Shown: positions 1 to 64,000 of the stretch, piece after piece
Layout of the letters: each line of letters opens with the position of its first letter
Position numbering within the stretch: the first letter of the stretch is position 1
NCBI RefSeq assembly: GCF_000975115.1
Contig: NZ_BBRE01000001.1
Location: forward strand, 248,001-312,000
DNA: 64,000 nt
Reading direction: 5' to 3'
From: Demequina oxidasica
GTDB taxonomy: Bacteria > Actinomycetota > Actinomycetes > Actinomycetales > Demequinaceae
Position numbers and translations under genes: made by a program
The notes under the pieces: model-generated
What the model was told of the DNA's origin: nothing
The model's database searches: none
Seen by the model: only the letters and a program-made list of their open reading frames with translations

Positions 1-213
1 GCAGGATGTGGCGACTCCAATGACGACAGCGGCACCACGCCGGAATCCACCATGGAGTCGACGATGGAGTCCACGATGGAGCACTCCATGGAGCCCGACG
101 CCATGATGAGCGACGACGCTATGACGGACGACGAGAAGATGGAAGACGATTCCATGGAGAAGACCGACGACGATGCGATGATGGAAGACGACAAGATGGA
201 AGACGAAGGCTAA
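1..213 (+). CDS. C-terminal part of a Met/Asp-rich lipoprotein (5' end outside window)
   Basis: The reading frame is open from base 1 and stops with TAA at 211-213. It begins Ala-Gly-Cys-Gly-Asp-Ser, which looks like the end of a lipobox, so the cysteine at residue 3 is probably the lipidated residue and only the signal peptide is missing. The remaining ~67 residues are almost entirely Met, Asp, Glu, Ser, Thr and Lys, with tandem Thr-Met-Glu-Ser units followed by Met-Met-x-Asp-Asp units. No fold is predicted; it would be a disordered, acidic, Met-rich tail outside the membrane. Such composition can suit metal (copper) binding or methionine-based oxidant scavenging, but that is inference. It lies 51 bases before sigK, whose anti-sigma partner is also Met-rich. 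Confidence 0.7.
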   Translation, partial: AGCGDSNDDSGTTPESTMESTMESTMEHSMEPDAMMSDDAMTDDEKMEDDSMEKTDDDAMMEDDKMEDEG

Positions 214-264
214 GCCGACACTGACGCAGGGGGGGCGAGAACCACGGAGACGGAGGACGACGAC

Positions 265-912
265 ATGAGCACAGCGCGACACTTGCACGCGGTGTCCTCT
301 CCCGTCGACCCCGCGATCAATGACGGCGAGGCAAAGCAACCCGCATCACTGTCGCCAACCCGCATGGATCTCGCCCCACTGCTCACGGCCACCGGTCGTG
401 GCTCAGCAGTCGCCTATGAACAGCTGTACAACGAGGTGGCCGGCGCCGTCTACGGCGTCGCCTTGCGCGTGGTCCGCGACGCCCAAATGGCCGAGGACAT
501 CGCCCAGGAGGCGCTGATCGAGGTCTGGCGTCACGCCGCTCGCTACCGGGCCGATGCCGGGTCCGCCCGGTCATGGATCCTCACCATCGCGCAGCGCCGG
601 GCCGTGGACCGCGTCCGGTCCGAGCAGTCACACACGGACCGCGTCCTCAAGCACGCACCGCGAGACGAGGTCACACCCGCAGAGCAGGACAAGGTGGTCG
701 ACACCATGTTCGCAGAGTGGCAGGCGGCCCGCGTCCGCGCCGGAATGGAGTTCCTCACGGACCGCCAGCGCGAGGCGCTCGAACTCACATACTTCAAGGG
801 ATACACACACCGCGAGGTGTCCCAGGCATTAGACATCCCGCTCGGCACCGCCAAGGCGCGCGTGCGCGACGGGCTCATCAAACTACGCGACGCATGGGAG
901 GCAGGAGCATGA
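265..912 (+). CDS. sigK: ECF RNA polymerase sigma factor, SigK-like
   Basis: This 215-residue protein has the two-part ECF layout. Region 2 runs from about residue 50 to 115 and includes the typical AEDIAQEALIEVWRHA stretch. Region 4 (about 165-210) has a helix-turn-helix (TYFKGYTHREVSQALDIPLG). A GGAGG ribosome site at 252-256 supports the ATG at 265; an in-frame ATG at 364 would remove only an unstructured N-terminal tail. The stop overlaps the start of the anti-sigma gene (ATGA), the usual coupling in sigK-rskA operons. It should direct polymerase to envelope or redox stress promoters and is probably held at the membrane by the next gene product. Confidence 0.9.
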   Translation: MSTARHLHAVSSPVDPAINDGEAKQPASLSPTRMDLAPLLTATGRGSAVAYEQLYNEVAGAVYGVALRVVRDAQMAEDIAQEALIEVWRHAARYRADAGSARSWILTIAQRRAVDRVRSEQSHTDRVLKHAPRDEVTPAEQDKVVDTMFAEWQAARVRAGMEFLTDRQREALELTYFKGYTHREVSQALDIPLGTAKARVRDGLIKLRDAWEAGA

Positions 913-1757
913 ACGACAACGTGCACTCGCTGCTAGGCCCGTACCTGGTCAACGCCGTCTCTCCCGCTGAGCGTGACGACTTCGAATCCCACTTGGCCAC
1001 GTGCGAGGACTGCCGCGACGAGGTTGCCTCACTGCGCGACGTGACCACCACACTCGCCGAGGCCGAGGCCGTCTCTCCCCCCGCGTCACTTCGCGCTCGG
1101 GTGATGGCCGAGGCCTCTCGCACCGCGCAATTACCGCCGCTGGCCGACACCACTGATGCCAACGACGTCGCTGCCACAGACAACACCGCCACAGCCATCA
1201 CGGCCGATGCCGCGGCCGCCCAGTCTTCTTCGACGCCCGAGCCCGTCCCGGCATCGGCGTCCGTTACCCACATCTCCGACGCGAAGCGCAGCCGTCCAGC
1301 ACGCCGGCGCAACGCCTTCATCGGGGTTGCCGCGGCGTCCGTGCTGATCCTGGGTGCGGCGGGCATCGGCCTGTCGACGCAAAACTCGCGCGACGAGCAC
1401 GCCCAGGAGCTCGCCGTGGAGAAGGAACTGATGATGGTCACGACGGCGCCCGACGCGTACTCGATGGACCTGGACCTGGGCGCCTCGCACCTGGTCATGA
1501 GCGCCAAGATGGACGGCGTGGTCGCCATGGGCCACGACGCACCCATGCCGGACAAGGGCATGGAGTATCAGCTGTGGCTGATGATGGACGACGGCAAGTC
1601 GATGCCCGGCCCCACGTTCATGCCCGAGGGCGACGGCGAGTTCGTCACCATGATGCACTCCAGCTTTGACGACGTGGAGATGATCTACGTCACGCAGGAA
1701 CCCATGGGCGGATCCGACGCCCCTACGTCCGCACCCCTAACTGAGGTACATCTGTAA
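909..1757 (+). CDS. rskA: anti-sigma factor, RskA family, Met-rich extracytoplasmic domain
   Basis: The 282-residue protein starts at the ATG overlapping the sigK stop. The N-terminal cytoplasmic part carries the zinc anti-sigma motif H28-x3-C32-x2-C35. A low-complexity Ala/Thr linker follows, then basic residues and one membrane segment (about 138-158), then an outside domain matching the RskA C-terminal family, including the YQLWLMM core. The outer domain has an unusually high number of methionines, scattered through its last ~100 residues, like the lipoprotein upstream of sigK. By family role it sequesters the sigma factor until regulated proteolysis. The Met richness suggests sensing or buffering of oxidants or a soft metal, which is inference. 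Confidence 0.88.
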   Translation: MNDNVHSLLGPYLVNAVSPAERDDFESHLATCEDCRDEVASLRDVTTTLAEAEAVSPPASLRARVMAEASRTAQLPPLADTTDANDVAATDNTATAITADAAAAQSSSTPEPVPASASVTHISDAKRSRPARRRNAFIGVAAASVLILGAAGIGLSTQNSRDEHAQELAVEKELMMVTTAPDAYSMDLDLGASHLVMSAKMDGVVAMGHDAPMPDKGMEYQLWLMMDDGKSMPGPTFMPEGDGEFVTMMHSSFDDVEMIYVTQEPMGGSDAPTSAPLTEVHL

Positions 1758-1853
1758 GCATCGTGCGTGTCCACGCCTCGACGGTGTCGATTGAGGGTGC
1801 GGACGTTCCGCGGATCCATGGCGATGCGGTGCAACAGTGCAGCGGCGCGGCGG

Positions 1854-3542
1854 TTAGTCGTGGTCGTTGCGCAGTTCCGCGGAGATCTGGTCGGAGTCCA
1901 GCACCCGCAGGGCATGGCGGAGCGCATCGGTGCTGTGCGCCCCCACGGCACGCGCCTCCATCAGATACTCGCGTTGCTCGGCGATCACCTTGAGGCGTAG
2001 TTCGTTGATCTGGGCGCCATAGACCGGACGGGACTCGCGGTCCTCCTCCCCGCGCTCCCGTACCAGGGCGACCCGTAGCCAGCGGATGGCGCGCTCGTCG
2101 TACTGGGTGCCGTCGGGCCGGCGCAAGTCTGGATCCTCGAGGACCTGCGAGGCGGTGTCGGAAAGCTCGTCGAGCAGCCCGCTGTCCTCAGCATCGTCCG
2201 CTGCGGTGGCGTCGGAGACTAGCCCCAGCTTGCGCACCAGCCACGGCAGCGTCCCGCCCTGTATCAGCAGCGACCCGGCCGCCACCACGAAAGCGATCAG
2301 TACCAGCGTGGACCTCGCGGGGGTGTCCGCAGGTAGCGTCTGCGACGCAGCGAGAGTCAGCGCGCCACGCATGCCCGCCCACACCAGCACCACACCCTCG
2401 CGCCGGCCAAGCCGACTGTCGGTCAGGTAGTCCACGTCCGCGACGCGCTTCTCCACCCGCTTGGTGAAGTGCTGCTGCTTGCGATCGTCGTCGATCTCGC
2501 CCGCGAGAGACGCGAAATCCTCCAATTGACCCCGGGAAGCGTCGGCCCTGCGCGCACGCCGCCGCTCGATGACCAACACCATGAACACAAACAACGAGCG
2601 GATCACCAGCACGAGTACCAGCGCGATCCCTCCCAGACCGACTGCGAACCACACGCTGCCGTGGCGCTCCTCGACGCTCTCGACAATCCCGATCAGCTCG
2701 AGGCCCATGAGCGCGAAGATGGCGCCCTCGAGCAACAGTTCGACGGTTCGCCAGTTGGTGGTCTGGGAGATGCGGTCCTGCGGACTGAGGTACTTCGCGG
2801 ACAGCGCGCTGGTCACCAGGCCGGCCGTGACGGCCGCCACGAGGCCCGAGGCGTCGAGGGCCTCGGCGGGAACGAACGCCACGAAGGGCAGCACAAAGGA
2901 GATGGCGGTACTCGCGGCGGCGTTGGGGGTCTTTTTGCGCACGCGCAGGCCGATGTAGCCCACCAGGGCACCGATAGCGACCGCAAAGATGACTGACTTA
3001 GCGAAGTCGAGCGCAACCTCGAGGAGCGTGACGCTCACGGCGGCCGCGGCGATCGCGGAGCGCAGCAGCACTAGCGCGGAGGCGTCATTGAGCATCGACT
3101 CGCCTTCGAGCACCGTCACCACCCGCGGCGACACCCCCAGCCGCTTGATGATGTTGGTCGCCACCGCATCGGTGGGGCTCACGATGGCTCCCAGCGCGAT
3201 GGCGATCGGCAACGAGATGCCGGGGATGACCCACCAGAAGAAGAACCCCATGAGCACCGAGCCGACGATCACAAGCAACACCGACATCCCGCTGATGGCG
3301 CTGAAATTGCGCCGGAACTCCATGGTCGGCACGGATACCGCGGCCGAATAAAGCAGCGGTGGCAGCACTCCCGCCAGGATCACCTCGGGGTTGATGTCGA
3401 TGTGCGGGACCCCAGGGATAAAACTCACGGCGACGCCAGCCGCCACCAGCGCCAGGGGCGCGGCGACGCCCACGCGCGGCGCGATCGAGTTAACTGCGAC
3501 GATCCCCACGACGGCGAGCACCGCGATGACGGCGTATTCCAT
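1854..3542 (-). CDS. Na+/H+ antiporter, CPA1/NhaP family
   Basis: The 562-residue protein has about a dozen hydrophobic segments from the N terminus to residue ~400, then a hydrophilic C-terminal tail of ~160 residues. The family signature EGESMLNDASALVLL sits in the membrane core and contains the paired acidic residues used for cation/proton exchange. A longer reading frame exists upstream, but the ATG at 3542 begins directly with the first membrane helix and has a GGAGG site six bases before it. It exchanges cytoplasmic Na+ (possibly K+) for protons in pH and salt homeostasis. It is monocistronic and converges on sigK-rskA. Confidence 0.88.
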   Translation of the reverse strand: MEYAVIAVLAVVGIVAVNSIAPRVGVAAPLALVAAGVAVSFIPGVPHIDINPEVILAGVLPPLLYSAAVSVPTMEFRRNFSAISGMSVLLVIVGSVLMGFFFWWVIPGISLPIAIALGAIVSPTDAVATNIIKRLGVSPRVVTVLEGESMLNDASALVLLRSAIAAAAVSVTLLEVALDFAKSVIFAVAIGALVGYIGLRVRKKTPNAAASTAISFVLPFVAFVPAEALDASGLVAAVTAGLVTSALSAKYLSPQDRISQTTNWRTVELLLEGAIFALMGLELIGIVESVEERHGSVWFAVGLGGIALVLVLVIRSLFVFMVLVIERRRARRADASRGQLEDFASLAGEIDDDRKQQHFTKRVEKRVADVDYLTDSRLGRREGVVLVWAGMRGALTLAASQTLPADTPARSTLVLIAFVVAAGSLLIQGGTLPWLVRKLGLVSDATAADDAEDSGLLDELSDTASQVLEDPDLRRPDGTQYDERAIRWLRVALVRERGEEDRESRPVYGAQINELRLKVIAEQREYLMEARAVGAHSTDALRHALRVLDSDQISAELRNDHD

Positions 3543-3664
3543 GACGACCCTCCGTAGTGACTGACAACCTAAGACCACCATAGGGTGCGCACCGTCCACC
3601 CTGGTTGAAGCGCGTTGGAGGGTTTCACCGCGCGAAGAACGCCGCGCCACGCAAGACTGGGGTG

Positions 3665-4261
3665 ATGGCAGAGATTTTGCTCTTTCACCACGCACTGGGA
3701 CTCACCGCAGGGCTCCAGTCATTCGCCGAGCGGTTGCGCGCCAATCACCACGTGGTTCACTGCCCCGATGCGTACTCGGGTCAGACGTTCAAGGACCTGG
3801 ACGACGGCCTGCGGTTCGCGCAGGACATCGGCCATGACGCCCTGGAAGAGGTGGCGAACCGCGCGTACCGCCAGCATCGGGACGCCGCGGTGGTGATCGG
3901 CTTCTCGCTCGGCTCCTCGCAAGCGCAGCAGCTCGCGCAGCACAAGCGGCGCATCAAGGCATGCCTGCTCATGGGCGGCGCACAGGCACCTGAGTCGCTA
4001 GGCGGCGACTGGCGACACACGTGCCACCTGCAGCTTCACGTCGCGGATCCCGACGAGTGGGTAGACCCGGGGGTGGTTGAGGGGCTCATGTACCGAGCGC
4101 CCCACGGCGAGCTGTTCCGCTACAACAGCAAAGGGCACATGTTCATCGACCCGTCGAGCAGGGACTACGACGCCGATGCTGCTGACCAGTTTGAGGAACG
4201 CGTGGTCGATTGGCTGGCAACGATTGACGCCGATGCCGGGGAAGCCTGGGCGCGGTTCTAG
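3665..4261 (+). CDS. dienelactone hydrolase-family alpha/beta hydrolase
   Basis: The 198-residue protein has the compact alpha/beta-hydrolase order of dienelactone hydrolases. The nucleophile elbow is GFSLGS with Ser81, the acid is probably Asp128 or Asp130, and the catalytic His is His158 in KGHMF. Classical dienelactone hydrolases use Cys at the elbow, so this is a serine variant and the substrate cannot be assigned. The ATG at 3665 is preferred over an upstream in-frame start because the upstream part looks random and a -10-like AAGACT lies exactly six bases before it, fitting the leaderless pattern elsewhere in the window. Its stop overlaps that of the convergent gene by four bases. Confidence 0.75.
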   Translation: MAEILLFHHALGLTAGLQSFAERLRANHHVVHCPDAYSGQTFKDLDDGLRFAQDIGHDALEEVANRAYRQHRDAAVVIGFSLGSSQAQQLAQHKRRIKACLLMGGAQAPESLGGDWRHTCHLQLHVADPDEWVDPGVVEGLMYRAPHGELFRYNSKGHMFIDPSSRDYDADAADQFEERVVDWLATIDADAGEAWARF

Positions 4262-5145
4262 GCCTGCGACCGTTCCGGCTTGAATCGCTTAAGGAGTTGC
4301 TCGGACGCCGGACCCGAGGCAGAGCTCAGTGCCCGGTTGGCGTCCGTGAGTCGCACCGGCACTTGACCTTGCGCGAGTTCCTCGCGCGCCTGAGGGACGT
4401 CCCGGTACAGCAGCAACGCCAACATCAGGAGGAGCGGATCGAGGTCGAGCGCGATGGGCTCGACGTCGATCGAGTCCTTGCGCCGAGCGAACGGATGGCG
4501 CCACTGCTGGGTCAGGGAGGCGGCCCCCGGCACGAGGCCCAGGCGAAAGACCATGGTGCCGTTCATGCCCTGGACAAAGGCGATAGACGTGACGTCGTCC
4601 CAGGCGAGTGTCCACTGACCGCGGAACACAGCGACGGAGAACCCATCGCGTGTGAGTTCGAGGAACCTCGGCCGCCGCACGGTGAGCGCGAAGTCGACCA
4701 CAACGAGCGCCATCCCGGCAACCAGGATCGCCATGACAATCACCCAGCCTCCGTCGACCGCCCACAGGGCGGCCACCAGAACCGCCAACGTCAGGAGCGC
4801 GGCGACAAAGGTGGTCACGACCAGGCGTCGACTGCCAGGTATCAGCACTCCACCCTGGCGTTGAGCATTCGCGTCTTGCAGACTCTCGTGGCTGTGCCGG
4901 GGACGGTACAGCACCAGCACGCAGAGGTCGACGCAGAGCACCCACCACCACACCGCCAGCACCGCGACCAACACCGTCACGGCCAAGCTCCAGGTGCTGT
5001 CGCCTGCCAAGCTCGCCACGGCAGCTACCGTCAACAGCGCGGCAATCGCCACGTTCACGGGCAGCGCGAGCCAGAACACCACGCGCCCAAAGATCATCTC
5101 GAATGCCGCTACTGGCATTCTGCGTTTCCGCGCCACCGTCACCAC
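4258..5145 (-). CDS. four-helix membrane protein with cytoplasmic PH-like domain; possible immunity protein
   Basis: The 295-residue protein has four hydrophobic segments (about 18-48, 52-80, 108-130, 132-155). A beta-rich soluble part follows (about 158-230), with the look of a bacterial PH-like domain (FLELTRDGFSVAVFRGQW, then WDDVTSIAF), and then a charged tail. It starts with GTG at 5145 after a GGGG site, nine bases after the stop of the effector-like gene, and is the last gene of a four-gene operon. Last position beside a glycine-zipper protein resembles toxin-immunity order in type VII secretion loci, so a membrane immunity role is plausible. That is inference; no family with known function was recognised with certainty. 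Confidence 0.7.
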   Translation of the reverse strand: MVTVARKRRMPVAAFEMIFGRVVFWLALPVNVAIAALLTVAAVASLAGDSTWSLAVTVLVAVLAVWWWVLCVDLCVLVLYRPRHSHESLQDANAQRQGGVLIPGSRRLVVTTFVAALLTLAVLVAALWAVDGGWVIVMAILVAGMALVVVDFALTVRRPRFLELTRDGFSVAVFRGQWTLAWDDVTSIAFVQGMNGTMVFRLGLVPGAASLTQQWRHPFARRKDSIDVEPIALDLDPLLLMLALLLYRDVPQAREELAQGQVPVRLTDANRALSSASGPASEQLLKRFKPERSQA

Positions 5146-5154
5146 GTCCCCATG

Positions 5155-6336
5155 TTAGAAAATCGAGTCCCAGACACCGGTGGCCAGATCGCCGATTGCC
5201 TTACCCGTGTCCGCCACCTCATTCCACCCTGACTCCAACGCGTCGCCCACTCCGGACAGCCCGTCGCCCCAGCCGTCCTCAAAGAAGTGATCGATCATGC
5301 CAGACGTGAACAGGCCGATGCCGGCGCCCACCACCGCGCCGACGATGGTCCCGGCGGGAGGCGCAATGAAGGAACCGATCGCCGCGCCAGCGCCCACTCC
5401 CGCGAGGAACCCGCCCACGTTTGAGGTAGCGGCCTGCGCGACGGATTCGCCATGCTGAATGTCATCGTAAATTCCGTAGCCGGTGCCAGCAATGCCGAGG
5501 ACCAGGAGCCCTTTGCTGAGCTTTGACCCCACGCGCACGCCGTCCTTCAACAAGTCATCCGCCGAGGTCGCCGCGGTGCGGGCGGCGAGCGCGTCGTCGG
5601 CCATGCCGTAGTACGCGGACTTGGGCACCACCACACGGCCGTCCTTCACCATTTGAGCGAGGGTGGCCTCGGCACTCGCGAGGCGATCCAAGTTGAGTGC
5701 CCGCACCCCCTTCAGCTGGTACGTAGTGTTGGCGATCGCGCCGGCGCTGATTCCCCCGGTGAGCAGCCCGGTGGTCACGCTCGTGAGGTTGCCGCTCTGT
5801 TCACTCCACGTCGCGGAGAAGGCGTCGAGCGCCTCCTGCCACATGTCGAACCCGCTGGTCGCCTGCTGCACGCTCGTGTTCCAGGCCTTGACCTTCTTGG
5901 AATACGCGCTGCCGGCGGCCGTGCTCGCGGGGGTCTGCGTGTAGGGCGCAGTGGTCGCGAATTGGGTCGCGGGAGCATTGCCTGGACCATGAATCTTGGT
6001 TCCGGAAACCGTCAGCCCACCGGCCGATGCTGTGGATCTGGCATCGGTCATCTTCTGTTGGGCGTTCGTCAGGCCCGTCGCGAGCTTGGAGACGGCGGCG
6101 GCCACCGCGTCGGTCTCGTCGCCAAACGAGGTGATGGCCTTCTTTGCGGTGCCTAGCCGGCCGGCAAAGGCTTCGGCGGCTTCGCCAGACCATGCACCGG
6201 AGGCTTTGGTGCGCCCGGAGGCCACGTCGCCGGCCCAGGTAGAGGACGCGCCGGATAGCGTGGTGCGCAGGTACGTAGCAACCGCCTCGATCGCGGCGGG
6301 CGAGCCCTCGATCTGGGTGTCTTGTATTTGACTCAT
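5155..6336 (-). CDS. WXG100-like N-terminus with glycine-zipper membrane C-terminus; effector-like protein
   Basis: The 393-residue protein starts with a helical region of about 100 residues carrying a W-S-G turn (GAWSGEAAEAFAGRL), as in WXG100/ESX proteins. A linker rich in Ser, Thr and Ala follows, and then a C-terminal region (about 280-350) full of Gly-x3-Gly spacings (VGGFLAGVGAGAAIGSFIAP), i.e. glycine-zipper hydrophobic hairpins. This layout matches membrane-acting LXG/WXG-type secreted proteins. It overlaps the upstream WXG-like gene by ATGA and is followed by a four-helix membrane protein. I infer secretion by an ESX/type VII system encoded elsewhere; no such machinery is in the window. 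A structural role without toxicity is the main alternative. Confidence 0.75.
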   Translation of the reverse strand: MSQIQDTQIEGSPAAIEAVATYLRTTLSGASSTWAGDVASGRTKASGAWSGEAAEAFAGRLGTAKKAITSFGDETDAVAAAVSKLATGLTNAQQKMTDARSTASAGGLTVSGTKIHGPGNAPATQFATTAPYTQTPASTAAGSAYSKKVKAWNTSVQQATSGFDMWQEALDAFSATWSEQSGNLTSVTTGLLTGGISAGAIANTTYQLKGVRALNLDRLASAEATLAQMVKDGRVVVPKSAYYGMADDALAARTAATSADDLLKDGVRVGSKLSKGLLVLGIAGTGYGIYDDIQHGESVAQAATSNVGGFLAGVGAGAAIGSFIAPPAGTIVGAVVGAGIGLFTSGMIDHFFEDGWGDGLSGVGDALESGWNEVADTGKAIGDLATGVWDSIF

Positions 6337-6620
6337 TCCAGTGACCAGCCCATGCCCTGCAGGTTGGTGGACATGCTCTGGTCAAAGGTGCTCAGGTCCG
6401 CGAGGCCGGCATCGGCGCTGATCGCGAGGGTGTCAACCTCGTGTACCAGGCGCAACGCCACGTCCGCCGAGGTGGCGAGCACGTCCGCCAGCATTGCTTG
6501 CGCCGCGCCGGTATCGCCGGGCTCGGGGTTCTTGCTCGCGGCGGCCCCGTCAAACTCGGAGGTCGCGTCGCGGATCGCCTTGACGGCCGCCGATGCTTTG
6601 GCGTAGTCGACCTCGATCAT
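6333..6620 (-). CDS. small WXG100-like helical protein
   Basis: The 95-residue protein is almost all helix with no membrane segment. Its size and heptad-like pattern of Ala, Leu and acidic residues fit the ESX/WXG100 superfamily. The turn in the middle (PEPGDTGAAQAML) lacks the W-x-G triplet, and the only Trp is near the C terminus. It overlaps both neighbours by ATGA, so the three genes are translationally coupled. By analogy with LXG-associated small partners it probably pairs with the N-terminal helices of the 393-residue protein to form the export-competent complex. Confidence 0.72.
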   Translation of the reverse strand: MIEVDYAKASAAVKAIRDATSEFDGAAASKNPEPGDTGAAQAMLADVLATSADVALRLVHEVDTLAISADAGLADLSTFDQSMSTNLQGMGWSLE

Positions 6621-6958
6621 TCGTCGCGCTCTGACTCGCCCTCGGCACCCATGGCGGCACGAGCCGCCACCCCCTCGGGACCGTTGCGGTGTTCCGGCGG
6701 AATCTCTACGTCGAGTAGCACAGTGTCGAACTTGTCAGCTTCCCAGACGGTCTCCAACTGGACCGTCGGGAGCACTAGCCACGGCTGGGTCGCGCCCATT
6801 CCGGCGTGCAGGCGGTCAAGCGCGGAATACGCCAGCAGCGCCTTCCGGCCGTCCTTTGTCTTGCGATACTCCAACTGCGCGTCGTCGGGTCTGGCGACGA
6901 CCGCGGCGGTAGGGACGTAGAGCACCGGTGGGTAGTCGGCAGGAAGTTGCACGGGCAC
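6617..6958 (-). CDS. SseB/SAV_915-like domain protein, first gene of the WXG operon
   Basis: The 113-residue protein contains the pattern LEYRKTKDGRKALLAYSAL followed by GMGATQPWLVL. This resembles the short SseB N-terminal/SAV_915-type domains of actinobacteria that accompany WXG or secretion genes. It starts with GTG at 6958 behind a GAGGAG site and ends in an ATGA overlap with the next gene. It is soluble and cytoplasmic by composition. A chaperone or adaptor role for the downstream helical proteins is suggested only by the coupling. The family match is from memory of sequence patterns and is moderate. Confidence 0.68.
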   Translation of the reverse strand: MPVQLPADYPPVLYVPTAAVVARPDDAQLEYRKTKDGRKALLAYSALDRLHAGMGATQPWLVLPTVQLETVWEADKFDTVLLDVEIPPEHRNGPEGVAARAAMGAEGESERDE

Positions 6959-7020
6959 GCTCCTCGATGTCGGGTATATCCCGATTCTCGCACGGTTCAG
7001 CGCATGGCTTGCGGCGTGGG

Positions 7021-7857
7021 CTAGGCCCGGAAGTCCGCCTCTGCCTGCGCGATCTGCTCGGCGTTGGGGGTGGGCAGGCGGCGGCGCGCCTCGCTCGCGG
7101 CACGCTCAAAGCTGGCGAGCGGCTCGCCGGTGAGGGCCGCCTTGAGCGCTTCCATGACGTCGCGGCTGTGCAGCGCGCCGGGGGTGAGGTGGAGCGGGTA
7201 GCCCAGGCGATCGGTGGAGTCGAGCGCGTCCATGGTGACGTTCCAATATGGAGGTTCGGCGTAGATGACCGCGGGGTCGGTCACGTCCGCGACCTCGGCG
7301 TTAAGGTAATCGATCAGCGCGTCGGCTGCGAGGGTCGCGGAGACGCCCGGCGCTCCCCCGCCGATGCTGACCTCGGCAAATGGTGCCGCGCCAGTCTCGC
7401 TTGCCCCAGCATCGGCCGCGGTGCCGTTGGCTGAAATTCCAGCGCGGGAGGCGATGAGGGCATCGGCGATGACCGGCCACGGCGTGCCATTCGCGGAGCC
7501 ATGCGAGCCAAAGGGCGTGATGGTGCCACGCACGTAGCCGGTGACTTCGAGGGCCTTGGTCGCGTCGGGCATCGAGATGCGATTGACGCCGAGGTGCTCG
7601 CGCATCTTGGGCCAACTGATCTGACGGTCGCCGGGGACCAGGATGAACAGATAGTCGCCGGATGCGCGGCGCACTACCAACGTCTTGAGCACCTGGCGGG
7701 GATCGAGCCCGCGGGCCTGGGCGGCCTCCTCGAGGGAGTCGACATTCTCATGCCGCACCACGTGATATTCCAGTCCAGAGCGCGCCAAGGCGTCGAGCGC
7801 GGGGTTGGTGGAGGCGTCGTCGCTGGTGGACGTGGCATCAGTCGAATTGTCCGTCAT
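7021..7857 (-). CDS. YbaK/EbsC-family aminoacyl-tRNA deacylase-like protein
   Basis: The 278-residue protein has the YbaK/ProX core near the N terminus: conserved lysine in LDPRQVLKTLVV, then FILVPGDRQISWPKMREHLG and the GYVRGTITPFG loop. These domains hydrolyse mischarged tRNA such as Cys- or Ala-tRNA(Pro). It is longer than the usual ~160 residues: an Ala/Gly-rich insertion at about 143-165 splits the end of the core, and about 75 extra residues follow it. The start is supported by TACCGT exactly six bases before the ATG. The neighbouring GGAGGA touches the ATG and is too close to be a normal ribosome site, so the mRNA is probably leaderless. Confidence 0.82.
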   Translation of the reverse strand: MTDNSTDATSTSDDASTNPALDALARSGLEYHVVRHENVDSLEEAAQARGLDPRQVLKTLVVRRASGDYLFILVPGDRQISWPKMREHLGVNRISMPDATKALEVTGYVRGTITPFGSHGSANGTPWPVIADALIASRAGISANGTAADAGASETGAAPFAEVSIGGGAPGVSATLAADALIDYLNAEVADVTDPAVIYAEPPYWNVTMDALDSTDRLGYPLHLTPGALHSRDVMEALKAALTGEPLASFERAASEARRRLPTPNAEQIAQAEADFRA

Positions 7858-7869
7858 TCCTCCACGGTA
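7858..7869 (-). promoter_or_regulatory. leaderless-type -10 box of the YbaK gene
   Basis: On the minus strand TACCGT is followed by six bases and the ATG. This matches the TANNNT-N6-start layout of leaderless actinobacterial genes and is back to back with the box at 7891. Confidence 0.55.
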
Positions 7870-7890
7870 GCCCTAGACGCGCAGTCGGGG

Positions 7891-7902
7891 TAGGTTGCCC
7901 CC
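7891..7902 (+). promoter_or_regulatory. leaderless-type -10 box of the 7903 gene
   Basis: TAGGTT is followed by six bases and the ATG at 7903. There is no Shine-Dalgarno sequence, so transcription probably starts at or next to the start codon. Confidence 0.55.
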
Positions 7903-8331
7903 ATGCATGTCATGACAAAAGTGAAGTGGTGGATCTACGCCTGGTACGTAGTAGTGGCGCTGGGAATTGGCGCGTGGGCCGGCAATACGTTCAGGACGTT
8001 CGATGTCGACGTGTACGGCAATTCGGTGTTCAATTGGACGGCCTTCGCCGTGGGTGCGTGGGTCGCGGCGGTACTGACATTTCCCGCCCCACTGATCGCG
8101 ATGGCACTGGACCGCCGCCGTGACGAGCGGGAATTCCAGCGCGAGGAGGACGCTGCGCGGAGCGCCTCGCTCGAGGCCAAGGTAGACGCACTGCTTGCCG
8201 CGAACGGTGTTGAGTCACCCGTGAGCGACTCAATCGCTCAGGGTGAAGTCGAGGAGCCGGTCATGGAGTTCACCTCAATCGAGGTCGGCACTCCGGCGCG
8301 CTCGCCGTTCGAGCCCCCTGCAGGACGCTAG
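7903..8331 (+). CDS. small membrane protein of unknown function
   Basis: The 142-residue protein has two hydrophobic segments (about 10-28 and 47-67), then a charged stretch (RRRDEREFQREED) and an acidic tail. The order of two helices followed by a short coiled coil is shared with the next gene (8400-8858), and the two may be diverged tandem relatives: both begin with a Lys/Arg-rich end and a Trp/Tyr-rich first helix (WWIYAWYVV and LYVWYIGG). No known family was recognised. Expected location is the cytoplasmic membrane with the C terminus inside. Confidence 0.65.
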   Translation: MHVMTKVKWWIYAWYVVVALGIGAWAGNTFRTFDVDVYGNSVFNWTAFAVGAWVAAVLTFPAPLIAMALDRRRDEREFQREEDAARSASLEAKVDALLAANGVESPVSDSIAQGEVEEPVMEFTSIEVGTPARSPFEPPAGR

Positions 8332-8387
8332 CCACTGACGCCACAAGAAAACTAGGCGCTTCCCACACATTGTGGAACGCCAAGGTG

Positions 8388-8399
8388 TACTTTTTGCTC
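8388..8399 (+). promoter_or_regulatory. leaderless-type -10 box fixing the start at 8400
   Basis: TACTTT is followed by six bases and ATG. It favours the ATG at 8400 over an in-frame TTG at 8370. Confidence 0.5.
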
Positions 8400-8858
8400 A
8401 TGCGCAAACTCGAGGTGCTCAAGCTCTGCCTGTACGTCTGGTACATCGGAGGATCCTTCGCCACGGCGTTCTTGGTGGGGGTTGCGAATAGCATCACCAA
8501 CGATTACGACGGCACCTCGTCGTTTGGCACCACCGCGTTCTTCACGACCTTGGCTCTGTCGCTGTTTGGCGGCGTGCCGTTCATCCTGATCTTCATCGCG
8601 GTCGAGCGGACCTACCTGGCGCATGTCGCTGCGAGGGATTCGAACCTGCGTCAACAGTCGGAGATCCTCGCGCGGCTGAAGGAGCTCACCGGCACGGCAG
8701 GCACAACGAAATCCGACGACGCAGACCCCTCGTCTGGTCCCGGCGGTCGGACTGAGGAACTCGTAGGCTCCGCCGCAGTCCCGTCCCACCTGATCTACCA
8801 GCAGGACCCCACGGACGACGAGCGAGAGATCAACACGCGCCCGTTCCCCAAGCGCTAG
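8400..8858 (+). CDS. small two-helix membrane protein
   Basis: The 152-residue product has two membrane segments (about 12-32 and 50-72), a short coiled-coil-like part (SNLRQQSEILARLKEL) and a polar tail. Its layout parallels the preceding gene. A longer frame from TTG at 8370 is possible, but a TANNNT box six bases before the ATG at 8400 supports the shorter form. No functional family was recognised. Confidence 0.62.
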   Translation: MRKLEVLKLCLYVWYIGGSFATAFLVGVANSITNDYDGTSSFGTTAFFTTLALSLFGGVPFILIFIAVERTYLAHVAARDSNLRQQSEILARLKELTGTAGTTKSDDADPSSGPGGRTEELVGSAAVPSHLIYQQDPTDDEREINTRPFPKR

Positions 8859-8877
8859 CGTCAGTCCACGCGCCAGC

Positions 8878-8945
8878 GCTACAAACCCGCGGGCGCTACG
8901 AACTATTGGGTGCTACAAAACCTCTGGTGCTAGAAACTAGCCCGC
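8878..8945. repeat. four degenerate 17-bp tandem repeats between convergent genes
   Basis: Units begin GCTACAAA, GCTACGAA, GCTACAAA and GCTAGAAA at 8878, 8895, 8912 and 8929, an exact 17-base period. The second half of each unit is variable but mostly ends in G/C plus T. The last unit covers the stop codon of the minus-strand gene at 8937. Too short and divergent for a CRISPR; probably slipped-strand duplication. Confidence 0.6.
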
Positions 8946-9404
8946 GAGATATGCGCCGGGCTGGCGGTTGGCGCCGCCCTCACCGTTGAATCCCTGGCGG
9001 CAGATCCCGCGTAGCGCAGCCACCATCCACTCGCAGATCATCTCGTCGTAGTCGCCCTGAACGCCGCTGAAGCTGACGATTAGGCCCTCGCGGATAATCG
9101 CGCCCGGGTACTTGATGTCGCCGGCCTTGTAGAGGTACGGGAAGTCCTGCCCCACACGGGAGCTGTCCAGGCCGGTACGGATGGTGACCGCAACCTTGCC
9201 CTCGACGTTGATGAGGAGCTGGGGGTCTTCGTCGCCAATGGTCGCCATGAACAGCGGGTTCTTGGGGTCGGGGTTCGCGGGGTCCAACACAATCAGGGTG
9301 CCGCAGAGCCCGTTGGTGACGCCTAGCTCGGCGGCCTTCTCGATGGCGGGCACAATGACGTCCCACGCCTGCGCGCAGACCTCTTGGTTGAGTCCGGTGA
9401 ACAT
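8937..9404 (-). CDS. conserved-looking hypothetical protein
   Basis: The 155-residue soluble protein starts at an ATG with an AAGGAG site. It has an N-terminal helix (VIVPAIEKAAELGVTNGLCG), a central beta-rich part (LFMATIGDEDPQLLINVEGK) and a C-terminal part with three cysteines in all. The amphipathic helix followed by strands gives a distant impression of the GlcG/HbpS heme-binding fold, but key motifs are missing and I do not assign it. Neighbours give no clue. Confidence 0.65.
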   Translation of the reverse strand: MFTGLNQEVCAQAWDVIVPAIEKAAELGVTNGLCGTLIVLDPANPDPKNPLFMATIGDEDPQLLINVEGKVAVTIRTGLDSSRVGQDFPYLYKAGDIKYPGAIIREGLIVSFSGVQGDYDEMICEWMVAALRGICRQGFNGEGGANRQPGAYLAG

Positions 9405-9525
9405 GTGGTGCTCCTTCTTTGAGACGCGGGTGGGGCTTTTGTTTAGCGTAGCGGCGGACGATGCTGCGGGTTACTTTTGTTGTGTGCGTTCGTGCCGCGC
9501 GGCGCAGTTTCCAAGGGGGCCAACG

Positions 9526-9954
9526 ATGGCAGGAAAGATCGGCAACATCGTCTTCTATGCGGATGACCCGGTGGCGCTGTCGGTGTTCTGGGCGGCGGCG
9601 TTCGGCTACGAGGTGCGTCGGTTCGAGGGCGAACTACGCGACATGCTGCTGGCGAGCGGGTTGACTGATGCCGACCTCGCCACACGGGGACTTGCCGAGG
9701 ATCCCTCGGGAGTGGGGCCGCGGCTGTTCTTCCACCACGCTGACGGTTCAAAGTCTGGCCGCAACCGCCTGCACCTCGACGTCAACGTGCAGGTCGAGGG
9801 CGAGACTACGCTGGCGGACCTGGACGCGGAGCGGGACCGGCTCGTCTCACTAGGCGCGAGCGTCGTACGTCTCATCGAGCAGAAGTGGGGGCCGTGGCCG
9901 GAGCTCTATTACCAAATGCGGGACCCCGAGGGCAATGAGTTCTGCCTGCAGTAG
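9526..9954 (+). CDS. VOC-family (glyoxalase/bleomycin-resistance-like) protein
   Basis: The 142-residue protein has two beta-alpha-beta-beta-beta halves. The first is IGNIVFYADDPVALSVFWAA and the second ends in YYQMRDPEGNEFCLQ, the typical last strand with a conserved Glu. His near residue 85 (NRLHLDV) and the terminal Glu are candidate metal ligands. This is the glyoxalase-like single-domain type common in actinobacteria; the substrate is unknown. An AGGGGG site precedes the chosen ATG; upstream in-frame codons lie across the divergent gene's promoter. Confidence 0.82.
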   Translation: MAGKIGNIVFYADDPVALSVFWAAAFGYEVRRFEGELRDMLLASGLTDADLATRGLAEDPSGVGPRLFFHHADGSKSGRNRLHLDVNVQVEGETTLADLDAERDRLVSLGASVVRLIEQKWGPWPELYYQMRDPEGNEFCLQ

Positions 9955-9996
9955 GTGTCGCGGGCCGTTCTAACTGTCTGCTGGTGACGAACTGTT

Positions 9997-10012
9997 CTAG
10001 CAGTTCTGCTAG
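9997..10012. promoter_or_regulatory. 16-bp inverted repeat, possible operator
   Basis: CTAGCAGTTCTGCTAG has perfect 7-base arms around TT. It lies about 108 bases before the gene at 10120 and is not followed by a T tract, so it is more likely a protein-binding site than a terminator. Confidence 0.4.
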
Positions 10013-10107
10013 CCATATGTATTGGAGTTTCGGCAGCAAACGCACCGGCGGCGTCGTCAGCGATTTCGCTGGCAGCCAACGCGGGTGGACAGCACCCGGC
10101 GCTCCAC

Positions 10108-10119
10108 TACGGTGGACGT
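10108..10119 (+). promoter_or_regulatory. leaderless-type -10 box of the 10120 gene
   Basis: TACGGT is followed by six bases and ATG, with no ribosome site. Confidence 0.55.
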
Positions 10120-10716
10120 ATGACTTCTGAGAACAGCGACCTTTCCTCCAGCGACGACGCCTCGCAGTCCGGCACCGCCCCGGAGGCGCCCACCAACATC
10201 CCCACGAACGCCGCCGAAGCGGACGCCTACGCCAAGCAGTTCCAGGCATCGGCGGAGCAGGTCCTCGAGGGCATGAAGCGCGACGTGCAGGCACTGCTGG
10301 ACTCGTTCCCGGCCGATGCCGCTACCCTCCTCATCAATGACCCGGAGCGCGAGTTGGTCCCCGCGGAGATTCTGCTGGCCACCGGCCTGGAGCACATGCT
10401 CGACTCGGAGCGCGGCAACCGCTTCCTGGGTGAGGACTACGTGGCGTTCTTCAAGGCTGCGGTGGCCGTGGACCCGGAGGCTCTCGCGATCAAGGACAAG
10501 ATCCAGTCAATCCTCGAGGTGCTGGACGAGGACGCTGCGGTCTCGCTGGTACGTGACCCGTACCGAGTGCTGACCGCGGAGGAGACCGCGCTGATCGACG
10601 CTCTCGACGGGGACGACCTCACGCAAAGCACTAACCACGCTGCGGTGCTCCACCCGCAGTTGTCGCGATTCCTTGCGGACAACGTGCGCGTGGCGGACGA
10701 CGTCGACGACGAGTAG
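10120..10716 (+). CDS. acidic soluble protein of unknown function
   Basis: The 198-residue protein is strongly acidic, with a disordered Ser/Asp/Ala-rich N-terminal ~45 residues and a helical remainder. Two segments look like internal repeats: one around DSFPADAATLLINDPERELVP and one around LDEDAAVSLVRDPYRVLTA (each about 20 residues), both ending in an acidic 'DP-x-R' turn and then a Glu-rich helix. No known domain was recognised. It has no signal peptide or membrane segment. Confidence 0.68.
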   Translation: MTSENSDLSSSDDASQSGTAPEAPTNIPTNAAEADAYAKQFQASAEQVLEGMKRDVQALLDSFPADAATLLINDPERELVPAEILLATGLEHMLDSERGNRFLGEDYVAFFKAAVAVDPEALAIKDKIQSILEVLDEDAAVSLVRDPYRVLTAEETALIDALDGDDLTQSTNHAAVLHPQLSRFLADNVRVADDVDDE

Positions 10717-10738
10717 TTCGCTCGCCGGCTCTCAGTTG

Positions 10739-11320
10739 CTAGCCGCATAGGTGCGGAGTGTCGGCGTCCAACGCCCTGTACTCGTTCTGATGAGGATGCT
10801 CGTCGTATCCATCTAGCCCGTCGTACCGTGCGTGTGCAAGGCCGGCCCCGATGACGGCCGAGCCAAGGTCTTGGCCGTCGACCTCGACGTAGCGGAGCCA
10901 GCGATCGTATCGGTCTGCATCGGCCACACTCTGGGGATTCACCAGCGTCACGCTTTGGTCAAGTACGAGATCCGTGACGAACTGTTTGCCCTCGTCGAAC
11001 CCGCACTGATCGTGCTCAGGTGTGTCGTAGCCGATGAGCCGAATCTTTGCACCGTTGTCTGTGTACACGGTGTCGCCGTCTACCACTCGGATCACTGTGG
11101 CGGTGGATTCCTCCCCATAGGCGGGCAAGCCGGCCTCATCACTCGACTGCGAGCTCGACGAAGAGTTGGGGACCTGGACCTTGTCGGGGTCGTGAGGCGC
11201 CTCGGAACGCGGCGCTTGCGGCGGCGAAACCATGGAGTCCGTCGAGCAGCCGGCAACGACCGACGCACCCAGTGCGGCGACGGCCAAGGCCGCCGCGGAC
11301 AGCTTGTGATACACCCTCAT
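10739..11320 (-). CDS. thermonuclease-family (SNase-like) lipoprotein
   Basis: The 193-residue protein has a lipoprotein signal peptide ending in VVAGC (Cys25), a Ser/Pro-rich spacer and a staphylococcal nuclease-like domain from about residue 72 to the end. Catalytic features are present: IRVVDGDT, then the Arg and Glu of KIRLIGYDTPE, and the second Arg in DRYDRWLRYV. It should cut extracellular DNA or RNA in a Ca2+-dependent way while anchored to the outer face of the membrane. It is monocistronic with a GGGG ribosome site. Confidence 0.88.
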   Translation of the reverse strand: MRVYHKLSAAALAVAALGASVVAGCSTDSMVSPPQAPRSEAPHDPDKVQVPNSSSSSQSSDEAGLPAYGEESTATVIRVVDGDTVYTDNGAKIRLIGYDTPEHDQCGFDEGKQFVTDLVLDQSVTLVNPQSVADADRYDRWLRYVEVDGQDLGSAVIGAGLAHARYDGLDGYDEHPHQNEYRALDADTPHLCG

Positions 11321-11468
11321 GTTCGCCCCTCAGCGCTCGATGGTTAGACCGGCAGACTACAACTACTCCTGCGGCGCATCATCCAGCAGCCTTCAGCTCT
11401 GCTGGTAATTCGCGGGAGAACTGACTGCCGCGGAGCCATGACACCGAGGCGTGCGCGAGTTGCCTACG

Positions 11469-11570
11469 TCACGCGCGGCAGTCCCATGGTTTACGGCATT
11501 CCACCGTGATGTCTCCGTTGGGGTGCCACGTCACGACACACTTCTCCGGGCAAAGCTGCTTGTCTCCCAT
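11469..11570 (-). CDS. putative 33-residue Cys-rich microprotein
   Basis: A short frame begins with ATG at 11570, eight bases after the stop of the NYN-domain gene, and encodes 33 residues with four cysteines (CPEKC and CRKPWDC pairs) and a Trp-rich middle. AGG lies seven bases before the ATG. The paired Cys spacing (C-x3-C and C-x5-C) could bind zinc. It is too short to prove by inspection, but position and Cys pattern argue for a real coupled gene. Confidence 0.4.
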   Translation of the reverse strand: MGDKQLCPEKCVVTWHPNGDITVECRKPWDCRA

Positions 11571-11578
11571 CGCCGGAC

Positions 11579-12160
11579 CTAGGCCGCGAGGGCGAGCTCG
11601 TGGCGCATGGGTGTGGCCAGATTGATGACGCGGTCCGCGATCACGGCGAGCGTGCAGTTCAGTCCTGCTCCCCTCGACGCGATTGTCGTCAGCACATTGC
11701 GGTGGCGGAGCTGGCCGACTGAGCGGACAAACTCGTGGTCGCCACTGGCGATCACTACCTCGGTGAAGCGGCGCGCGATGAAGTCGTAATCGCTTAGCAC
11801 CTCGCACAGCGCGATGTCGGCGCCGGACTCCCCTGACCTGGTGACGAGGCGTGCCGCGGGAGCGAGCTCGAATACGGTGAAGGCCCACTGGGGGTCGACG
11901 CCAATCACGAGCTGGTCAACCTCGGCGTCGAACGCGATGCTATCTACTAGTCCTTCGAAGGCCTCATCCCAAAGCGAAGGCTCAGCATCGGCCGGCTTGC
12001 AGCCGAGCAGGTTCTCGAGGTCGGCGACGATCAGGCGGCGGCCGGCAGCACCGTCATGCGAGATCGATCCGAACTTGCGGACAATCGGTACGACTTTATG
12101 GTCGACCGACGCGACCTCGTGGGCAGAACTACTGGCTACGGTGATGTCGATGACGTTCAT
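11579..12160 (-). CDS. NYN/PIN-like domain protein
   Basis: The 193-residue protein shows the NYN pattern of PIN-like nucleases: a first acidic strand with Asp and Asn (LIVADLENLLG), a central GADIALCEVL helix and the VIASGDHEFVRSVGQL motif that normally supplies further acidic metal ligands. A metal-dependent RNase role is likely from the family. It starts with ATG behind GAGGGG. The two downstream minus-strand candidates (a 33-residue protein and the flanking genes) could share its transcript. Confidence 0.72.
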   Translation of the reverse strand: MNVIDITVASSSAHEVASVDHKVVPIVRKFGSISHDGAAGRRLIVADLENLLGCKPADAEPSLWDEAFEGLVDSIAFDAEVDQLVIGVDPQWAFTVFELAPAARLVTRSGESGADIALCEVLSDYDFIARRFTEVVIASGDHEFVRSVGQLRHRNVLTTIASRGAGLNCTLAVIADRVINLATPMRHELALAA

Positions 12161-12219
12161 GGTGTGGTCCCCTCAGACTCGTTGGCGGCGCGCTTCGATG
12201 CGCGGTGATTTCAAGTTAT

Positions 12220-12498
12220 CTAGGGGGTCTGACAAGTGCCTGGCGGTCGCAGTCCAATGATCACCTCGGTAGCGGGATGGCCCGTCTCGTCCATACCATT
12301 GAGGTAGTCGAGATAGCCCGTGAAGAGTTCGAATACGGTCTTGGTCAGGAGGAACTCCCGGTCCATGGGCGACTTCGCGTTGGTCAGGATGGACAGAGCG
12401 CTCCGGGAGTCGAAGGCCAGCGTCACGGTGAGCTGAATCTCATGCATTTCGATATGTTCCGGGTGAGCAAATGGCTGTGTTTCGGCATGCGATTTCAC
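12220..12498 (-). CDS. small soluble hypothetical protein
   Basis: The 92-residue product begins with GTG at 12498 after a clear AGGAGA site with six-base spacing. It has a central beta-strand pair (IQLTVTLAFDSRSALSILT) and a helical part (FLLTKTVFELFTGYLDYL). It ends 59 bases before the NYN gene on the same strand and may be its operon partner. No family was recognised. Confidence 0.6.
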   Translation of the reverse strand: MKSHAETQPFAHPEHIEMHEIQLTVTLAFDSRSALSILTNAKSPMDREFLLTKTVFELFTGYLDYLNGMDETGHPATEVIIGLRPPGTCQTP

Positions 12499-12772
12499 AG
12501 AGTTCTCCTGACGTCAGTTGGTGTGGGGAGGGCTCGACACCCAATCAATTGGCGTCGAGAAGCCAGGACCATACACCCACTGCGGCCGATGCTGTCAAGG
12601 CCACATTGGCGCCTCGTCCGAGTGCCCCGTAGGGGCAAAAACCTTGACGAACCGGTCGCACCTCTGTGGTCGTGGATTCGTCCCGGCCCCACCAAACAAG
12701 GGCTCGATGGCAGGCTCAGCGACGTCAATTCCCCTCAAGAAGTACCGATACGCAGGCGCCAAGTATTTGGGA

Positions 12773-14239
12773 CTACGCGGCTTCGATCTTGGGTAGCCCA
12801 AATCTTGCTCGGCCGCCTAGTCGCGGTTTGCGTTCGGGATCAACGGCCGCAGGCGGCCTGAACCACACCTGGTTGTCTCGGACGCCAATTTCCCAGTCAT
12901 CGCGATGAATGCGATGGTGACAAATCGAACACAACAACACGCCATTTTCCAGGTCGGTCTTGCCTCGGTCTCTGGCCCACCATTTGATGTGATGTGCCTC
13001 CGTGTAGGCCGGTGGAGCACCGCAGAAGGCGCACCCACCATCGCGTTCAATGAGAGCGATGCGTTGCGCGTAACTGAAGGGCCGCGATCCGCGCCCAAGG
13101 TCAAGAATCTCCCCCTTGCCGCCGAGCACAACGGGAATCACGGCACCGTTTGCGGCCATTCTGCGGGCGGTGGGGATGCAGACCGGCTCGCTTCCACCGT
13201 CGATCTCGGCGACCCCGGTGCCGTCCTGCAGGTCGGCCAGGCTCAACCGCACCACTACCGTGGTGGACGCGAAGGGCAGGTCCTCGCTCCTGCATCCCAG
13301 GCAGTGGCGGGCAAGGGCGGCGAGGGCATCCGCGCGGATCTGTGGGACGGATCGGTCATCCGCCATCACCTGGCCGTCGTCAGTGGCCACGCCGTCGTTG
13401 TCGCGCCGGTTGTGCAGGGCATTGCCCACGAGCGAGTCGAGGGCGGCCCGCACCGGAGCTGCCGTCTCCGCATCCAGCCGCGCCCGCAGTACGAACATCC
13501 CCTCGTGGTCCTCGTACATGGTCACCGAGCGTTCATGGCGCTGGAGTTCCTCGGTCAGCGCGTGACGCCCAGCATCCATCTGGGCCTCCAGTTGACGCAC
13601 GATGCGCGCAAACTTGTTGGACGACAAACCGTGGGCTCGCTCCACGAGCATGCGCTCCACCCGCTCGATGTCGCACAGTTCCACGCCCAGGTCCTCGCGT
13701 CGGTCCCAGATCCGAGTCAGCATTCGCTTGATGAGACGTCCCGCATCGGTATGGAGCTTGCCGGCCCGCACCCTCTCACTCGCTATGGCGAACCGCGGGG
13801 AGACCTCAACCACCCCGGCCTCTTGCAGATCACCTGAGCCTTCGCCGGCATGCGCCTCGCGTTCATCGGAGGCCAACATGTCGCCCACTTCGATGAGACC
13901 GCGGGCCTCGCCCGTGCTGCCACCCGAGATGCTCGCCAGTAACTCCTCGGGTGTCCGGTATCCCTGGCGCTTGGCCATCCCCTGCTGTCCGTCTTCACCC
14001 ATGGAACGCCGGGCGATCGCGGCGCTTGACGAGGCAACCATCGCGTCAAGTTGACGTCGCATGCGGGCCAATTCACGGTGGGAAGCGAGCAGATCATCGC
14101 TCGGCAATGAATCCAGATCTATCCCTGTCCACCCGGTGCCCGACACCAACCCCTCGCGCACCCGCGCGACCGCGTCGCAGACAGCATCGTCCCTGCTATC
14201 AGTGTCGAGATCGGCTTCAATGCCGGTGGTCGTGCTCAT
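12773..14239 (-). CDS. DUF222 domain HNH endonuclease
   Basis: The 488-residue protein has the DUF222 (13E12-repeat-like) helical region from about residue 25 to 330 and an HNH nuclease domain near the C terminus, with C-x2-C (CAFCG), EAHHIKWWARDRGKTDLENG and C-x2-CHHRIHRD zinc and metal ligands in order. The ATG at 14239 gives the usual N terminus; a longer upstream frame reads through repetitive DNA. Proteins of this kind are numerous in actinobacterial genomes, often within 13E12-type mobile repeats, and their biological role is unsettled. There is no other sign of mobility here. Confidence 0.88.
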   Translation of the reverse strand: MSTTTGIEADLDTDSRDDAVCDAVARVREGLVSGTGWTGIDLDSLPSDDLLASHRELARMRRQLDAMVASSSAAIARRSMGEDGQQGMAKRQGYRTPEELLASISGGSTGEARGLIEVGDMLASDEREAHAGEGSGDLQEAGVVEVSPRFAIASERVRAGKLHTDAGRLIKRMLTRIWDRREDLGVELCDIERVERMLVERAHGLSSNKFARIVRQLEAQMDAGRHALTEELQRHERSVTMYEDHEGMFVLRARLDAETAAPVRAALDSLVGNALHNRRDNDGVATDDGQVMADDRSVPQIRADALAALARHCLGCRSEDLPFASTTVVVRLSLADLQDGTGVAEIDGGSEPVCIPTARRMAANGAVIPVVLGGKGEILDLGRGSRPFSYAQRIALIERDGGCAFCGAPPAYTEAHHIKWWARDRGKTDLENGVLLCSICHHRIHRDDWEIGVRDNQVWFRPPAAVDPERKPRLGGRARFGLPKIEAA

Positions 14240-14403
14240 AGGACAATTCAACCAAAAGGGACTGACAGCCAGCCCGCGCGCCACAGAAATCTGTGGACAA
14301 CCCCCGCGCAACGCGGGCCTGTGGGCACCCGCCCGGCACGTCAGAGACCACGCGTCCAAGCCCCTACGAGATACGCATCCGGCACCCTACGCGACAAGCG
14401 AGC

Positions 14404-14438
14404 ACGCGCCACGCGCCACGCGCCACGTGCCACGTGCC
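14404..14438. repeat. heptanucleotide tandem repeat, five copies
   Basis: Three copies of ACGCGCC are followed by two of ACGTGCC, without gaps. It lies just after the stop of the surface-protein gene in the gap before the HNH gene; slippage-prone but outside coding sequence. Confidence 0.7.
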
Positions 14439-14443
14439 AGAAA

Positions 14444-16915
14444 TTACGCGTCTACCCCTGACCATCGGCGGCGTGCAAGGACCAGACCCCCGGCCCCGGC
14501 GAGCATCAAAGCGGAAGCGAGCCAAAGCATCGGGCCGATGCCCTCGGCACCGGTCGTCGAAAGCTCACCCCCGGTCGCGACGGGGTCACCGTCGGCCACC
14601 GGGTCGGCTGCCTGCGCGGTGACGGTCGGAGCCACTTCCGCCGTCACCGGTGCGGTGATCGCGACGGGCGCCCAACCAACCAGCCCACCATCCGCGCCAT
14701 AAACAGCAATGCGGTGGTCGCCGACGGCCAGCGCGGAAGGAATGGTGACGGGTGCGGCGCCAACCCCAAGGAGCATCGGCGACGAGAACGCCACAATCCG
14801 CGAATCGCCCTCAAGCGCAGCACCGCCACACGCATCCAAGACCACCGTGACGGAGTCACCCTGAACGGCGCTACCCACATGCTCGCCCGCCGCGGAACAA
14901 ATCGCCACGCCGCCTTGCGCGACGCCATCAAGGTCGGCCTCGTACGCGGCAAAAGTCAGCGGCGAAACCGAGCCAGTCTTCGTGAGCGTCGTCATGCCAT
15001 CGGCGTCCACCGTGGGCGAATAGGACACGGATCCGGCCGCAAGATCGGCTGGGGTCACCACGTGCGTCGCACTCCAGGCGGCCGATGCGCCAGGCAGCAC
15101 AGCATTCACGGCAAGAACGGCGGGATCAAGAGTCGCACCCCCGGCCTCCCCCAAGTTCACCCCGGTCAGCGGGTAGGTCCCGTCGTTGGCGACAGTGACG
15201 TCGAAGGTCACCGTTTCGCCCAGCGACGCCTTGCCGTCGCCGTTCAGGTCGTCAAATGAGCCGACAACCGCGAGTGACACGGGAGGTGCCACGTACTCGC
15301 CGAGAACCACGGCATCGGCGCCGGCAACCGCGCTACCCTCCGCGTCGTCGATGTCACCTGAATAGGACAGCGTCGCGGTGTAGTCGAGCGCGCCGGAGGC
15401 GAGCCAGGCGGCATCGATCGTGACGGTGTCGGTGTGCGTCGACGACTCGCCGGGCGCCAACTGAACACCATCAAACGCGGCCCCCACGGCACCAAACTGA
15501 CCCGACTCGGTCACCGTGCCGAGCGTCACACTCTGGTCAGCATCGGCCGGAAGGGCGGCGGTCCACGTGAGTTTGACCTCCTCGCCCGACTGGCCCACAC
15601 CGTCGCCATTGGTGTCCTGAAGCTCGGCGTCGGCGGTCCAGCTCACGTCAGCCGTCAACTCGCGCAGAAATACACGCGTGGTCACTGGCCCAGAACCTCC
15701 CCACGCTTGCTCATCGAACGAGGGAGATACCCCCATTCGCCCGGACACATCGACGTAGCCCCGTTGAATGTCCGCCGCTGTGAGAGTGTGGCGGTCGGAT
15801 TCGAAGTAGCCACCCGGCAGGCTCGTACCTTTTGCGAGATCGTTAGACGTACTGAGACCGGATTCGGGAATCGACTCTCCAGGTTTCAGGCCCACATCGT
15901 AGAAAAAGTATCCCGAGCGGGAGTTAGTCATGGCGAAATAATTGAGAACCACGTTGCCCGTGTTAGTGGCCACGTAGGTGCGGTCCAGGAGATCGCCGAC
16001 TTGCGCGTCACCGAAGCCGCGTTCCACGCCGTATCCGGGGCTATGGATCACCGTGTCAAAGTGGGTGGTGTAGCTGACCACAGGCACCGCAGTTGTCGCG
16101 CTCATTGCGGCGACAGGTGCCGATCCGCTCAAGCTATCCACGCTCCACTCCACCGAGGTTGCGGCAAACTGCACCGAGCCAGCACGCATATCCGCGAACG
16201 TGACCGTGTGCCACGCGCCGTGGAGGGTGGACGTATCGCCGGCGGCTAGCGACGTAGGAAGCGAAGGCGATGCGTCAAGCCTGGCGGCGCCTCCCAGCGA
16301 GACGGCCACTGCCGACTCGTTGCTCACCGTGGCGGCGAACCGGACGCGGTCGCCCTCCACCAGCCCGTCGCTTGGCAGTGTGCCGCCTCCTTCGAGTTCA
16401 ACGAAGCTTGCGACGGTCACTGGCGTCGGAGGCGTATAGATCAACGGAGGCGGGCTCAGGGGCACCCGCAGTGTGGCGCCCGAACCGATGCGGTACCTGA
16501 AGTTCACTGGGCTGTAATGAGGGCCGCCACCCAACGGGTCGAGGTCGTCCGCGGTCACCAGTGCCGAAAAGTTGACGGTGTGCGGCAGCGCGACAACCTG
16601 GGGGCCGACGGGCTCGTGGTCGCCTCCAACCTGCAAGGATTCGAGCGTGATTTCCGTCAAACCAGAGCCTAGCGCCGCCGAGATCTCGTAGTGCACCACG
16701 ACGACGTCGCCCGCGTCAGGGCGGCCGTTATTGTTGCCGTCCGTGTGAAACGTGGTGTCGAGCCACGTAGCAGTGATGTTTCCGTCGGTAACGGAATCTC
16801 CAGTTGCGGCCCGTGCGGGAGCTGCTACGGCAACTGCACTCCCGACAACCAGCACGAGCGCCAGCAGCATCGCTACCGCTCGGGACACAGACAGGTGAAC
16901 GGACTTCAACAGCAT
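14444..16915 (-). CDS. large secreted surface protein with calcium-loop repeats and LSxTG-type sorting tail (paralogue A)
   Basis: The 823-residue protein has a signal peptide (cleavage probably after residues ~35-37), then repeated beta-sandwich-like units with Thr/Val-rich strands. Three Asp-rich loops stand out: DGNNNGRPDAGD near residue 57, DTNGDGVGQSGE and DLNGDGKASLGE, all followed by a short beta strand (D/E-x-V-x-L/F). These look like Ca2+-binding loops opening each unit. The C-terminus has LSTTG (from residue 785), a hydrophobic helix and an Arg-rich end, i.e. a sortase signal-like tail whose second residue is Ser, not Pro. A close paralogue is encoded at 46526-48982. No sortase gene is in the window. 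Probably a cell-wall or membrane-anchored adhesin-like protein. Confidence 0.82.
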   Translation of the reverse strand: MLLKSVHLSVSRAVAMLLALVLVVGSAVAVAAPARAATGDSVTDGNITATWLDTTFHTDGNNNGRPDAGDVVVVHYEISAALGSGLTEITLESLQVGGDHEPVGPQVVALPHTVNFSALVTADDLDPLGGGPHYSPVNFRYRIGSGATLRVPLSPPPLIYTPPTPVTVASFVELEGGGTLPSDGLVEGDRVRFAATVSNESAVAVSLGGAARLDASPSLPTSLAAGDTSTLHGAWHTVTFADMRAGSVQFAATSVEWSVDSLSGSAPVAAMSATTAVPVVSYTTHFDTVIHSPGYGVERGFGDAQVGDLLDRTYVATNTGNVVLNYFAMTNSRSGYFFYDVGLKPGESIPESGLSTSNDLAKGTSLPGGYFESDRHTLTAADIQRGYVDVSGRMGVSPSFDEQAWGGSGPVTTRVFLRELTADVSWTADAELQDTNGDGVGQSGEEVKLTWTAALPADADQSVTLGTVTESGQFGAVGAAFDGVQLAPGESSTHTDTVTIDAAWLASGALDYTATLSYSGDIDDAEGSAVAGADAVVLGEYVAPPVSLAVVGSFDDLNGDGKASLGETVTFDVTVANDGTYPLTGVNLGEAGGATLDPAVLAVNAVLPGASAAWSATHVVTPADLAAGSVSYSPTVDADGMTTLTKTGSVSPLTFAAYEADLDGVAQGGVAICSAAGEHVGSAVQGDSVTVVLDACGGAALEGDSRIVAFSSPMLLGVGAAPVTIPSALAVGDHRIAVYGADGGLVGWAPVAITAPVTAEVAPTVTAQAADPVADGDPVATGGELSTTGAEGIGPMLWLASALMLAGAGGLVLARRRWSGVDA

Positions 16916-17248
16916 TGCGACTCATCCCCATTAGGCACCCTCACCAACCGCGATGAATGCGCGCGACCACTCCTCAGCGGTGGCCGTCAGTCCATCAAAC
17001 CAGGACCGCGCGGTCCGGTCAATAAGACGCGCCTGGTATGTGGACTATGCCACTGGTCGACTCGGCGGGCATGGGCGATTCTCGCCGTGGCTCCCCAAAA
17101 GAGGCGCCGATGCTGTGGCTCGGTAGAGCACACACGCCCGCCGATGAAATACCTTGGCTCCCTCCCGCGTTGCCCAGAGGTAACCCCCTGCGCGCCTCGC
17201 CCCCACCCGGGACGCCGCGCGCTCCCATCCCACCCGGAAGGCCTCATC
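16916..17248. other. divergent intergenic region with a 14-bp palindrome
   Basis: This gap separates two divergent genes. It contains the perfect palindrome GGACCGCGCGGTCC at 17003-17016 and one copy of the octamer GCCGATGC at 17106. No convincing small gene or RNA was found. A GGAAGG ribosome site for the plus-strand gene lies at its right end. Confidence 0.5.
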
Positions 17249-18226
17249 ATGCATGCACTCATTCAGCACGAATTCGGAGATCCCGCCACCGTTCTGGCCG
17301 TCGAGGACGTCCCCACGCCCACGCCCGGCCCCGGTCAGGTGCGCGTCCGTATGGTCCTGTCGACCATCCACAATCACGACTTGTGGACGGTCAGTGGCAA
17401 CTACGGCTTCAAGCCCCAGATGCCCGCGCAGGCAGGCACCGAGGCCGTCGGCGTCGTGGAAGAGCTGGGCGAGGGCGTCACCAATCTCGAGGTGGGCCAG
17501 CGAGTCGCCAGCGCCGGCACCTTTGGCGTGTGGGCCGAGCAGTTCGTGGCAGACGCCGCTGCACTCATCCCGGTGTCGGACCAGATCCCGGACGAGGTCG
17601 CCGCACAACTGGTGTCCATGCCGTTCTCCGCGATCAGCCTGCTCGACTCGCTCGACCTGGCCGAGGGCGACTGGCTGATCCAGAACGCCGCCAATGGCGC
17701 CGTGGGCCGCCTGGTCGCACAGCTCGCCAAGGGCCGCGGCATCAACGTGGTGGGCCTGGTCCGCCGCGCCGACGGCATCGAGGAGCTCGCCGCTCAGGGC
17801 ATCGAGCGAATTGTCGCGACGGACTCCGACGGCTGGAAGGACCGCGTCGCCCAGATCACCGGCGGCGCACCCGTCAAGGTAGGCGTCGAGTCGGTGGGCG
17901 GCGAGTCCGCTGGCGACGTCCTGTCGCTGCTCGCAGAGGACAGCACGCTCGTAGTGTTCGGGGCGATGGCCTCGCCCGTCCTGAACCTCAGCTCAGGCGA
18001 CGTGATCTTCAAGCAGGCCACCGTGCGCGGTTTCTGGGGCAAGAAGGTGGGCGAAAACATGGCCGCAGACACCCGCACCCGCCTCATGCAGGAACTCTTC
18101 GCACGGCTCGCCGATGGCACCATCACCTTGCCGGTGGAGGCCACCTTCCCGCTCAGCGAGATCGCCGATGCTGCACGCGCCCACTTCACCCCCGGTCGCG
18201 CGGGCAAGATTCTGCTGCGTCCGTAA
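17249..18226 (+). CDS. MDR-family NADPH quinone/enoyl reductase-like protein
   Basis: The 325-residue protein is a zinc-free medium-chain dehydrogenase/reductase. The N-terminal half is GroES-like and the Rossmann fold begins at LIQNAANGAVGRLVAQLAK, with the AxxGxxG-type dinucleotide loop and LVRR after the second strand favouring NADPH. It lacks the Cys cluster of zinc alcohol dehydrogenases. This pattern is shared by quinone oxidoreductases and 2-enoyl thioester reductases, and it cannot be decided between them. The ATG at 17249 has GGAAGG upstream; longer upstream frames are artefacts of high GC. Confidence 0.82.
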   Translation: MHALIQHEFGDPATVLAVEDVPTPTPGPGQVRVRMVLSTIHNHDLWTVSGNYGFKPQMPAQAGTEAVGVVEELGEGVTNLEVGQRVASAGTFGVWAEQFVADAAALIPVSDQIPDEVAAQLVSMPFSAISLLDSLDLAEGDWLIQNAANGAVGRLVAQLAKGRGINVVGLVRRADGIEELAAQGIERIVATDSDGWKDRVAQITGGAPVKVGVESVGGESAGDVLSLLAEDSTLVVFGAMASPVLNLSSGDVIFKQATVRGFWGKKVGENMAADTRTRLMQELFARLADGTITLPVEATFPLSEIADAARAHFTPGRAGKILLRP

Positions 18227-18245
18227 CGACGACGAGTCGCGTGGC

Positions 18246-18285
18246 GGCGCCTCAGCTCAGCGGAAATCGCCGATGCTGGGGCGCC
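18246..18285. terminator. hairpin between convergent genes
   Basis: GGCGCCTCAGC (18246-18256) pairs with GCTGGGGCGCC (18275-18285) over 11 positions with one G:U, loop of 18 bases. There is no T tract. Its site between convergent stops suggests a two-way transcription barrier. One octamer GCCGATGC is in the loop. Confidence 0.4.
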
Positions 18286-18286
18286 C

Positions 18287-19642
18287 TCACCCCTCGCGCG
18301 GACTCTCCCCCGGGTTGAGTTCCGCAAACTTCCCCGCCATGGTCGGGTTCCCCCGCGTCAGTTTCTTGATCGTCACGTCCTGAGCCTTGTCGTTTGCCAG
18401 GCGCAGGTTGCGCTCGGAGCCGAGCAACGCGTCCTTGGTCTTCTGCAGGTGGTCGATGGACTTGTCGATCTCGTCGATCGCGGTCTGGAAGCGCCGCGAC
18501 GCGAGGTCGTAGTTCTTGCCGAACGCCGCCTTGAAGCTGTCGAGTTCGTTCTCAAAGTTGGTGATGTCCACGCTCTGCTCTCGCACGAGCGCCAGCTCCT
18601 TCTTATAGGCCATCGCCCCCTGCGCGGCGTTGCGCAGCAAAGAGATAATCGTGATGAAGGACTGCGGGCGCACCACATACATCTTTTCGAAGCGGTGCGA
18701 GACGTCCACGATCCCGCCGTTATACAGCTCGCTCTCGGGCTCTAGCAGCGACACCAGCACCGCGTACTCGCAGCCCTTTTCGCGGCGGTCCTTGTCTAGT
18801 TCCTTGAAGAAGTCCTCGTTGCGCTTCTTGGTGGCCGTGGCATCGGCCTCGTTCTTCATCTCGAACATAATCGAGACCAACTCAACCCCGGCATCGTCCT
18901 CCTCGCGGAAGATGTAGTCACCCTTGCTGCCCGAGCGCGCGTCGTTGTCCTTCTCAAAGAACGCCTTGGGAAACGCGGTCGCGCGCAACTGATTGAACGT
19001 ATTCTCGCAGTGCAGCTCCAGCGTCTCGCCAATCATCTTGGTGGAGAGCTTGGCCTTGAAGTCCTTGTAGTACGCGATCTGCTCGTCCTTGGCCTTGATC
19101 TGCGTTTCAAAGTTGTCCCTGAGCGAGGTCTCTCCGAGTTGCTTCTCCAGCTCAGCCTTCTCGAGCTTGCTCTTCAGTTCCAGGATCTCTGAGCTCGTCT
19201 TGGCCTTGGCCTCTTGCAGCTCGTTGGCGAGCTTGGCCGCCGCCAGTTCGGCCGATGCTTTCTCGGCAAGACGCGCCTGCTCCAGTTGGTTGGCGAGCGC
19301 GTCGCGCTCCTTCTCCACCGCACCGAGCGCCTCGGCGACGGCGAGCTTCTGGGTGGACTCCCCCGCTCCCAGCTTCGCCTTGAGGTCCTGGATCTCGGCG
19401 TCCTTGGCCGCGGCGGCCTTCTGCTGCTCGGCTTCCTTGGCCGCGGCGGCTTTCTGCTGCTCGGCGGCGAGCTGAGCCTTGGCGAGTTCGACGGCGCTGG
19501 CCTTGTCCTGCTCGGCCATTTCGAGACGCTCGTGCAGCGCGCTCTCGAATTCGCGGTCGCGGACCTGCTTCAGGATGTCCGCGTAGCCGGCCTCGTCGAT
19601 CTTGAACGCTTTCCCGCAGTGAGGGCAAACAATCTCATGCAT
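18287..19642 (-). CDS. DUF2130 domain protein with zinc ribbon and long coiled coil
   Basis: The 451-residue protein starts with a half zinc ribbon (CPHCGKAF), continues with about 170 residues of Lys/Glu/Ala coiled coil that contains a repeated [11 protein letters not shown] unit, and ends with the DUF2130 domain (from about residue 190: [17 protein letters not shown], then [10 protein letters not shown], and [23 protein letters not shown]). The Glu-x-Lys in the domain recalls PD-(D/E)XK nuclease relatives, and the family is thought to be nuclease-like, but its role is not established. It has a GGAGA ribosome site and is monocistronic. Confidence 0.85.
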
Positions 19643-19729
19643 AGTGGCTGTCTCCTTTGACTGCCGAGTCTAGAGCCCGGGCCCGACAACGCCGCAGCAC
19701 CTCGCGCCACCGCGTGTAAAGATGGGCAA

Positions 19730-20605
19730 ATGACCACCACCGTTGCAGTCCTGGGAACCGGAATCATGGGCGCCGCGATGGCCCGCAACCTCCTACGCGC
19801 CGGGCTCGAGGTGCGGGTGTGGAATCGCACGCGCGAACGCGCGCTTCCCCTGGGGGACGACGGCGCCACCGCCACAGAACGTGCGGCCGATGCCGTGGCT
19901 GGGGCCGACGTCGTCCTCACCATGCTTTTTGATGGCAAGGCCGTTCGGGAGGTGATGGTGGAGGCGGGCCCAGCCATGCGCGAGGACGCCGTGTGGATGC
20001 AGAGCACCACGGTGGGCGTGGACGAGGTCCCCGCGCTGGCGGCCACCGCCGCGGACCTGGGCGTGACCTACGTGGACGCCCCCGTGCTCGGCACGCGCGC
20101 CCCCGCGGAGTCGGGTCAGCTCACCGTCCTGGCCGCCGGACCGCTCGACGCCCGCGCCACCCTCGACCCCGTGCTTGATGCCATCGCCAGCAAGACCGTC
20201 TGGACGGGCGAGGATGGCGCATCGGCCACCTCGACCCGCCTGAAGTTAGTCGCCAACAGCTGGGTGATTGCGGTCTCCAACGCTGCGGGCGAGATGGTCG
20301 CGCTGGCCCAGGCGCTCGAGGTGGACCCGCATCAGTTCTTAGGACTCATCGAGGGCGGACCGCTCGACAGCGGCTACCTTCGCGTCAAAGCGGGCCTCAT
20401 CATGGACGACGCGCTCACTCCTCCGAGCTTCTCCGCCGATGCTGCGGGCAAGGACGCGGAACTGATCGTCGCCGCGGCGCAAAGCCGAGGCGTCCGGCTG
20501 GACGGGGCCCAAGCATCGGCCGATCGCTTTGCCCGTACCGTCGAGCAAGGCCACGGCGGCGAGGACATGGCCGCGGCGTACTTCGCGAGTTTTGACGACA
20601 ACTAG
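19730..20605 (+). CDS. NAD(P)-dependent beta-hydroxyacid dehydrogenase (3-hydroxyisobutyrate dehydrogenase family)
   Basis: The 291-residue enzyme begins with the GTGIMGAAMARNL dinucleotide loop and has the DAPVLGTRAPAESG substrate motif near residue 120 and the catalytic Lys in TRLKLVANSW near residue 170. The family oxidises beta-hydroxyacids such as 3-hydroxyisobutyrate, tartronate semialdehyde or glyoxylate-type substrates; Arg after the second strand (WNRTRER) suggests NADP. An AAAGAT box lies six bases before the ATG, so it may be leaderless. Confidence 0.86.
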   Translation: MTTTVAVLGTGIMGAAMARNLLRAGLEVRVWNRTRERALPLGDDGATATERAADAVAGADVVLTMLFDGKAVREVMVEAGPAMREDAVWMQSTTVGVDEVPALAATAADLGVTYVDAPVLGTRAPAESGQLTVLAAGPLDARATLDPVLDAIASKTVWTGEDGASATSTRLKLVANSWVIAVSNAAGEMVALAQALEVDPHQFLGLIEGGPLDSGYLRVKAGLIMDDALTPPSFSADAAGKDAELIVAAAQSRGVRLDGAQASADRFARTVEQGHGGEDMAAAYFASFDDN

Positions 20606-20643
20606 CCGCAGCATCGGCGATGCGTAGCCGACCACAACGCAAC

Positions 20644-21945
20644 CTACGCGCGCTCGGCCTCCGGCAGGCTCCTGCCCACCACGGCCCCGGCGATGCCCAG
20701 CGCCGCGAGCAGCAGCAGCGCCCACTGGTTGCCCAGCACCGCCAACCCGGCGGTGATCGCGCCGACGGCGAGTAGCAGCACCCCCATCAGCGTGTTGGAC
20801 ACGGCCACGTATTGCGTGCGCTGGTCGCCCTCGGCGATGTCCACCACGTAGGTCTTACGGGCCAACCGCGCGCCCACGTGGACCAGGGCCAGCAGCAGGT
20901 AGGTGGCGGGCGCGAGCCAGAAGGTCTTGGCCAGGTCGCCCACCAACAGCAGGCCGAGGAACACGACGATGACAGCCGACGATGCGAGCGAGGCGCCGAT
21001 CATCAGCCGCCGGGACGACTTGTCCGCGAGCCTGCCGGACAGCTGCCCGCCCAGCAGCCCCGCGATGCCCTGCGCCATCACGAATAGACCCAGCGAGGAC
21101 AGCCCGGAGGCGCCCTGCTGGATGCCCAGGCCCACCACGAACGGGGGGCTGAGGGCCGCGACCAGCAACAGGCCACGCGCGACGACGAACCGCTGGAACA
21201 CGGAATCGTCCCGCCACAGTTCCCTCGCCTGCGAGACCCAGCCGGGCTGGTCCTCGACGGGCGTCTCGACCTCCCCGGCGGGTTCGCGAATGGTCGCGTA
21301 AATGATGGCCGCCACCACCCAGGCGAGCGCGGCGCCGCCGAGCAGCGCGGCCAACACCCCGGCCCCCAGGTTGTCGCCGCCCCAGAGCCGTAGCGCCAGG
21401 CCCAGGGTCAGGGCCACGGCGGCCGATGCGACGGTGGTCACTCCCTTGATCTGTCCTCGCTGCCCCTTAGGTACCGTGCGGCCCAGCACGTCCTTGCTCG
21501 CGATCGAGCTGAGTGAGCGGGCCAGCGCGAAGACGGCCAGTAACGCCAGCACTCCCGCTCCCGCGATCCAGCCCGATGCCGTGGCGGCTACCACTGCCAG
21601 GCCGGCTGCCGCGAAGGCCTGGCCGGCCGCGCCCAGGACCCAGACCTGCTTGCGCTCGCGCCGCGCCTGCACCCGTGGGGCCCAGGCGGCCTGCGGCAGC
21701 ATCGAACCGGACTCGCGGATGGGCACCAGGAAGGCGACGAACGCCCCGGGTGCGCCGAGTGCGTTCAAAAGCCAGGGAAGCACCGTCTTGGCGTTGACCA
21801 CCTGATCGCCAATGGACTGCAGCGTGAGGGCGCCCATCTGCCGGAGCGCGTTGCCGGGCACGTTGGGCCGAGCCTCCTCGCTCAGACTGCCGAGGTCAGA
21901 CTCGTCGCTACGTATCAGTCGCTGGTAGATCCATTGGGAGGCCAC
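20644..21945 (-). CDS. MFS transporter
   Basis: The product from GTG at 21945 is 433 residues with 10-12 hydrophobic segments and an MFS-type central loop. An ATG 69 bases upstream is in frame, but GTG is preferred because CATAAT, five of six consensus bases, is exactly six bases before it. The N-terminal sequence SDLGSLSEEARPNVPGNALR is soluble and precedes the first helix. Substrate unknown. It is the last chromosomal gene before the defence island and the octamer density falls right after it. Confidence 0.8.
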   Translation of the reverse strand: MASQWIYQRLIRSDESDLGSLSEEARPNVPGNALRQMGALTLQSIGDQVVNAKTVLPWLLNALGAPGAFVAFLVPIRESGSMLPQAAWAPRVQARRERKQVWVLGAAGQAFAAAGLAVVAATASGWIAGAGVLALLAVFALARSLSSIASKDVLGRTVPKGQRGQIKGVTTVASAAVALTLGLALRLWGGDNLGAGVLAALLGGAALAWVVAAIIYATIREPAGEVETPVEDQPGWVSQARELWRDDSVFQRFVVARGLLLVAALSPPFVVGLGIQQGASGLSSLGLFVMAQGIAGLLGGQLSGRLADKSSRRLMIGASLASSAVIVVFLGLLLVGDLAKTFWLAPATYLLLALVHVGARLARKTYVVDIAEGDQRTQYVAVSNTLMGVLLLAVGAITAGLAVLGNQWALLLLAALGIAGAVVGRSLPEAERA

Positions 21946-21957
21946 TGTTCCATTATG
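21946..21957 (-). promoter_or_regulatory. leaderless-type -10 box (CATAAT) of the MFS gene
   Basis: On the minus strand CATAAT is followed by six bases and GTG at 21945. It supports the shorter protein start. Confidence 0.5.
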
Positions 21958-22229
21958 GGCAAGGTGGCCTGGGGTATCTGTTCTGGTGGCGAGGACAGGG
22001 TTAAGAACTACCATGCGAGCTTCAAGATAAAATAGCCCAGTAGGTTATTTGCCTAGAAAGATGAATATTGACAGCGCGCAACGGTAGGACTCGTGTTGAA
22101 GAATTCCAGCTCTCGCGAAGTGCTGTCGACCACCAGGTGCAAAACGACACACCTCACGAGGCAACCAAACAGTGGGGCCGGTCAAGTTGTCACCTAACCG
22201 TTCAGCAGACCCCCGCTAGATTCTATTAA

Positions 22230-22763
22230 ATGAAGTCTAACTCCACGGGCTCCAAGCACACCAGTAGCCAAGACACACTTGACCATGCCGCATTCCCAAT
22301 CAGCCTCTCGTTGTCCGACGTGCTCGCTCGATACTGGTTCGAACTCAAGAAGATCCTTCCCGCGGACGAGGTACACATTGTGGACCCGTACATGCTCGAC
22401 TCTGGCGGCGCGGACGCTGCCACATACGCAGGCAACGTCACATCGCTCCTGAGCCCGGCAGTACGAGGCGCGAAGCGTCTAGTTTTTGTGCACGGCAAGG
22501 CCGGGCCGGATCTCGGGGAATTGCTAGATACGGACATCGCAACGCTGAACCCGTCGATTGACGTCCTCTTCACTAGAGGATCTGCCATGCACTCCCGCTA
22601 CGTGATCGCGGATCGTGCGCGCGCACTCGGGATGGAATTTTCCTTCAACCGTATAGGAAAGTCGTTCGGCACCGTGTCCCTCGTTGACGACCCCAGTGAT
22701 CTTGCAGGGATCCTCGGTGAACTGCAGCGACTTACGCAGACTTCACCAAAGCGAGGCTCTTAA
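22230..22763 (+). CDS. phospholipase D-like/MIT_C-like domain protein at the island edge
   Basis: The 177-residue protein contains EVHIVDPYMLDSGG in its first third and MHSRYVIADRARALGMEFSFNRIGKS in its last third. Together these resemble the single-HKD PLD-like fold of MIT_C domains: 'IxDPY' strand, 'HxRY' in place of HxK, and a G-x-x-x strand at the end. Catalytic activity is doubtful because the Lys is replaced. PLD-like proteins of this size are common in defence islands as sensors or effectors. TAGATT lies seven bases before the ATG. The match is by eye and moderate. Confidence 0.6.
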   Translation: MKSNSTGSKHTSSQDTLDHAAFPISLSLSDVLARYWFELKKILPADEVHIVDPYMLDSGGADAATYAGNVTSLLSPAVRGAKRLVFVHGKAGPDLGELLDTDIATLNPSIDVLFTRGSAMHSRYVIADRARALGMEFSFNRIGKSFGTVSLVDDPSDLAGILGELQRLTQTSPKRGS

Positions 22764-22856
22764 CATCGGCCGATCCCACTTCCGCGTGAGATGATCGAAC
22801 ATGTCGGCGACGAGCTATTCGGCCGTGCGCTTTGAGCCCATGACCGCGACCAAAGC

Positions 22857-23201
22857 CTAGTTTCGCGCGGCGCCACGCCTTAGAACCCACGATTCCCCGG
22901 GCTCGTTGGCCCCGTCACCGCCCATCTCCAACATGACGAACTTCTCGGCGTTGCGAGTGGCTTCCGCTACTACCGGCCCTCGACATGCAAGCCGAGAAAT
23001 CTTGTAGGCGAAGACCTCGTACATGGTTGGCGTCAAAGTGTTTGCGACCTCACACAGGATCGGAGCCTCGTGGCTGGTGTTGCTCGTCACCGACCTGACA
23101 ATCTCAGCAGCGTATCTCGTCGGTCGGCGTATCGCGAGGTGCACCGCAACTGCCGGAGTGTGGAACAGATGGGCCGCTGCGTCCAAGAACAGGGACGTCA
23201 A
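22857..23201 (-). CDS. small protein downstream of hamB, possibly a displaced C-terminal extension
   Basis: A 114-residue frame with TTG start ends at 22857. The same frame remains open upstream through the hamB stop codon to beyond 23340 without ATG, GTG or TTG, so a natural start is missing. Composition is protein-like (CEVANTLTPTMYEVFAYKI, then EKFVMLEMGGDGANE). Either a one-base frameshift has separated a C-terminal piece of hamB, or this is a third small gene of the system starting at an unusual codon. No family was recognised. Confidence 0.35.
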   Translation of the reverse strand: MTSLFLDAAAHLFHTPAVAVHLAIRRPTRYAAEIVRSVTSNTSHEAPILCEVANTLTPTMYEVFAYKISRLACRGPVVAEATRNAEKFVMLEMGGDGANEPGESWVLRRGAARN

Positions 23202-23290
23202 GTTCTCTAAGCCGTGGGAAGTAGTCGCATAACTGAGAGCGTGATTAGTCGTGAAAAGAGTCTCCGTGATGACGTTGTGGAATCTATTGA

Positions 23291-25954
23291 TTATGTCAGC
23301 GGGTCGGTCAAGACTGGAGGTGCTTTGCGAAGGATGTTGTCCAGCTCGACTCTTACATCTTCGGCCAGGTCAGGATCAGCAAAGATTCCTTCCAGATCAA
23401 CAGTGTCGAGCTCCTCGCTGGGGGTGAACCACAAGAAGCGCGCGTGCTTGCTCAGCAGTTCAAGCGTGACGCCGCGCGTGAACCCGACCTCCTGCAGGTT
23501 GATGTTCTTCGCGTCGCCCGAGCCATACTCGACGAGCTTCGCGACATTCACACCCGCCTTCTCAGATCCCAGCGCTTGGACGGTCAGGTCACAGTAGTTC
23601 TCGATGTAACCAATGATCTTAAACCGAAGGCCGGACTCCAAGTCACGCATGGTTTCCTCGATGATTCGGTTGATCTGCTTCGCGTCGTCTGCCCTGAACG
23701 GCTCCGTGATCAGGTAAGGCGAGACGGCGTAATCGCGATATTTCACTACGCCCAGTTTCGCGTGGTAGCGAATCGCCCGGCTTATGACGAGCACGAGTGG
23801 ATCTCCCCTGACCCAGTAGGACATGAGCGTCGCCCAATAGCGAAGGCGATCGGAATAGCCAGGCTCTTCTTTCGGGACGAGCGGATCCTTACCGCCTGAT
23901 TCCTCGACTATCCAGTTGTACGCGCGCCCGAGACGGAGTAGCACGTCTTCGAACAACTCGAAGCTCAGCTCGGTTGTATCGGACGGAACCAGAGGACCGG
24001 CCAAGCCGCTCTTTAATTCACCCCAAACCGCACTTTGGTACTTCGGCTGAATACCTGGCGACCGACGGAGTACTTCTTCTGAACCGGTGAAGCTGCTCAC
24101 CGCCTTATCAAGGAGCTTCGCCGCGTCTGGCACCTTTTCCAGGAAGAGGGAACGTAGCGGTGTCTGTTGCTTGCCGAGCACATGCAGGAGAAGTATCGAC
24201 GTGTACTGCTCCACGGTTCGCTTTGCGTCATTCGATGGTGTGCCCGGTAGTTCCTCGCCCCGGAGCACGTAGCCGATGTCCGTGAAGTCCTTCTTGGTCT
24301 TCCCAGGATTCACCAAGAAGCTCTCCGCAATAATCGGATCACCGCGCGGAATCAATTCCTTACGTGACTCGCTCCATCCGTTGGGCTCATGACGAACACA
24401 GATGACGTTTCCGGAGAAATCGTAGGTCAACCGACCCGCACGTCCAGCGAGGTTCTCGAAGTCGATCTTGCTGAATCCCGAAGGTCCATGCGTGTCGTTG
24501 AGAACAAAGATGTTCTTGGCCGGCAGGTTCACCCCCTCTAGCAGCGTGGATGTACAGACGACGTACCGCAAGGGTGAGTGAGGATCCGAGAAGCACTCCT
24601 CGACCTTCTCCCTTACTTCTTGAGGCATCTTGCCGTGGTGGAACGCCACTCCGCGCCTGAGTGTGTCCGCCAAGAAGTAGTCCTTGTGGATGTGTTCTTT
24701 AACGAACTTGATGAGTGCGTCGATCTTGGGATCGGAGATCTTCGGCAGGACCTTCGCAAGTTCCATCGCGAAGTTAGCGGACTTGGCCGCACTGTTGATG
24801 TAGACGATCGACTTTCGGGCTCCGCTGAGCGAGGCCACAAGGTCGATTGCCGTCGTTGCGGCAGGCGCAGCTTGGAGCTGTCCGTCGGTGCTGGAGGCTC
24901 CGGACAGGTAGAACTGCTTACGGTCGACAAGGTCAACGAAAAACCGCTGCTGGGCAACGGTCCGCTCGCGGACCGCAAGTGCGCCGTTTGAGGCCTTGCC
25001 GAAGAGTTCGAGGAATAGCTGCGGATTCTCAATACTCGGCGATGCGAACACTAACTTGGTTGCGAATCGACGAATCGTCTCAACGATTGCGTGGTAATAG
25101 ATCGAGGAACGAGCATCCTTCTTCGCGATCACCTTCTGCGCCTCATCGACGATCAGATAGTCGATGTCCCGCACGGGATTCGAGAGGTAGCGAAGCAAGC
25201 GCTCCGGCGTGAGCACGAAGATTGTGCGCGGGTAGGTCTTTCGAAGATAAAGCGGGAGGGATGGGAATGTGGCGACGTTGACCTCAGGCACATCTCGCAA
25301 CAGCTCTCGGAGGTCGGCGGCCGTCTGGCCGATGAGCGCTTTCGTTGGAACGAGCACGACAACGCAGTGCTGATCGAGATCCGTGCGCCGAACGATGTCG
25401 TAGATTGCGTCCTTGAGAATGAACGACTTTCCGAGAGAAGTGGGGCCCGAGAAACTGAAAAAATCCTCACCGCGCATGCGCTCGGCAATCTCAAACTGGG
25501 TGTCTGTCAACGTAGCGGTGCCGTGCTTCGTTGCCTGAGTGACCTCCTTCGCAGCACGGAGCACCCCTCGCGATAACGGAAGTGCGTAGGTAGCGTCGGT
25601 CGTACTCGACAGCGTCCGCAGGCCGGGAAAGTTGCCGAGCTCAATGAGTACCGCGGTGGCGACTGCTGTTAGTCGGCCGCTGCCACGTTCTGAGAGCCCA
25701 ACAAGCTCGTCGTACTCCCGCAGCAGCGCAATCACGTTGTAAGCAGCCTCACGGTGCGCCGGAAGCGTCGAATGGGACATGATGTCCGCGTAGCGTAGGA
25801 GGCGATCGACTCTGTCGTCCTCGATTACCGCGGAAGTCGCGCCATTGAGAAACGCTTCGGATGAAGCTGTCTCGACCACCAATAGATCGGTTGCGAAGTC
25901 TTCACCAGTGACGATCATGTCGCTGAGGACATCGGCTGCAATACGGCCCGCCAC
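23291..25954 (-). CDS. hamB: HamB-type DEAD/DEAH helicase of a Hachiman defence system
   Basis: The 887-residue protein is a superfamily 2 helicase: Walker A GPTSLGKSF with Lys176, motif II DEAQ at 270-273, motif III FASPS, a motif V-like CTSTLLEGVNLP and motif VI NLAGRAGRL. The helicase core is flanked by a ~150-residue helical N-terminal part and a ~300-residue C-terminal part typical of HamB. It begins with GTG directly after the hamA stop (TAG then GTG with no gap). In Hachiman, HamB scans DNA for damage-like phage intermediates and releases the HamA nuclease. Lower GC than the neighbouring chromosome genes fits horizontal transfer. Confidence 0.82.
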   Translation of the reverse strand: MAGRIAADVLSDMIVTGEDFATDLLVVETASSEAFLNGATSAVIEDDRVDRLLRYADIMSHSTLPAHREAAYNVIALLREYDELVGLSERGSGRLTAVATAVLIELGNFPGLRTLSSTTDATYALPLSRGVLRAAKEVTQATKHGTATLTDTQFEIAERMRGEDFFSFSGPTSLGKSFILKDAIYDIVRRTDLDQHCVVVLVPTKALIGQTAADLRELLRDVPEVNVATFPSLPLYLRKTYPRTIFVLTPERLLRYLSNPVRDIDYLIVDEAQKVIAKKDARSSIYYHAIVETIRRFATKLVFASPSIENPQLFLELFGKASNGALAVRERTVAQQRFFVDLVDRKQFYLSGASSTDGQLQAAPAATTAIDLVASLSGARKSIVYINSAAKSANFAMELAKVLPKISDPKIDALIKFVKEHIHKDYFLADTLRRGVAFHHGKMPQEVREKVEECFSDPHSPLRYVVCTSTLLEGVNLPAKNIFVLNDTHGPSGFSKIDFENLAGRAGRLTYDFSGNVICVRHEPNGWSESRKELIPRGDPIIAESFLVNPGKTKKDFTDIGYVLRGEELPGTPSNDAKRTVEQYTSILLLHVLGKQQTPLRSLFLEKVPDAAKLLDKAVSSFTGSEEVLRRSPGIQPKYQSAVWGELKSGLAGPLVPSDTTELSFELFEDVLLRLGRAYNWIVEESGGKDPLVPKEEPGYSDRLRYWATLMSYWVRGDPLVLVISRAIRYHAKLGVVKYRDYAVSPYLITEPFRADDAKQINRIIEETMRDLESGLRFKIIGYIENYCDLTVQALGSEKAGVNVAKLVEYGSGDAKNINLQEVGFTRGVTLELLSKHARFLWFTPSEELDTVDLEGIFADPDLAEDVRVELDNILRKAPPVLTDPLT

Positions 25955-26947
25955 CTACTTCGACACTCCGTGGTTCCCGAGCTGAGCAGCAAGCTCCATC
26001 CGGATTTGCGTGATCCCGTGCACTTTGTCGCCAGTTCCGCGCTTTGCAAATGGGATGGCGTACAGATGAATCGGATAGACGCCAAGACCGTGATCGGTGA
26101 CCTCTTGTCTAATCAGCTCGTGCTGGGCGGCAATCGCCTCAGTCGCTCGTTTCCGCAGCTCGGTCTCGATTTCGCCTAACTCCATGTCCTCAGTCTTCAT
26201 GTCTGTAACGTCAACCTCGTACCCGACGAAAATGCCGAATGCGTTGTGCTTCTTTGTCGCTTCGTCTCCCCCGCTGGTGGAAGGGAGTAGAATGGCCGCA
26301 AGGGCTGCGAGCTTCGCGTCGTCCAGCTCCTCTTTCAAGAGTTCGGACTGCACCAGCCACGTATCGAAGTCGAAACCCTCTTCGTGGACCTTGCCTACCG
26401 ACTTGAATGCCGCCTTGATGCCACGCTTCACGCTCGTGCCCACTCCCCCTGAGTCGCCATACATCTTCGACTCACCGAAGATCAGTTGGTATGACGAGTC
26501 GTTGGCGCGAAGGAGGTGCACACCGTCGGAGCCGTAAACGTAGTGGTCGCTGTTCGTCTTCAGCTCCATTTTCGAGAGCACCTTCGGCGCCCCCAAATGC
26601 CCCTCCAGAAGTGAGTACAGAATCACCTCGCCGCCCTCACCTGCCTTCTCATCGGGGACTCGAAACTGTGATTGAACCTTCGCGGCCACCTCCATCAAGC
26701 GACTCGGATCCTCGAGCGCCTTTTTGTAGTTCAGACGTGAAAGTACATACGGAACACTATTGTTCTGGAGTTCCCGGTAGAGGCCGACGAGGTCAAACGT
26801 TCCATTCTGCACGCGGAGCACACGCACATGAAGATTCGTTTTCTTCTGGAGAGGGACGCTGACGGTGTCGTAGAAGAGCGCATTGAACTTATCTCGGTTT
26901 GACGCGAGCAGAGATAGCGGCAGCACCGGCTCCGGCGTGTCCGTCAT
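25955..26947 (-). CDS. hamA: HamA-type DUF1837 nuclease of a Hachiman defence system
   Basis: The 330-residue protein matches DUF1837. Conserved points visible are GEGGEVIL with Glu107, SDGVHLL with Asp141 and FGESKMYG with Glu159-x-Lys161, a PD-(D/E)XK-type catalytic set. The ATG at 26947 is chosen because GGGGG lies upstream at good spacing; an in-frame GTG at 26965 is the alternative. It is the first gene of the hamA-hamB unit, abutting hamB exactly. Known for the family: HamA is a nuclease whose release by HamB degrades DNA and stops phage growth. Confidence 0.82.
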   Translation of the reverse strand: MTDTPEPVLPLSLLASNRDKFNALFYDTVSVPLQKKTNLHVRVLRVQNGTFDLVGLYRELQNNSVPYVLSRLNYKKALEDPSRLMEVAAKVQSQFRVPDEKAGEGGEVILYSLLEGHLGAPKVLSKMELKTNSDHYVYGSDGVHLLRANDSSYQLIFGESKMYGDSGGVGTSVKRGIKAAFKSVGKVHEEGFDFDTWLVQSELLKEELDDAKLAALAAILLPSTSGGDEATKKHNAFGIFVGYEVDVTDMKTEDMELGEIETELRKRATEAIAAQHELIRQEVTDHGLGVYPIHLYAIPFAKRGTGDKVHGITQIRMELAAQLGNHGVSK

Positions 26948-27502
26948 ATGGATCCCCCAGCTCACTCCGATGTCGAATACGTCCTAGGATGGCTTGGATT
27001 TCGAAGATTTGCGGTGCGGCTCGGCGGCAAGCCCTAACTTAGCGCTCCTTACGAATTCCTCTCCAACGCAATTAGGAGCGAATCATCATCATTGGGCCCG
27101 TGAACGCACCGCCCTGACTCCTGACCGTCGACCTTCAAACCGTTAGACGGTGCCGTCTCGTTCAGCATTGTTCGACGCCGGGGAAGGCACCTACGCTGGT
27201 CTGGCACCCCACAGCCCATTTTGGTCCGGGTACGCGCCGACCTGCTCGGCAATCATTTGTGCTTGCATCACCTGCAGCTCAGAACCAAATGCACTGGCGA
27301 TCATGCAATGGTTACGGTTGTGATGCCGTTGTTTCCTTTGACCCACGCTCCCACGGCCGGGACCGCTCCGCGGAACCCAGTTAGTAGCCCTGGCTAAGGC
27401 TTAGCGCCGAGCGCGATAGCCGTTCACGAAAAGGGACTGGCCTGTGGGCTTCTGCCACAATGCCTAAGAGCCCATTCCCGAACCAATGCTGAGGCGCCTT
27501 AC
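26948..27502. other. 555-base intergenic region within the defence island
   Basis: This is the longest non-coding stretch here and separates the divergent hamA and glycosylase-like genes. It contains a perfect palindrome AGACGGTGCCGTCT at 27145-27158. Short frames exist (for example 27049-27252 minus) but lack ribosome sites and protein-like character. It may hold the two promoters and a remnant of a lost gene. Confidence 0.5.
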
Positions 27503-28276
27503 ATGAACGAGTTCCCGCCGATTCCACCAACGGTCCTCGAGGCACTAAAATATCGGGGGACCACTTACCGCTACGTGAACTTTAATACGACAGCGTGGCA
27601 ATCAATGGTGGACCGCCTTGGTCTAGATGGACTCAATCTGAAATTTCTCGGCGGCAAAATCAACCGCCAGGAGATGGTTGATCTAGTCACTCGCTCGCTC
27701 GACGGCGATGGTTTACGCGTACCTGCAAACCCGACATATGGGGTCGCGGCTGCATTTGTCCTGACGATGGTGTGGGGGCACGGCCCCTCGAACTACGGCC
27801 CATACCGAACAAGCAACATCCTGTGTGTCGAGGACGACTCCGCATATGCACCAAGCATCGGGGTTTTGCAGAACCTAGCCCGGTCAATCGATCTCGCTCG
27901 GGTTGACCATGCCGCGGAAGGGAGCTTCAGTTACCTGAACTACGGACCTGGAAAATGCAAGAACCTGGGTCCGGCCTTTTTCACAGAATGGCTCTATGCG
28001 GTCTCGTCGAAGGGCGATGTTTCTGCTGAGGCCGCTCTCCCAATCCTCGACGAAGTCACACAGCAATACGTGAACACGGTCGCAGGAGACAACTTCATCA
28101 AGTGGGGATATAAAGCCGGCTACGTAAAGTATGTCGATCTGCTGAATGAGTGGTCGGAAGCCATGGAAGGCTCAACTGTCGTCGATGTGGAAGAAGCAAT
28201 TTTCGATGTCGCTCAGGGCCACTGGCAGCCCGCACAGGCACCCGAGCGTGCCATCGACAAAGTCCTGCAACGTTAG
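27503..28276 (+). CDS. OGG-fold DNA glycosylase-like protein in the defence island
   Basis: The 257-residue protein has an N-terminal helical half, then WGHGPSNYGPYRTSNIL near residues 91-108, SYLNYGPGKCKNLGPAFFTEWLYAV near residues 145-170, and a C-terminal helical part. The YRT-N and LGPAFFT-K/E-LY elements are characteristic of short actinobacterial proteins described as having an 8-oxoguanine glycosylase (OGG) fold. The Lys in PGKCKNLG could be the catalytic lysine. Location between hamA and a modification cluster suggests recognition of phage base modifications or a nearby methyl mark, but that is inference. A GAGG ribosome site precedes the ATG. Confidence 0.58.
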   Translation: MNEFPPIPPTVLEALKYRGTTYRYVNFNTTAWQSMVDRLGLDGLNLKFLGGKINRQEMVDLVTRSLDGDGLRVPANPTYGVAAAFVLTMVWGHGPSNYGPYRTSNILCVEDDSAYAPSIGVLQNLARSIDLARVDHAAEGSFSYLNYGPGKCKNLGPAFFTEWLYAVSSKGDVSAEAALPILDEVTQQYVNTVAGDNFIKWGYKAGYVKYVDLLNEWSEAMEGSTVVDVEEAIFDVAQGHWQPAQAPERAIDKVLQR

Positions 28277-28447
28277 ATACTGAGTGCGTAAACGACCGCC
28301 TAAATGTGAGACAGCCAATTAGATCAAGCGGCTGATCGAGCGCCCGCGCCCCATGTCACCCTCCCCCAATAGGATTGAAGACAGCCAACCACTGATGTCC
28401 ACAGGACGCCGCACAGCCGCGGTATCCACGCTGAGGAGTTTCACCAA

Positions 28448-29317
28448 ATGAACGCCACCACCAACGCCCGCATGGCGTCCCTCATCTGGTTCATCGCGGA
28501 TGACGTGCTCCGCGACCTCTACGTGCGCGGCAAGTACCGCGACGTCATCCTCCCCATGGTGGTCCTGCGCCGCCTCGACGCCGTCCTCGTTCCCACCAAA
28601 GCCCAAGTCCTGGAAGCAAAGACGCACCTCGACAACGCTGGCATCACCAACCAGGACGCCCCTCTCCGACAGGCCGCGCAACAGGACTTCTACAACACCA
28701 GCCAGTTCACGCTCAAGGACCTCCGCTCGGCCACCAGCCAAGCACAGCTCCGCCAAGACTTCGAGGCGTACCTCGACGGCTTCTCCCCGAACGTCCAGGA
28801 GATCCTCGAGAACTTCGAGTTCCGCAATCAGATCCCCCGGCTCACCAAGGCAGACGCGCTGGGCACCCTCATCGAGAAGTTCCTCGACCCTTCAATAGAC
28901 CTCTCCCCCGACGCCCTCGACAATCACGGCATGGGCAGCGTCTTCGAGGAGCTGGTGCGCAAGTTCAACGAGGCCAACAATGAGGAAGCCGGCGAGCACT
29001 GGACGCCTCGCGACGTCGTCAAGCTCATGACCCGCCTCATGTTCGCACCCTTCGCTGACACCGTCCCCGAGGGCACCTACCTGCTGTATGACGGAGCTAT
29101 GGGCACCGGCGGAATGCTCACCGTCGCCGAGGACACCCTCAACGAGCTCACCGGAGACAAGAAGCTCTCCACCCACCTCTACGGCCAGGAGGTCAATGCC
29201 GAGCTGTACGCCATCGCCCAGCGCGCGCGTGTTCCGCAGTGGGGTCGCGTTGACACCGAGGATTTCCAAGAGGTGCGAAAAGCACCTGGAATCTCACTAA
29301 TCCGAGCAGGGAAGTAG
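28448..29317 (+). pseudogene. hsdM: truncated type I restriction methyltransferase hsdM
   Basis: The 289 residues match HsdM from the N terminus: the helical N12 domain (about 10-150), NEEAGEHWTPRDVVKLM, motif I as YDGAMGTGGML near residue 215, and the start of the next strand (YGQEVNAELYAIAQ). A complete HsdM is about 500 residues and would continue with the catalytic NPPF motif, which is absent. After about base 29247 an unrelated 22-residue tail leads to a stop eight bases before the helicase gene. Codon use is chromosome-like (C-ending) up to that break and different after it. Probably inactive as a methyltransferase, but its good ribosome site (GAGGAG) and position could still make it the first translated gene of the operon. 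Confidence 0.75.
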
Positions 29318-29323
29318 ACGCCC

Positions 29324-32300
29324 ATGACAACGTCCGAGCAATTCATCGTCGACAACACCAACGAGGACTGGAAAGCTCTCCAGTACGTACGGGAGTGGTG
29401 CGACATTAGCTCGGCGATCGACATCGCGACTGGGCACTTCGAAATTGGCGCTTTTCTCGCCCTTGACGGAGCGTGGCAAAAAGTCGACAAGATCCGCCTG
29501 CTTATCGGCGGGGAAACCAGCCGTACGACCGCAGACGCTATTGCTACGGCACTAGATTCGTCGATTGCCGTTGAGCGCCAAAAGGGCGATACCTTCCTGA
29601 CAGGCATCGAGGCCGTCGTCGATGCCATCCGAACTGGCAAGATCGAGATCCGCGTTTACTCACAGAAGAAGTTCCACGCGAAGGCTTACATCACACACAG
29701 CAAACTGAAGGTGGTGGGCTCAGCTGCTCTCGTGGGTTCATCCAACTTCACTCGCCCTGGCCTGACTCAGAACGTTGAACTCAATGTGAGGTTTCAAGGC
29801 CCAGAAATTGCGGAACTTCAGGACTGGTACGAGCAGCATTGGGACGGCGCAGCCCCAGTTGATGAGGACCTCCTCGCGGTCTTGGAGCACAACGCCCGCG
29901 AATTCACCCCCTTCGAGGTTTATGCGAAGGCGCTACACGCGTTGACTGCGAACGTCGACCCAACTGACAAAACCTGGGAAGAGTCCGAGTCGGTGATTTA
30001 CCCAATGTTGGCGCCGTACCAGCAAGAGGGTTTCCATGCTCTTATCGAGATGTCTCGTCGCTGGAATGGTGGGTTCCTGACCGATGGCGTTGGGCTCGGT
30101 AAGACGTTCGTGGGCCTCATGTTGACCGAGTACTATGCAATCCGGCACCGCAAGAACGTCTTGATCATGGCAACAAAAACGGGGCAGGATGCGGTCTGGA
30201 ACCCTGAGCTCAGAGAGAGATTGCCGCAGCTCTTCGGCCAATTCTCCAACGTACTCGTGCGTGCCCACACAGATTTGTCAACCGTCAAGGGTCAGGAGGA
30301 GATTGAACATCTAGCAAAGCGCGCCGACATCGTGATCATCGACGAGGCACACAACTTCAGAAATCACGGCTCTCACAAGACGGAGGAAAACCCCTGGGGC
30401 TCGCGCTGGTGGCGCATGCAGGACATCTGCAAAGGGAAGACCGTCTTTCTCTTGACGGCTACGCCGATCAATAACTCACTGTTTGACCTCGTACACCAGA
30501 CAGAACTGTTCACCGGCGTCAATGCGGACGACCACTTCGCGAGCATCGGCGTCAGCAGCCTGCGCAAGTACATCGTTGGCCTGGAGAAACCCTTCAAGAG
30601 CGCGATTCCGGACCACGCGGCTATCGCCTCGTTGATGGCAGAGGACAAGCTCTTCCGGTCAATTATCCACCAGAACAGCCGACGCTATGCGGTCGAAGGG
30701 TCGAAGGTCGCAGGAGGAGCAGAGGTGGTGTTCCCCGAGACTCAAGTCCCCAAGGTCGTGCCCTATTCATTCGGGGTTCTGTATGCGCCGCTCTTTACCG
30801 AACTCCAGTCGGCCTTCAGCCGAAAAACGCCACTCTTCGTGCTGCCCATGTACTACCCCCTCGCGTTCTCGACTGACAAGGCCATCGACACTGTCGCGGA
30901 GAACCGGCAACGCCAAGTGGTCGCGTTGATCCGCACAACGTTCCTCAAGCGTTTCGAATCCAGTCTGGCGGCCTTCGCGGGTTCGTGTCTCGATCTGTCT
31001 GCGAAAGTGCTCCATTGGCTCGACGTCAACACCAAGGTTGACCCCGATCAGGAGGCCCGGCTCGACGTGTGGCGCTCCGCGAACGGGCCGACGCTCAAGT
31101 CGATTCACGATCGCTATCGCTCAACCCTCTTAGAGGTTTGGCATGACGAGGATCTGACCGAGGAAGAACTGGATGAACTCGAGTACAACCTCGTGGGCGG
31201 TGACTACAAGCTCGCGGAAATGATTGACGCCGCGTTTGATGACCTTGACCAGCTCAAGCGCTTCATGGACCTGATCCTCCAAGGCGCTGGAATCGACGAC
31301 AAGTACCTCCGCTTGCGCGACCTACTCAGCGGTGCCGGCAAGATCGAGCAGAAGTCGCTCGACAAGAGCGTCTTCACGCCAGAGTTCCGGGATGAGAAGG
31401 TCATCATCTTCACAGAATTCGCCGACACGGCCCGTTACCTCGAAGAGAGGCTGAAGGCGGACGGCCTAGAGCAGGTCGATCGCATTGATGGCACCCGTGG
31501 CAACGACCGGTACTCGATGATCAAACGGTTCGCGCCTTTCTACAACAAGGTCAGCGCGGAGGAACGCAAGAGCCTCGCCCCGATCCGTGTGTTGGTCTCG
31601 ACCGACGTCCTGAGTGAAGGCGTGAACCTCCAGGACGGGACTCTTCTCGTCAACTACGACATCCACTGGAATCCGGTGCGGCTCATGCAGCGGATTGGCC
31701 GTGTCGATCGCCGGATGAACCCCACAATCGAGGCTGAACTCGTCAGGGAGAAGCCCTCGGCAAGGAAGTCGCGCGGCCACATCCAGGTCCGAAACTTTCT
31801 TCCGCCCGCTGAGATCGAGACCCTCCTCGCCCTGTACTCCCGTGTTCAGAGCAAGACCTTGATGATCTCCAGCACGCTTGGCATCCCTGGCGGGAAGCTC
31901 ATCGACGAGTCAGACATGTATGACGACGTCAAGGTATTCCAGGCCTTCAAGGACGAGTACGTCGGAGATATCGCACCCATCGAGGAACTTCGGCTTAAGT
32001 GGCTCGAACTCACTAAAGACAACCCTGGCCTCGACGAACTTGTAGAGCGCCTCCCTGATGGCATCTCGGTGGCCAAGGCAGGCAAGCCGGCCGGCGTGTT
32101 CATCTGCCGTCGAGTTCCCGTTCTCACCAAAGTGAATGACGATGATCTCGAGCCCGCTTGGGTCATCGATCCGGGAGCTGTCGAGTGGGTTCTCCGCAGA
32201 CCCGATGGCGTCGAGCGCGAACTCCTTAAGATTGAGGCTGCCGTCGAGGCTTTGCCTGAGTCGCCTGCTGTGAAGTTCAGCGATCGAGAGGAAGTCAGCG

Positions 32301-32410
32301 GCACATTGCGCCAACTTGAGCGGGACGAGACCAAGCGGATGCGCAAGGAAACTCAGCTGCCACTTGATGCCCCCAACCCCACGACAATTTGTTGGATGGA
32401 GGTCCGATGA
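29324..32410 (+). CDS. PLD nuclease-SNF2 helicase fusion, first gene of the candidate defence operon
   Basis: The 1028-residue protein has an N-terminal phospholipase D-like domain with one HKD set: H118-x-K120 followed by GSSNFTR. A SNF2-type helicase follows: Walker A DGVGLGKTF with Lys260, DEAH at 340-343, TATP in motif III, STDVLSEGVNLQD and the arginine finger motif QRIGRVDRRMNP. A C-terminal extension of about 170 residues ends in an ATGA overlap with the methyltransferase gene. It should translocate on DNA and cut with the PLD domain; single-HKD proteins act as dimers. In DISARM the SNF2 (DrmD) and PLD (DrmC) functions are separate proteins, so the fusion here is distinctive. Confidence 0.85.
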   Translation: MTTSEQFIVDNTNEDWKALQYVREWCDISSAIDIATGHFEIGAFLALDGAWQKVDKIRLLIGGETSRTTADAIATALDSSIAVERQKGDTFLTGIEAVVDAIRTGKIEIRVYSQKKFHAKAYITHSKLKVVGSAALVGSSNFTRPGLTQNVELNVRFQGPEIAELQDWYEQHWDGAAPVDEDLLAVLEHNAREFTPFEVYAKALHALTANVDPTDKTWEESESVIYPMLAPYQQEGFHALIEMSRRWNGGFLTDGVGLGKTFVGLMLTEYYAIRHRKNVLIMATKTGQDAVWNPELRERLPQLFGQFSNVLVRAHTDLSTVKGQEEIEHLAKRADIVIIDEAHNFRNHGSHKTEENPWGSRWWRMQDICKGKTVFLLTATPINNSLFDLVHQTELFTGVNADDHFASIGVSSLRKYIVGLEKPFKSAIPDHAAIASLMAEDKLFRSIIHQNSRRYAVEGSKVAGGAEVVFPETQVPKVVPYSFGVLYAPLFTELQSAFSRKTPLFVLPMYYPLAFSTDKAIDTVAENRQRQVVALIRTTFLKRFESSLAAFAGSCLDLSAKVLHWLDVNTKVDPDQEARLDVWRSANGPTLKSIHDRYRSTLLEVWHDEDLTEEELDELEYNLVGGDYKLAEMIDAAFDDLDQLKRFMDLILQGAGIDDKYLRLRDLLSGAGKIEQKSLDKSVFTPEFRDEKVIIFTEFADTARYLEERLKADGLEQVDRIDGTRGNDRYSMIKRFAPFYNKVSAEERKSLAPIRVLVSTDVLSEGVNLQDGTLLVNYDIHWNPVRLMQRIGRVDRRMNPTIEAELVREKPSARKSRGHIQVRNFLPPAEIETLLALYSRVQSKTLMISSTLGIPGGKLIDESDMYDDVKVFQAFKDEYVGDIAPIEELRLKWLELTKDNPGLDELVERLPDGISVAKAGKPAGVFICRRVPVLTKVNDDDLEPAWVIDPGAVEWVLRRPDGVERELLKIEAAVEALPESPAVKFSDREEVSGTLRQLERDETKRMRKETQLPLDAPNPTTICWMEVR

Positions 32411-35400
32411 GCGTCGTGGAAGATCAACTCCGCCAGTTGCTCATGGCCGCCCCCCGGTCGGCTGACCAGCTGCTCACCCTGTTGCTCGACGGCCTCGATT
32501 GGCCAATTACCGACGGGCTCACGTGGGATGACCTCCAGCTTGAATGGGAGCCGGAGGAACTCCATCTTGACCCCGAGAAGGTCGCGAAGCTCAATCACAT
32601 TTCACAGCTGCCACAACTGACCACGAATCAAACCTTCGGCGTCTGGGTGCTGGAGTTCGACGGAGGCAGGCTTCCGATCGGCGCAATCCGCCGTGTGGTG
32701 CAGCGACTGGTGAGGAACGAGCGAGCCCGCAAGGGCAGCGGACGCCATGCTCAATGGGCGCTCGGCGATCTCCTGTTCTTCTGCCTATCGGAAGGGCAGG
32801 AAAATCTACTCCACGTTGTCAACTTCCGTGAGAAAGACGGGAAGCGACTCCTCAACGTGATGTCGTGGAGCGACAATCCGACCAAGACCAGGCTCGACCT
32901 GCTTGTACAACGCGGCGTGCCTGACCTCTTTTGGCAAACGGCCGCTGGCCCTAAGATCGTCCTCAGCTCTGACCTCGGGAGTGGTTTCCATGGCTACCGC
33001 CAGGGGATCAAATCGGCAGCTACACTCTCGCGGCGGATGGCCGAGGTCGCGCAGGATGTCCGCGACGAGATCCAAGCCCTCTACGATGTCGAGACGGCAG
33101 GCGGGCCGATTCGAACCCTCTTCAACGAAGTGCGCGCCCAACTGCTGAGCAACCTACAGCCCGATGGCTTTGCAGACGTCTATGCGCAGACGATGGTTTA
33201 TGGACTGTTGACAGCCCGCATTGCCCACCCAGAGGAATTTAAGGCTGCGAGGTCGCTGACGGCGCTCAAATTCGACAACGAGTTTTTGGATGCCATTTAC
33301 GCACGCTTCCGCGACGACTCGGATAGTGTGATCGACGTCGACGAGCTCGGCCTTAACGATCTGGCCGAGGAACTCGCCGCCACGGACGTCGATGAACTCC
33401 TGGCCGACTTCGGAGCCGACAACCAGCGTGACGACCCGGTGGTGTATTTCTACGAGGAATTCCTCGCGCAGTACGACCCTGAGCAGCGCAAGAACCTCGG
33501 GGCCTTCTACACACCACTCCCCGTGGTCCGCTACATCGTGAAGACTGTCGACGATGCCCTCAGGTCGTTCGGGCTTCCCCTTGGTGTCGCGGATTCGACC
33601 ACATGGGCGCAGTATATTACAACCCGTCCCGAGATAGACGTTCCCAAACTGGCCAGACCCGAAGACGCGGTGGTCTCGATGTTCGACCCGGCCAACGGCA
33701 CCGGCACGTTCCTAGTGGAGTGGATGAGGCAGGCGCGGCGCAACGGCGGGAGCATCGGCGAGGCATCTGCCCTCGCGCATTCATCGGCCTGTGAAATTTC
33801 ACTGGCCTCGTACGCGGTTAGCCACCTCAAGGTCTCACTCGAAGTCGCTGAAGGGCTTCGCGAAAAGTCTCGGCTCCCTATCTATCTCGGCGACACCCTC
33901 GGCAAGCGACATCCCCAAGTGATTGAGGAGCTTGCCGACCCGATCAGTATCGAAGGAGCACATGCCGACGAGGTCAAGTTCGAATGGAACCACAACGTCC
34001 TCATTGGCAACCCGCCGTACGACCGAGTCAAGAGCTCCGGCACTGGTGGCTTCATAACCGCGATGCAGGATGGCTCCAAACGATCGCTCTTCGACGACAT
34101 CTACGGGCCAGCGGTTCAAAACACCAATTTCGCGCACGTCGCTAGTCTCTACAACCTTTATGTCTATTTCTGGCGATTTGCCATTTGGAAGGCATTCGAG
34201 GAGAACACAGGGCCCGCAGTCGTGTCCATGATCACCGCGTCATCCTGGCTCGAAGGCCCTGGTTTCCTTGGCCTCCGGCGACTCGCTCGCGAAGTCGCCG
34301 ACGAAATCATAGTGGTCGACCTGCATGGAAACAACAAGGGCGCACGGAAGGACGAAAACGTTTTCGACATTGAGTCACCAGTCGCAATCGTTACTCTCGT
34401 ACGACACGGCAGAGGCGATCGCACAGTCCCAGCTTCCGTACGCTACGCGAGTTGCCGGGGTGGTCGCGCCGAAAAACTCGCGCTGCTAACCAGCGTCGCC
34501 ACTAACCAGGAGGTCCTCGAATTCACCGATGCCAGCACAGAGTGGTACGCGCCGCTGATTCCCACGTCAAGCGGCACGGACTGGAAGTCTTATCCCGCAC
34601 TCGTTGACCTCCTCCCTTGGCAGCAACCGGGCTGCAAATTCGGAAGAACATGGCCGTTGTCACCAGCGCCTCAGGTTCTCGCGTTGCGCTGGAAGCGACT
34701 GATCTCATCGGAACTTTCCGACGACCGAGCCACATGCTTTGTTACTCCCTCGGCTGGTAGGAACATCTACACGAAAGTGGGCGCTCTAGATAGGATTGCC
34801 GACCTGAAGTCGGGAACGCCGAGCCCGCCGGTAGTGAGATACGGGTATCGCTCGTTCGACCGGCAGTGGGCTTTTCAAGACCCGCGTATGGCCAAGACCG
34901 AGAGTCCGTCGCTTTGGTGGGCTCAGAGTGACCGACAGGTCATGATTACGACGTCAACCCGACAACTTGGTCTCGGCCCGGCGGTTGTCGCGACGGCGTA
35001 TGTTCCCGATCTTGACTACTTCAATGGACGCGGCGGCAAGGACGTGATCCCTCTCTACCGTGATGCCAAGGGGACACCAAATGCGGACCCGGCGCTTCTC
35101 AAACTTGTGACACAGCACCACCTACGCATGGACTCTGGTGCCAAAGGCATCACGGGAGAGCGTTTGTTCGCCTATGTCACGGGTGTCCTCGCGGGCGCCG
35201 ACTACACCGAGCGTTTCCACAGTGAGCTTGATACCGCTGGAACGCGCATACCGCTCACGGCAGATCCAGAGCGCTTCGATAACATGGCAACCCATGGCGA
35301 GAGGTTGATCTGGCTCCAGACCTTCGGCGAGCGCTTCGGGGACGGCACATTCACTACCAACGGCGTGGCGTGGAGTTCGACCCCGACGGAGCTTCCGTCA

Positions 35401-35835
35401 TCTAAGGCGGATGTTGTCTTCGACTCTGAAACCGCGACTCTTCGCGTGGCCGACGGTGTCCTCACTGGAATACCCGAGGCCGTGTGGACATTTGAAGTGA
35501 GCGGCATGAAGGTAATCCCGAAATGGTTGGGCTATCGCATGGTGAAGCCTGCAGGAAAAGCAGGATCAAGTAGATCGCCGTTGGATAAGATCCGTCCGAC
35601 TGCTTGGGCCCCTGAATGGAGCACCGAACTAGTTGAGGTAGTGAGCGCCATCAAGCAGACTTTGGCACTCATTCCTGACGGTGTCACCTTGCTTGAGGAC
35701 ATCATCTCGGGTCCGCTCATCTCTGCAAATGAACTGCCACCCGTTCCGCTCGCCCTTCGTCAGCCCCCGAAAGTCCGTGCGAGCATCGGCGAAGAAAACG
35801 TCCTCTTCGGCGATGACGGGGAAGGAGCCTCCTAA
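32407..35835 (+). CDS. type ISP-like N6-adenine DNA methyltransferase with target recognition region
   Basis: The 1142-residue protein has an N-terminal helical part (~1-330), the N6 methyltransferase core with motif I MFDPANGTGTF near residue 425, motif IV NPPY at 535-538, and a long C-terminal region with the features of type ISP specificity domains (FNGRGGKDVIPLYRD, then RLFAYVTGVLAGADYTERF). No nuclease domain is visible at the N terminus, unlike LlaBIII-type single-chain enzymes; the helicase and nuclease are in the preceding gene. It probably marks host DNA at an asymmetric site. The ATG overlaps the helicase stop (ATGA); its own stop overlaps the next start (TAATG). Confidence 0.85.
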   Translation: MSVVEDQLRQLLMAAPRSADQLLTLLLDGLDWPITDGLTWDDLQLEWEPEELHLDPEKVAKLNHISQLPQLTTNQTFGVWVLEFDGGRLPIGAIRRVVQRLVRNERARKGSGRHAQWALGDLLFFCLSEGQENLLHVVNFREKDGKRLLNVMSWSDNPTKTRLDLLVQRGVPDLFWQTAAGPKIVLSSDLGSGFHGYRQGIKSAATLSRRMAEVAQDVRDEIQALYDVETAGGPIRTLFNEVRAQLLSNLQPDGFADVYAQTMVYGLLTARIAHPEEFKAARSLTALKFDNEFLDAIYARFRDDSDSVIDVDELGLNDLAEELAATDVDELLADFGADNQRDDPVVYFYEEFLAQYDPEQRKNLGAFYTPLPVVRYIVKTVDDALRSFGLPLGVADSTTWAQYITTRPEIDVPKLARPEDAVVSMFDPANGTGTFLVEWMRQARRNGGSIGEASALAHSSACEISLASYAVSHLKVSLEVAEGLREKSRLPIYLGDTLGKRHPQVIEELADPISIEGAHADEVKFEWNHNVLIGNPPYDRVKSSGTGGFITAMQDGSKRSLFDDIYGPAVQNTNFAHVASLYNLYVYFWRFAIWKAFEENTGPAVVSMITASSWLEGPGFLGLRRLAREVADEIIVVDLHGNNKGARKDENVFDIESPVAIVTLVRHGRGDRTVPASVRYASCRGGRAEKLALLTSVATNQEVLEFTDASTEWYAPLIPTSSGTDWKSYPALVDLLPWQQPGCKFGRTWPLSPAPQVLALRWKRLISSELSDDRATCFVTPSAGRNIYTKVGALDRIADLKSGTPSPPVVRYGYRSFDRQWAFQDPRMAKTESPSLWWAQSDRQVMITTSTRQLGLGPAVVATAYVPDLDYFNGRGGKDVIPLYRDAKGTPNADPALLKLVTQHHLRMDSGAKGITGERLFAYVTGVLAGADYTERFHSELDTAGTRIPLTADPERFDNMATHGERLIWLQTFGERFGDGTFTTNGVAWSSTPTELPSSKADVVFDSETATLRVADGVLTGIPEAVWTFEVSGMKVIPKWLGYRMVKPAGKAGSSRSPLDKIRPTAWAPEWSTELVEVVSAIKQTLALIPDGVTLLEDIISGPLISANELPPVPLALRQPPKVRASIGEENVLFGDDGEGAS

Positions 35836-36947
35836 TGGCCTTCAAACCCAACCTCTCAGTGAAAGAGGGACTCGACCACCTTGCGAAACGCCTCGACCCG
35901 ATCATCGCCGCACGATTGGCCAGCGACCTCGGAGATCACCCTTGGACCGTCGTCTTGGACATCCTTGACCAGAAGAAGGGCTTCGCCAACGGCTACAAGT
36001 ACTGGACCTACGACCTGCAAGCCCAACTCCGGATGCTCACAGAGAGGCTTGGTGACTTCGGGTACCCGTTTGACGATCACGAGCGGACCGTCAGTACCAT
36101 CGGCAACGAGCTGCGCATTGTTCGCAAGCAAATGGCCCACATGTACGAGTTCTCAGTGGACGACGCGTTCAGAGCGAACGACTTCTGCGTACGGCTCTTG
36201 GAACACTTTGGTGACCCCGAAGGAACGGACGAAGCGAAACGGGTTCGCCACGAAGCCCTTGCGGCTTTAGCCGAACAGGAAGGTGTAACCGAACAGGTAG
36301 CGGAGGACGCGAGCGTTGCACTCGGTCTGCCGGCGATCGTTGAGAAGGCCGAGGCTCCTCGTCCGAAAGCGATAGAATCGAAAGACGAGCCGGTGACGCC
36401 CGATCCGGACGTTCTTATGGGCGAACCAAGCGCGATCGGTGACGGGCGGCTGGAGTTCTCGCCGTGGAGCGTCGTCCGTATTGGAAGCATCGACGTGCTG
36501 GACGAACTCCCTAAGAAGGCCGCCAAGGAGAAGGTGCGAGCGATTGCGGTCGAGATCGCGACGTTCGAAGGCCCCATTCACATCGACCGTCTCGTCGACA
36601 AGATCGTCCAGTCTTTCGGCCTCCAGCGTGTCCATGCTCGACGTCAGGGAAAGATTGCATATCAGGTTCGGCAGGCGGGTCTCTTCGTCGATGAGGACAA
36701 GTTTGTGTGGCCTCGCGAGCTCGACGCCTCTACATGGGCGGAGTTCCGGCCGAACGACAGCGACGCCGATCGCCCTTTCGTCTACATCAGCCCGATCGAA
36801 ATCGCGAACGCGGCGCGATTCATTCGCGCCAAGCGCGCTGGCGTCACTGACGACGAACTTGACGTCGCTGTCCTCCAGACCTTTGGCCGCAAGCGACGGA
36901 CCAAGCAGTTGGCTGCGCATTTGGCTAGGGCGATGGAGCAACTGTGA
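35835..36947 (+). CDS. Swt1-family HEPN protein with C-terminal DUF3320 domain
   Basis: The 370-residue protein has a Swt1-type HEPN region (about 8-135) with the RNase motif R97-x4-H102 inside RIVRKQMAHMYEF, a Pro/Glu-rich linker (about 155-200) and a C-terminal DUF3320-like winged domain (EGPIHIDRLVDKIVQSFGLQ, about residues 247-330). HEPN proteins with an intact R-x4-6-H often cut RNA in abortive infection. The start overlaps the stop of the methyltransferase by one base, and the stop overlaps the TIR gene (GTGA). Tight coupling to a modification enzyme suggests that this is an effector or a checkpoint of the same system. Confidence 0.82.
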   Translation: MAFKPNLSVKEGLDHLAKRLDPIIAARLASDLGDHPWTVVLDILDQKKGFANGYKYWTYDLQAQLRMLTERLGDFGYPFDDHERTVSTIGNELRIVRKQMAHMYEFSVDDAFRANDFCVRLLEHFGDPEGTDEAKRVRHEALAALAEQEGVTEQVAEDASVALGLPAIVEKAEAPRPKAIESKDEPVTPDPDVLMGEPSAIGDGRLEFSPWSVVRIGSIDVLDELPKKAAKEKVRAIAVEIATFEGPIHIDRLVDKIVQSFGLQRVHARRQGKIAYQVRQAGLFVDEDKFVWPRELDASTWAEFRPNDSDADRPFVYISPIEIANAARFIRAKRAGVTDDELDVAVLQTFGRKRRTKQLAAHLARAMEQL

Positions 36948-37810
36948 GTGCCGAGTCGGACCTCCGTCGGTATCGCGGTGAGGCCGGTAAGACGCGCGTG
37001 AAGATTGGGCGGGCCTCCACGACCGTCGCAGACAAACGCAAGAAGGCGGCCACGGCGAGCATTGCAGCGGGGAAGACGAAGTCCGAGGCAACGCGGCGAT
37101 CCAAGTTGCGCGAGGCCGAGTCTGCCGAGCGCGACGCCAATAGTGCGGAGAAGACGCGGGCAGACCTAGAGAAGAAACTCGCCGATATTGAGAAGAAGCT
37201 CGCGACCGCGCTGAGCCGGTACGAAAAGGACCAGCGAACCAGTCAAGAGAAGGCGCTAGATGCAATCCGTCGCCAAAGCGCCGCCGCGGCAAGTCAGTTT
37301 CGACCGTCTGTGCACTCGGGCGAAGCCGCATTGGGCCGTGGCGTTCAGGACCGCGAACTCGGCGAAACTGCCAACGGCGATCGCCTCCCGGCAGATCCGA
37401 ACTACGACGTGTTCTTGTCTCACGCGAGCGAGGATAAAGACGGAATCGCGAGGCCGCCTAAGGATGCGCTTGAGGCCAGAGGACTCTCGGTTTGGTTTGA
37501 CGAGATCAAAATCAAACTTGGCCAAAGCATCCGACAAGAAATCGAAAGAGGCATCGACCAGGCCCGATTCGGGGTTGTAATCCTTTCGCCGGACTTTTTC
37601 GCGAAGCAGTGGACTCAGGCTGAGCTCGATGCTTTGTTCAGCAAGAAGATGGCCACTGACGTAAACCTCATTCTCCCGATCTGGCATCGGACCACGAAGG
37701 ACGAGGTCCTTGCTCAGTCACCGTTAGTAGCTGGCATCCTCGCGCTCAACTCATCGCTGATGACCATCGACGAAATGGCCGACGCGATCAAAGATGTTGT
37801 GCGCGGCTAG
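36944..37810 (+). CDS. TIR domain protein with N-terminal coiled coil
   Basis: The 288-residue protein starts with GTG overlapping the Swt1-like stop. Residues ~1-110 form a Lys/Glu/Ala coiled coil. A TIR domain begins at Y154 (YDVFLSHASEDKD), continues with GLSVWFDEIKIKLGQSIRQ and the helix containing the putative NADase Glu227 (QAELDALFSKK), and ends at the C terminus. Bacterial TIR proteins with this Glu make signals from NAD+ or deplete it. The RPP sequence after the first helix replaces the commoner RPLAEAL pattern. Last gene of the operon, likely the suicide effector or alarm output. Confidence 0.85.
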   Translation: MSAESDLRRYRGEAGKTRVKIGRASTTVADKRKKAATASIAAGKTKSEATRRSKLREAESAERDANSAEKTRADLEKKLADIEKKLATALSRYEKDQRTSQEKALDAIRRQSAAAASQFRPSVHSGEAALGRGVQDRELGETANGDRLPADPNYDVFLSHASEDKDGIARPPKDALEARGLSVWFDEIKIKLGQSIRQEIERGIDQARFGVVILSPDFFAKQWTQAELDALFSKKMATDVNLILPIWHRTTKDEVLAQSPLVAGILALNSSLMTIDEMADAIKDVVRG

Positions 37811-37853
37811 CGTCCTCCCTCAGAATTGCGCTCGCGTGCTTCGTGGTTCCGAG

Positions 37854-39704
37854 TTAGCGCGGCCAGACCACACACAGTTGGCGCGCGAGGCGCTCGCCTC
37901 GTTCGATGATTGCGTCGTCCGTCCAGTCATCGGGGTGCTGATCAAGCACCTCGCGGGTGATGATTAGGCCAGAGCACTTCGCCAAGAGGGACTTCTTGCC
38001 AAGGCCAGAGTGATCGCCCTGGCGCGACACCGCGTCCACAACCTCGTCGTCTCTCCATGGACGGTTAGATAAGGAGGCGTTGAGACGGCGGTTCAACAAT
38101 GTGAGATTGCCCAGGTAGTTCACCCGTCGGTCCCTAGCTGCAGCGGCAATTGGGTCGAGCGGCGGATCCGTGTTCCAGAACTGTGCCCACGATCGAGGCA
38201 TGATGTGTTCTAGGTCCAGCCCCGATGGGATGCCGGTGGAGTCGTGCATCGAGGTCCTGATCGAGTGCTCAATTCCTTCAAGTACTACGCGCAGTCGGCT
38301 CTGGCGGACGTTTCCGTATCGATTCACCGTTGGCAACGCCGAGACCATAGCTTCGTCATCGGGCCAAACCCGTGAGTCTGCCACTTGCGCCGCGAGGAAC
38401 TCTCGAATGACGCCGCCGGCCTGATCGACCGGTACGCCGTCGAGCGCGGCAAGCATGCTCACCATGACCTGATTCACGTTCCTCATGGTCATCTTCAGCA
38501 TGGTGCGCCGGACCACCCAACTTTCGACCGCCGCGAGACCAATCTCGACCTGGCGCTCGGGCACCTGGTGGTTCGCAGACCGCAGCCACAAGAGAAGCGG
38601 CGTGGTCGCTGCCAACTCGAGCGACTCAATAACGCGGTGGTAGAACGTGCCGGCAGCGCTGGCTTTGTCCATCTCTGCCAATTTGCGGAACGTGTCAGCG
38701 TCGCGAAGCAACTCCTGCAAGAAGTCCTGCGCGGCTCCAAATGCCTTGAACGACTCGGCGGCGTGGAGTCGAAACTCGCGGAAAACCTGATCTGACTGGA
38801 CCTCCTGGCGAGTGCGCATTATGAGCCAGTACTGCAAGAAGATGTCGATCCGTGACCGGAATAGTCGGCCTTGTTTGATCTCATCGCGCCACCAAGCGTC
38901 GTCAAACTCAAGCCACAATGAGGTCGCCCAGCGCTCCGTATTCGCGCCGATCTCTTCACCCCATTGAAACACCTGGTTCTTGATGAGGTCAGCGGCAAGC
39001 AACGGGGTACCGCGGTCGTTCAGCGTTTCAAAGATCAACTGGTCATCGTCGGTATGGTCCAGCGCGATTGCAACAAGGACGAGACGCTCAAGCAAGGAGT
39101 CTGCGAGTACGATCGCCCTGTCGTCGAGGCCCTCATGGACGTCGGTATCCGGGTCGCCATCTGCCAAGAGCCACGAGCGCGCCTGGGCTCGGAAGTACTC
39201 GTGTGCCCTCAGGACTTGGCTCTCTATCCCTGGAGCGGAATTGCTCGTCATGGCGGCTTCGAAGCCCGCGCGATCGACTCGCGATGGACAGAGCTTGAGC
39301 GCGTCGAGCGAATCGAACTTGCTCCCATCGGCGACCGCCGCCGCCAATCGCTCGTACTCGGAGGGTCGTCCCCGATCCCTAAGTTCCGTTGCCGCCGCGT
39401 GCATAAACAACTGCAACGTCGCAATGCGTTGCTGACCGTCGATCACGGAGTACCGGACTCCGCCACCTGGCACTGCAGCCAAGCTCTTCGTGACGACAGC
39501 GCCGAGGTAATGCGTGCCGATGGCGGGTGCGTTTCGGCCCGTCCGAGCAACCTCAAGCGCACGATGACAAAGCGTCTCAACGTCAGCCCACAGTGGTTCC
39601 CACTGCTCGTCCTGAGACCACACATAGGGCCGTTGAAAGACGGGGATGTCATAAGTCTGTCCGTCGACGAAGAGCTTACCGAGTGTCGTGGCGCCTGCTT
39701 GCAT
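37854..39704 (-). CDS. GmrSD-like restriction protein (DUF262 plus DUF1524)
   Basis: The 616-residue single-chain protein has the DUF262 ParB-like NTPase domain with DIPVFQRPYVW (about 18-28) and the DGQQRIATL motif near residue 90, a long helical middle, and a C-terminal DUF1524 HNH nuclease domain (GLDLEHIMPRSW, then NYLGNLTLLNRRLNASLSNRPW). Fused GmrS-GmrD proteins of this kind restrict phage DNA with modified cytosines (type IV) or act in phosphorothioate systems. It converges on the TIR gene with 43 bases between stops and has its own promoter side facing a small membrane protein. Confidence 0.87.
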   Translation of the reverse strand: MQAGATTLGKLFVDGQTYDIPVFQRPYVWSQDEQWEPLWADVETLCHRALEVARTGRNAPAIGTHYLGAVVTKSLAAVPGGGVRYSVIDGQQRIATLQLFMHAAATELRDRGRPSEYERLAAAVADGSKFDSLDALKLCPSRVDRAGFEAAMTSNSAPGIESQVLRAHEYFRAQARSWLLADGDPDTDVHEGLDDRAIVLADSLLERLVLVAIALDHTDDDQLIFETLNDRGTPLLAADLIKNQVFQWGEEIGANTERWATSLWLEFDDAWWRDEIKQGRLFRSRIDIFLQYWLIMRTRQEVQSDQVFREFRLHAAESFKAFGAAQDFLQELLRDADTFRKLAEMDKASAAGTFYHRVIESLELAATTPLLLWLRSANHQVPERQVEIGLAAVESWVVRRTMLKMTMRNVNQVMVSMLAALDGVPVDQAGGVIREFLAAQVADSRVWPDDEAMVSALPTVNRYGNVRQSRLRVVLEGIEHSIRTSMHDSTGIPSGLDLEHIMPRSWAQFWNTDPPLDPIAAAARDRRVNYLGNLTLLNRRLNASLSNRPWRDDEVVDAVSRQGDHSGLGKKSLLAKCSGLIITREVLDQHPDDWTDDAIIERGERLARQLCVVWPR

Positions 39705-39889
39705 GTTCGTAGCGTGTCAGAGATGCGGGAGAAATGCGATGCGGCGTAGTCTGCGGAACTCGACCACGGCAGGCATGAGCTCGTCATTGGGCTCGCAATC
39801 TGAATTTGGTCTCCGCTTCATGAGAAGAGCCTCGCGAGGCCCTTGTAGAAGTACTGTTATCTTCGTAGCCGACCATTTTGAGGGAAATT

Positions 39890-40300
39890 ATGTCTGTGTT
39901 TGTGGTGGCCCTGGTTGGAGCGGGCGCTGTTTTTCTCGCTGGTTGGTTGAGCCAACCCGGCCGAAGGGCCGTAGGTATTCGCCGCTACGTGGACTTGCTT
40001 AACGATCTGCCTAAAGAGTCGGCACAGCGGGATCCCCTCGCCGCGGAGATCGACAAGATGATCAAGGTCGAGCTCCAGGACCGTCGCCTTAACGAGATCG
40101 CTCGGGCAGTTGGATTTTTCTTCTTTTCTCTAGTGCTCGCCATCTTTGGATCCTTGATGGCGGGACATACGGGCGGATTTTGGTGGATAGTAGCTGTCGA
40201 GTTTTGGATGCTCACCGCCGGTATCGCTGTCATCTTCTTCGTTGGTCTCTTACGCAGGAAGGCAGATAAAGCCTCGGGAGACATTAAACAAGAGCAATAG
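39890..40300 (+). CDS. small membrane protein of the island
   Basis: The 136-residue protein has an N-terminal membrane helix (about 3-21), a charged loop (LNDLPKESAQRDPLAAEIDKM) and two further hydrophobic helices (about 74-92 and 102-122), then a Lys-rich tail. AGGGAA sits four bases before the ATG at 39890, which is preferred to an upstream TTG. It is divergent from the GmrSD-like gene. Unknown function; small membrane proteins in islands may be sensors or pore-forming effectors, but nothing specific shows it. Confidence 0.6.
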   Translation: MSVFVVALVGAGAVFLAGWLSQPGRRAVGIRRYVDLLNDLPKESAQRDPLAAEIDKMIKVELQDRRLNEIARAVGFFFFSLVLAIFGSLMAGHTGGFWWIVAVEFWMLTAGIAVIFFVGLLRRKADKASGDIKQEQ

Positions 40301-40349
40301 TCAGGCGAACCATCGCTACACGTCTACCAAGCTCAGCGGATTCCAACCC

Positions 40350-40482
40350 CTACATGCTCGCCTTGCTCCGCACTGCCCACATCTTCTGCTGGCCTTCTCC
40401 CGGCGAACGAGACTCGGCATCGTAGTCAGGGTGCGCCTTGAGGAGGTGCGTGAGCTTGGAGTGGCCCCACGTGCGAGTACGG
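40350..40482 (-). pseudogene. 3' remnant of a second NYN-domain gene
   Basis: Bases 40351-40470 align without gaps to 42011-42130, the 3' end of the intact NYN gene, with about 103 of 120 bases identical by hand count. The frame is preserved over ~40 codons (WGHSKLTHLLKAHP against WGYSKLTDLLKAHP) and ends in an equivalent TAG at 40350-40352. Similarity stops abruptly near 40482, just downstream of the DUF2252 stop. It marks a rearrangement at the right edge of the island. Confidence 0.75.
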
Positions 40483-40499
40483 CCGCATCGCCGCGTCCT

Positions 40500-41921
40500 C
40501 TAGACCCCGTCCGCGATCGGCAACCGGCCGCTCTTGACCGCGGCCAGCAGTGCCTCGCGATCGGCTTCCGTCTGGTCGGCATATGCCTGCGCAAATCGCG
40601 CCATCGCCGTGTCCAGCACGGTGCCGCTTCCCACGTAGCCGGCAATTATTGACGCACCGCTGGTGCGTGCGTGGCCCTTGGCGAGCAAGTGACCGGCGAT
40701 GCCCGCGTACTCCGCGAGCGACCGCGCGGAGATTTCGTCGAGCGAGACCGAGCCCTTCATGTTTCGGAACTGGCGCACGTAGAACTGTCTGTCATCCACG
40801 GTGGTCCAACCGAGCAGCGGGTCACTCACCGTCTGCAGGGCCCGCTGGTACTCCACCACTCGCTCGCCCTGGTGGCGGTGCCATGCGTTGTCGCCGTGCA
40901 CATACTTCGCGAGTACCGACCTGCGCGCCTGCTTGAGCTGGAGGAAGATCACGTCGTCCTCGCTCGATCCCTCCAGCAGCGCAACATACGCGCGCAGGCC
41001 CACGGACCCAACGCCCACGACCTTGTGAGCCACGTCCACGAGCGTGTAGCCCCCCAGCACGCGCCGCCAGTGCGCGTCGAGGGTGTTCAGATACTCATCG
41101 AGCCCGTCGGCGAGCATCCCGGCCTCCGCAGACGACAGCCGGGTGATGAGCGGCGGTTCCTCGACTATCTGGCGCTCTCCTTGGTGCTCGGTGGTGAAGC
41201 GCGGCAGGGCTCGGTCCGAGGTGCGCTCGCGCGCCCGCTTGGCCGCCCGCTCGAGCTCGACCGTCAGCGGGCTGTCCGGAGCGTGCTCGGCCATCCGGGT
41301 GATGTCGATCCGCTCGAACGAGCGAGTGAAGAGCGGCTGGTTGGCGAGGTGGCGCATCTCCTCGCGATACGACCGAGCGCACGTGAGCACTGCTTCCTCG
41401 CACTGCTCCTCCGTGGAGCCGTTATGGCGGCCGGCTACCCATGTGCTCGCGACCAGCCGGCGCAGGTCCCACTCCCACGAGCCCGTGTGCGCCTCGTCGA
41501 AGTCGTTGAGGTCCAGCACCAGGTCTCGCTCGGGAGAAGCGTAAAACCCCACGTTGCCGAGGTGGGCGTCGCCGCACACCACCGGCATGATGCCGGTCGC
41601 GGGAAGACCCGCCACGTCACTGGCCATGACCACTGCGGAGCCGCGAAGAAAGCCGTACGGTGAGTCCGCCATCCGGGCCACCCGCACAGGGATCAAATCC
41701 GAGATACGGCCTTCGTGGTTCTCCTCCACGAGCGCGATGGGGTCCCGGTCGTCACGGCCGATGCGCCAATCGCCCAACGAGGACCGTGGAACCTTCTTCC
41801 GGAGTGAGCGACCCACCGCGTATCGCTCGGCGCGGGGACTCGAACGCCTGCGTAGCGACTCGTACGCGTTCCGGTCAGTGTCATTGAGAATGTCGAGACT
41901 CTCGGCCGCTTCGCTGCTCAT
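40500..41921 (-). CDS. DUF2252 family protein
   Basis: The 473-residue protein matches DUF2252: FLRGSAVVMASD, then MPVVCGDAHLGNVGFYASPERDLVLDLNDFDEA with the kinase-like HLGN and DFD motifs, and the C-terminal KQARRSVLAKYV and TSGASIIAGYVGSG segments. The fold resembles small-molecule or protein kinases with the acidic metal-binding motif, but no substrate is known. GGGAGG precedes the ATG. It lies between the intact NYN gene and the truncated NYN copy. Confidence 0.87.
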   Translation of the reverse strand: MSSEAAESLDILNDTDRNAYESLRRRSSPRAERYAVGRSLRKKVPRSSLGDWRIGRDDRDPIALVEENHEGRISDLIPVRVARMADSPYGFLRGSAVVMASDVAGLPATGIMPVVCGDAHLGNVGFYASPERDLVLDLNDFDEAHTGSWEWDLRRLVASTWVAGRHNGSTEEQCEEAVLTCARSYREEMRHLANQPLFTRSFERIDITRMAEHAPDSPLTVELERAAKRARERTSDRALPRFTTEHQGERQIVEEPPLITRLSSAEAGMLADGLDEYLNTLDAHWRRVLGGYTLVDVAHKVVGVGSVGLRAYVALLEGSSEDDVIFLQLKQARRSVLAKYVHGDNAWHRHQGERVVEYQRALQTVSDPLLGWTTVDDRQFYVRQFRNMKGSVSLDEISARSLAEYAGIAGHLLAKGHARTSGASIIAGYVGSGTVLDTAMARFAQAYADQTEADREALLAAVKSGRLPIADGV

Positions 41922-42009
41922 GTCTCACGTCCTCCCCGACCCGCTCTATTGGTGGGTGACAGCACCCATCCTGGCAGGGATGCGGCAAGCATCACGCCAC
42001 TACCGACCG

Positions 42010-42789
42010 TTACTTACTCGGCTTGCTCCGCACCGCCCACACCTTCTGCTTGCCGTCTCCCGGCGAGCGCGACTCCACGTCGTAGCCGGGGTGCGCCTTG
42101 AGGAGGTCAGTGAGCTTGGAGTAGCCCCACGTGCGGGTGTCGAAGTCGGACGCCAGGCGCGACAGGTTGGAGCCGACCACACCCAGTTGCGCCCAGCCGT
42201 CGTCGTCGGCCGCAGTCTCGACCGCCTCGGACAAGAGCGTGGCGAGCTTCGAGTCGCCCTTGAGCGAGGGCTTCGCCTTCGCCTTACTAGCCGGCGCTGT
42301 CTCCGCCGCCTCAGGGGTCGCCTTCTGCTTGGTCGCAACCTCCTTGCCGCCGAGGTTCTCCACGTAGATAAACTTGGTGCACGCGGCCACGAACGGCTTG
42401 GGCGTCTTCATCTGGCCGAAGCCGTAGGCCATCAGACCTTGCTCGCGGATGCGCGCGGCGAGCCGCGTGAAGTCGCTGTCGCTGGACACCAGGCAGAAGC
42501 CGTCCACGGTGCCGCCGTGCAGCAGGTCCATCGCGTCGATGATCAGCGCGCTGTCGGTGGAATTCTTGCCAGTCGTATACGCGAACTGCTGGATGGGCTG
42601 CACCGAGTGCGCGAGCAGCTCCGACTTCCACTTGGCCAGTTGCGGCCCCGTCCAGTCGCCGTAGGCCCGCCGCACCGTCGCCGTGCCGTACTTCGCGATC
42701 TCGACCAACAGTCGCTCAATGTGCTGAGCGCTCGCGTTGTCTGCGTCGATCAGAACTGCGAGCCGGGCCTCATGCGTTGAATCTGCCAT
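42010..42789 (-). CDS. NYN domain protein with C-terminal OST-HTH/LOTUS-like domain
   Basis: The 259-residue protein has a NYN (LabA/DUF88) domain: LAVLIDADNASAQHIERLL with the first Asp pair, TDSALIIDAMDLLHGG with the second acidic site, and CLVSSDSDFTRLAARIRE with the third. A Lys/Ala linker is followed by an OST-HTH-like domain (about 180-255). The role is likely RNA cleavage or binding. The ATG at 42789 is preferred; the upstream frame overlaps the divergent gene's promoter. CACTAT six bases before the ATG may be its -10. Confidence 0.86.
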   Translation of the reverse strand: MADSTHEARLAVLIDADNASAQHIERLLVEIAKYGTATVRRAYGDWTGPQLAKWKSELLAHSVQPIQQFAYTTGKNSTDSALIIDAMDLLHGGTVDGFCLVSSDSDFTRLAARIREQGLMAYGFGQMKTPKPFVAACTKFIYVENLGGKEVATKQKATPEAAETAPASKAKAKPSLKGDSKLATLLSEAVETAADDDGWAQLGVVGSNLSRLASDFDTRTWGYSKLTDLLKAHPGYDVESRSPGDGKQKVWAVRSKPSK

Positions 42790-42867
42790 GTCTTCATAGT
42801 GGCACTGTTCAGTCGCCCCCGGCCGCCACTCAACTCTCTGTTGCGTTCTGAGCACACACAACCGCCG

Positions 42868-42879
42868 TACCATTCTGAC
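42868..42879 (+). promoter_or_regulatory. leaderless-type -10 box of the 42880 gene
   Basis: TACCAT is followed by six bases and GTG at 42880. It supports this start over an in-frame GTG at 42799 that lies almost at the divergent start codon. Confidence 0.5.
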
Positions 42880-44583
42880 GTGCCCGTCGACTCCACAGCA
42901 GCTCCCAAAAAACGCCTGCGCGCGCGGCGCACCATCTTCTCCCCGTGGTTCAATCGCATCGGCCTACTGACGGCGTTGCTGTTCGCCTCGCTGTCCCTGG
43001 TCCCCTCGCTGCTGCCCCGCACCCCAGTCACCCAGGGTCTGGTCACTGGCGTGGCGATGATGCTGGGCTACGGCATCGGCGTGGGCCTGCGCGCGCTGTG
43101 GCGGTTCTTTGAGCTGCCCATCATCCCCACCCGGGCACGCCGAACTCTCGCGCTCATCACCCTGGTCGCCCTACTGGCGCTGCTGGTGGACCGCCTGTGG
43201 CGCTACCTGGACTGGCAGAACGGGGTGCGCGAGCTATTCGGCATGACCACTCTGAGCATGGGCGTGTGGGTCACCATCACCGTGGTGGCGGCCCTCAGCG
43301 GCACCGTCCTGTTGCTCATCGCGCGCACCACGCGCGTCATCGTGCGCGCCATCGCCCACCTGTTGTCCCGTTTCCTCCCGCACCGCCTCGCCCACGCCCT
43401 GGGCATCGCGGTGTCCTCGGTAGGGGTATGGCTGCTAGTCACCGGCGTGCTCACCAACGCGTTCTTCACCGGTGCCAACTGGACCTTCTCCCCCGTTGAC
43501 CTCGCCACCGCGCCAGGCGTCGAGCAACCCCAGAATCACTGGCGCTCCGGCAGCCCCTACTCCTACGCCTCGTGGGACTCGCTGGGACGCCAGGGCCGCA
43601 ACTTCGTGGCCGGCGGCCCCTCCGCCCAGGATCTCGACACCTTCAACAAGACGGACGATGCTAAGACCCCCGTGCGCGTCTACGTGGGCTTACGCTCGGC
43701 AGAGTCCGCAGAAGAGCGCACCCAGCTGCTCCTGGACGAGCTCATCCGCAGCGGCGGGTTTGAGCGCGAGGCCCTGGTCCTGGCCGTCACCACCGGCACA
43801 GGCTGGCTGGACGCCAACGCGATGAGCACCATCGAGTACATGTACAACGGCGACACGGCCATCGCCGGCTACCAGTACTCGTACCTGCCCAGCTGGATCT
43901 CCACGCTCGCCGACCAGGACGTGGTGCGCGAGGAGTCCGTCGCCACGTTCCGCGCCATCCAGGACTACTGGTCGACGCTGGACCCCGACTCGCGGCCGGA
44001 CATCTACCTGTTCGGGCTCTCGCTCGGCTCGTACGGGGTCGAGGCGATCCTGCGCTCCCCCAGCATCATCAACGAGCCCATCGCGGGCGCCCTCATGGCC
44101 GGGCCCACGTTCCTCAACCCCATGCACGCCGAGCTCACCGAAGAGCGCGACTGGGGCACCTCCCCCACCCTGCCCATCTTCGACGGCGGCCGCACCGTCC
44201 GCTTCACCGCGGGCGGCGACAACCTGACCCGTGGCACCGGGCCGTGGGGGCCGTCCCGCATCGTCTACCTGCAGAACAGCTCCGACCCCGTGGTGTTCTT
44301 CTCCCCGGAACTCGCGTGGCAGCGACCGGCGTGGCTCGACAACGGCGATCGCCCCGCGGACGTCTCGCCGGACATGGGCTGGGCTCCCGTCGTGACGATG
44401 CTGCAGGTGGCCATCGACCTCGCGGCGGCGGATGGCGTCCCCACTGGGCACGGCCACCGCTACTCCACCGAGCAGTTCGCCGTCGCGTGGGCGGGCCTTA
44501 CCGGCGACCAAACGTGGGACCACCAGAGGAACGCATCGCTCGCCGAGTTCATCTCCAAGGATCAGGCCGGGCTCGGTTCGTAG
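42880..44583 (+). CDS. membrane-anchored alpha/beta-hydrolase (Abhydrolase_9 type)
   Basis: The 567-residue protein has an N-terminal region with five or six membrane helices (about 30-230) and then an outside alpha/beta-hydrolase domain. The nucleophile elbow is GLSLGSYG with Ser381. The match is to the two-part actinobacterial family Abhydrolase_9_N/Abhydrolase_9. The FTGANWTFSP motif after the last helix marks the boundary. Expected site is the outer face of the cytoplasmic membrane; the substrate, perhaps a lipid or cell-wall ester, is not known. GTG start is fixed by the TANNNT box. Confidence 0.84.
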   Translation: MPVDSTAAPKKRLRARRTIFSPWFNRIGLLTALLFASLSLVPSLLPRTPVTQGLVTGVAMMLGYGIGVGLRALWRFFELPIIPTRARRTLALITLVALLALLVDRLWRYLDWQNGVRELFGMTTLSMGVWVTITVVAALSGTVLLLIARTTRVIVRAIAHLLSRFLPHRLAHALGIAVSSVGVWLLVTGVLTNAFFTGANWTFSPVDLATAPGVEQPQNHWRSGSPYSYASWDSLGRQGRNFVAGGPSAQDLDTFNKTDDAKTPVRVYVGLRSAESAEERTQLLLDELIRSGGFEREALVLAVTTGTGWLDANAMSTIEYMYNGDTAIAGYQYSYLPSWISTLADQDVVREESVATFRAIQDYWSTLDPDSRPDIYLFGLSLGSYGVEAILRSPSIINEPIAGALMAGPTFLNPMHAELTEERDWGTSPTLPIFDGGRTVRFTAGGDNLTRGTGPWGPSRIVYLQNSSDPVVFFSPELAWQRPAWLDNGDRPADVSPDMGWAPVVTMLQVAIDLAAADGVPTGHGHRYSTEQFAVAWAGLTGDQTWDHQRNASLAEFISKDQAGLGS

Positions 44584-44621
44584 CAACCAATCAACCGTGC
44601 TACATCACACGGGCGGATGCC

Positions 44622-44643
44622 GCCCCCACAATGGGGGGCTTTT
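44622..44643 (+). terminator. rho-independent terminator after the hydrolase gene
   Basis: GCCCCCA pairs with the following TGGGGGGC around a short CAA loop and is followed by TTTT. It is 38 bases after the stop at 44583. Confidence 0.65.
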
Positions 44644-44724
44644 GTCCGATTTACAATAGGCCTATTCTGTCCTCACCGCCTCATACCCCGAGGCGTGACG
44701 ACGCAAGGGCGCGGAGGCTGACCC

Positions 44725-45006
44725 ATGGTGCGCAATCAAAAGTGGCTTGTCGTAGGCATCGCGCTGGTCGCGATAGGCGTCTTTCTCTTCGCCCGATTCT
44801 GGACGCTGTCCGGAACCGAGACCTCCGTCAGCGGCAGCGGAATGCTGTCGAACTTCGACTGGGGCATGTTCTTTGTCAGTCCCTTCCTCGTGTTCGGCGG
44901 CCTGTCGCTAGCCGTGTGGGCGGCGCTCAGCGGCAGAGCACGGCACCGCACTCTCACCTCGGCCGAGATCCACGAGCAGATGCGCGTCCTCGAATCGACA
45001 CACTAA
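44725..45006 (+). CDS. small two-helix membrane protein
   Basis: The 93-residue product has hydrophobic segments at about 7-24 and 47-68 and a charged C-terminal tail (SAEIHEQMRVLE). A GGAGG site precedes the ATG. No family was recognised. It stands alone between a terminator and the monooxygenase gene. Confidence 0.62.
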   Translation: MVRNQKWLVVGIALVAIGVFLFARFWTLSGTETSVSGSGMLSNFDWGMFFVSPFLVFGGLSLAVWAALSGRARHRTLTSAEIHEQMRVLESTH

Positions 45007-45141
45007 AGATCGACACCGGTACCGCCCAGCCAAGGTGACCTTGGCCACATGGCCGCCACGGCATCGGCCGCGCGTACCTTTCGCACCCAAAACCGCGCCA
45101 TACGATGGCCCTCAGTACACAAAGTCGAGGGAGCACCACCA

Positions 45142-46521
45142 ATGGCGACAACACGGGACACTGCGACAACTCAAGAAACCCTGATCATCGGCGCGGGCCC
45201 CGCCGGCCTCGCCGCCGCGAACGCCCTCGCCGCACGTGGCCTGCCCTACACGCACGTCGAGCGCCACAGCGCCGTGGGCGGCATCTGGGACATCGACAAC
45301 CCCGGCTCGCCCATGTACGAATCCGCACACTTCATCTCCTCCAAGACCCTGTCCGCGTTCCCCGACTTCCCCATGCCCGACGACTACCCGGACTACCCCA
45401 GCCACCGCCAGATCCTGGCCTACTTGCGCAGCTTCGCCGATGCTCGGGGTCTCACCGAGCGCATCGAGTTCGGCACTACCGTCACAGACGTGCAGAGGGA
45501 CGATGCTGGGGTCTACCTGGTCACGACCAAGAAGGGGCGCGCTAAGGCCAAGACCACCACGTATGCCCAGGTCATCATCGCCACCGGCACCCAGTGGACG
45601 CCCAACATCCCCACGCTTCCGGGCAACTTCACCGGCGAGATCCGCCACAGCTCCACCTACCGCGACCCGTCCGAGTTCAAGGGCAAGCGCGTCCTCATCG
45701 TCGGCGCTGGCAACTCCGGCGCGGACATCGCGTGCGACGCGGCCCGCTCCGCCAAAGAGGCCTCCATCAGTGTGCGCCGCGGCTACTGGTTCATCCCCAA
45801 ACACATCTTCGGCATGCCCGTGGACGTGTTCGCGAACGGCGGGCCAGACATACCGATGCGGCTCGAGCAGGCCGCGTTTGGCCGTGTGCTGCGCCTCATC
45901 AACGGCGACGTCACGCGGCTCGGCCTGCCCAAGCCCGACCACAAACTCTTCGAGACCCACCCGCTGCTCAACACCCAGCTGTTGCACCACCTGCAGCACG
46001 GCGACATCCTCGCGCGCGGCGCCATCGCGGATACCAAGGGCACCACCGTCACCTTCGCTGACGTCACGACCGGCGAGAAGACCGAGGCCGACTTCGACCT
46101 CATCCTGCTCGCCACCGGGTACAAGCACTCGGTTCCCTTCGCGCAACAACTCGCGGGCGACGAGCAGCAGCCGGACATGTATCTGACGGCCTTCTCGGAG
46201 CACCCCGGCTTCTATGCGCTCAGCTTCATCGAGACCAACGGCGCGGCCTACGTGATCATGTCGCAGCTCGCGGCCATGGTCGCCCAGCACATCGAGGATC
46301 GCACTGAGCTGCCCAAGCGCTGGCGTGCGTTCGAGCAGATCATCGCCACCGACGAGCCCGACCTCCAGCGCGGCATCAAGTTTGTCGACTCACCGCGTCA
46401 CACGGGCTACGTGGACGGCGTCGCGATCACCAAGTACATGCGCAAGCTCTCACGCCGCATGCGTTGGGACTTACCGGAGATCGGCGACCAGCCGCCCGCG
46501 GCTGCGAAGCCGCGGGCCTAG
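45142..46521 (+). CDS. flavin-containing monooxygenase-like protein
   Basis: The 459-residue enzyme has the FAD loop IIGAGPAGLAAANAL near residue 15, the FMO/BVMO-type sequence NFTGEIRHSSTYRDPSEFKGKR... and a second, NADPH-binding loop IVGAGNSGADIA near residue 190, and ATGYKHSVPF later on. This order matches class B flavin monooxygenases. The substrate is unknown. The ATG at 45142 follows GAGGGAG; a longer upstream frame is not used. It converges with the second surface-protein gene four bases apart. Confidence 0.86.
   Translation: MATTRDTATTQETLIIGAGPAGLAAANALAARGLPYTHVERHSAVGGIWDIDNPGSPMYESAHFISSKTLSAFPDFPMPDDYPDYPSHRQILAYLRSFADARGLTERIEFGTTVTDVQRDDAGVYLVTTKKGRAKAKTTTYAQVIIATGTQWTPNIPTLPGNFTGEIRHSSTYRDPSEFKGKRVLIVGAGNSGADIACDAARSAKEASISVRRGYWFIPKHIFGMPVDVFANGGPDIPMRLEQAAFGRVLRLINGDVTRLGLPKPDHKLFETHPLLNTQLLHHLQHGDILARGAIADTKGTTVTFADVTTGEKTEADFDLILLATGYKHSVPFAQQLAGDEQQPDMYLTAFSEHPGFYALSFIETNGAAYVIMSQLAAMVAQHIEDRTELPKRWRAFEQIIATDEPDLQRGIKFVDSPRHTGYVDGVAITKYMRKLSRRMRWDLPEIGDQPPAAAKPRA
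46494..46517. terminator. GC hairpin between convergent genes
   Basis: GCCCGCGGCT and AGCCGCGGGC form a perfect 10-base stem with loop GCGA, inside the last codons of the monooxygenase gene, four bases before its stop. There is no T tract. It may end transcription from both sides. Confidence 0.45.
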
Positions 46522-46525
46522 CCGT

Positions 46526-48982
46526 CTACCCCAGGAAGCGTCGGCGGGAGGCAACGACCGCGCCGGCGCCAAGGAGCATCAGCAACCCGGCTGCCCACAG
46601 CATCGGCTTCACGCCGTCGGCGCCTGTCGCGGACAGTCCTCCGGACTGAGGGTCAGTCTGCACCGCAGCAGGGTCAACGTCCGAGTCCACGACGGGATCC
46701 GCGCCGGGCTCTTCCTCCGGAACGGTTGGAGCAGTGACGGCGAGCGCCGTCCAGCCCACCATCGCGCCGTTGGGACCGTAGACCGCGATGCGGTGCGCGC
46801 CCACGGCGAGAGTCGCGGGAACCGTCACGGAGCCCGTGTCGACCCCCAGCACCAGCGGCGTGGAGAACGCCACCACGCGAGAACCCGCCTCGAGCGGACC
46901 CGAATCGCAGTCACCCACGGTCACGTCGACGGAATCGCCCTGGACCGCGTGCGTGACGGGGTCACCCGCCGTCGAGCAGACCGTGACGCCGCCGGCGGGC
47001 GTGCCGGCAAGGTCAGTCTCGTAGGCCGCAAACGTCACCGGCGCGACGGTTGACGTCTCCGTGAGCGTGGACATGCCGTCCGCGTCCACCGTGGGGGCGT
47101 AGGAGAAGGATCCGGCGGTGAAGTCCGCCGCGGTCACCTGGTGCGTCTCTTGCCAAGCGGCCGATGCGCCAGGAGCGATGGAATCGACGGCCACCACCGC
47201 GGGGTCGAGGACCGCTCCCCCGGCGTCGCCTAAGACGACGCCAGTCAGCGGGTAGCCGCCGTCGTTGGTGACGGTGACGTCGAACGTCACGGTCTCGCCA
47301 ATGGAGGCCTGACCGTCGTCGTTGAGGTCACTCAACCTCTGTGCGACGTCGATGGACACCGCCGGTGCCACGTAGTCGCCCAACGCGATCGCAGTTGCGG
47401 ACGCCACCACGCTATTGGCGGCCGAATCGACATCGCCCACATAGCTCAGCGTTGCGGTGTAATCCAGCGCCCCGCTGGGGATCCAGGCGGCGTCGAGCGT
47501 CACGGTATCCACGTGCGTCGACGAACCGCCAGGCACGAGGTTCACTCCATCGAACACTGCTCCCAAGGAGGCAACCTGTCCGCCCTCGGTCACGCCGGAG
47601 ATGGTGACGGGCTGGTCGGCATCCGCGGGGAGCGTCGCGGTCCACGTGAGTTCCACGTCCTCGCCCGCCTGCCCCACGCCATCACCGTTGGAGTCCTGCA
47701 GGACGGCGTCGACGCTCAAGTCCAGGTCCGCGACGAACTCGCGCAGCAGTACACGCTTGCTGATGCTGCGTTGCGACGTCGAGGTGTGCTGGGAAATCCA
47801 GGAACTCGACGGACCTGCGATCACCGAGAAATTCAGGTCCACGTACCCTCGCGTCAGATCGGCGGCCGTGACGGTGTGAGGGGAGAAGATCGCAGCAGGC
47901 GAGTCGGTTGAGATGTAACTTAATAGGAGCTCTGCAGTAGGGATTGCCTCCCCCGCAGGCAAGACAGCATTAACGGAGAGGGTATGAGTCGCGCCTATGT
48001 GTTCAATGAACCTCAGGTCGCGGAAGGCCACATTGCCGTCGTTGGCCAGCTGGAACGTGTAGTCCACCAGGTCGCCCTCGACCACGTCTCCCGGGACACG
48101 TTCAACGGTGCGCGTTGAATCGTGCACCACCACCTTGACGTCGGAGGTAAACGACGTATCAATCGCCTCGGTTGGCACGCTCGGGGTGGCGACGGGTACG
48201 GAACCGGTCGCCGTAGCAAGCCCGCTAGCCGATGCCGACCATTGCACCGCGGCTCCGGCCAAGGAGACGGCGCCGGCCTGCATGTCTACCAGCGTGACCT
48301 CGTGCCACGGGCTGTCAAGGGTCGCGGTCGCGCCCGCTGCAAGGGTCATGGGCAACGAACCCGCCTCGAATCCTGACACGCTCGGAACGACGATGTCCAC
48401 GGCGGACACGTTCTCGATGGTCGCGGAGTAACGAACTCGGTCGCCCTCGACGAGGTTGCCGTCCGTCGTCGGTCCTTGCTCGTCGAGCTCGGCCGCGGCG
48501 GTCACCGTCAACGGCGCGGGGGCGGTGTATGCGAGAAGGGCCGGGTCCAGCGCCAACGTCGCGGTGGGGCCGCCGTCAATTAAGTACTCGAGCACGCCGT
48601 CGGTCAGGTGCGGGCCTCCACCCAACGGGTCCAAGTCCTGAGCGCGGACCTCGTAAATGGTTACTAATCCCATCGGGAAGACTAACCTCAGGCTTCTGTC
48701 TAGGACAAAGCCGCCATAGCTGGACCGCTGGTGGGTGACTCCATCGGCGACGCGCGCACTGAGGGAATTTAGCGAATATACAAGTTTCACGGTGTCGCCC
48801 GCATCGGGCTTCTCGTTGCCGTTCACGTCATTGTCCAAAGTCGCGCCGGACCACGTGACGTCGATGTCGTTGTCAGACGCGGCTTGGGCCGGCGCCGTCA
48901 CACCGATGGAGACCATGGCCAGCACGCCAAGTCCCGCTACTGCGGCTGCGCCTCGGCGCGCGAATGAGCGCTCAATATTCAT
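46526..48982 (-). CDS. large secreted surface protein with calcium-loop repeats and LSxTG-type sorting tail (paralogue B)
   Basis: The 818-residue protein is collinear with the one at 14444-16915: signal peptide (after residue ~35, APAQAAS), opening loop DVNGNEKPDAGD, later loops DSNGDGVGQAGED and DLNDDGQASIGE, a shared SxxGDP/VQGDSVDV part and a C-terminal tail with LSATG at residues 783-787, hydrophobic helix and RRRFLG end. A GAGGAG site precedes the ATG at 48982; the longer frame upstream is an artefact. Both copies lack the Pro of LPxTG. The two genes are in the same orientation on opposite sides of the defence island. Confidence 0.84.
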   Translation of the reverse strand: MNIERSFARRGAAAVAGLGVLAMVSIGVTAPAQAASDNDIDVTWSGATLDNDVNGNEKPDAGDTVKLVYSLNSLSARVADGVTHQRSSYGGFVLDRSLRLVFPMGLVTIYEVRAQDLDPLGGGPHLTDGVLEYLIDGGPTATLALDPALLAYTAPAPLTVTAAAELDEQGPTTDGNLVEGDRVRYSATIENVSAVDIVVPSVSGFEAGSLPMTLAAGATATLDSPWHEVTLVDMQAGAVSLAGAAVQWSASASGLATATGSVPVATPSVPTEAIDTSFTSDVKVVVHDSTRTVERVPGDVVEGDLVDYTFQLANDGNVAFRDLRFIEHIGATHTLSVNAVLPAGEAIPTAELLLSYISTDSPAAIFSPHTVTAADLTRGYVDLNFSVIAGPSSSWISQHTSTSQRSISKRVLLREFVADLDLSVDAVLQDSNGDGVGQAGEDVELTWTATLPADADQPVTISGVTEGGQVASLGAVFDGVNLVPGGSSTHVDTVTLDAAWIPSGALDYTATLSYVGDVDSAANSVVASATAIALGDYVAPAVSIDVAQRLSDLNDDGQASIGETVTFDVTVTNDGGYPLTGVVLGDAGGAVLDPAVVAVDSIAPGASAAWQETHQVTAADFTAGSFSYAPTVDADGMSTLTETSTVAPVTFAAYETDLAGTPAGGVTVCSTAGDPVTHAVQGDSVDVTVGDCDSGPLEAGSRVVAFSTPLVLGVDTGSVTVPATLAVGAHRIAVYGPNGAMVGWTALAVTAPTVPEEEPGADPVVDSDVDPAAVQTDPQSGGLSATGADGVKPMLWAAGLLMLLGAGAVVASRRRFLG

Positions 48983-49133
48983 GTCGGTTACTCCTCGTTG
49001 GGCAACCGTGGCGACATGGACGGCTGCGAATGCACGGCAACTCTCAGTGGCAACCTGGTCCCACCGTAGCCGCGAAAGAAGAGTCCCCTTTACCTCTATG
49101 CCTGGTAACGGTGTTGCCAATATGCTGAGACTC

Positions 49134-49169
49134 ATGCCCGCACCTCCTGTCCCCGGCGCGGCTCGATGA
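49134..49169 (+). CDS. possible 11-residue leader ORF coupled to the SDR gene
   Basis: An ATG at 49134 begins 11 codons rich in Pro and Ala and ends at TGA 49167-49169, overlapping the SDR start ATG at 49166 (ATGA). TATGCT lies seven bases before the leader ATG. The SDR start itself has no ribosome site, so it could depend on ribosomes finishing the leader. Confidence 0.4.
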   Translation: MPAPPVPGAAR

Positions 49170-50071
49170 CGCGCCGGCGCTTCAACGCCACCGGCAAGGT
49201 CGTGGTCGTCACGGGAGGCGGCGGCGGCATCGGCGGCGCGTTCGCCCGCCAGATCGCCGACCGCGGCGCCACGGTGATCCTGGTAGACATCCGACCCCAG
49301 GCGGCCGATGCCGTGGTCGCCTCCCTGGCCGACTCCCCCGGGGCCGCGGTTGAGAAAAAGCCCGGTCACCGGGTGCTGGTGGGAGACCTTACCCAGCGCA
49401 CCGACGTCGAGCGCATCCTCGCTGACATCGAGGCGAACGAAGGCCACATCGACGTGCTGGTCAACAACGCCGGCATGACCTCGGCCGAGCGGTTCGACGA
49501 GCGCTCCGCGGAGTCAATCGAGCTGGAATTGAACGTCAACTTGTATGCGCCGCTGATGCTGACTCGCCTGGCGATTCCGCTACTGCGCGCCGGCACCGAC
49601 CCACGCGTGGTGACCACGGTGTCGCTCGGCGGAATCTTTCCGCTGGGCGAGACTCCCATCTACACGGCCTCGAAGTTCGGACTGCGCGGCGCGATGCTGG
49701 CGATCTCGTTGGACCTGCGAGATAAGGGCATCACCGCGGGCTCGGTGCTGCCCAGCGCGACGGACACCCGCATGCTGCGCTACGAGGCGCTCGAGGGTGG
49801 CAACGAGATGCAGTTCCAGGACCCGCCGCAGAGCCCCGAGCACGTGGCGGCGACCATGATCAAGCTGCTGGACAGGCCGCGACTTGAGGTCTATCCCAGG
49901 CCCAGCGAATCGTGGCTGGTGCGCATCGCCCTGCTGGTGCCGAACCAACTCCCCCGCCTCATGCCGCTCTTCCGCGGCAAGGGCGAGCGTGGGCTCAAGA
50001 AGTACATCGCCAGCCTGCGCGAGCGCGGGATTGTCGAGACAGTTGACGGCGTGGACCGGCTCGTGGTCTAG
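49166..50071 (+). CDS. short-chain dehydrogenase/reductase
   Basis: The 301-residue enzyme has the classical SDR layout: TGGGGGIGGAFARQ dinucleotide loop, DIRPQ after the second strand favouring NAD, VNNAGM, and the catalytic YTASK (Tyr and Lys). Ser of the triad is in VTTVSLGG. A C-terminal tail of ~40 residues rich in Arg and Lys extends beyond the usual fold. No operon partner points to a substrate. Start is supported by coupling to the leader. Confidence 0.83.
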   Translation: MTRRRFNATGKVVVVTGGGGGIGGAFARQIADRGATVILVDIRPQAADAVVASLADSPGAAVEKKPGHRVLVGDLTQRTDVERILADIEANEGHIDVLVNNAGMTSAERFDERSAESIELELNVNLYAPLMLTRLAIPLLRAGTDPRVVTTVSLGGIFPLGETPIYTASKFGLRGAMLAISLDLRDKGITAGSVLPSATDTRMLRYEALEGGNEMQFQDPPQSPEHVAATMIKLLDRPRLEVYPRPSESWLVRIALLVPNQLPRLMPLFRGKGERGLKKYIASLRERGIVETVDGVDRLVV

Positions 50072-50261
50072 GCCCTCCTTCACTTATCAAGCCGCACCGA
50101 GACGGCCCCGCTCCCTCAGGTGATAGACGTGCACGTGGACTCGACTTCGCCCGGTGAGCAGTAGCGCGCCAATGGCCGCCGCCGACAATCACACGAACAG
50201 GATCGCCGCCTTGTCGCGCTCGCTGTGCGGCGCCCACCAGCGGTGAGCCGCCCAGGAATGG

Positions 50262-51209
50262 TCACGGCCGGTGCATATTCTCAATGTAGGTCTGCGCGAC
50301 GGAGACATCCTGGTCTCCCAGCCCGGCTTCGGTCAGACCGGTGAAAAGCTCGCTGAGTACGTCGAGCTGCGGGGTCGCCGTGCCACCTCGACGGGCCTCC
50401 GCCGTCGCAAAGTTGAGATCCTTGACCATAAAGCGTGCCGGCCCTGACGAGGGATGCTCACGCGCAATCAAGGAGTCCTTCTTCTGCTCCATGACCTGGC
50501 TTCCAGCGAGGCCGGTACCTAGCAGGTCGAACAGTGCCTGGACGTCCAGGCCGGCGCGGCGCGCGACGATGCTCGCCTCGCTGAGCGCCACCACGGTGGA
50601 GGCGACGATCATCTGGTTGCAGGCCTTCGCTACCTGACCGGCGCCGAGTGCCCCCAAGTGCGAAGGGTTTCCGCAGGCCTCAAGAGCCGGCCAAGCGCGG
50701 GAGACATCAGCGTCGCTCCCTCCCACCATGATGGCGAGCGTGCCGGCGATGGCGCCGCGCGCTCCCCCACTCACCGGCGCATCGACCACGTGGACCAGGC
50801 CGCTCGTATGGGCGGCGAGCCGGTCCCCCAGCAGCCTCACTCCCTCGGGCGACACCGTGGAACTGACCACAATGACAAGGGGGCCTGTTACTCCCGCAAG
50901 CAGTCCGTCGGGGCCCTCCAGAATCGCCTCAACATCGGGGAGATCGGGTACCACAAACACCACGACGTCGGCGTTCCGGGCCACATCAGCAGGCGTCGGG
51001 TGAGCGGTAGCACCCTGATCGACGAGTGCGGACATCGCCTCAGGTCTGCGCGCGTTGACGTGGACGTCTAGACCCGCTGCCACCATGTGACCGGCCATGG
51101 GGCCCCCCATGTTGCCCAGGCCAATCACGCCGACGCGCAACATTGCGGCAAGAGTGGGTGAAGCGGCGGGAGCCGGTGTTGATTCGGTATTCGTCGTGTG
51201 GTTAGCCAC
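50262..51209 (-). CDS. NAD(P)-dependent beta-hydroxyacid dehydrogenase (HIBADH/tartronate semialdehyde reductase family)
   Basis: The 315-residue protein has a Ser/Thr/Pro-rich N-terminal ~20 residues, then GVIGLGNMGGPMAGHMVAAG, DAPVSGGARGA near residue 145 and the catalytic Lys in AKACNQMIV. GTG at 51209 follows GGAGG, and the start overlaps the stop of the upstream DUF4862 gene by eight bases. Next to a uronate operon a role as tartronate semialdehyde or 2-hydroxy-3-oxopropionate reductase, or in removing side products, is reasonable. The region at 50072-50261 downstream holds nothing recognisable. Confidence 0.84.
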   Translation of the reverse strand: MANHTTNTESTPAPAASPTLAAMLRVGVIGLGNMGGPMAGHMVAAGLDVHVNARRPEAMSALVDQGATAHPTPADVARNADVVVFVVPDLPDVEAILEGPDGLLAGVTGPLVIVVSSTVSPEGVRLLGDRLAAHTSGLVHVVDAPVSGGARGAIAGTLAIMVGGSDADVSRAWPALEACGNPSHLGALGAGQVAKACNQMIVASTVVALSEASIVARRAGLDVQALFDLLGTGLAGSQVMEQKKDSLIAREHPSSGPARFMVKDLNFATAEARRGGTATPQLDVLSELFTGLTEAGLGDQDVSVAQTYIENMHRP

Positions 51210-52158
51210 GGTATTCCTCCATCTGATCGAGTACAGCACGAGTGACACTGATGCGCTGCGAGACGGTCGCCTCGCGCGGTCGGACCGACACCTTGACCGC
51301 CAAGAGCGTCCCAGCGGGTGTCGCAGACAGCGTGGCCTCTATGGCAGCGCCGTCAAGGAGGGAAGCAGCCGAGGCAGCCAAGGCCGGGTCGTCGCCGCGC
51401 GAGGGGATGTGGGCGTCACCCCAGGCTCGCCCCCAAGGCGTCGTGCTGGCGCTCGCGCCAGACAGCACCACCGCACTCAGCAGGCCCTCGCTCGCGGCAA
51501 TCTCCACGTGCTCGGCGGGGGTATCCACTGAGCGACCCTCGATAGCGGAGCGGCCCCAGTTGATGCCGATGCCCACGGTGGGAGGAGAACCTGCGGCGCG
51601 AATAGCCGCGACCTCGTCGCCCAATTCGAAGAATCCTTTGACTGCGTCCTGCCCGTGGACACGTGCGTCACAGTGCTCCAAGACAATGCCCGCTGCGGCC
51701 AGATCCCACCCGGCAATGGTCTCCAAGGAGCGGGCTAGCGAGTCGACGCTGCCTCGCTTGGGGCCGGGTGCGCTGTGCACCTCGATGGCAATGACCGTGC
51801 CCTCCCCGGTGACGTCGGCCAACCGGGCGGCGAGGTCCACGGAGTGGGCCACATCCGCCAGTGCCTGCGCTCTGGAATCCTCACTGTCAGATGCCAACCC
51901 GTACCCCGCATCGGCCGCAATTCGCCCCATCACCATGGGGATGGCGGTGAGCATTACACGCCACCCAGGCTGTAGTCGGCCGATGATCGTGGCCACCAGG
52001 GAGGCATCAACGGCCCCAGCCGGTGCCGGAATCTCCAGCCCGCCGATTCTCTGATGGGCGAGCTCGCGGTAGAAGTTGAGCGCCTCTTTGGGGTCGCAGG
52101 GCTCCATCGCATATGCGCCAAATAGCGGGGGTTTTACCTGTGTCGCGGGTGACAACAT
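51202..52158 (-). CDS. DUF4862 family protein, TIM-barrel-like
   Basis: The 318-residue protein resembles DUF4862 in sequence: GGLEIPAP near residue 39, LTAIPMVMGRIAADAGYGLAS near residues 70-92, VIAIEVHSAP, AGIVLEHCDARVHGQDAVKGF and GIGINWGRSAIE. The conserved Glu, His and Asp in these segments lie at the ends of predicted strands, as in sugar-isomerase-like TIM barrels. Function is not established; its occurrence beside sugar-acid genes suggests a sugar-acid isomerase or epimerase. It starts at ATG 52158 with an AGGAG site and is divergent from the TRAP operon. Confidence 0.78.
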   Translation of the reverse strand: MLSPATQVKPPLFGAYAMEPCDPKEALNFYRELAHQRIGGLEIPAPAGAVDASLVATIIGRLQPGWRVMLTAIPMVMGRIAADAGYGLASDSEDSRAQALADVAHSVDLAARLADVTGEGTVIAIEVHSAPGPKRGSVDSLARSLETIAGWDLAAAGIVLEHCDARVHGQDAVKGFFELGDEVAAIRAAGSPPTVGIGINWGRSAIEGRSVDTPAEHVEIAASEGLLSAVVLSGASASTTPWGRAWGDAHIPSRGDDPALAASAASLLDGAAIEATLSATPAGTLLAVKVSVRPREATVSQRISVTRAVLDQMEEYRG

Positions 52159-52276
52159 TGTCGCTCCTGGGGTTGCGGTCCGAATGTCTCATTTGTGTCT
52201 CATTCGAAGATTTAGGCCCGCCCTGGTTGTCAAACTGTGGAAACCGGGTTAGTTTGTTCCGTGTGCCGGACCTTTG

Positions 52277-52296
52277 TTCCATTTAGCATATTGGAA
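52277..52296. promoter_or_regulatory. candidate IclR-type operator upstream of the TRAP operon
   Basis: TTCCATTTAGCATATTGGAA has 5-base inverted arms (TTCCA/TGGAA) around a 10-base centre and lies in the 268-base divergent region. TTTGTTCC also occurs twice just upstream (about 52253 and 52274), and a direct repeat TGTCTCATT occurs near 52185 and 52196. IclR regulators usually bind such dyads. The regulator gene is in the operon. Confidence 0.4.
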
Positions 52297-52426
52297 AATC
52301 CCCAGCATGCAGAACGGCCACGACAAAGATGTCCCGCAAGTACGAACCCTGGCAACAGGGAAGGTCCAGTCCCCTGGGTCCTTACACGATATGCAACACC
52401 TCGCAACACCGACAAAGGAGTCCTTA

Positions 52427-53497
52427 ATGAGGCAACACAAGGTCGCATTCTTCGCGGCAGCTCTCGGTGCATCGGCTTTCGCGCTCAGCGCGTGCTCCGC
52501 CGGCACCACCACCCCCGACGCAGCCGCCACTTCTGGCGCTTCGGAGGGAACCGCCGAGACCAGCGAGAAGCCCGCCAACGCGGACACGCTGGTCATGAAG
52601 GTGGCGTTCAACCAGCCCGAGACGCACCCCCAGTACATCGTCATGGACGAGCTTGGCGACAAGCTGTACGAGGCAACTGACGGCGCATACGACGTCGAGG
52701 TGTTCCCCAACGAGACCCTTGGCGCCCAGCGCGAGACGATCGAGCTCGTTCAGGCGGGCACCCTAGAGATGGCATATGTTGCCGGACCGCTCCTGGAGAA
52801 CTTCAACCCCGACTTCGTGGCATTCAACCTGCCGTTCGTCTTCGACTCCCCCGAGCACCAGAGCGAGACCACCAACGACCCCGCGATCGTGGGCGACCTG
52901 TACGACTCGCTCACCGACCAGGGCATCAAGGTCATCTCCGCCTTCCACGGCGGCGTGCGCTCGGTATACAACTCCGAGAAGCCGATCAACACCCCCGAAG
53001 ACCTCGAGGGCATGAAGATCCGCGTTATCGAGTCAGACACCAACATCGAAATGATGAGCCTCATGGGTGGCACTGGTACTCCGATGGGCCAGGGTGAGGT
53101 TTACACCGCCATCCAGTCCGGCGTCATCGACGGTGGAGAGAACAACGAACTGATCTACAACGGACTCAAGCACGACGAGGTCGCACCGTTCTACAGCTAC
53201 ACGCGCCACCTGATGTTCCCCGACTACCTGATCATCAGCCCTGCCGTGTACGACGCCATGACGCCTGAGGTTCAGGACATCTTCCAGGAGCTACTTGCCG
53301 AGGCACGTGTCCACGAAGCAGAGCTATGGCTCGAGCAGGTAGGCGAGGCCAAGACCAACGCCGAGGCTGCAGGAGCCACCTTCAACGAGGTCGACAGCGA
53401 AGCATTCGCTGAGGCAATCGCGCCGCTGACCGCATCGCGCCTGACGAGCGACACCGCCAAGTCGCTTTATGACCAGGTCCGCGCAGCAGCCGAGTAG
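52427..53497 (+). CDS. dctP: TRAP transporter solute-binding lipoprotein, DctP family
   Basis: The 356-residue protein has a signal peptide with lipobox FALSAC, a Ser/Thr/Ala spacer and a DctP domain: KVAFNQPETHPQ, VFPNETLGAQRETIELVQAG, the conserved Arg in KIRVIES that grips the substrate carboxylate, and GEVYTAIQSGVIDGGENN. It binds a carboxylate-bearing substrate outside the membrane, here probably a uronate, and passes it to the DctQM permease. AAAGGAG six bases before the ATG fixes the start. First gene of an 11-kb operon. Confidence 0.9.
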   Translation: MRQHKVAFFAAALGASAFALSACSAGTTTPDAAATSGASEGTAETSEKPANADTLVMKVAFNQPETHPQYIVMDELGDKLYEATDGAYDVEVFPNETLGAQRETIELVQAGTLEMAYVAGPLLENFNPDFVAFNLPFVFDSPEHQSETTNDPAIVGDLYDSLTDQGIKVISAFHGGVRSVYNSEKPINTPEDLEGMKIRVIESDTNIEMMSLMGGTGTPMGQGEVYTAIQSGVIDGGENNELIYNGLKHDEVAPFYSYTRHLMFPDYLIISPAVYDAMTPEVQDIFQELLAEARVHEAELWLEQVGEAKTNAEAAGATFNEVDSEAFAEAIAPLTASRLTSDTAKSLYDQVRAAAE

Positions 53498-53527
53498 TCA
53501 ATTACCGACCCGAAGAGGCGTGAACCA

Positions 53528-54031
53528 ATGAACAAAGTAAAAAGCATGCTCGACCGCGTGCTGACGTGGGCGGTGGTGACACTATTCGCACTACTCGTCG
53601 TAGACGTCGCATGGCAGGTCTTCACCCGGCAAGTCCTCAACCAGCCCAGCGGCTGGTCTGAGGAACTCGCAAAATACTTGTTCATCTGGCTCGGCCTCTT
53701 CGGGTCGGCACTCGTCTTTGGCGAGCGCGGCCACATCGCAGTGGACGTCGCCGTGAAGAAGCTTCCTCAGCGGGCGCAGACCGTTCTTGCGGTCGTGGTG
53801 CAGCTGGCGATCCTCACCTTCACCACACTCGTCCTGATCTGGGGCGGCCTGCTCGTCGTTGAACTGTCCTGGAACCAGAACCTGACAGGGCTGCCGGCGA
53901 ACGTTGGCCCGCTCTACCTCGCCCTTCCCATCTCGGGAATCCTGATCGCGTTTTACACCATCTACCACCTGTTGCGCATCTTCACTGGCAAAGAAAAGCC
54001 ACTTGTCGACGCCCCTCAGGACGTCTTGTAA
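53528..54031 (+). CDS. dctQ: TRAP transporter small permease, DctQ family
   Basis: The 167-residue protein has four membrane helices (about 13-30, 47-65, 84-106, 125-147). Conserved features include WQVFTRQVLNQPSGWSEELAKYLFIWL near the N terminus and ERGHIAVDV after the second helix. It forms the small subunit of the TRAP permease with DctM and lies between dctP and dctM. Confidence 0.88.
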   Translation: MNKVKSMLDRVLTWAVVTLFALLVVDVAWQVFTRQVLNQPSGWSEELAKYLFIWLGLFGSALVFGERGHIAVDVAVKKLPQRAQTVLAVVVQLAILTFTTLVLIWGGLLVVELSWNQNLTGLPANVGPLYLALPISGILIAFYTIYHLLRIFTGKEKPLVDAPQDVL

Positions 54032-54044
54032 GGGGGTCTGACAC

Positions 54045-55358
54045 ATGGATACCGCACTCGTCGCCGCACTGATTCTGATCATCGGCATCGCAGTCTTCTT
54101 GGTGATCGGAACCCCGATCTCCATCGCCGTCGGCCTGTCTTCAATGACCGCCCTCATCGTCGCCCTTGGCTTCCACAATGGCATCCTGACCTCAGCTCAA
54201 CAGGTCTTCCGCGGGATCAATTCGTTCCCTTTACTTGCCATACCCTTCTTTGTGCTTGCCGGCGTCATTATGAACAACGGCGGCATTGCCTTACGGCTCA
54301 TTAACGCCGCCAAGGTCATGGTGGGCCGGGCCCCCGGCTCGCTCGCCCAGACAAACGTCGTAGCCAACGCCATGTTCGGAGCCGTCAGCGGCTCCGGGGT
54401 AGCCGCCGCTGCCGCCATCGGAACCACGATGGGCCCCCTGCAGGCCAAGGAGGGCTACAACAAGTCCTTCGCCGCCGCCACCAACATCGCCTCGGCCCCT
54501 GCGGGCATGCTGATTCCGCCCAGCAACCTGATGATCGTCTACTCCTTGGTCTCCAGCGCATCGGTCGCCGCTCTGTTCGTCGCCGGCTACATCCCCGGAG
54601 TCCTATGGGCCCTGGCGTGCATGATCATCGTCTACTTGTACGCACGTAAGCGCCCCGAGCTCAAGATCACCGCCAAGCTGACGCTCCAGGAGCGCACCCG
54701 CATCATCGTGGCCGCGCTGCCCGCCATGTTCCTCATTGTCATCGTGATCGGCGGCATCCTGGGTGGCATCTTCACCGCCACCGAGGCCTCCAACATCGCG
54801 GTCATCTATTCCCTCATCCTTTCCGCCATCTACAAGGCAATCTCCATCAAGGACATGCCTCGCATCCTCATGGACGCAGCCCGCACCACGGCAGTCGTCA
54901 TGTTCCTGATCGGCGTCTCGTCCATCATGGGCTTCGTGATGTCCTTCGCCAAGGTTCCGGCGATGATCGCAGACGTCATGTTCGGCATCAGCGACAACCC
55001 CGCAGTCCTGTTGATTCTGATCGCCCTGGTCCTGCTGATCGTGGGACTGTTCATGGACCCCACCCCCGCAGTGCTGATCTTCACGCCGATCTTCCTGCCC
55101 ATCGTCATGGCGTTCGGGATTCACCCCGTGCACTTCGGAATCATGATGGTGTTCGCCCTATCGGTCGGCACCATCACTCCACCTGTCGGCCCCATCCTCT
55201 TTGTGGGAGCCAAGGTGGCAAACCTGGGAATCGAGGACGTCGTCCGGCGGCTCATGCCGTTCTTCGCAGCCCTCATCGCGCTGCTGGTCATGGTGATCTT
55301 CACCCCCCTCCTGTCGATGTGGTTGCCCACCCTGCTGGGGCTCGTCGTGGTTCCCTAA
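54045..55358 (+). CDS. dctM: TRAP transporter large permease, DctM family
   Basis: The 437-residue protein has 11-12 membrane helices and DctM family sequence: IPFFVLAGVIMNNGGIALRLI, AVSGSGVAAAAAIGTTMGP, ASAPAGMLIPPSN, GILGGIFTATEAS and LGTITPPVGP-like PPVGPILFVGAK. It drives sodium-coupled import with DctP and DctQ. It begins 13 bases after dctQ with a GGGGG site. Confidence 0.9.
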   Translation: MDTALVAALILIIGIAVFLVIGTPISIAVGLSSMTALIVALGFHNGILTSAQQVFRGINSFPLLAIPFFVLAGVIMNNGGIALRLINAAKVMVGRAPGSLAQTNVVANAMFGAVSGSGVAAAAAIGTTMGPLQAKEGYNKSFAAATNIASAPAGMLIPPSNLMIVYSLVSSASVAALFVAGYIPGVLWALACMIIVYLYARKRPELKITAKLTLQERTRIIVAALPAMFLIVIVIGGILGGIFTATEASNIAVIYSLILSAIYKAISIKDMPRILMDAARTTAVVMFLIGVSSIMGFVMSFAKVPAMIADVMFGISDNPAVLLILIALVLLIVGLFMDPTPAVLIFTPIFLPIVMAFGIHPVHFGIMMVFALSVGTITPPVGPILFVGAKVANLGIEDVVRRLMPFFAALIALLVMVIFTPLLSMWLPTLLGLVVVP

Positions 55359-55423
55359 CGCGGTAGCCCGCGCCCCACTTACCCGTACCAACGCACTGCA
55401 TTCTCAGAGAAAGGACTCATCTC

Positions 55424-56263
55424 ATGGAACAGCGATACGCCACCAGCCCGGAGCACGTCCCCGGAATGGATACGGACGAACTGCGCCGTCGATACCTGGT
55501 CCAAGACCTGTTTGTCACCGACCAGGCCAACGCGGTCTACACGCACCACGACCGCATCGTCTTGTTCGGGGCCAAGCCCGTGACCACCTCGGTGGCGCTG
55601 CCCACGTTCCCGGAGATCCGCAGCGAGTACTTCTTTGAACACCGCGAGGCCGGCATCGTCAACGTCGGCGGCGCGGGTAGCGTCTCCGTGGACGGCACCG
55701 TGTACGACCTGTCGCACGGCTCGTGCCTCTATATAGGTAGCGGCGCGGTGGAGGTGTCCTTCACCTCGGCCGATGCTGAGGCAGAGGGCGGCCCCGCCCG
55801 CTTCTACGGCGTCTCGGCGCCGGCACACACGTCGTACCCGACCACGCTGGTCGAGGCGGGAACCGGCGATATTCGCGAGCTGGGCGACGCACTCACCTCC
55901 AACCGCCGCACCCTCAACCGATACATCCACGAGGGTGGCGTCCAGAGCTGCCAGGTGGTGATGGGCGTCACGACGCTGCACCCCGGCAGCATGTGGAACA
56001 CCATGCCGGCCCACACGCACGACCGCCGCACTGAGGCTTACCTGTATTTCGACCTGCCGGAGGACGCCCGCATTATTCACCTCATGGGTGTGCCCAGCGA
56101 GACGCGTCACCTGGTCGTCGCCAACGAAGAAGCCACCATCGCCCCTAGCTGGTCGGTGCACTCCGGAGTGGGCTCGGCAAGCTACAGCTTTGTCTTTGCG
56201 ATGGCGGGAGAGAACAAGTCGTTCGACGACATGGACGGCTTCGCCATTGCCGAAATGCGCTGA
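55424..56263 (+). CDS. kduI: 5-dehydro-4-deoxy-D-glucuronate isomerase
   Basis: The 279-residue protein matches KduI over its full length: YFFEHREAGIVNVGG, LDKLDxLYI-like SHGSCLYIGSG, and the metal-binding set H197-x-H199 and Glu204 in HTHDRRTEAYLYFDL, plus His near VHSGVGSASY. It converts 5-keto-4-deoxyuronate to 3-deoxy-D-glycero-2,5-hexodiulosonate in the breakdown of unsaturated uronates from pectin or related polymers. Usual length. It follows dctM in the same operon. Confidence 0.92.
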   Translation: MEQRYATSPEHVPGMDTDELRRRYLVQDLFVTDQANAVYTHHDRIVLFGAKPVTTSVALPTFPEIRSEYFFEHREAGIVNVGGAGSVSVDGTVYDLSHGSCLYIGSGAVEVSFTSADAEAEGGPARFYGVSAPAHTSYPTTLVEAGTGDIRELGDALTSNRRTLNRYIHEGGVQSCQVVMGVTTLHPGSMWNTMPAHTHDRRTEAYLYFDLPEDARIIHLMGVPSETRHLVVANEEATIAPSWSVHSGVGSASYSFVFAMAGENKSFDDMDGFAIAEMR

Positions 56264-56272
56264 CGCGGAACA

Positions 56273-57076
56273 ATGACTGACATGACTACCTCTACGCCAC
56301 CGGCAATCCCGTCCAATAACACCGCCCCCACGGCGCCCGCGAATGCGAGCGAGAAGACCCTCCTAGTCCTCGAAGCAGTGCTGATGCACGACCGTTTCAC
56401 GGACGTCGTGGAGGCCACTGGTCTAGCCAAGGGCACGGTGCATCGCATTCTGATGACCCTGGTCGACCGCGGGTTCGTCACGGTGTCGCAGACGGGTAGC
56501 TACCTTCCGGGACCCAAGGTGCTCTCCCTCGCGGGGCGTGCGTTGCAGCGCATCGATATCTCTGCCATCGCGCAGCCCTTCGTCGAGGCATTGGTGGCTC
56601 GCGTGCACTGCACCGTGCACCTGGGCGTCGCGAACGGTGACGAGGTGCTCTACCTGATCCGCTCGGACTCCGACAAGCCTTACCGCATGATGTCTCGCGT
56701 CGGAAACTCGATCCCTATGCACACCACGGGAATCGGCAAGTGCGTCCTGGCGACCTACTCCGACGATGCGCTTGCCCTGTTCGTGGCACGGGCCGGGCTA
56801 CCCCGCATGACCGAGAACACCATCACTACTTTGGACGGCCTGCGTGCCGAGGTTCAAACCGTGCGCGACCTGGGCTACGCCCGGGACCGCGAGGAGAACG
56901 AGCCCGGCATCGGCTGTGTAGCGGCACCCGTCCGCGACCACACCGGCAACGTCAACTACGGCCTGAGCATCTCCACCATCATGCTCGACCACACGGCAGA
57001 TCAGATTGACGCAATGTCGCGCGATGCCATCGAAACAGCTGACCAAATCTCCCGCGCATTGGGTTGGAAACCCTAA
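56273..57076 (+). CDS. IclR-family transcriptional regulator of the uronate operon
   Basis: The 267-residue protein has an N-terminal winged helix (VVEATGLAKGTVHRILMTLVDRGFV) and a C-terminal IclR effector domain (AQPFVEALVARVHCTVHLGVANGDEVLYL, MHTTGIGKCVLA, ENEPGIGCVAAPVRDHTG). KdgR, the regulator of pectin catabolism in enterobacteria, is in the same family and senses 2-keto-3-deoxygluconate; the same ligand is likely here but not shown. It sits between kduI and kduD, nine bases after kduI, so it is co-expressed with its presumed targets. Confidence 0.87.
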   Translation: MTDMTTSTPPAIPSNNTAPTAPANASEKTLLVLEAVLMHDRFTDVVEATGLAKGTVHRILMTLVDRGFVTVSQTGSYLPGPKVLSLAGRALQRIDISAIAQPFVEALVARVHCTVHLGVANGDEVLYLIRSDSDKPYRMMSRVGNSIPMHTTGIGKCVLATYSDDALALFVARAGLPRMTENTITTLDGLRAEVQTVRDLGYARDREENEPGIGCVAAPVRDHTGNVNYGLSISTIMLDHTADQIDAMSRDAIETADQISRALGWKP

Positions 57077-57122
57077 GAGCGCGGGGGCTCCGCCTCCACA
57101 TCCATCTGTAAGGAACACCACA

Positions 57123-57911
57123 ATGACTGCAGTCACGACGCCAGCCGACTACACCCACCGGCTACTGGGGCTTGAGGGCTCCACCGCGGTCGTCACCGGC
57201 GCAAGCCAGGGCATCGGCCTCGCGATCGCGCAAGCTCTCGCCTCTGCCGGCGCCGACGTGATTGCAGTCAGCCACAGCATGCCCGAAGGCGACAGCGACG
57301 CGCGCACTGCCGTCGAGGAGCAGTGCCGCGTCTTCACCCCGCTGCGCTGCGACTTCTCGTCGCGCGAGCAGGTCGCCGCACTCGCCGCAGACCTCGCCGA
57401 TCGCGAGGTAGATATCCTGGTAAACAATGGCGGCACTATCCGCCGCTCCCCCGCCGCTGACCACAGCGACGAAGACTTTGATCACGTCATGGACGTGAAC
57501 CTCCGCACCGCTTTTGTACTCTCCTGCGAGGTAGGTCGAGCCATGCTGGAGCGCGGCGCTGGCAAGATCGTCAACACCGCCTCCATGCTGAGCTTCCAGG
57601 GCGGAATCAACGTCCCCGGCTACACCTCTTCCAAGTCAGCCATTGCCGGCCTCACCAAGGCCCTGGCAAACGAGTGGGCCGCGGGCGGCGTGAACGTCAA
57701 CGCGGTCGCCCCCGGGTACGTCGCGACTGCCAACACGCTTGCCCTGCGGGAGGACCCCGTGCGCAGCCAGTCAATCTTGGACCGCATCCCCGCGGGTCGC
57801 TGGGCGGACGCCACCGACATCGCGGGCGCCGTGCTCTTCCTGTGCTCCCCAGCCGCCTCCTATATCCACGGGGCCACGTTGCCCGTCGATGGCGGCTGGC
57901 TCGCTCGCTAG
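57123..57911 (+). CDS. kduD: 2-dehydro-3-deoxy-D-gluconate 5-dehydrogenase, KduD-type SDR
   Basis: The 262-residue SDR has VVTGASQGIGLAIAQ, VNNGGT (Gly instead of Ala in the usual NNAG), Ser of NTASML, YTSSK (Tyr, Lys) and the C-terminal RIPAGRW and PVDGGW that mark KduD-like enzymes. It reduces 2,5-diketo-3-deoxygluconate to KDG in the step after KduI. A second copy of this type is at 60040-60795. AAGGA precedes the ATG at 57123. Confidence 0.87.
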   Translation: MTAVTTPADYTHRLLGLEGSTAVVTGASQGIGLAIAQALASAGADVIAVSHSMPEGDSDARTAVEEQCRVFTPLRCDFSSREQVAALAADLADREVDILVNNGGTIRRSPAADHSDEDFDHVMDVNLRTAFVLSCEVGRAMLERGAGKIVNTASMLSFQGGINVPGYTSSKSAIAGLTKALANEWAAGGVNVNAVAPGYVATANTLALREDPVRSQSILDRIPAGRWADATDIAGAVLFLCSPAASYIHGATLPVDGGWLAR

Positions 57912-57984
57912 CACCGCCACTTCCCGGGTGCGGGGCAATGCTGTTCTGCGGCCCGCTGCCTTCAACGAATCAGAAAGGACTTCC

Positions 57985-58998
57985 ATGAAGATTGTCATCA
58001 CCGAGTGCGACCACGACGCGTTCGACCTCGAACTCTCCGTGACCGACGCCGCTCAGGCCAAGCTCGTCATCACCCAGTCCCAGAACACCGCTGAGGTTAT
58101 CGCCAACGCAGCGGGCGCCCAGGGAATCCTGGTGCAGTACGCGCAGATCACCGCCGAGGTGATGGACGGACTACCCGACCTCAAAGTCATCGGCCGCTAT
58201 GGCGTGGGCATTGACTCCGTCGACGTCCCCGCGGCGACCGCGCGCGGCATCGCCGTGTGCAATGTGCCCGACTACGGCACCGAGGCCGTCTCTGACCACG
58301 CGATCGCAATGGCGCTGGCCGCCGCGCGTGGCATCCCCCGTCTTGACCGTGGCGTCCGTGCCGGCAACTTTGATCTGGTCGCCGTCCGACCGCTCTACCA
58401 GACCCGCGACCGCGTCTTTGGCGTGATCGGGCTGGGCCTCATCGGAGCCGCCACCGCCCGCAAGGCCGCGGGGCTTGGCTACGAGGTCATCGGTTACGAC
58501 GTTCGCGCTGACCCGGCGGCGGACACGTTCCACGGCGTGCGGTCAGTAAGCCTCGACGAGCTCCTTGAGCGGTCCCAGGTGGTGTCACTACACACCCCCC
58601 TGACGGATCAGACCCGCAGCATGATCAGCACCGAGCAATTCGCCAAGATGCGCTCGGACGCGATCCTGGTGAATACCAGTCGCGGCGGTGTAGCGGACAC
58701 GGAGGCGCTCGTCGAGGCCCTTCGCGATGGCCAGATTCAGGGTGCGGCTATTGACGTCCACGAGGAAGAGCCGGTACCCATCGGCCACCCGCTGACCGAG
58801 TTTGACTCTGTGGTCCTCACGCCGCACCTTGCCTGGTATTCCGAGGAATCGTACGCGGAGCTCAAGCACCGCACGGCAGAGAACGTCGTGGAGGTGTGCG
58901 CCGGCCGCACTCCTCGCAACATCGTCAATCCGGAGGTACTCGGGGCCCCCGGACGCAACGCAGAGTTTCTCGTGAACGCCACCCAGACAGGAGCCTGA
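57985..58998 (+). CDS. D-isomer-specific 2-hydroxyacid dehydrogenase
   Basis: The 337-residue enzyme has the 2-hydroxyacid dehydrogenase layout: catalytic Arg in GRYGVGIDSVD, GLGLIGAATARKA Rossmann loop with YDVRAD after strand two, TSRGGVADTEALVEAL, and Glu and His in EEEPVP and TPHLAWYSEE. This is the CtBP/phosphoglycerate-dehydrogenase-like class. Substrate unknown; in this operon it may act on a 2-ketoaldonate or hydroxypyruvate. AAAGGAC before the ATG. Confidence 0.85.
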   Translation: MKIVITECDHDAFDLELSVTDAAQAKLVITQSQNTAEVIANAAGAQGILVQYAQITAEVMDGLPDLKVIGRYGVGIDSVDVPAATARGIAVCNVPDYGTEAVSDHAIAMALAAARGIPRLDRGVRAGNFDLVAVRPLYQTRDRVFGVIGLGLIGAATARKAAGLGYEVIGYDVRADPAADTFHGVRSVSLDELLERSQVVSLHTPLTDQTRSMISTEQFAKMRSDAILVNTSRGGVADTEALVEALRDGQIQGAAIDVHEEEPVPIGHPLTEFDSVVLTPHLAWYSEESYAELKHRTAENVVEVCAGRTPRNIVNPEVLGAPGRNAEFLVNATQTGA

Positions 58999-58999
58999 C

Positions 59000-60043
59000 A
59001 TGACCCCCCAGAACGACATGACTGCGGCCATCTGGAAGGGCGCCGATGCGGTGGAGACACAGCGGGTTCCCCTGCCTGCGATTCCCGAGGGTTGGGCACT
59101 GGTTCGCATGGCCTTCAATGGCATCTGCGGCACCGACCTGTCCATCTTCCACGGCAAGCATCCCCGCGCCCAGGCCCCGCTGGTCATGGGACACGAGATG
59201 TCCGGCTGGGTCGAGCAGGCTGGGGCCTCCGGTCCCGCCGCCGGTGCCCTCGTCGTGGTTGAGCCGCTGCTGTCCTGCGGCGACTGCAAGTCCTGCCGTG
59301 ACGGCAACGCTCACGTGTGCCGCAGGCTCGGCCTGTACGGCATCGACACTCCTGGCGGCATGGCCGAGTACGTGGCTTTGCCCCCCGAGGTCTTGCACGA
59401 GGTCCCCGCAGGAGTCGACCCCCGCACCGCCTCACTCGCCGAGCCACTCGCCGTCGCCGTTCACGCCGTAGCGCTGTCCGGCATGGAGCAGGGCGACACC
59501 GTCGCCGTGTACGGGGCTGGCCCCATCGGAGTCCTCACCGCCCTTGTCGCACGCCACGAGGGCGCCGGCCAGGTCGTCATCACCGAACCCAGCCCCTGGC
59601 GCCGCTCGGTAGCCGAGGCCATGGGCTTCACCGTGGTCCCAGAGGGATCCACCATGGCGGAGACTCTCGCGCCGCTGACGGACGGCGAAGGTGCCGACAC
59701 CACGTTCGACACGGCCGCCCACCCCAGCGTCGCCGCCCAACTGACCGAGGTCACCCGAGTCCTGGGACGCATCGTCGTCGTGGGTGTTTACAAGTCCCCC
59801 GCCCCCATTGATCTCCAGGCCGTGTGCTTCAAGGAGCAGACCATGGCCGGCGTGCGGGTGTACACCACCGAAAACGTGACTCGCGCGATCGAACTCATCT
59901 CCTCGGGAGCACTGGGGCTTGAGAAGTTCCCCACCAAGACATTCAGTTTGGACCAGATCAGCGCAGCTTTCGACGCAGCAACATCGGGCCAGGACTGCCT
60001 CAAGGTTCTGGTTTCCCCCCTTCCCGGAGAGGCCACGGCATGA
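59000..60043 (+). CDS. zinc-dependent alcohol dehydrogenase of the sugar-acid operon
   Basis: The 347-residue MDR enzyme has catalytic zinc ligands in GICGTDLSIFHGK (Cys) and VMGHEMSG (His-Glu), four structural zinc cysteines in CGDCKSCRDGNAHVC, and the Rossmann loop VYGAGPIGVLTAL with EPSPWRR favouring NAD. Family members include threonine, sorbitol and galactonate or idonate dehydrogenases. It probably oxidises a secondary hydroxyl of a sugar acid in this pathway. It starts one base after the previous stop and overlaps the next gene by ATGA. Confidence 0.86.
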   Translation: MTPQNDMTAAIWKGADAVETQRVPLPAIPEGWALVRMAFNGICGTDLSIFHGKHPRAQAPLVMGHEMSGWVEQAGASGPAAGALVVVEPLLSCGDCKSCRDGNAHVCRRLGLYGIDTPGGMAEYVALPPEVLHEVPAGVDPRTASLAEPLAVAVHAVALSGMEQGDTVAVYGAGPIGVLTALVARHEGAGQVVITEPSPWRRSVAEAMGFTVVPEGSTMAETLAPLTDGEGADTTFDTAAHPSVAAQLTEVTRVLGRIVVVGVYKSPAPIDLQAVCFKEQTMAGVRVYTTENVTRAIELISSGALGLEKFPTKTFSLDQISAAFDAATSGQDCLKVLVSPLPGEATA

Positions 60044-60795
60044 GCACCGCATTCGACTTGACCGGACGTACCGCCCTCATCACGGGTGGCGGGCGCGGCC
60101 TAGGCGCCGGCATCACCAGGGCCATGCTCGACGCGGGCGCGGACGTCATCGTTTACGGCCGTCGCGACCTCCCTCAGGACCTGGTGGACTACGCATCCGA
60201 GCGCTCAAGGCGCCTGGACTTCTACTCCGTGGACATCGGCGACAGCGATGCGCTCGCGTCAGTCTCTGCCACGGTGCTCGCCGAGCACCAAGTGGACATC
60301 TTGGTGAACAACGCGGGGACCCAGGAGCGCCACCCCGCCGTGGAATTTCCGCTCGAATCGTTTGACCGCGTCATGGACGTCAACCTCCGTTCCGTCTTCC
60401 AGCTGTGCCAGATCTTTGGTGCACCGATGCTGAAACGCGGCCATGGAAGCATCGTTAACCTTGCCTCACTGTTGTCCTTCCAGGGCGGGCTGACAGTCCC
60501 GGCCTACGCCGCCAGCAAGGGCGCGGTGGCTCAGCTCACCAAGGCCCTGTGCAACGAGTGGTCCGGCAAGGGCGTCAACGTCAACGCGGTCGCGCCGGGC
60601 TACATGGCGACCGAGATGAACACCGCACTTCTCGCTGACCCCGTCCGCTTGGAGCAACTGTCCGTCCGCATCCCCGCCGGCCGCTGGGGCGAGCCCGAGG
60701 ACATTGGCAACGTCGTCGTGTTCCTGGCCTCCCCCGCATCGGCCTATATCCATGGCCAGGTTCTTGCCGTCGACGGTGGATGGCTCGCCCGCTAG
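60040..60795 (+). CDS. second KduD-like SDR
   Basis: The 251-residue SDR has ITGGGRGLGAGITRA, VNNAGT, YAASK and the same RIPAGRWGEPEDI and AVDGGWLAR C-terminal marks as the SDR at 57123. The two are similar but clearly diverged, with the strongest likeness in the second half. It could reduce 5-keto-gluconate-type substrates or repeat the KduD step on a stereoisomer. ATGA overlap with the dehydrogenase shows coupling. Confidence 0.85.
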   Translation: MSTAFDLTGRTALITGGGRGLGAGITRAMLDAGADVIVYGRRDLPQDLVDYASERSRRLDFYSVDIGDSDALASVSATVLAEHQVDILVNNAGTQERHPAVEFPLESFDRVMDVNLRSVFQLCQIFGAPMLKRGHGSIVNLASLLSFQGGLTVPAYAASKGAVAQLTKALCNEWSGKGVNVNAVAPGYMATEMNTALLADPVRLEQLSVRIPAGRWGEPEDIGNVVVFLASPASAYIHGQVLAVDGGWLAR

Positions 60796-60853
60796 CCGCC
60801 CCACTTCCCTTCACCCCACCCCTCACTCTTTTCCCTCACGTAGGAGCCACACC

Positions 60854-61477
60854 ATGAACACCCTCGCCCGACTCAGCGCCGCACGGCTCGTCCCCGTAGT
60901 TGTTCTGGACGATGCCGCCGATGCAGACCCCCTTGCCGCCGCCCTGGTCGCCGGAGGCCTCCCCGTCGCGGAAGTGACCTTCCGTACCGATGCCGCCGAG
61001 GAGTCCATCCGTGCCATGAGTGCACGTGGAGACATGCTGGTGGGGGCAGGCACCGTGCTGACCGCCGCCCAGGTGGACTTCGCCGTCTCGGCCGGCGCCA
61101 GCTACATCGTCTCACCCGGCCTGAGCCGCCCTGTCGTGGAACGTTGCCAGGAACTCGGTGTGCTCGCGCTACCCGGCGCCGTGTCAGCCACGGAGGTGCA
61201 GGCAGCCTTGGAAATGGGACTCACCACAGTGAAGTTCTTCCCCGCGGGCACCTCCGGAGGTGCACCCGCCATCGCCGCTCTCGCCGCCCCGTTTCACGGT
61301 GTGACGTTTGTGCCTACCGGCGGAATCGGTCCCACGAACCTTCACGAGTACCTTGCGATTCCCGAGGTGGTTGCCGTGGGCGGTTCGTGGATGGTCCCTC
61401 GCGCAACGGTGCGCGACGGCAACTTCGCAGAGATCACTCGCCTGACGGCCGATGCCGTCTCCCTTCTCAACGCCTGA
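60854..61477 (+). CDS. eda: KDPG/KHG aldolase
   Basis: The 207-residue class I aldolase has the conserved Glu in VAEVTFRT, GAGTVLTAAQVDFAVSAGA, and the Schiff-base Lys127 in TTVKFFPA. It cleaves 2-keto-3-deoxy-6-phosphogluconate to pyruvate and glyceraldehyde-3-phosphate, and often also 4-hydroxy-2-oxoglutarate. It completes the KduI-KduD-KdgK route. It begins after AGGAG. Confidence 0.92.
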   Translation: MNTLARLSAARLVPVVVLDDAADADPLAAALVAGGLPVAEVTFRTDAAEESIRAMSARGDMLVGAGTVLTAAQVDFAVSAGASYIVSPGLSRPVVERCQELGVLALPGAVSATEVQAALEMGLTTVKFFPAGTSGGAPAIAALAAPFHGVTFVPTGGIGPTNLHEYLAIPEVVAVGGSWMVPRATVRDGNFAEITRLTADAVSLLNA

Positions 61478-61515
61478 CACCCACACCTCACGACCACAGC
61501 CCACCAGGAGTAACC

Positions 61516-62616
61516 ATGAGCCTCACCATTCGCCCCGCCTCTGAATGCCGCTATGACGCGGTCTCCCTGGGCGAGGTTATGCTTCGCCTCGATCCCGGCG
61601 AGGGTCGCATCCGTACCGCCCGCTCGTTCCGTGCCTGGGAGGGCGGCGGTGAGTACAACGTCACTCGTGGACTGCGTCGCGCCTTTGGCCTCCGGGGTGC
61701 CGTGGTGACGTCCTTGGCGGACAACGAGATCGGCCGCCTGGTCGAGGACCTCATCATTCAGGGTGGCGTAGACACCGACTTCATCAAGTGGGTTCCCTAC
61801 GACGGCATTGGACGCGAGGTACGCAACGGCCTCAACTTCACCGAGCGCGGCTTTGGCGTGCGTGGCGCCGTGGGCGTGTCCGACCGCGGAATCACTGCCG
61901 CGTCTCAGCTCAAGGCTGACGACGTGGACTGGGATCATCTTTTTGGTGATCTCGGCGTGCGCTGGCTCCACACAGGTGGCATCTTCGCCGCTCTTTCAGA
62001 GACATCCGCTGAGACTGTGCTCGCAGCCGTCAAGGCAGCTCGCAAGCACGGCACCGTCGTGTCCTACGACCTCAACTACCGCCCGTCGCTGTGGAAGTCC
62101 ATCGGCGGCCAGGCCAAGGCCCAAGAGGTCAACCGGGCCATCGCGCCCTACGTGGACGTCATGATTGGCAACGAGGAGGACTTCACCGCCAGCCTCGGGT
62201 TTGCTGTGGAGGGCGTGGACGAGGATCTCTCCGAGCTGGCCGTCGACGGCTTTGCCAAGATGATCGACTCTGCTGCGGAAACGTTCCCCAACTTCCAGGT
62301 CATCGCCACCACCATGCGCACCGTGCACACCGCCACCATCAACGATTGGGGCGCACTCGCGTGGTCCAAGGAGACCGGCCTGGTGCAGTCCACTCACCGC
62401 GAGCGCCTGGAGATCATGGACCGCGTAGGCGGTGGCGACTCGTTCGCGTCCGGCCTCATCTACGGTCTACTCGACGGCCAGCCGCTGGCGACCGCCCTGG
62501 AATACGGCGCGGCACACGGGGCCCTGGCCATGACCACTCCGGGCGACACCACCATGGTCACCACCGCAGACGTTCTCAAGCTGGCCGGCGGCGGCGGAGC
62601 CCGCGTTGACCGCTAA
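61516..62616 (+). CDS. kdgK: 2-keto-3-deoxygluconate kinase, PfkB family
   Basis: The 366-residue kinase is PfkB-like: SLGEVMLRLDPGEGR at the start, GGGEYNVTRGL for substrate binding, DLNYRPSLW in the middle and the anion-hole/base motif VGGGDSFASGLIYG with catalytic Asp308. It phosphorylates KDG to KDPG. It is somewhat longer than the usual ~310 residues, with extra residues between the sheet and the lid. AGGAG precedes the ATG at 61516. Confidence 0.9.
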   Translation: MSLTIRPASECRYDAVSLGEVMLRLDPGEGRIRTARSFRAWEGGGEYNVTRGLRRAFGLRGAVVTSLADNEIGRLVEDLIIQGGVDTDFIKWVPYDGIGREVRNGLNFTERGFGVRGAVGVSDRGITAASQLKADDVDWDHLFGDLGVRWLHTGGIFAALSETSAETVLAAVKAARKHGTVVSYDLNYRPSLWKSIGGQAKAQEVNRAIAPYVDVMIGNEEDFTASLGFAVEGVDEDLSELAVDGFAKMIDSAAETFPNFQVIATTMRTVHTATINDWGALAWSKETGLVQSTHRERLEIMDRVGGGDSFASGLIYGLLDGQPLATALEYGAAHGALAMTTPGDTTMVTTADVLKLAGGGGARVDR

Positions 62617-62653
62617 CTCAACCACAACCAACCACACCACTATGGAGGTACGT

Positions 62654-63409
62654 ATGACGAACGACCTGACGGGCCGACGCGCCCTCGTCACCGGAGGTGG
62701 CACCGGCATTGGCCGCGCCACCGCCATCGCTCTTGCCCAGGCGGGCGCCGATGTTGCCCTCACCTACCGCTCGAACGACGGCACGCCGGTCGCAGAAGAG
62801 ATCCAGGCCATGGGACGCAAGTCTGTGGCTCTCGCGCTCAACGCCATCGACCAGGGCGAGGTCGACAGCGTCCTTGCCGCAGCCACCGAGGCCCTTGGCG
62901 GCCCCATTGACCTGCTGGTCAACAACGCCGGCGGCCTTGTGGGGCGCCAGAAGCTCGCAGAGATGACCGACGAGCATTGGTTTGCCGTGGTCGACGTGAA
63001 CCTGACGAGCACCTTTCGCGTGACTCGTGCGGTGCTTCAGCAGATGCCCGACGGTGGCAGCATCGTCACCATCGGCTCGCAGGCCGCGGAAAACGGTGGC
63101 GGCCCCGGTGCCGTCGCGTACGCGGCATCAAAGTCGGCACTCGAAGGCTTCACTCGCGGCCTCGCCAAGGAACTCGGACCGCGCAACATCAACGTGAATG
63201 TCATCGCACCCGGATTCATTGGCGGCACGCCATTCCACGCCACCTTCACCCCTGAGGCGGGACAGCAGGCCGCGGTCGCCGGCACCCCGTTAGGACGAGC
63301 CGGTCAGCCCGATGACATCGCCAACGCCGTGGCCTACCTCGTCTCACCAGGCGGGTCGTTCGTCACCGGCATTGTCATGGACATCAACGGCGGCAACTGG
63401 TTCCGCTAA
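62654..63409 (+). CDS. SDR of the uronate operon
   Basis: The 251-residue SDR has VTGGGTGIGRATAIAL, LTYRSND after strand two (favouring NADP), VNNAGG, Ser in TIGSQAA, YAASK and MDINGGNW at the end. It is the third SDR of the operon and less like the two KduD-type ones. The ATG at 62654 follows GGAGG; an upstream in-frame start is unlikely. Last gene before the terminator. Confidence 0.84.
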   Translation: MTNDLTGRRALVTGGGTGIGRATAIALAQAGADVALTYRSNDGTPVAEEIQAMGRKSVALALNAIDQGEVDSVLAAATEALGGPIDLLVNNAGGLVGRQKLAEMTDEHWFAVVDVNLTSTFRVTRAVLQQMPDGGSIVTIGSQAAENGGGPGAVAYAASKSALEGFTRGLAKELGPRNINVNVIAPGFIGGTPFHATFTPEAGQQAAVAGTPLGRAGQPDDIANAVAYLVSPGGSFVTGIVMDINGGNWFR

Positions 63410-63428
63410 CCCCAGATCAAAGGCATTG

Positions 63429-63464
63429 ACCGGCTGGTGGGCTCACGCCCGCCAGCCGGTTTTT
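63429..63464 (+). terminator. strong rho-independent terminator of the uronate operon
   Basis: ACCGGCTGGTGGGC (63429-63442) pairs with GCCCGCCAGCCGGT (63447-63460) over 14 positions with one G:U, a four-base loop TCAC, and TTTTT at 63460-63464. It is 20 bases after the last stop and closes the operon that starts at 52427. Confidence 0.85.
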
Positions 63465-63515
63465 GCGTTTCGCACCGCGCGTGATTCCTCCGTATCGCTA
63501 TCCCCTGGCCAGGCG

Positions 63516-63527
63516 TAAACTGAGAGC
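63516..63527 (+). promoter_or_regulatory. leaderless-type -10 box of the antitoxin gene
   Basis: TAAACT is followed by six bases and ATG at 63528, with no ribosome site. Confidence 0.55.
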
Positions 63528-63743
63528 ATGACCATCGAGATTCGGGACCCAGAGACCATCGAGCTCATCCGCGCGCTCGCCGCGCGCACCGGCCACTCGG
63601 AAGAACTCGCCGTCGAGGCCGCCGTCCTCAAGGCTCTTGCCGCACTCGACGCCCAAGGCACCTCCTACCGCGAGCGCCGCAACTCGCGTGTTCGCGCCCG
63701 CGTCCTCGAGGTCGAATGGCCCACCGAGCGTCAGCCCGCGTAG
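63528..63743 (+). CDS. VapB/Rv0623-like antitoxin without adjacent toxin
   Basis: The 71-residue protein has an N-terminal strand-helix (TIEIRDPETIELIRALAARTGHSEELAVEAAVLKAL) typical of the ribbon-helix-helix PSK-type antitoxins and an Arg-rich tail. In VapBC loci a PIN toxin follows with an overlap, but after this stop there are only 75 bases before the MFS gene, and no toxin frame is present. It may be an orphan regulator or the remnant of a decayed pair. Confidence 0.65.
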   Translation: MTIEIRDPETIELIRALAARTGHSEELAVEAAVLKALAALDAQGTSYRERRNSRVRARVLEVEWPTERQPA

Positions 63744-63806
63744 CGGCAATAGAGTTCACCGCGTTCGAGGAGTATCCGAGCATCAACGCGCCTGAGGCAT
63801 CGGCCG

Positions 63807-63818
63807 TACCCTGAGAAC
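63807..63818 (+). promoter_or_regulatory. leaderless-type -10 box of the MFS exporter gene
   Basis: TACCCT is followed by six bases and GTG at 63819. Confidence 0.5.
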
Positions 63819-64000
63819 GTGCCCACCCCAGCATCGGCCGCCCCGGACAAGGCCACCCGCGAACAGAAGATAGTCCTGTGGATCGCGATCATCGCGTCCT
63901 TTGTGTCATTCCTTGACGGCACCATCGTCAACGTCGCGTTGCCCGCAATTCTCGAGGAATTCGGCGGCGGTATATCCACGCAACAGTGGGTAGTGGACGC
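63819..64000 (+). CDS. DHA2-family MFS exporter, 5' part (continues beyond window)
   Basis: The first 60 codons are visible. After a polar N terminus (PTPASAAPDKATREQK) the first helix reads IAIIASFVSFLDGTIVNVALP and is followed by QQWVVD, the hallmark of EmrB/QacA-type 14-helix drug exporters. GTG is the likely start by the TANNNT box six bases upstream. Confidence 0.8.
   Translation, partial: MPTPASAAPDKATREQKIVLWIAIIASFVSFLDGTIVNVALPAILEEFGGGISTQQWVVD

Follow-up and report, generated by a model that had tools for sequence, protein, structure and literature searches.

The open reading frame (ORF) at 28448-29317 of the window (the whole 64,000-nucleotide stretch of DNA that was analysed) is very probably a dead remnant of a type I hsdM-hsdS-hsdR locus, the rest of which was replaced by another operon at a defence hotspot. 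The case is ordinary turnover at such a hotspot, unusually clean to read: the turnover is caught at base resolution, with the previous tenant, the exact edge of the swap, and a sister genome that carries the old tenant. An annotation pipeline that labels a stump of this kind "HsdM" may thereby record a type I system that does not exist.

The hsdM stump and its break point

The stump, the joint behind it, and the likely ribosome site in front of it are as follows:
28433-28438, plus strand: GAGGAG, likely ribosome-binding site of hsdM, read from sequence; unchanged in the same-genus genome G003
28448-29218, plus strand: hsdM stump, comprising the first 257 of 649 codons; HsdM_N complete, N6 methylase domain cut after its first third
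29219-29317, plus strand: orphan joint, 32 in-frame codons and the stop TAG (29315-29317); neither its DNA nor its peptide has a convincing relative

The ORF encodes 289 aa, with the first 257 codons belonging to HsdM and the following 32 being orphan codons. Pfam searches found HsdM_N (PF12161) complete (residues 10-145, positions 2-135 of 135, E=5.8e-22) and N6_Mtase partial (residues 159-258, positions 3-94 of 311, E=9.6e-16), and the best PADLOC model was the type I methyltransferase MTase_I (PDLC03029, E=1.1e-95, positions 2-253 of 661). Since the catalytic NPPY is residue 298 in the HsdM of G003 and the HsdM part here ends at residue 257, the stump ends before the catalytic motif, as had been predicted. 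The gene was originally described as decapitated, which is the wrong way round; it was the C-terminal part that was lost. Hence, among the hallmarks of a functional type I HsdM, the HsdM_N helical domain is present, the complete N6 methylase domain with a catalytic NPP[FYW] is absent, and the locus has no cognate hsdS and hsdR. We infer that the stump makes no working methyltransferase, given that it has only part of the methylase fold and no NPPY.

The break could be placed precisely. Over its 771 coding bases the stump is identical to the G003 gene at 92.3% of DNA and 96.9% of protein positions, with no identity past 29218, and the window segment 28183-29218 aligned with G003 at 88% over 1,038 bases, again ending at 29218. 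The recombination point, whose mapping had been proposed, was therefore placed after base 29218, that is, after codon 257. The original prediction correctly had HsdM similarity starting at 28448 but let it run to about 29247; likewise, its unrelated tail is real but consists of 32 codons (29219-29314) rather than 22 residues, the ORF ends at 29317, and the helicase ATG (29324) follows the stop after 6 bases rather than eight. The predicted chromosome-like codon use was confirmed: relative adaptiveness was 0.828 for the stump (z +2.6 against 43 reference genes of the same genome), compared with 0.586-0.632 for the operon genes (z -0.9 to -1.7); the tail scored 0.508, on 32 codons only.

The 105-bp joint, taken from the break at 29218 to the base before the helicase ATG, yielded no origin. 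The tail peptide had no Pfam match, and in tblastn searches of the fetched loci and 396 genomes the best places inspected were unrelated proteins or frames. Searches of the joint against plasmids (as peptide and DNA), phages (DNA), and 392 genomes (DNA) returned only short, chance-type matches of about 17-45 bases. A supposed likeness of the tail to a GHKL-ATPase segment was dropped when searches gave it no support. Within the joint, 29271-29287 forms a perfect inverted repeat of 6 bp around a GAAAA loop. This motif, allowing up to 1 mismatch, was absent from 43 other genomes of the genus, while exact matches occurred in 5 viral contigs. Its reading as an operator or terminator was rejected, as the predicted fold of 29219-29330 was no better than those of shuffled sequences (z -0.21). 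The reading frame of the stump crosses the joint without interruption and ends shortly before the helicase, an arrangement that is suggestive only.

Intact type I loci and the variable site

This HsdM was detected at E<=1e-60 in 3 of the 47 family genomes, namely, the window's own genome, G003 (96%), and G025 (85%). The reverse strand of the G003 locus L011 carries hsdM (649 aa), hsdS (477 aa), and hsdR (981 aa), together with further genes and a DUF2252 gene; Pfam identified HsdM_N, a near-complete N6_Mtase (3-283 of 311), Methylase_S, and HSDR_N with SWI2_SNF2 in these proteins. In G025, hsdM, an ORF in the place of hsdS without a Pfam match, and hsdR stand between the same MFS and DUF2252 genes, with hsdM and hsdR confirmed by Pfam. 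The comparison with relatives having an intact locus, which had been suggested as a check, thus found the intact orthologue at the same site in both genomes, as expected for a replacement remnant. In the window itself, tblastn with the rest of the G003 HsdM and with HsdS and HsdR gave no match at E<=0.1. With intact sets at the site in both relatives and no remnant in the window, the prediction that the rest of hsdM and hsdS/hsdR had been replaced by the new block holds. The swapped segment, 29219-40470, measures 11,252 bases where G003 has 8,896.

Elsewhere in the same genome, HsdR had only matches of 26-27% identity, on contig C5. This contig contains a second type I system (L141, 6045-13238), distinct in kind from the lost one, with two tandem hsdM-like ORFs that are both full-length, an hsdS-like ORF, and hsdR.

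The site is bounded by two conserved flanks:
20644-22014, minus strand: MFS transporter, left flank of the hotspot; 90% DNA identity in G003; an orthologue is present in 16 of the 44 genus genomes, counting the window's own
40471-42810, no strand assigned: right edge, where collinearity with G003 resumes (blastn, 89%); includes the DUF2252 gene at 40500-41921, minus strand

We take the left flank to be an MFS gene from our own reading of the ORF, and the right one is presumably a DUF2252 gene; the DUF2252 family occurs in 20 of the 44 genus genomes, own included. Both genes (DUF2252 as an orthologue of >=70% identity) were found in seven genus genomes: G000, G001, G002, G003, G016, G025, and G029. 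In all seven they lie on one contig in the same relative order, roughly 11-45 kb apart, and the contents between them differ in every one. By blastn, the window shared both flanks and little else with the stretches from G001, G002, G016, and G029. Eight hotspot proteins tried against these four genomes found just two relatives, one OGG-like (38%) and one GmrSD-like (32%), both in G002. The site between the MFS and DUF2252 genes (window 20644-41921) is, on comparison of these genomes, a variable defence hotspot.

The OGG-like gene (window 27503-28276) precedes hsdM. In G003 only its C-terminal stump is left (L011, reverse strand, about 5871-5964), in front of hsdM and behind an unrelated 625-aa ORF, which makes it a second gene broken at the hotspot, from the other side. 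The hotspot further contains a HamA and HamB (Hachiman) pair at 23291-26965 on the minus strand, and a GmrSD-type protein adjoins the operon at 37854-39704, also on the minus strand; GmrSD-like matches were likewise obtained close to the helicase in L029 and L030. In each of two genomes (G025:C21:18375-19750 and G011:C1:2282343-2283721) the DUF2252-like gene was matched in two separate frames.

The incoming operon and the possible role of the stump

The operon behind the joint comprises four genes, preceded by a possible ribosome site:
29309-29314, plus strand: GGGAAG, possible ribosome-binding site of the helicase, within the last codons of the stump ORF (from sequence)
29324-32410, plus strand: PLD (HKD)-SNF2 helicase, 1,028 aa, first operon gene; Pfam PLDc_2, Helicase_C, ResIII, SNF2-rel_dom
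32404-35835, plus strand: type ISP/IIG-like adenine methyltransferase with a target-recognition domain; Type_ISP_C E=7.9e-67, PADLOC REase_MTase_IIG; alternative start TTG at 32389
35835-36947, plus strand: HEPN (Swt1-like) and DUF3320 protein, by Pfam; relatives in 6 of 80 helicase loci
36944-37810, plus strand: TIR-domain protein, TIR_2 E=4e-21; overlaps the HEPN gene by 4 bases

A set of 80 helicase loci was drawn from a species-representative genome collection with the helicase as the query, and 20 of them also had the methyltransferase. Among these loci were eight close relatives (76-83% helicase identity) in which helicase and methyltransferase adjoin without exception, indicating that this pair is the core of the operon. 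A HEPN relative was present in six of the eight, in one of them (L029) upstream of the helicase; a relative of the TIR gene was found in none, so that TIR is particular to the window's own genome among those compared. The pairing of a PLD-SNF2 helicase with an ISP-like methyltransferase is conserved in actinobacteria (L013-L018, L029, and L030) and recurs in other phyla at about 40% identity, with HEPN as a frequent and TIR as a rare addition. No helicase match was found in plasmids at E<=1e-100, and the 28 loci in viral contigs comprised 27 at 25-33% identity and one short piece at 64%. HsdM relatives were found in 133 plasmid records, the best at 70% identity.

A 289-aa protein that works as a short subunit, for example as an HsdM_N-type dimerisation or DNA-binding partner of the helicase or methyltransferase, or as a methyltransferase decoy, would agree with the low dN/dS relative to G003, the intact ORF with its strong codon bias, and the complete HsdM_N domain. 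Such a subunit is nevertheless very improbable, for the cut falls inside the methylase fold, positions fixed in all relatives have changed, and the short form is not conserved with the operon. The conservation of a short HsdM before this operon in distant species, named in the original prediction as the finding that would count against a remnant, was looked for and was absent: tblastn at E<=1e-5 detected the stump before the helicase in none of the 80 loci, nor was it present in the close relative G094. The sequence available on the upstream side exceeded 3 kb in 63 of the 80 loci and was at least 3 kb in 18 of the 20 methyltransferase-bearing ones. At E<=1e-60, this HsdM occurred in 12 of the 396 genomes of the order, and the 11 genes other than the window's were all open frames of 658-866 aa. 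Together, the 80 loci without the stump and the 11 full-length relatives indicate a remnant rather than a conserved subunit. An assembly artefact joining two loci is extremely unlikely; the layout rests on one genome of the species, but the contig that contains the junction in its interior is 1.5 Mb long, and collinearity with G003 and other hotspot genomes extends over both outer flanks.

The cut was probably recent, because the divergence between the stump and G003 (dN 0.017, dS 0.338) implies that most of it arose in a live gene. Constraint on the stump appears nearly as strong as on a live gene, which would reflect either a recent cut or some remaining constraint. Codon changes polarised with G025 as the outgroup gave 12 silent and 4 replacing changes in the window against 16 and 0 in G003, with 24 not assignable; the difference (one-sided Fisher about 0.05, worked by hand) is suggestive only. 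Compared with 11 relatives, five residues are private to the stump (F15, H60, A200, F202, and L253): position 253 is T in all 11, position 202 is I or V in all 11, and position 200 is acidic in 9. Two residues, both mild, are private to G003. The private residues and codon changes lean, without proof, toward relaxed constraint in the stump.

The region in front of hsdM contains one candidate promoter element:
28370-28375, plus strand: TAGGAT, candidate -10 box of the former hsdM promoter, at -78 relative to the hsdM ATG

This hexamer is the only TANNNT in 28277-28447 and also stands at -78 in G003. Identity to G003 was 93% at 28390-28449, compared with 47-53% at 28270-28329, indicating that the region just before hsdM, including its ribosome site, has been preserved. 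A sigma-70 scan found no site at 28370 or in the joint; its one match was at 28254-28281. The joint contains no TANNNT, an absence that is not significant alone, since such a lack is expected in 54% of shuffles. For nine helicase relatives, DNA similarity sets in at the helicase start codon or slightly ahead of it. Five of the nine (L015, L017, L018, L029, and G094 [L010]) have TA[CG]A[CG]T 37-41 bases ahead of the helicase start, amid unconserved DNA, and this box is a candidate native helicase promoter. In L014 boxes occur only farther upstream (-64 and -96), and L013, L016, and L030 have no TANNNT box within 105 bases of the helicase start.

On this evidence, a takeover of the hsdM promoter by the operon is plausible and the likeliest reading of the layout, with a chance somewhat better than even. 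A resident type I hsdM-hsdS-hsdR locus very probably stood at the chromosomal defence hotspot until recombination cut hsdM after codon 257 and the PLD-helicase/ISP-like methyltransferase/HEPN/TIR operon replaced the rest of hsdM, hsdS, and hsdR, with its start codon almost at the joint; the swap of 29219-40470 may have taken one event or several. The stump would have survived chiefly as a 5' leader, supplying the helicase operon with a promoter and a ribosome site, and a stop codon only 6 bases ahead of the helicase start would allow coupled translation; this role of the stump is, on balance, modestly favoured. Slightly less than even is the chance of promoter capture by gene-breaking, in which an operon without the -10-like box of its relatives took the promoter and ribosome site of a resident restriction-modification gene, with its translation coupled to that of the 289-codon stump. 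If that were true, the OGG-like gene, cut from the 5' side in G003, would be a second hotspot gene broken by swapping. The locus offers a testable case of a newcomer operon living on its predecessor's promoter.

The stump may instead be an inert scar, a plain remnant without a role, with the operon using its own promoter in the joint or elsewhere. This account, possible though less probable than the takeover, is consistent with the slight decay of the stump and with the open helicase genes of the three relatives lacking a TANNNT box. It fits less well with a joint that has no candidate -10 and through which the stump ORF runs open nearly to the helicase ATG, and no terminator-like site was found in 28250-29450.

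Relation to known systems

Type ISP restriction enzymes join nuclease, helicase, methyltransferase, and TRD in a single chain. The operon methyltransferase shares with them the Type_ISP_C recognition domain, whereas the operon helicase has its own gene and bears a PLD domain at the N terminus. With type I HsdM, the locus has in common stump residues 1-257, the upstream region, the ribosome site, and the chromosomal place of an hsdMSR operon; it differs in having lost everything from codon 258 on (NPPY and the rest of the methylase domain) as well as hsdS and hsdR. Among the titles and abstract openings searched, no description of a truncated hsdM leading another defence operon was found.

The BREX-related "Type-2 BR" or Hma-type systems (PMC12839542) likewise carry an N-terminal HKD (PLD) on an SNF2-like helicase beside an adenine methyltransferase. 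The present operon differs in that Pfam detected no DUF499 ATPase among its four genes, and its methyltransferase is of the ISP/IIG kind and is followed by HEPN and TIR genes. Finally, the defence-island hotspots of the E. coli pan-genome (PMC10121019) resemble this site in combining conserved flanks, here the MFS and DUF2252 genes, with swapped defence contents; unlike them, one swap boundary here lies inside a gene, and the stump frame runs into the leader of the newcomer.
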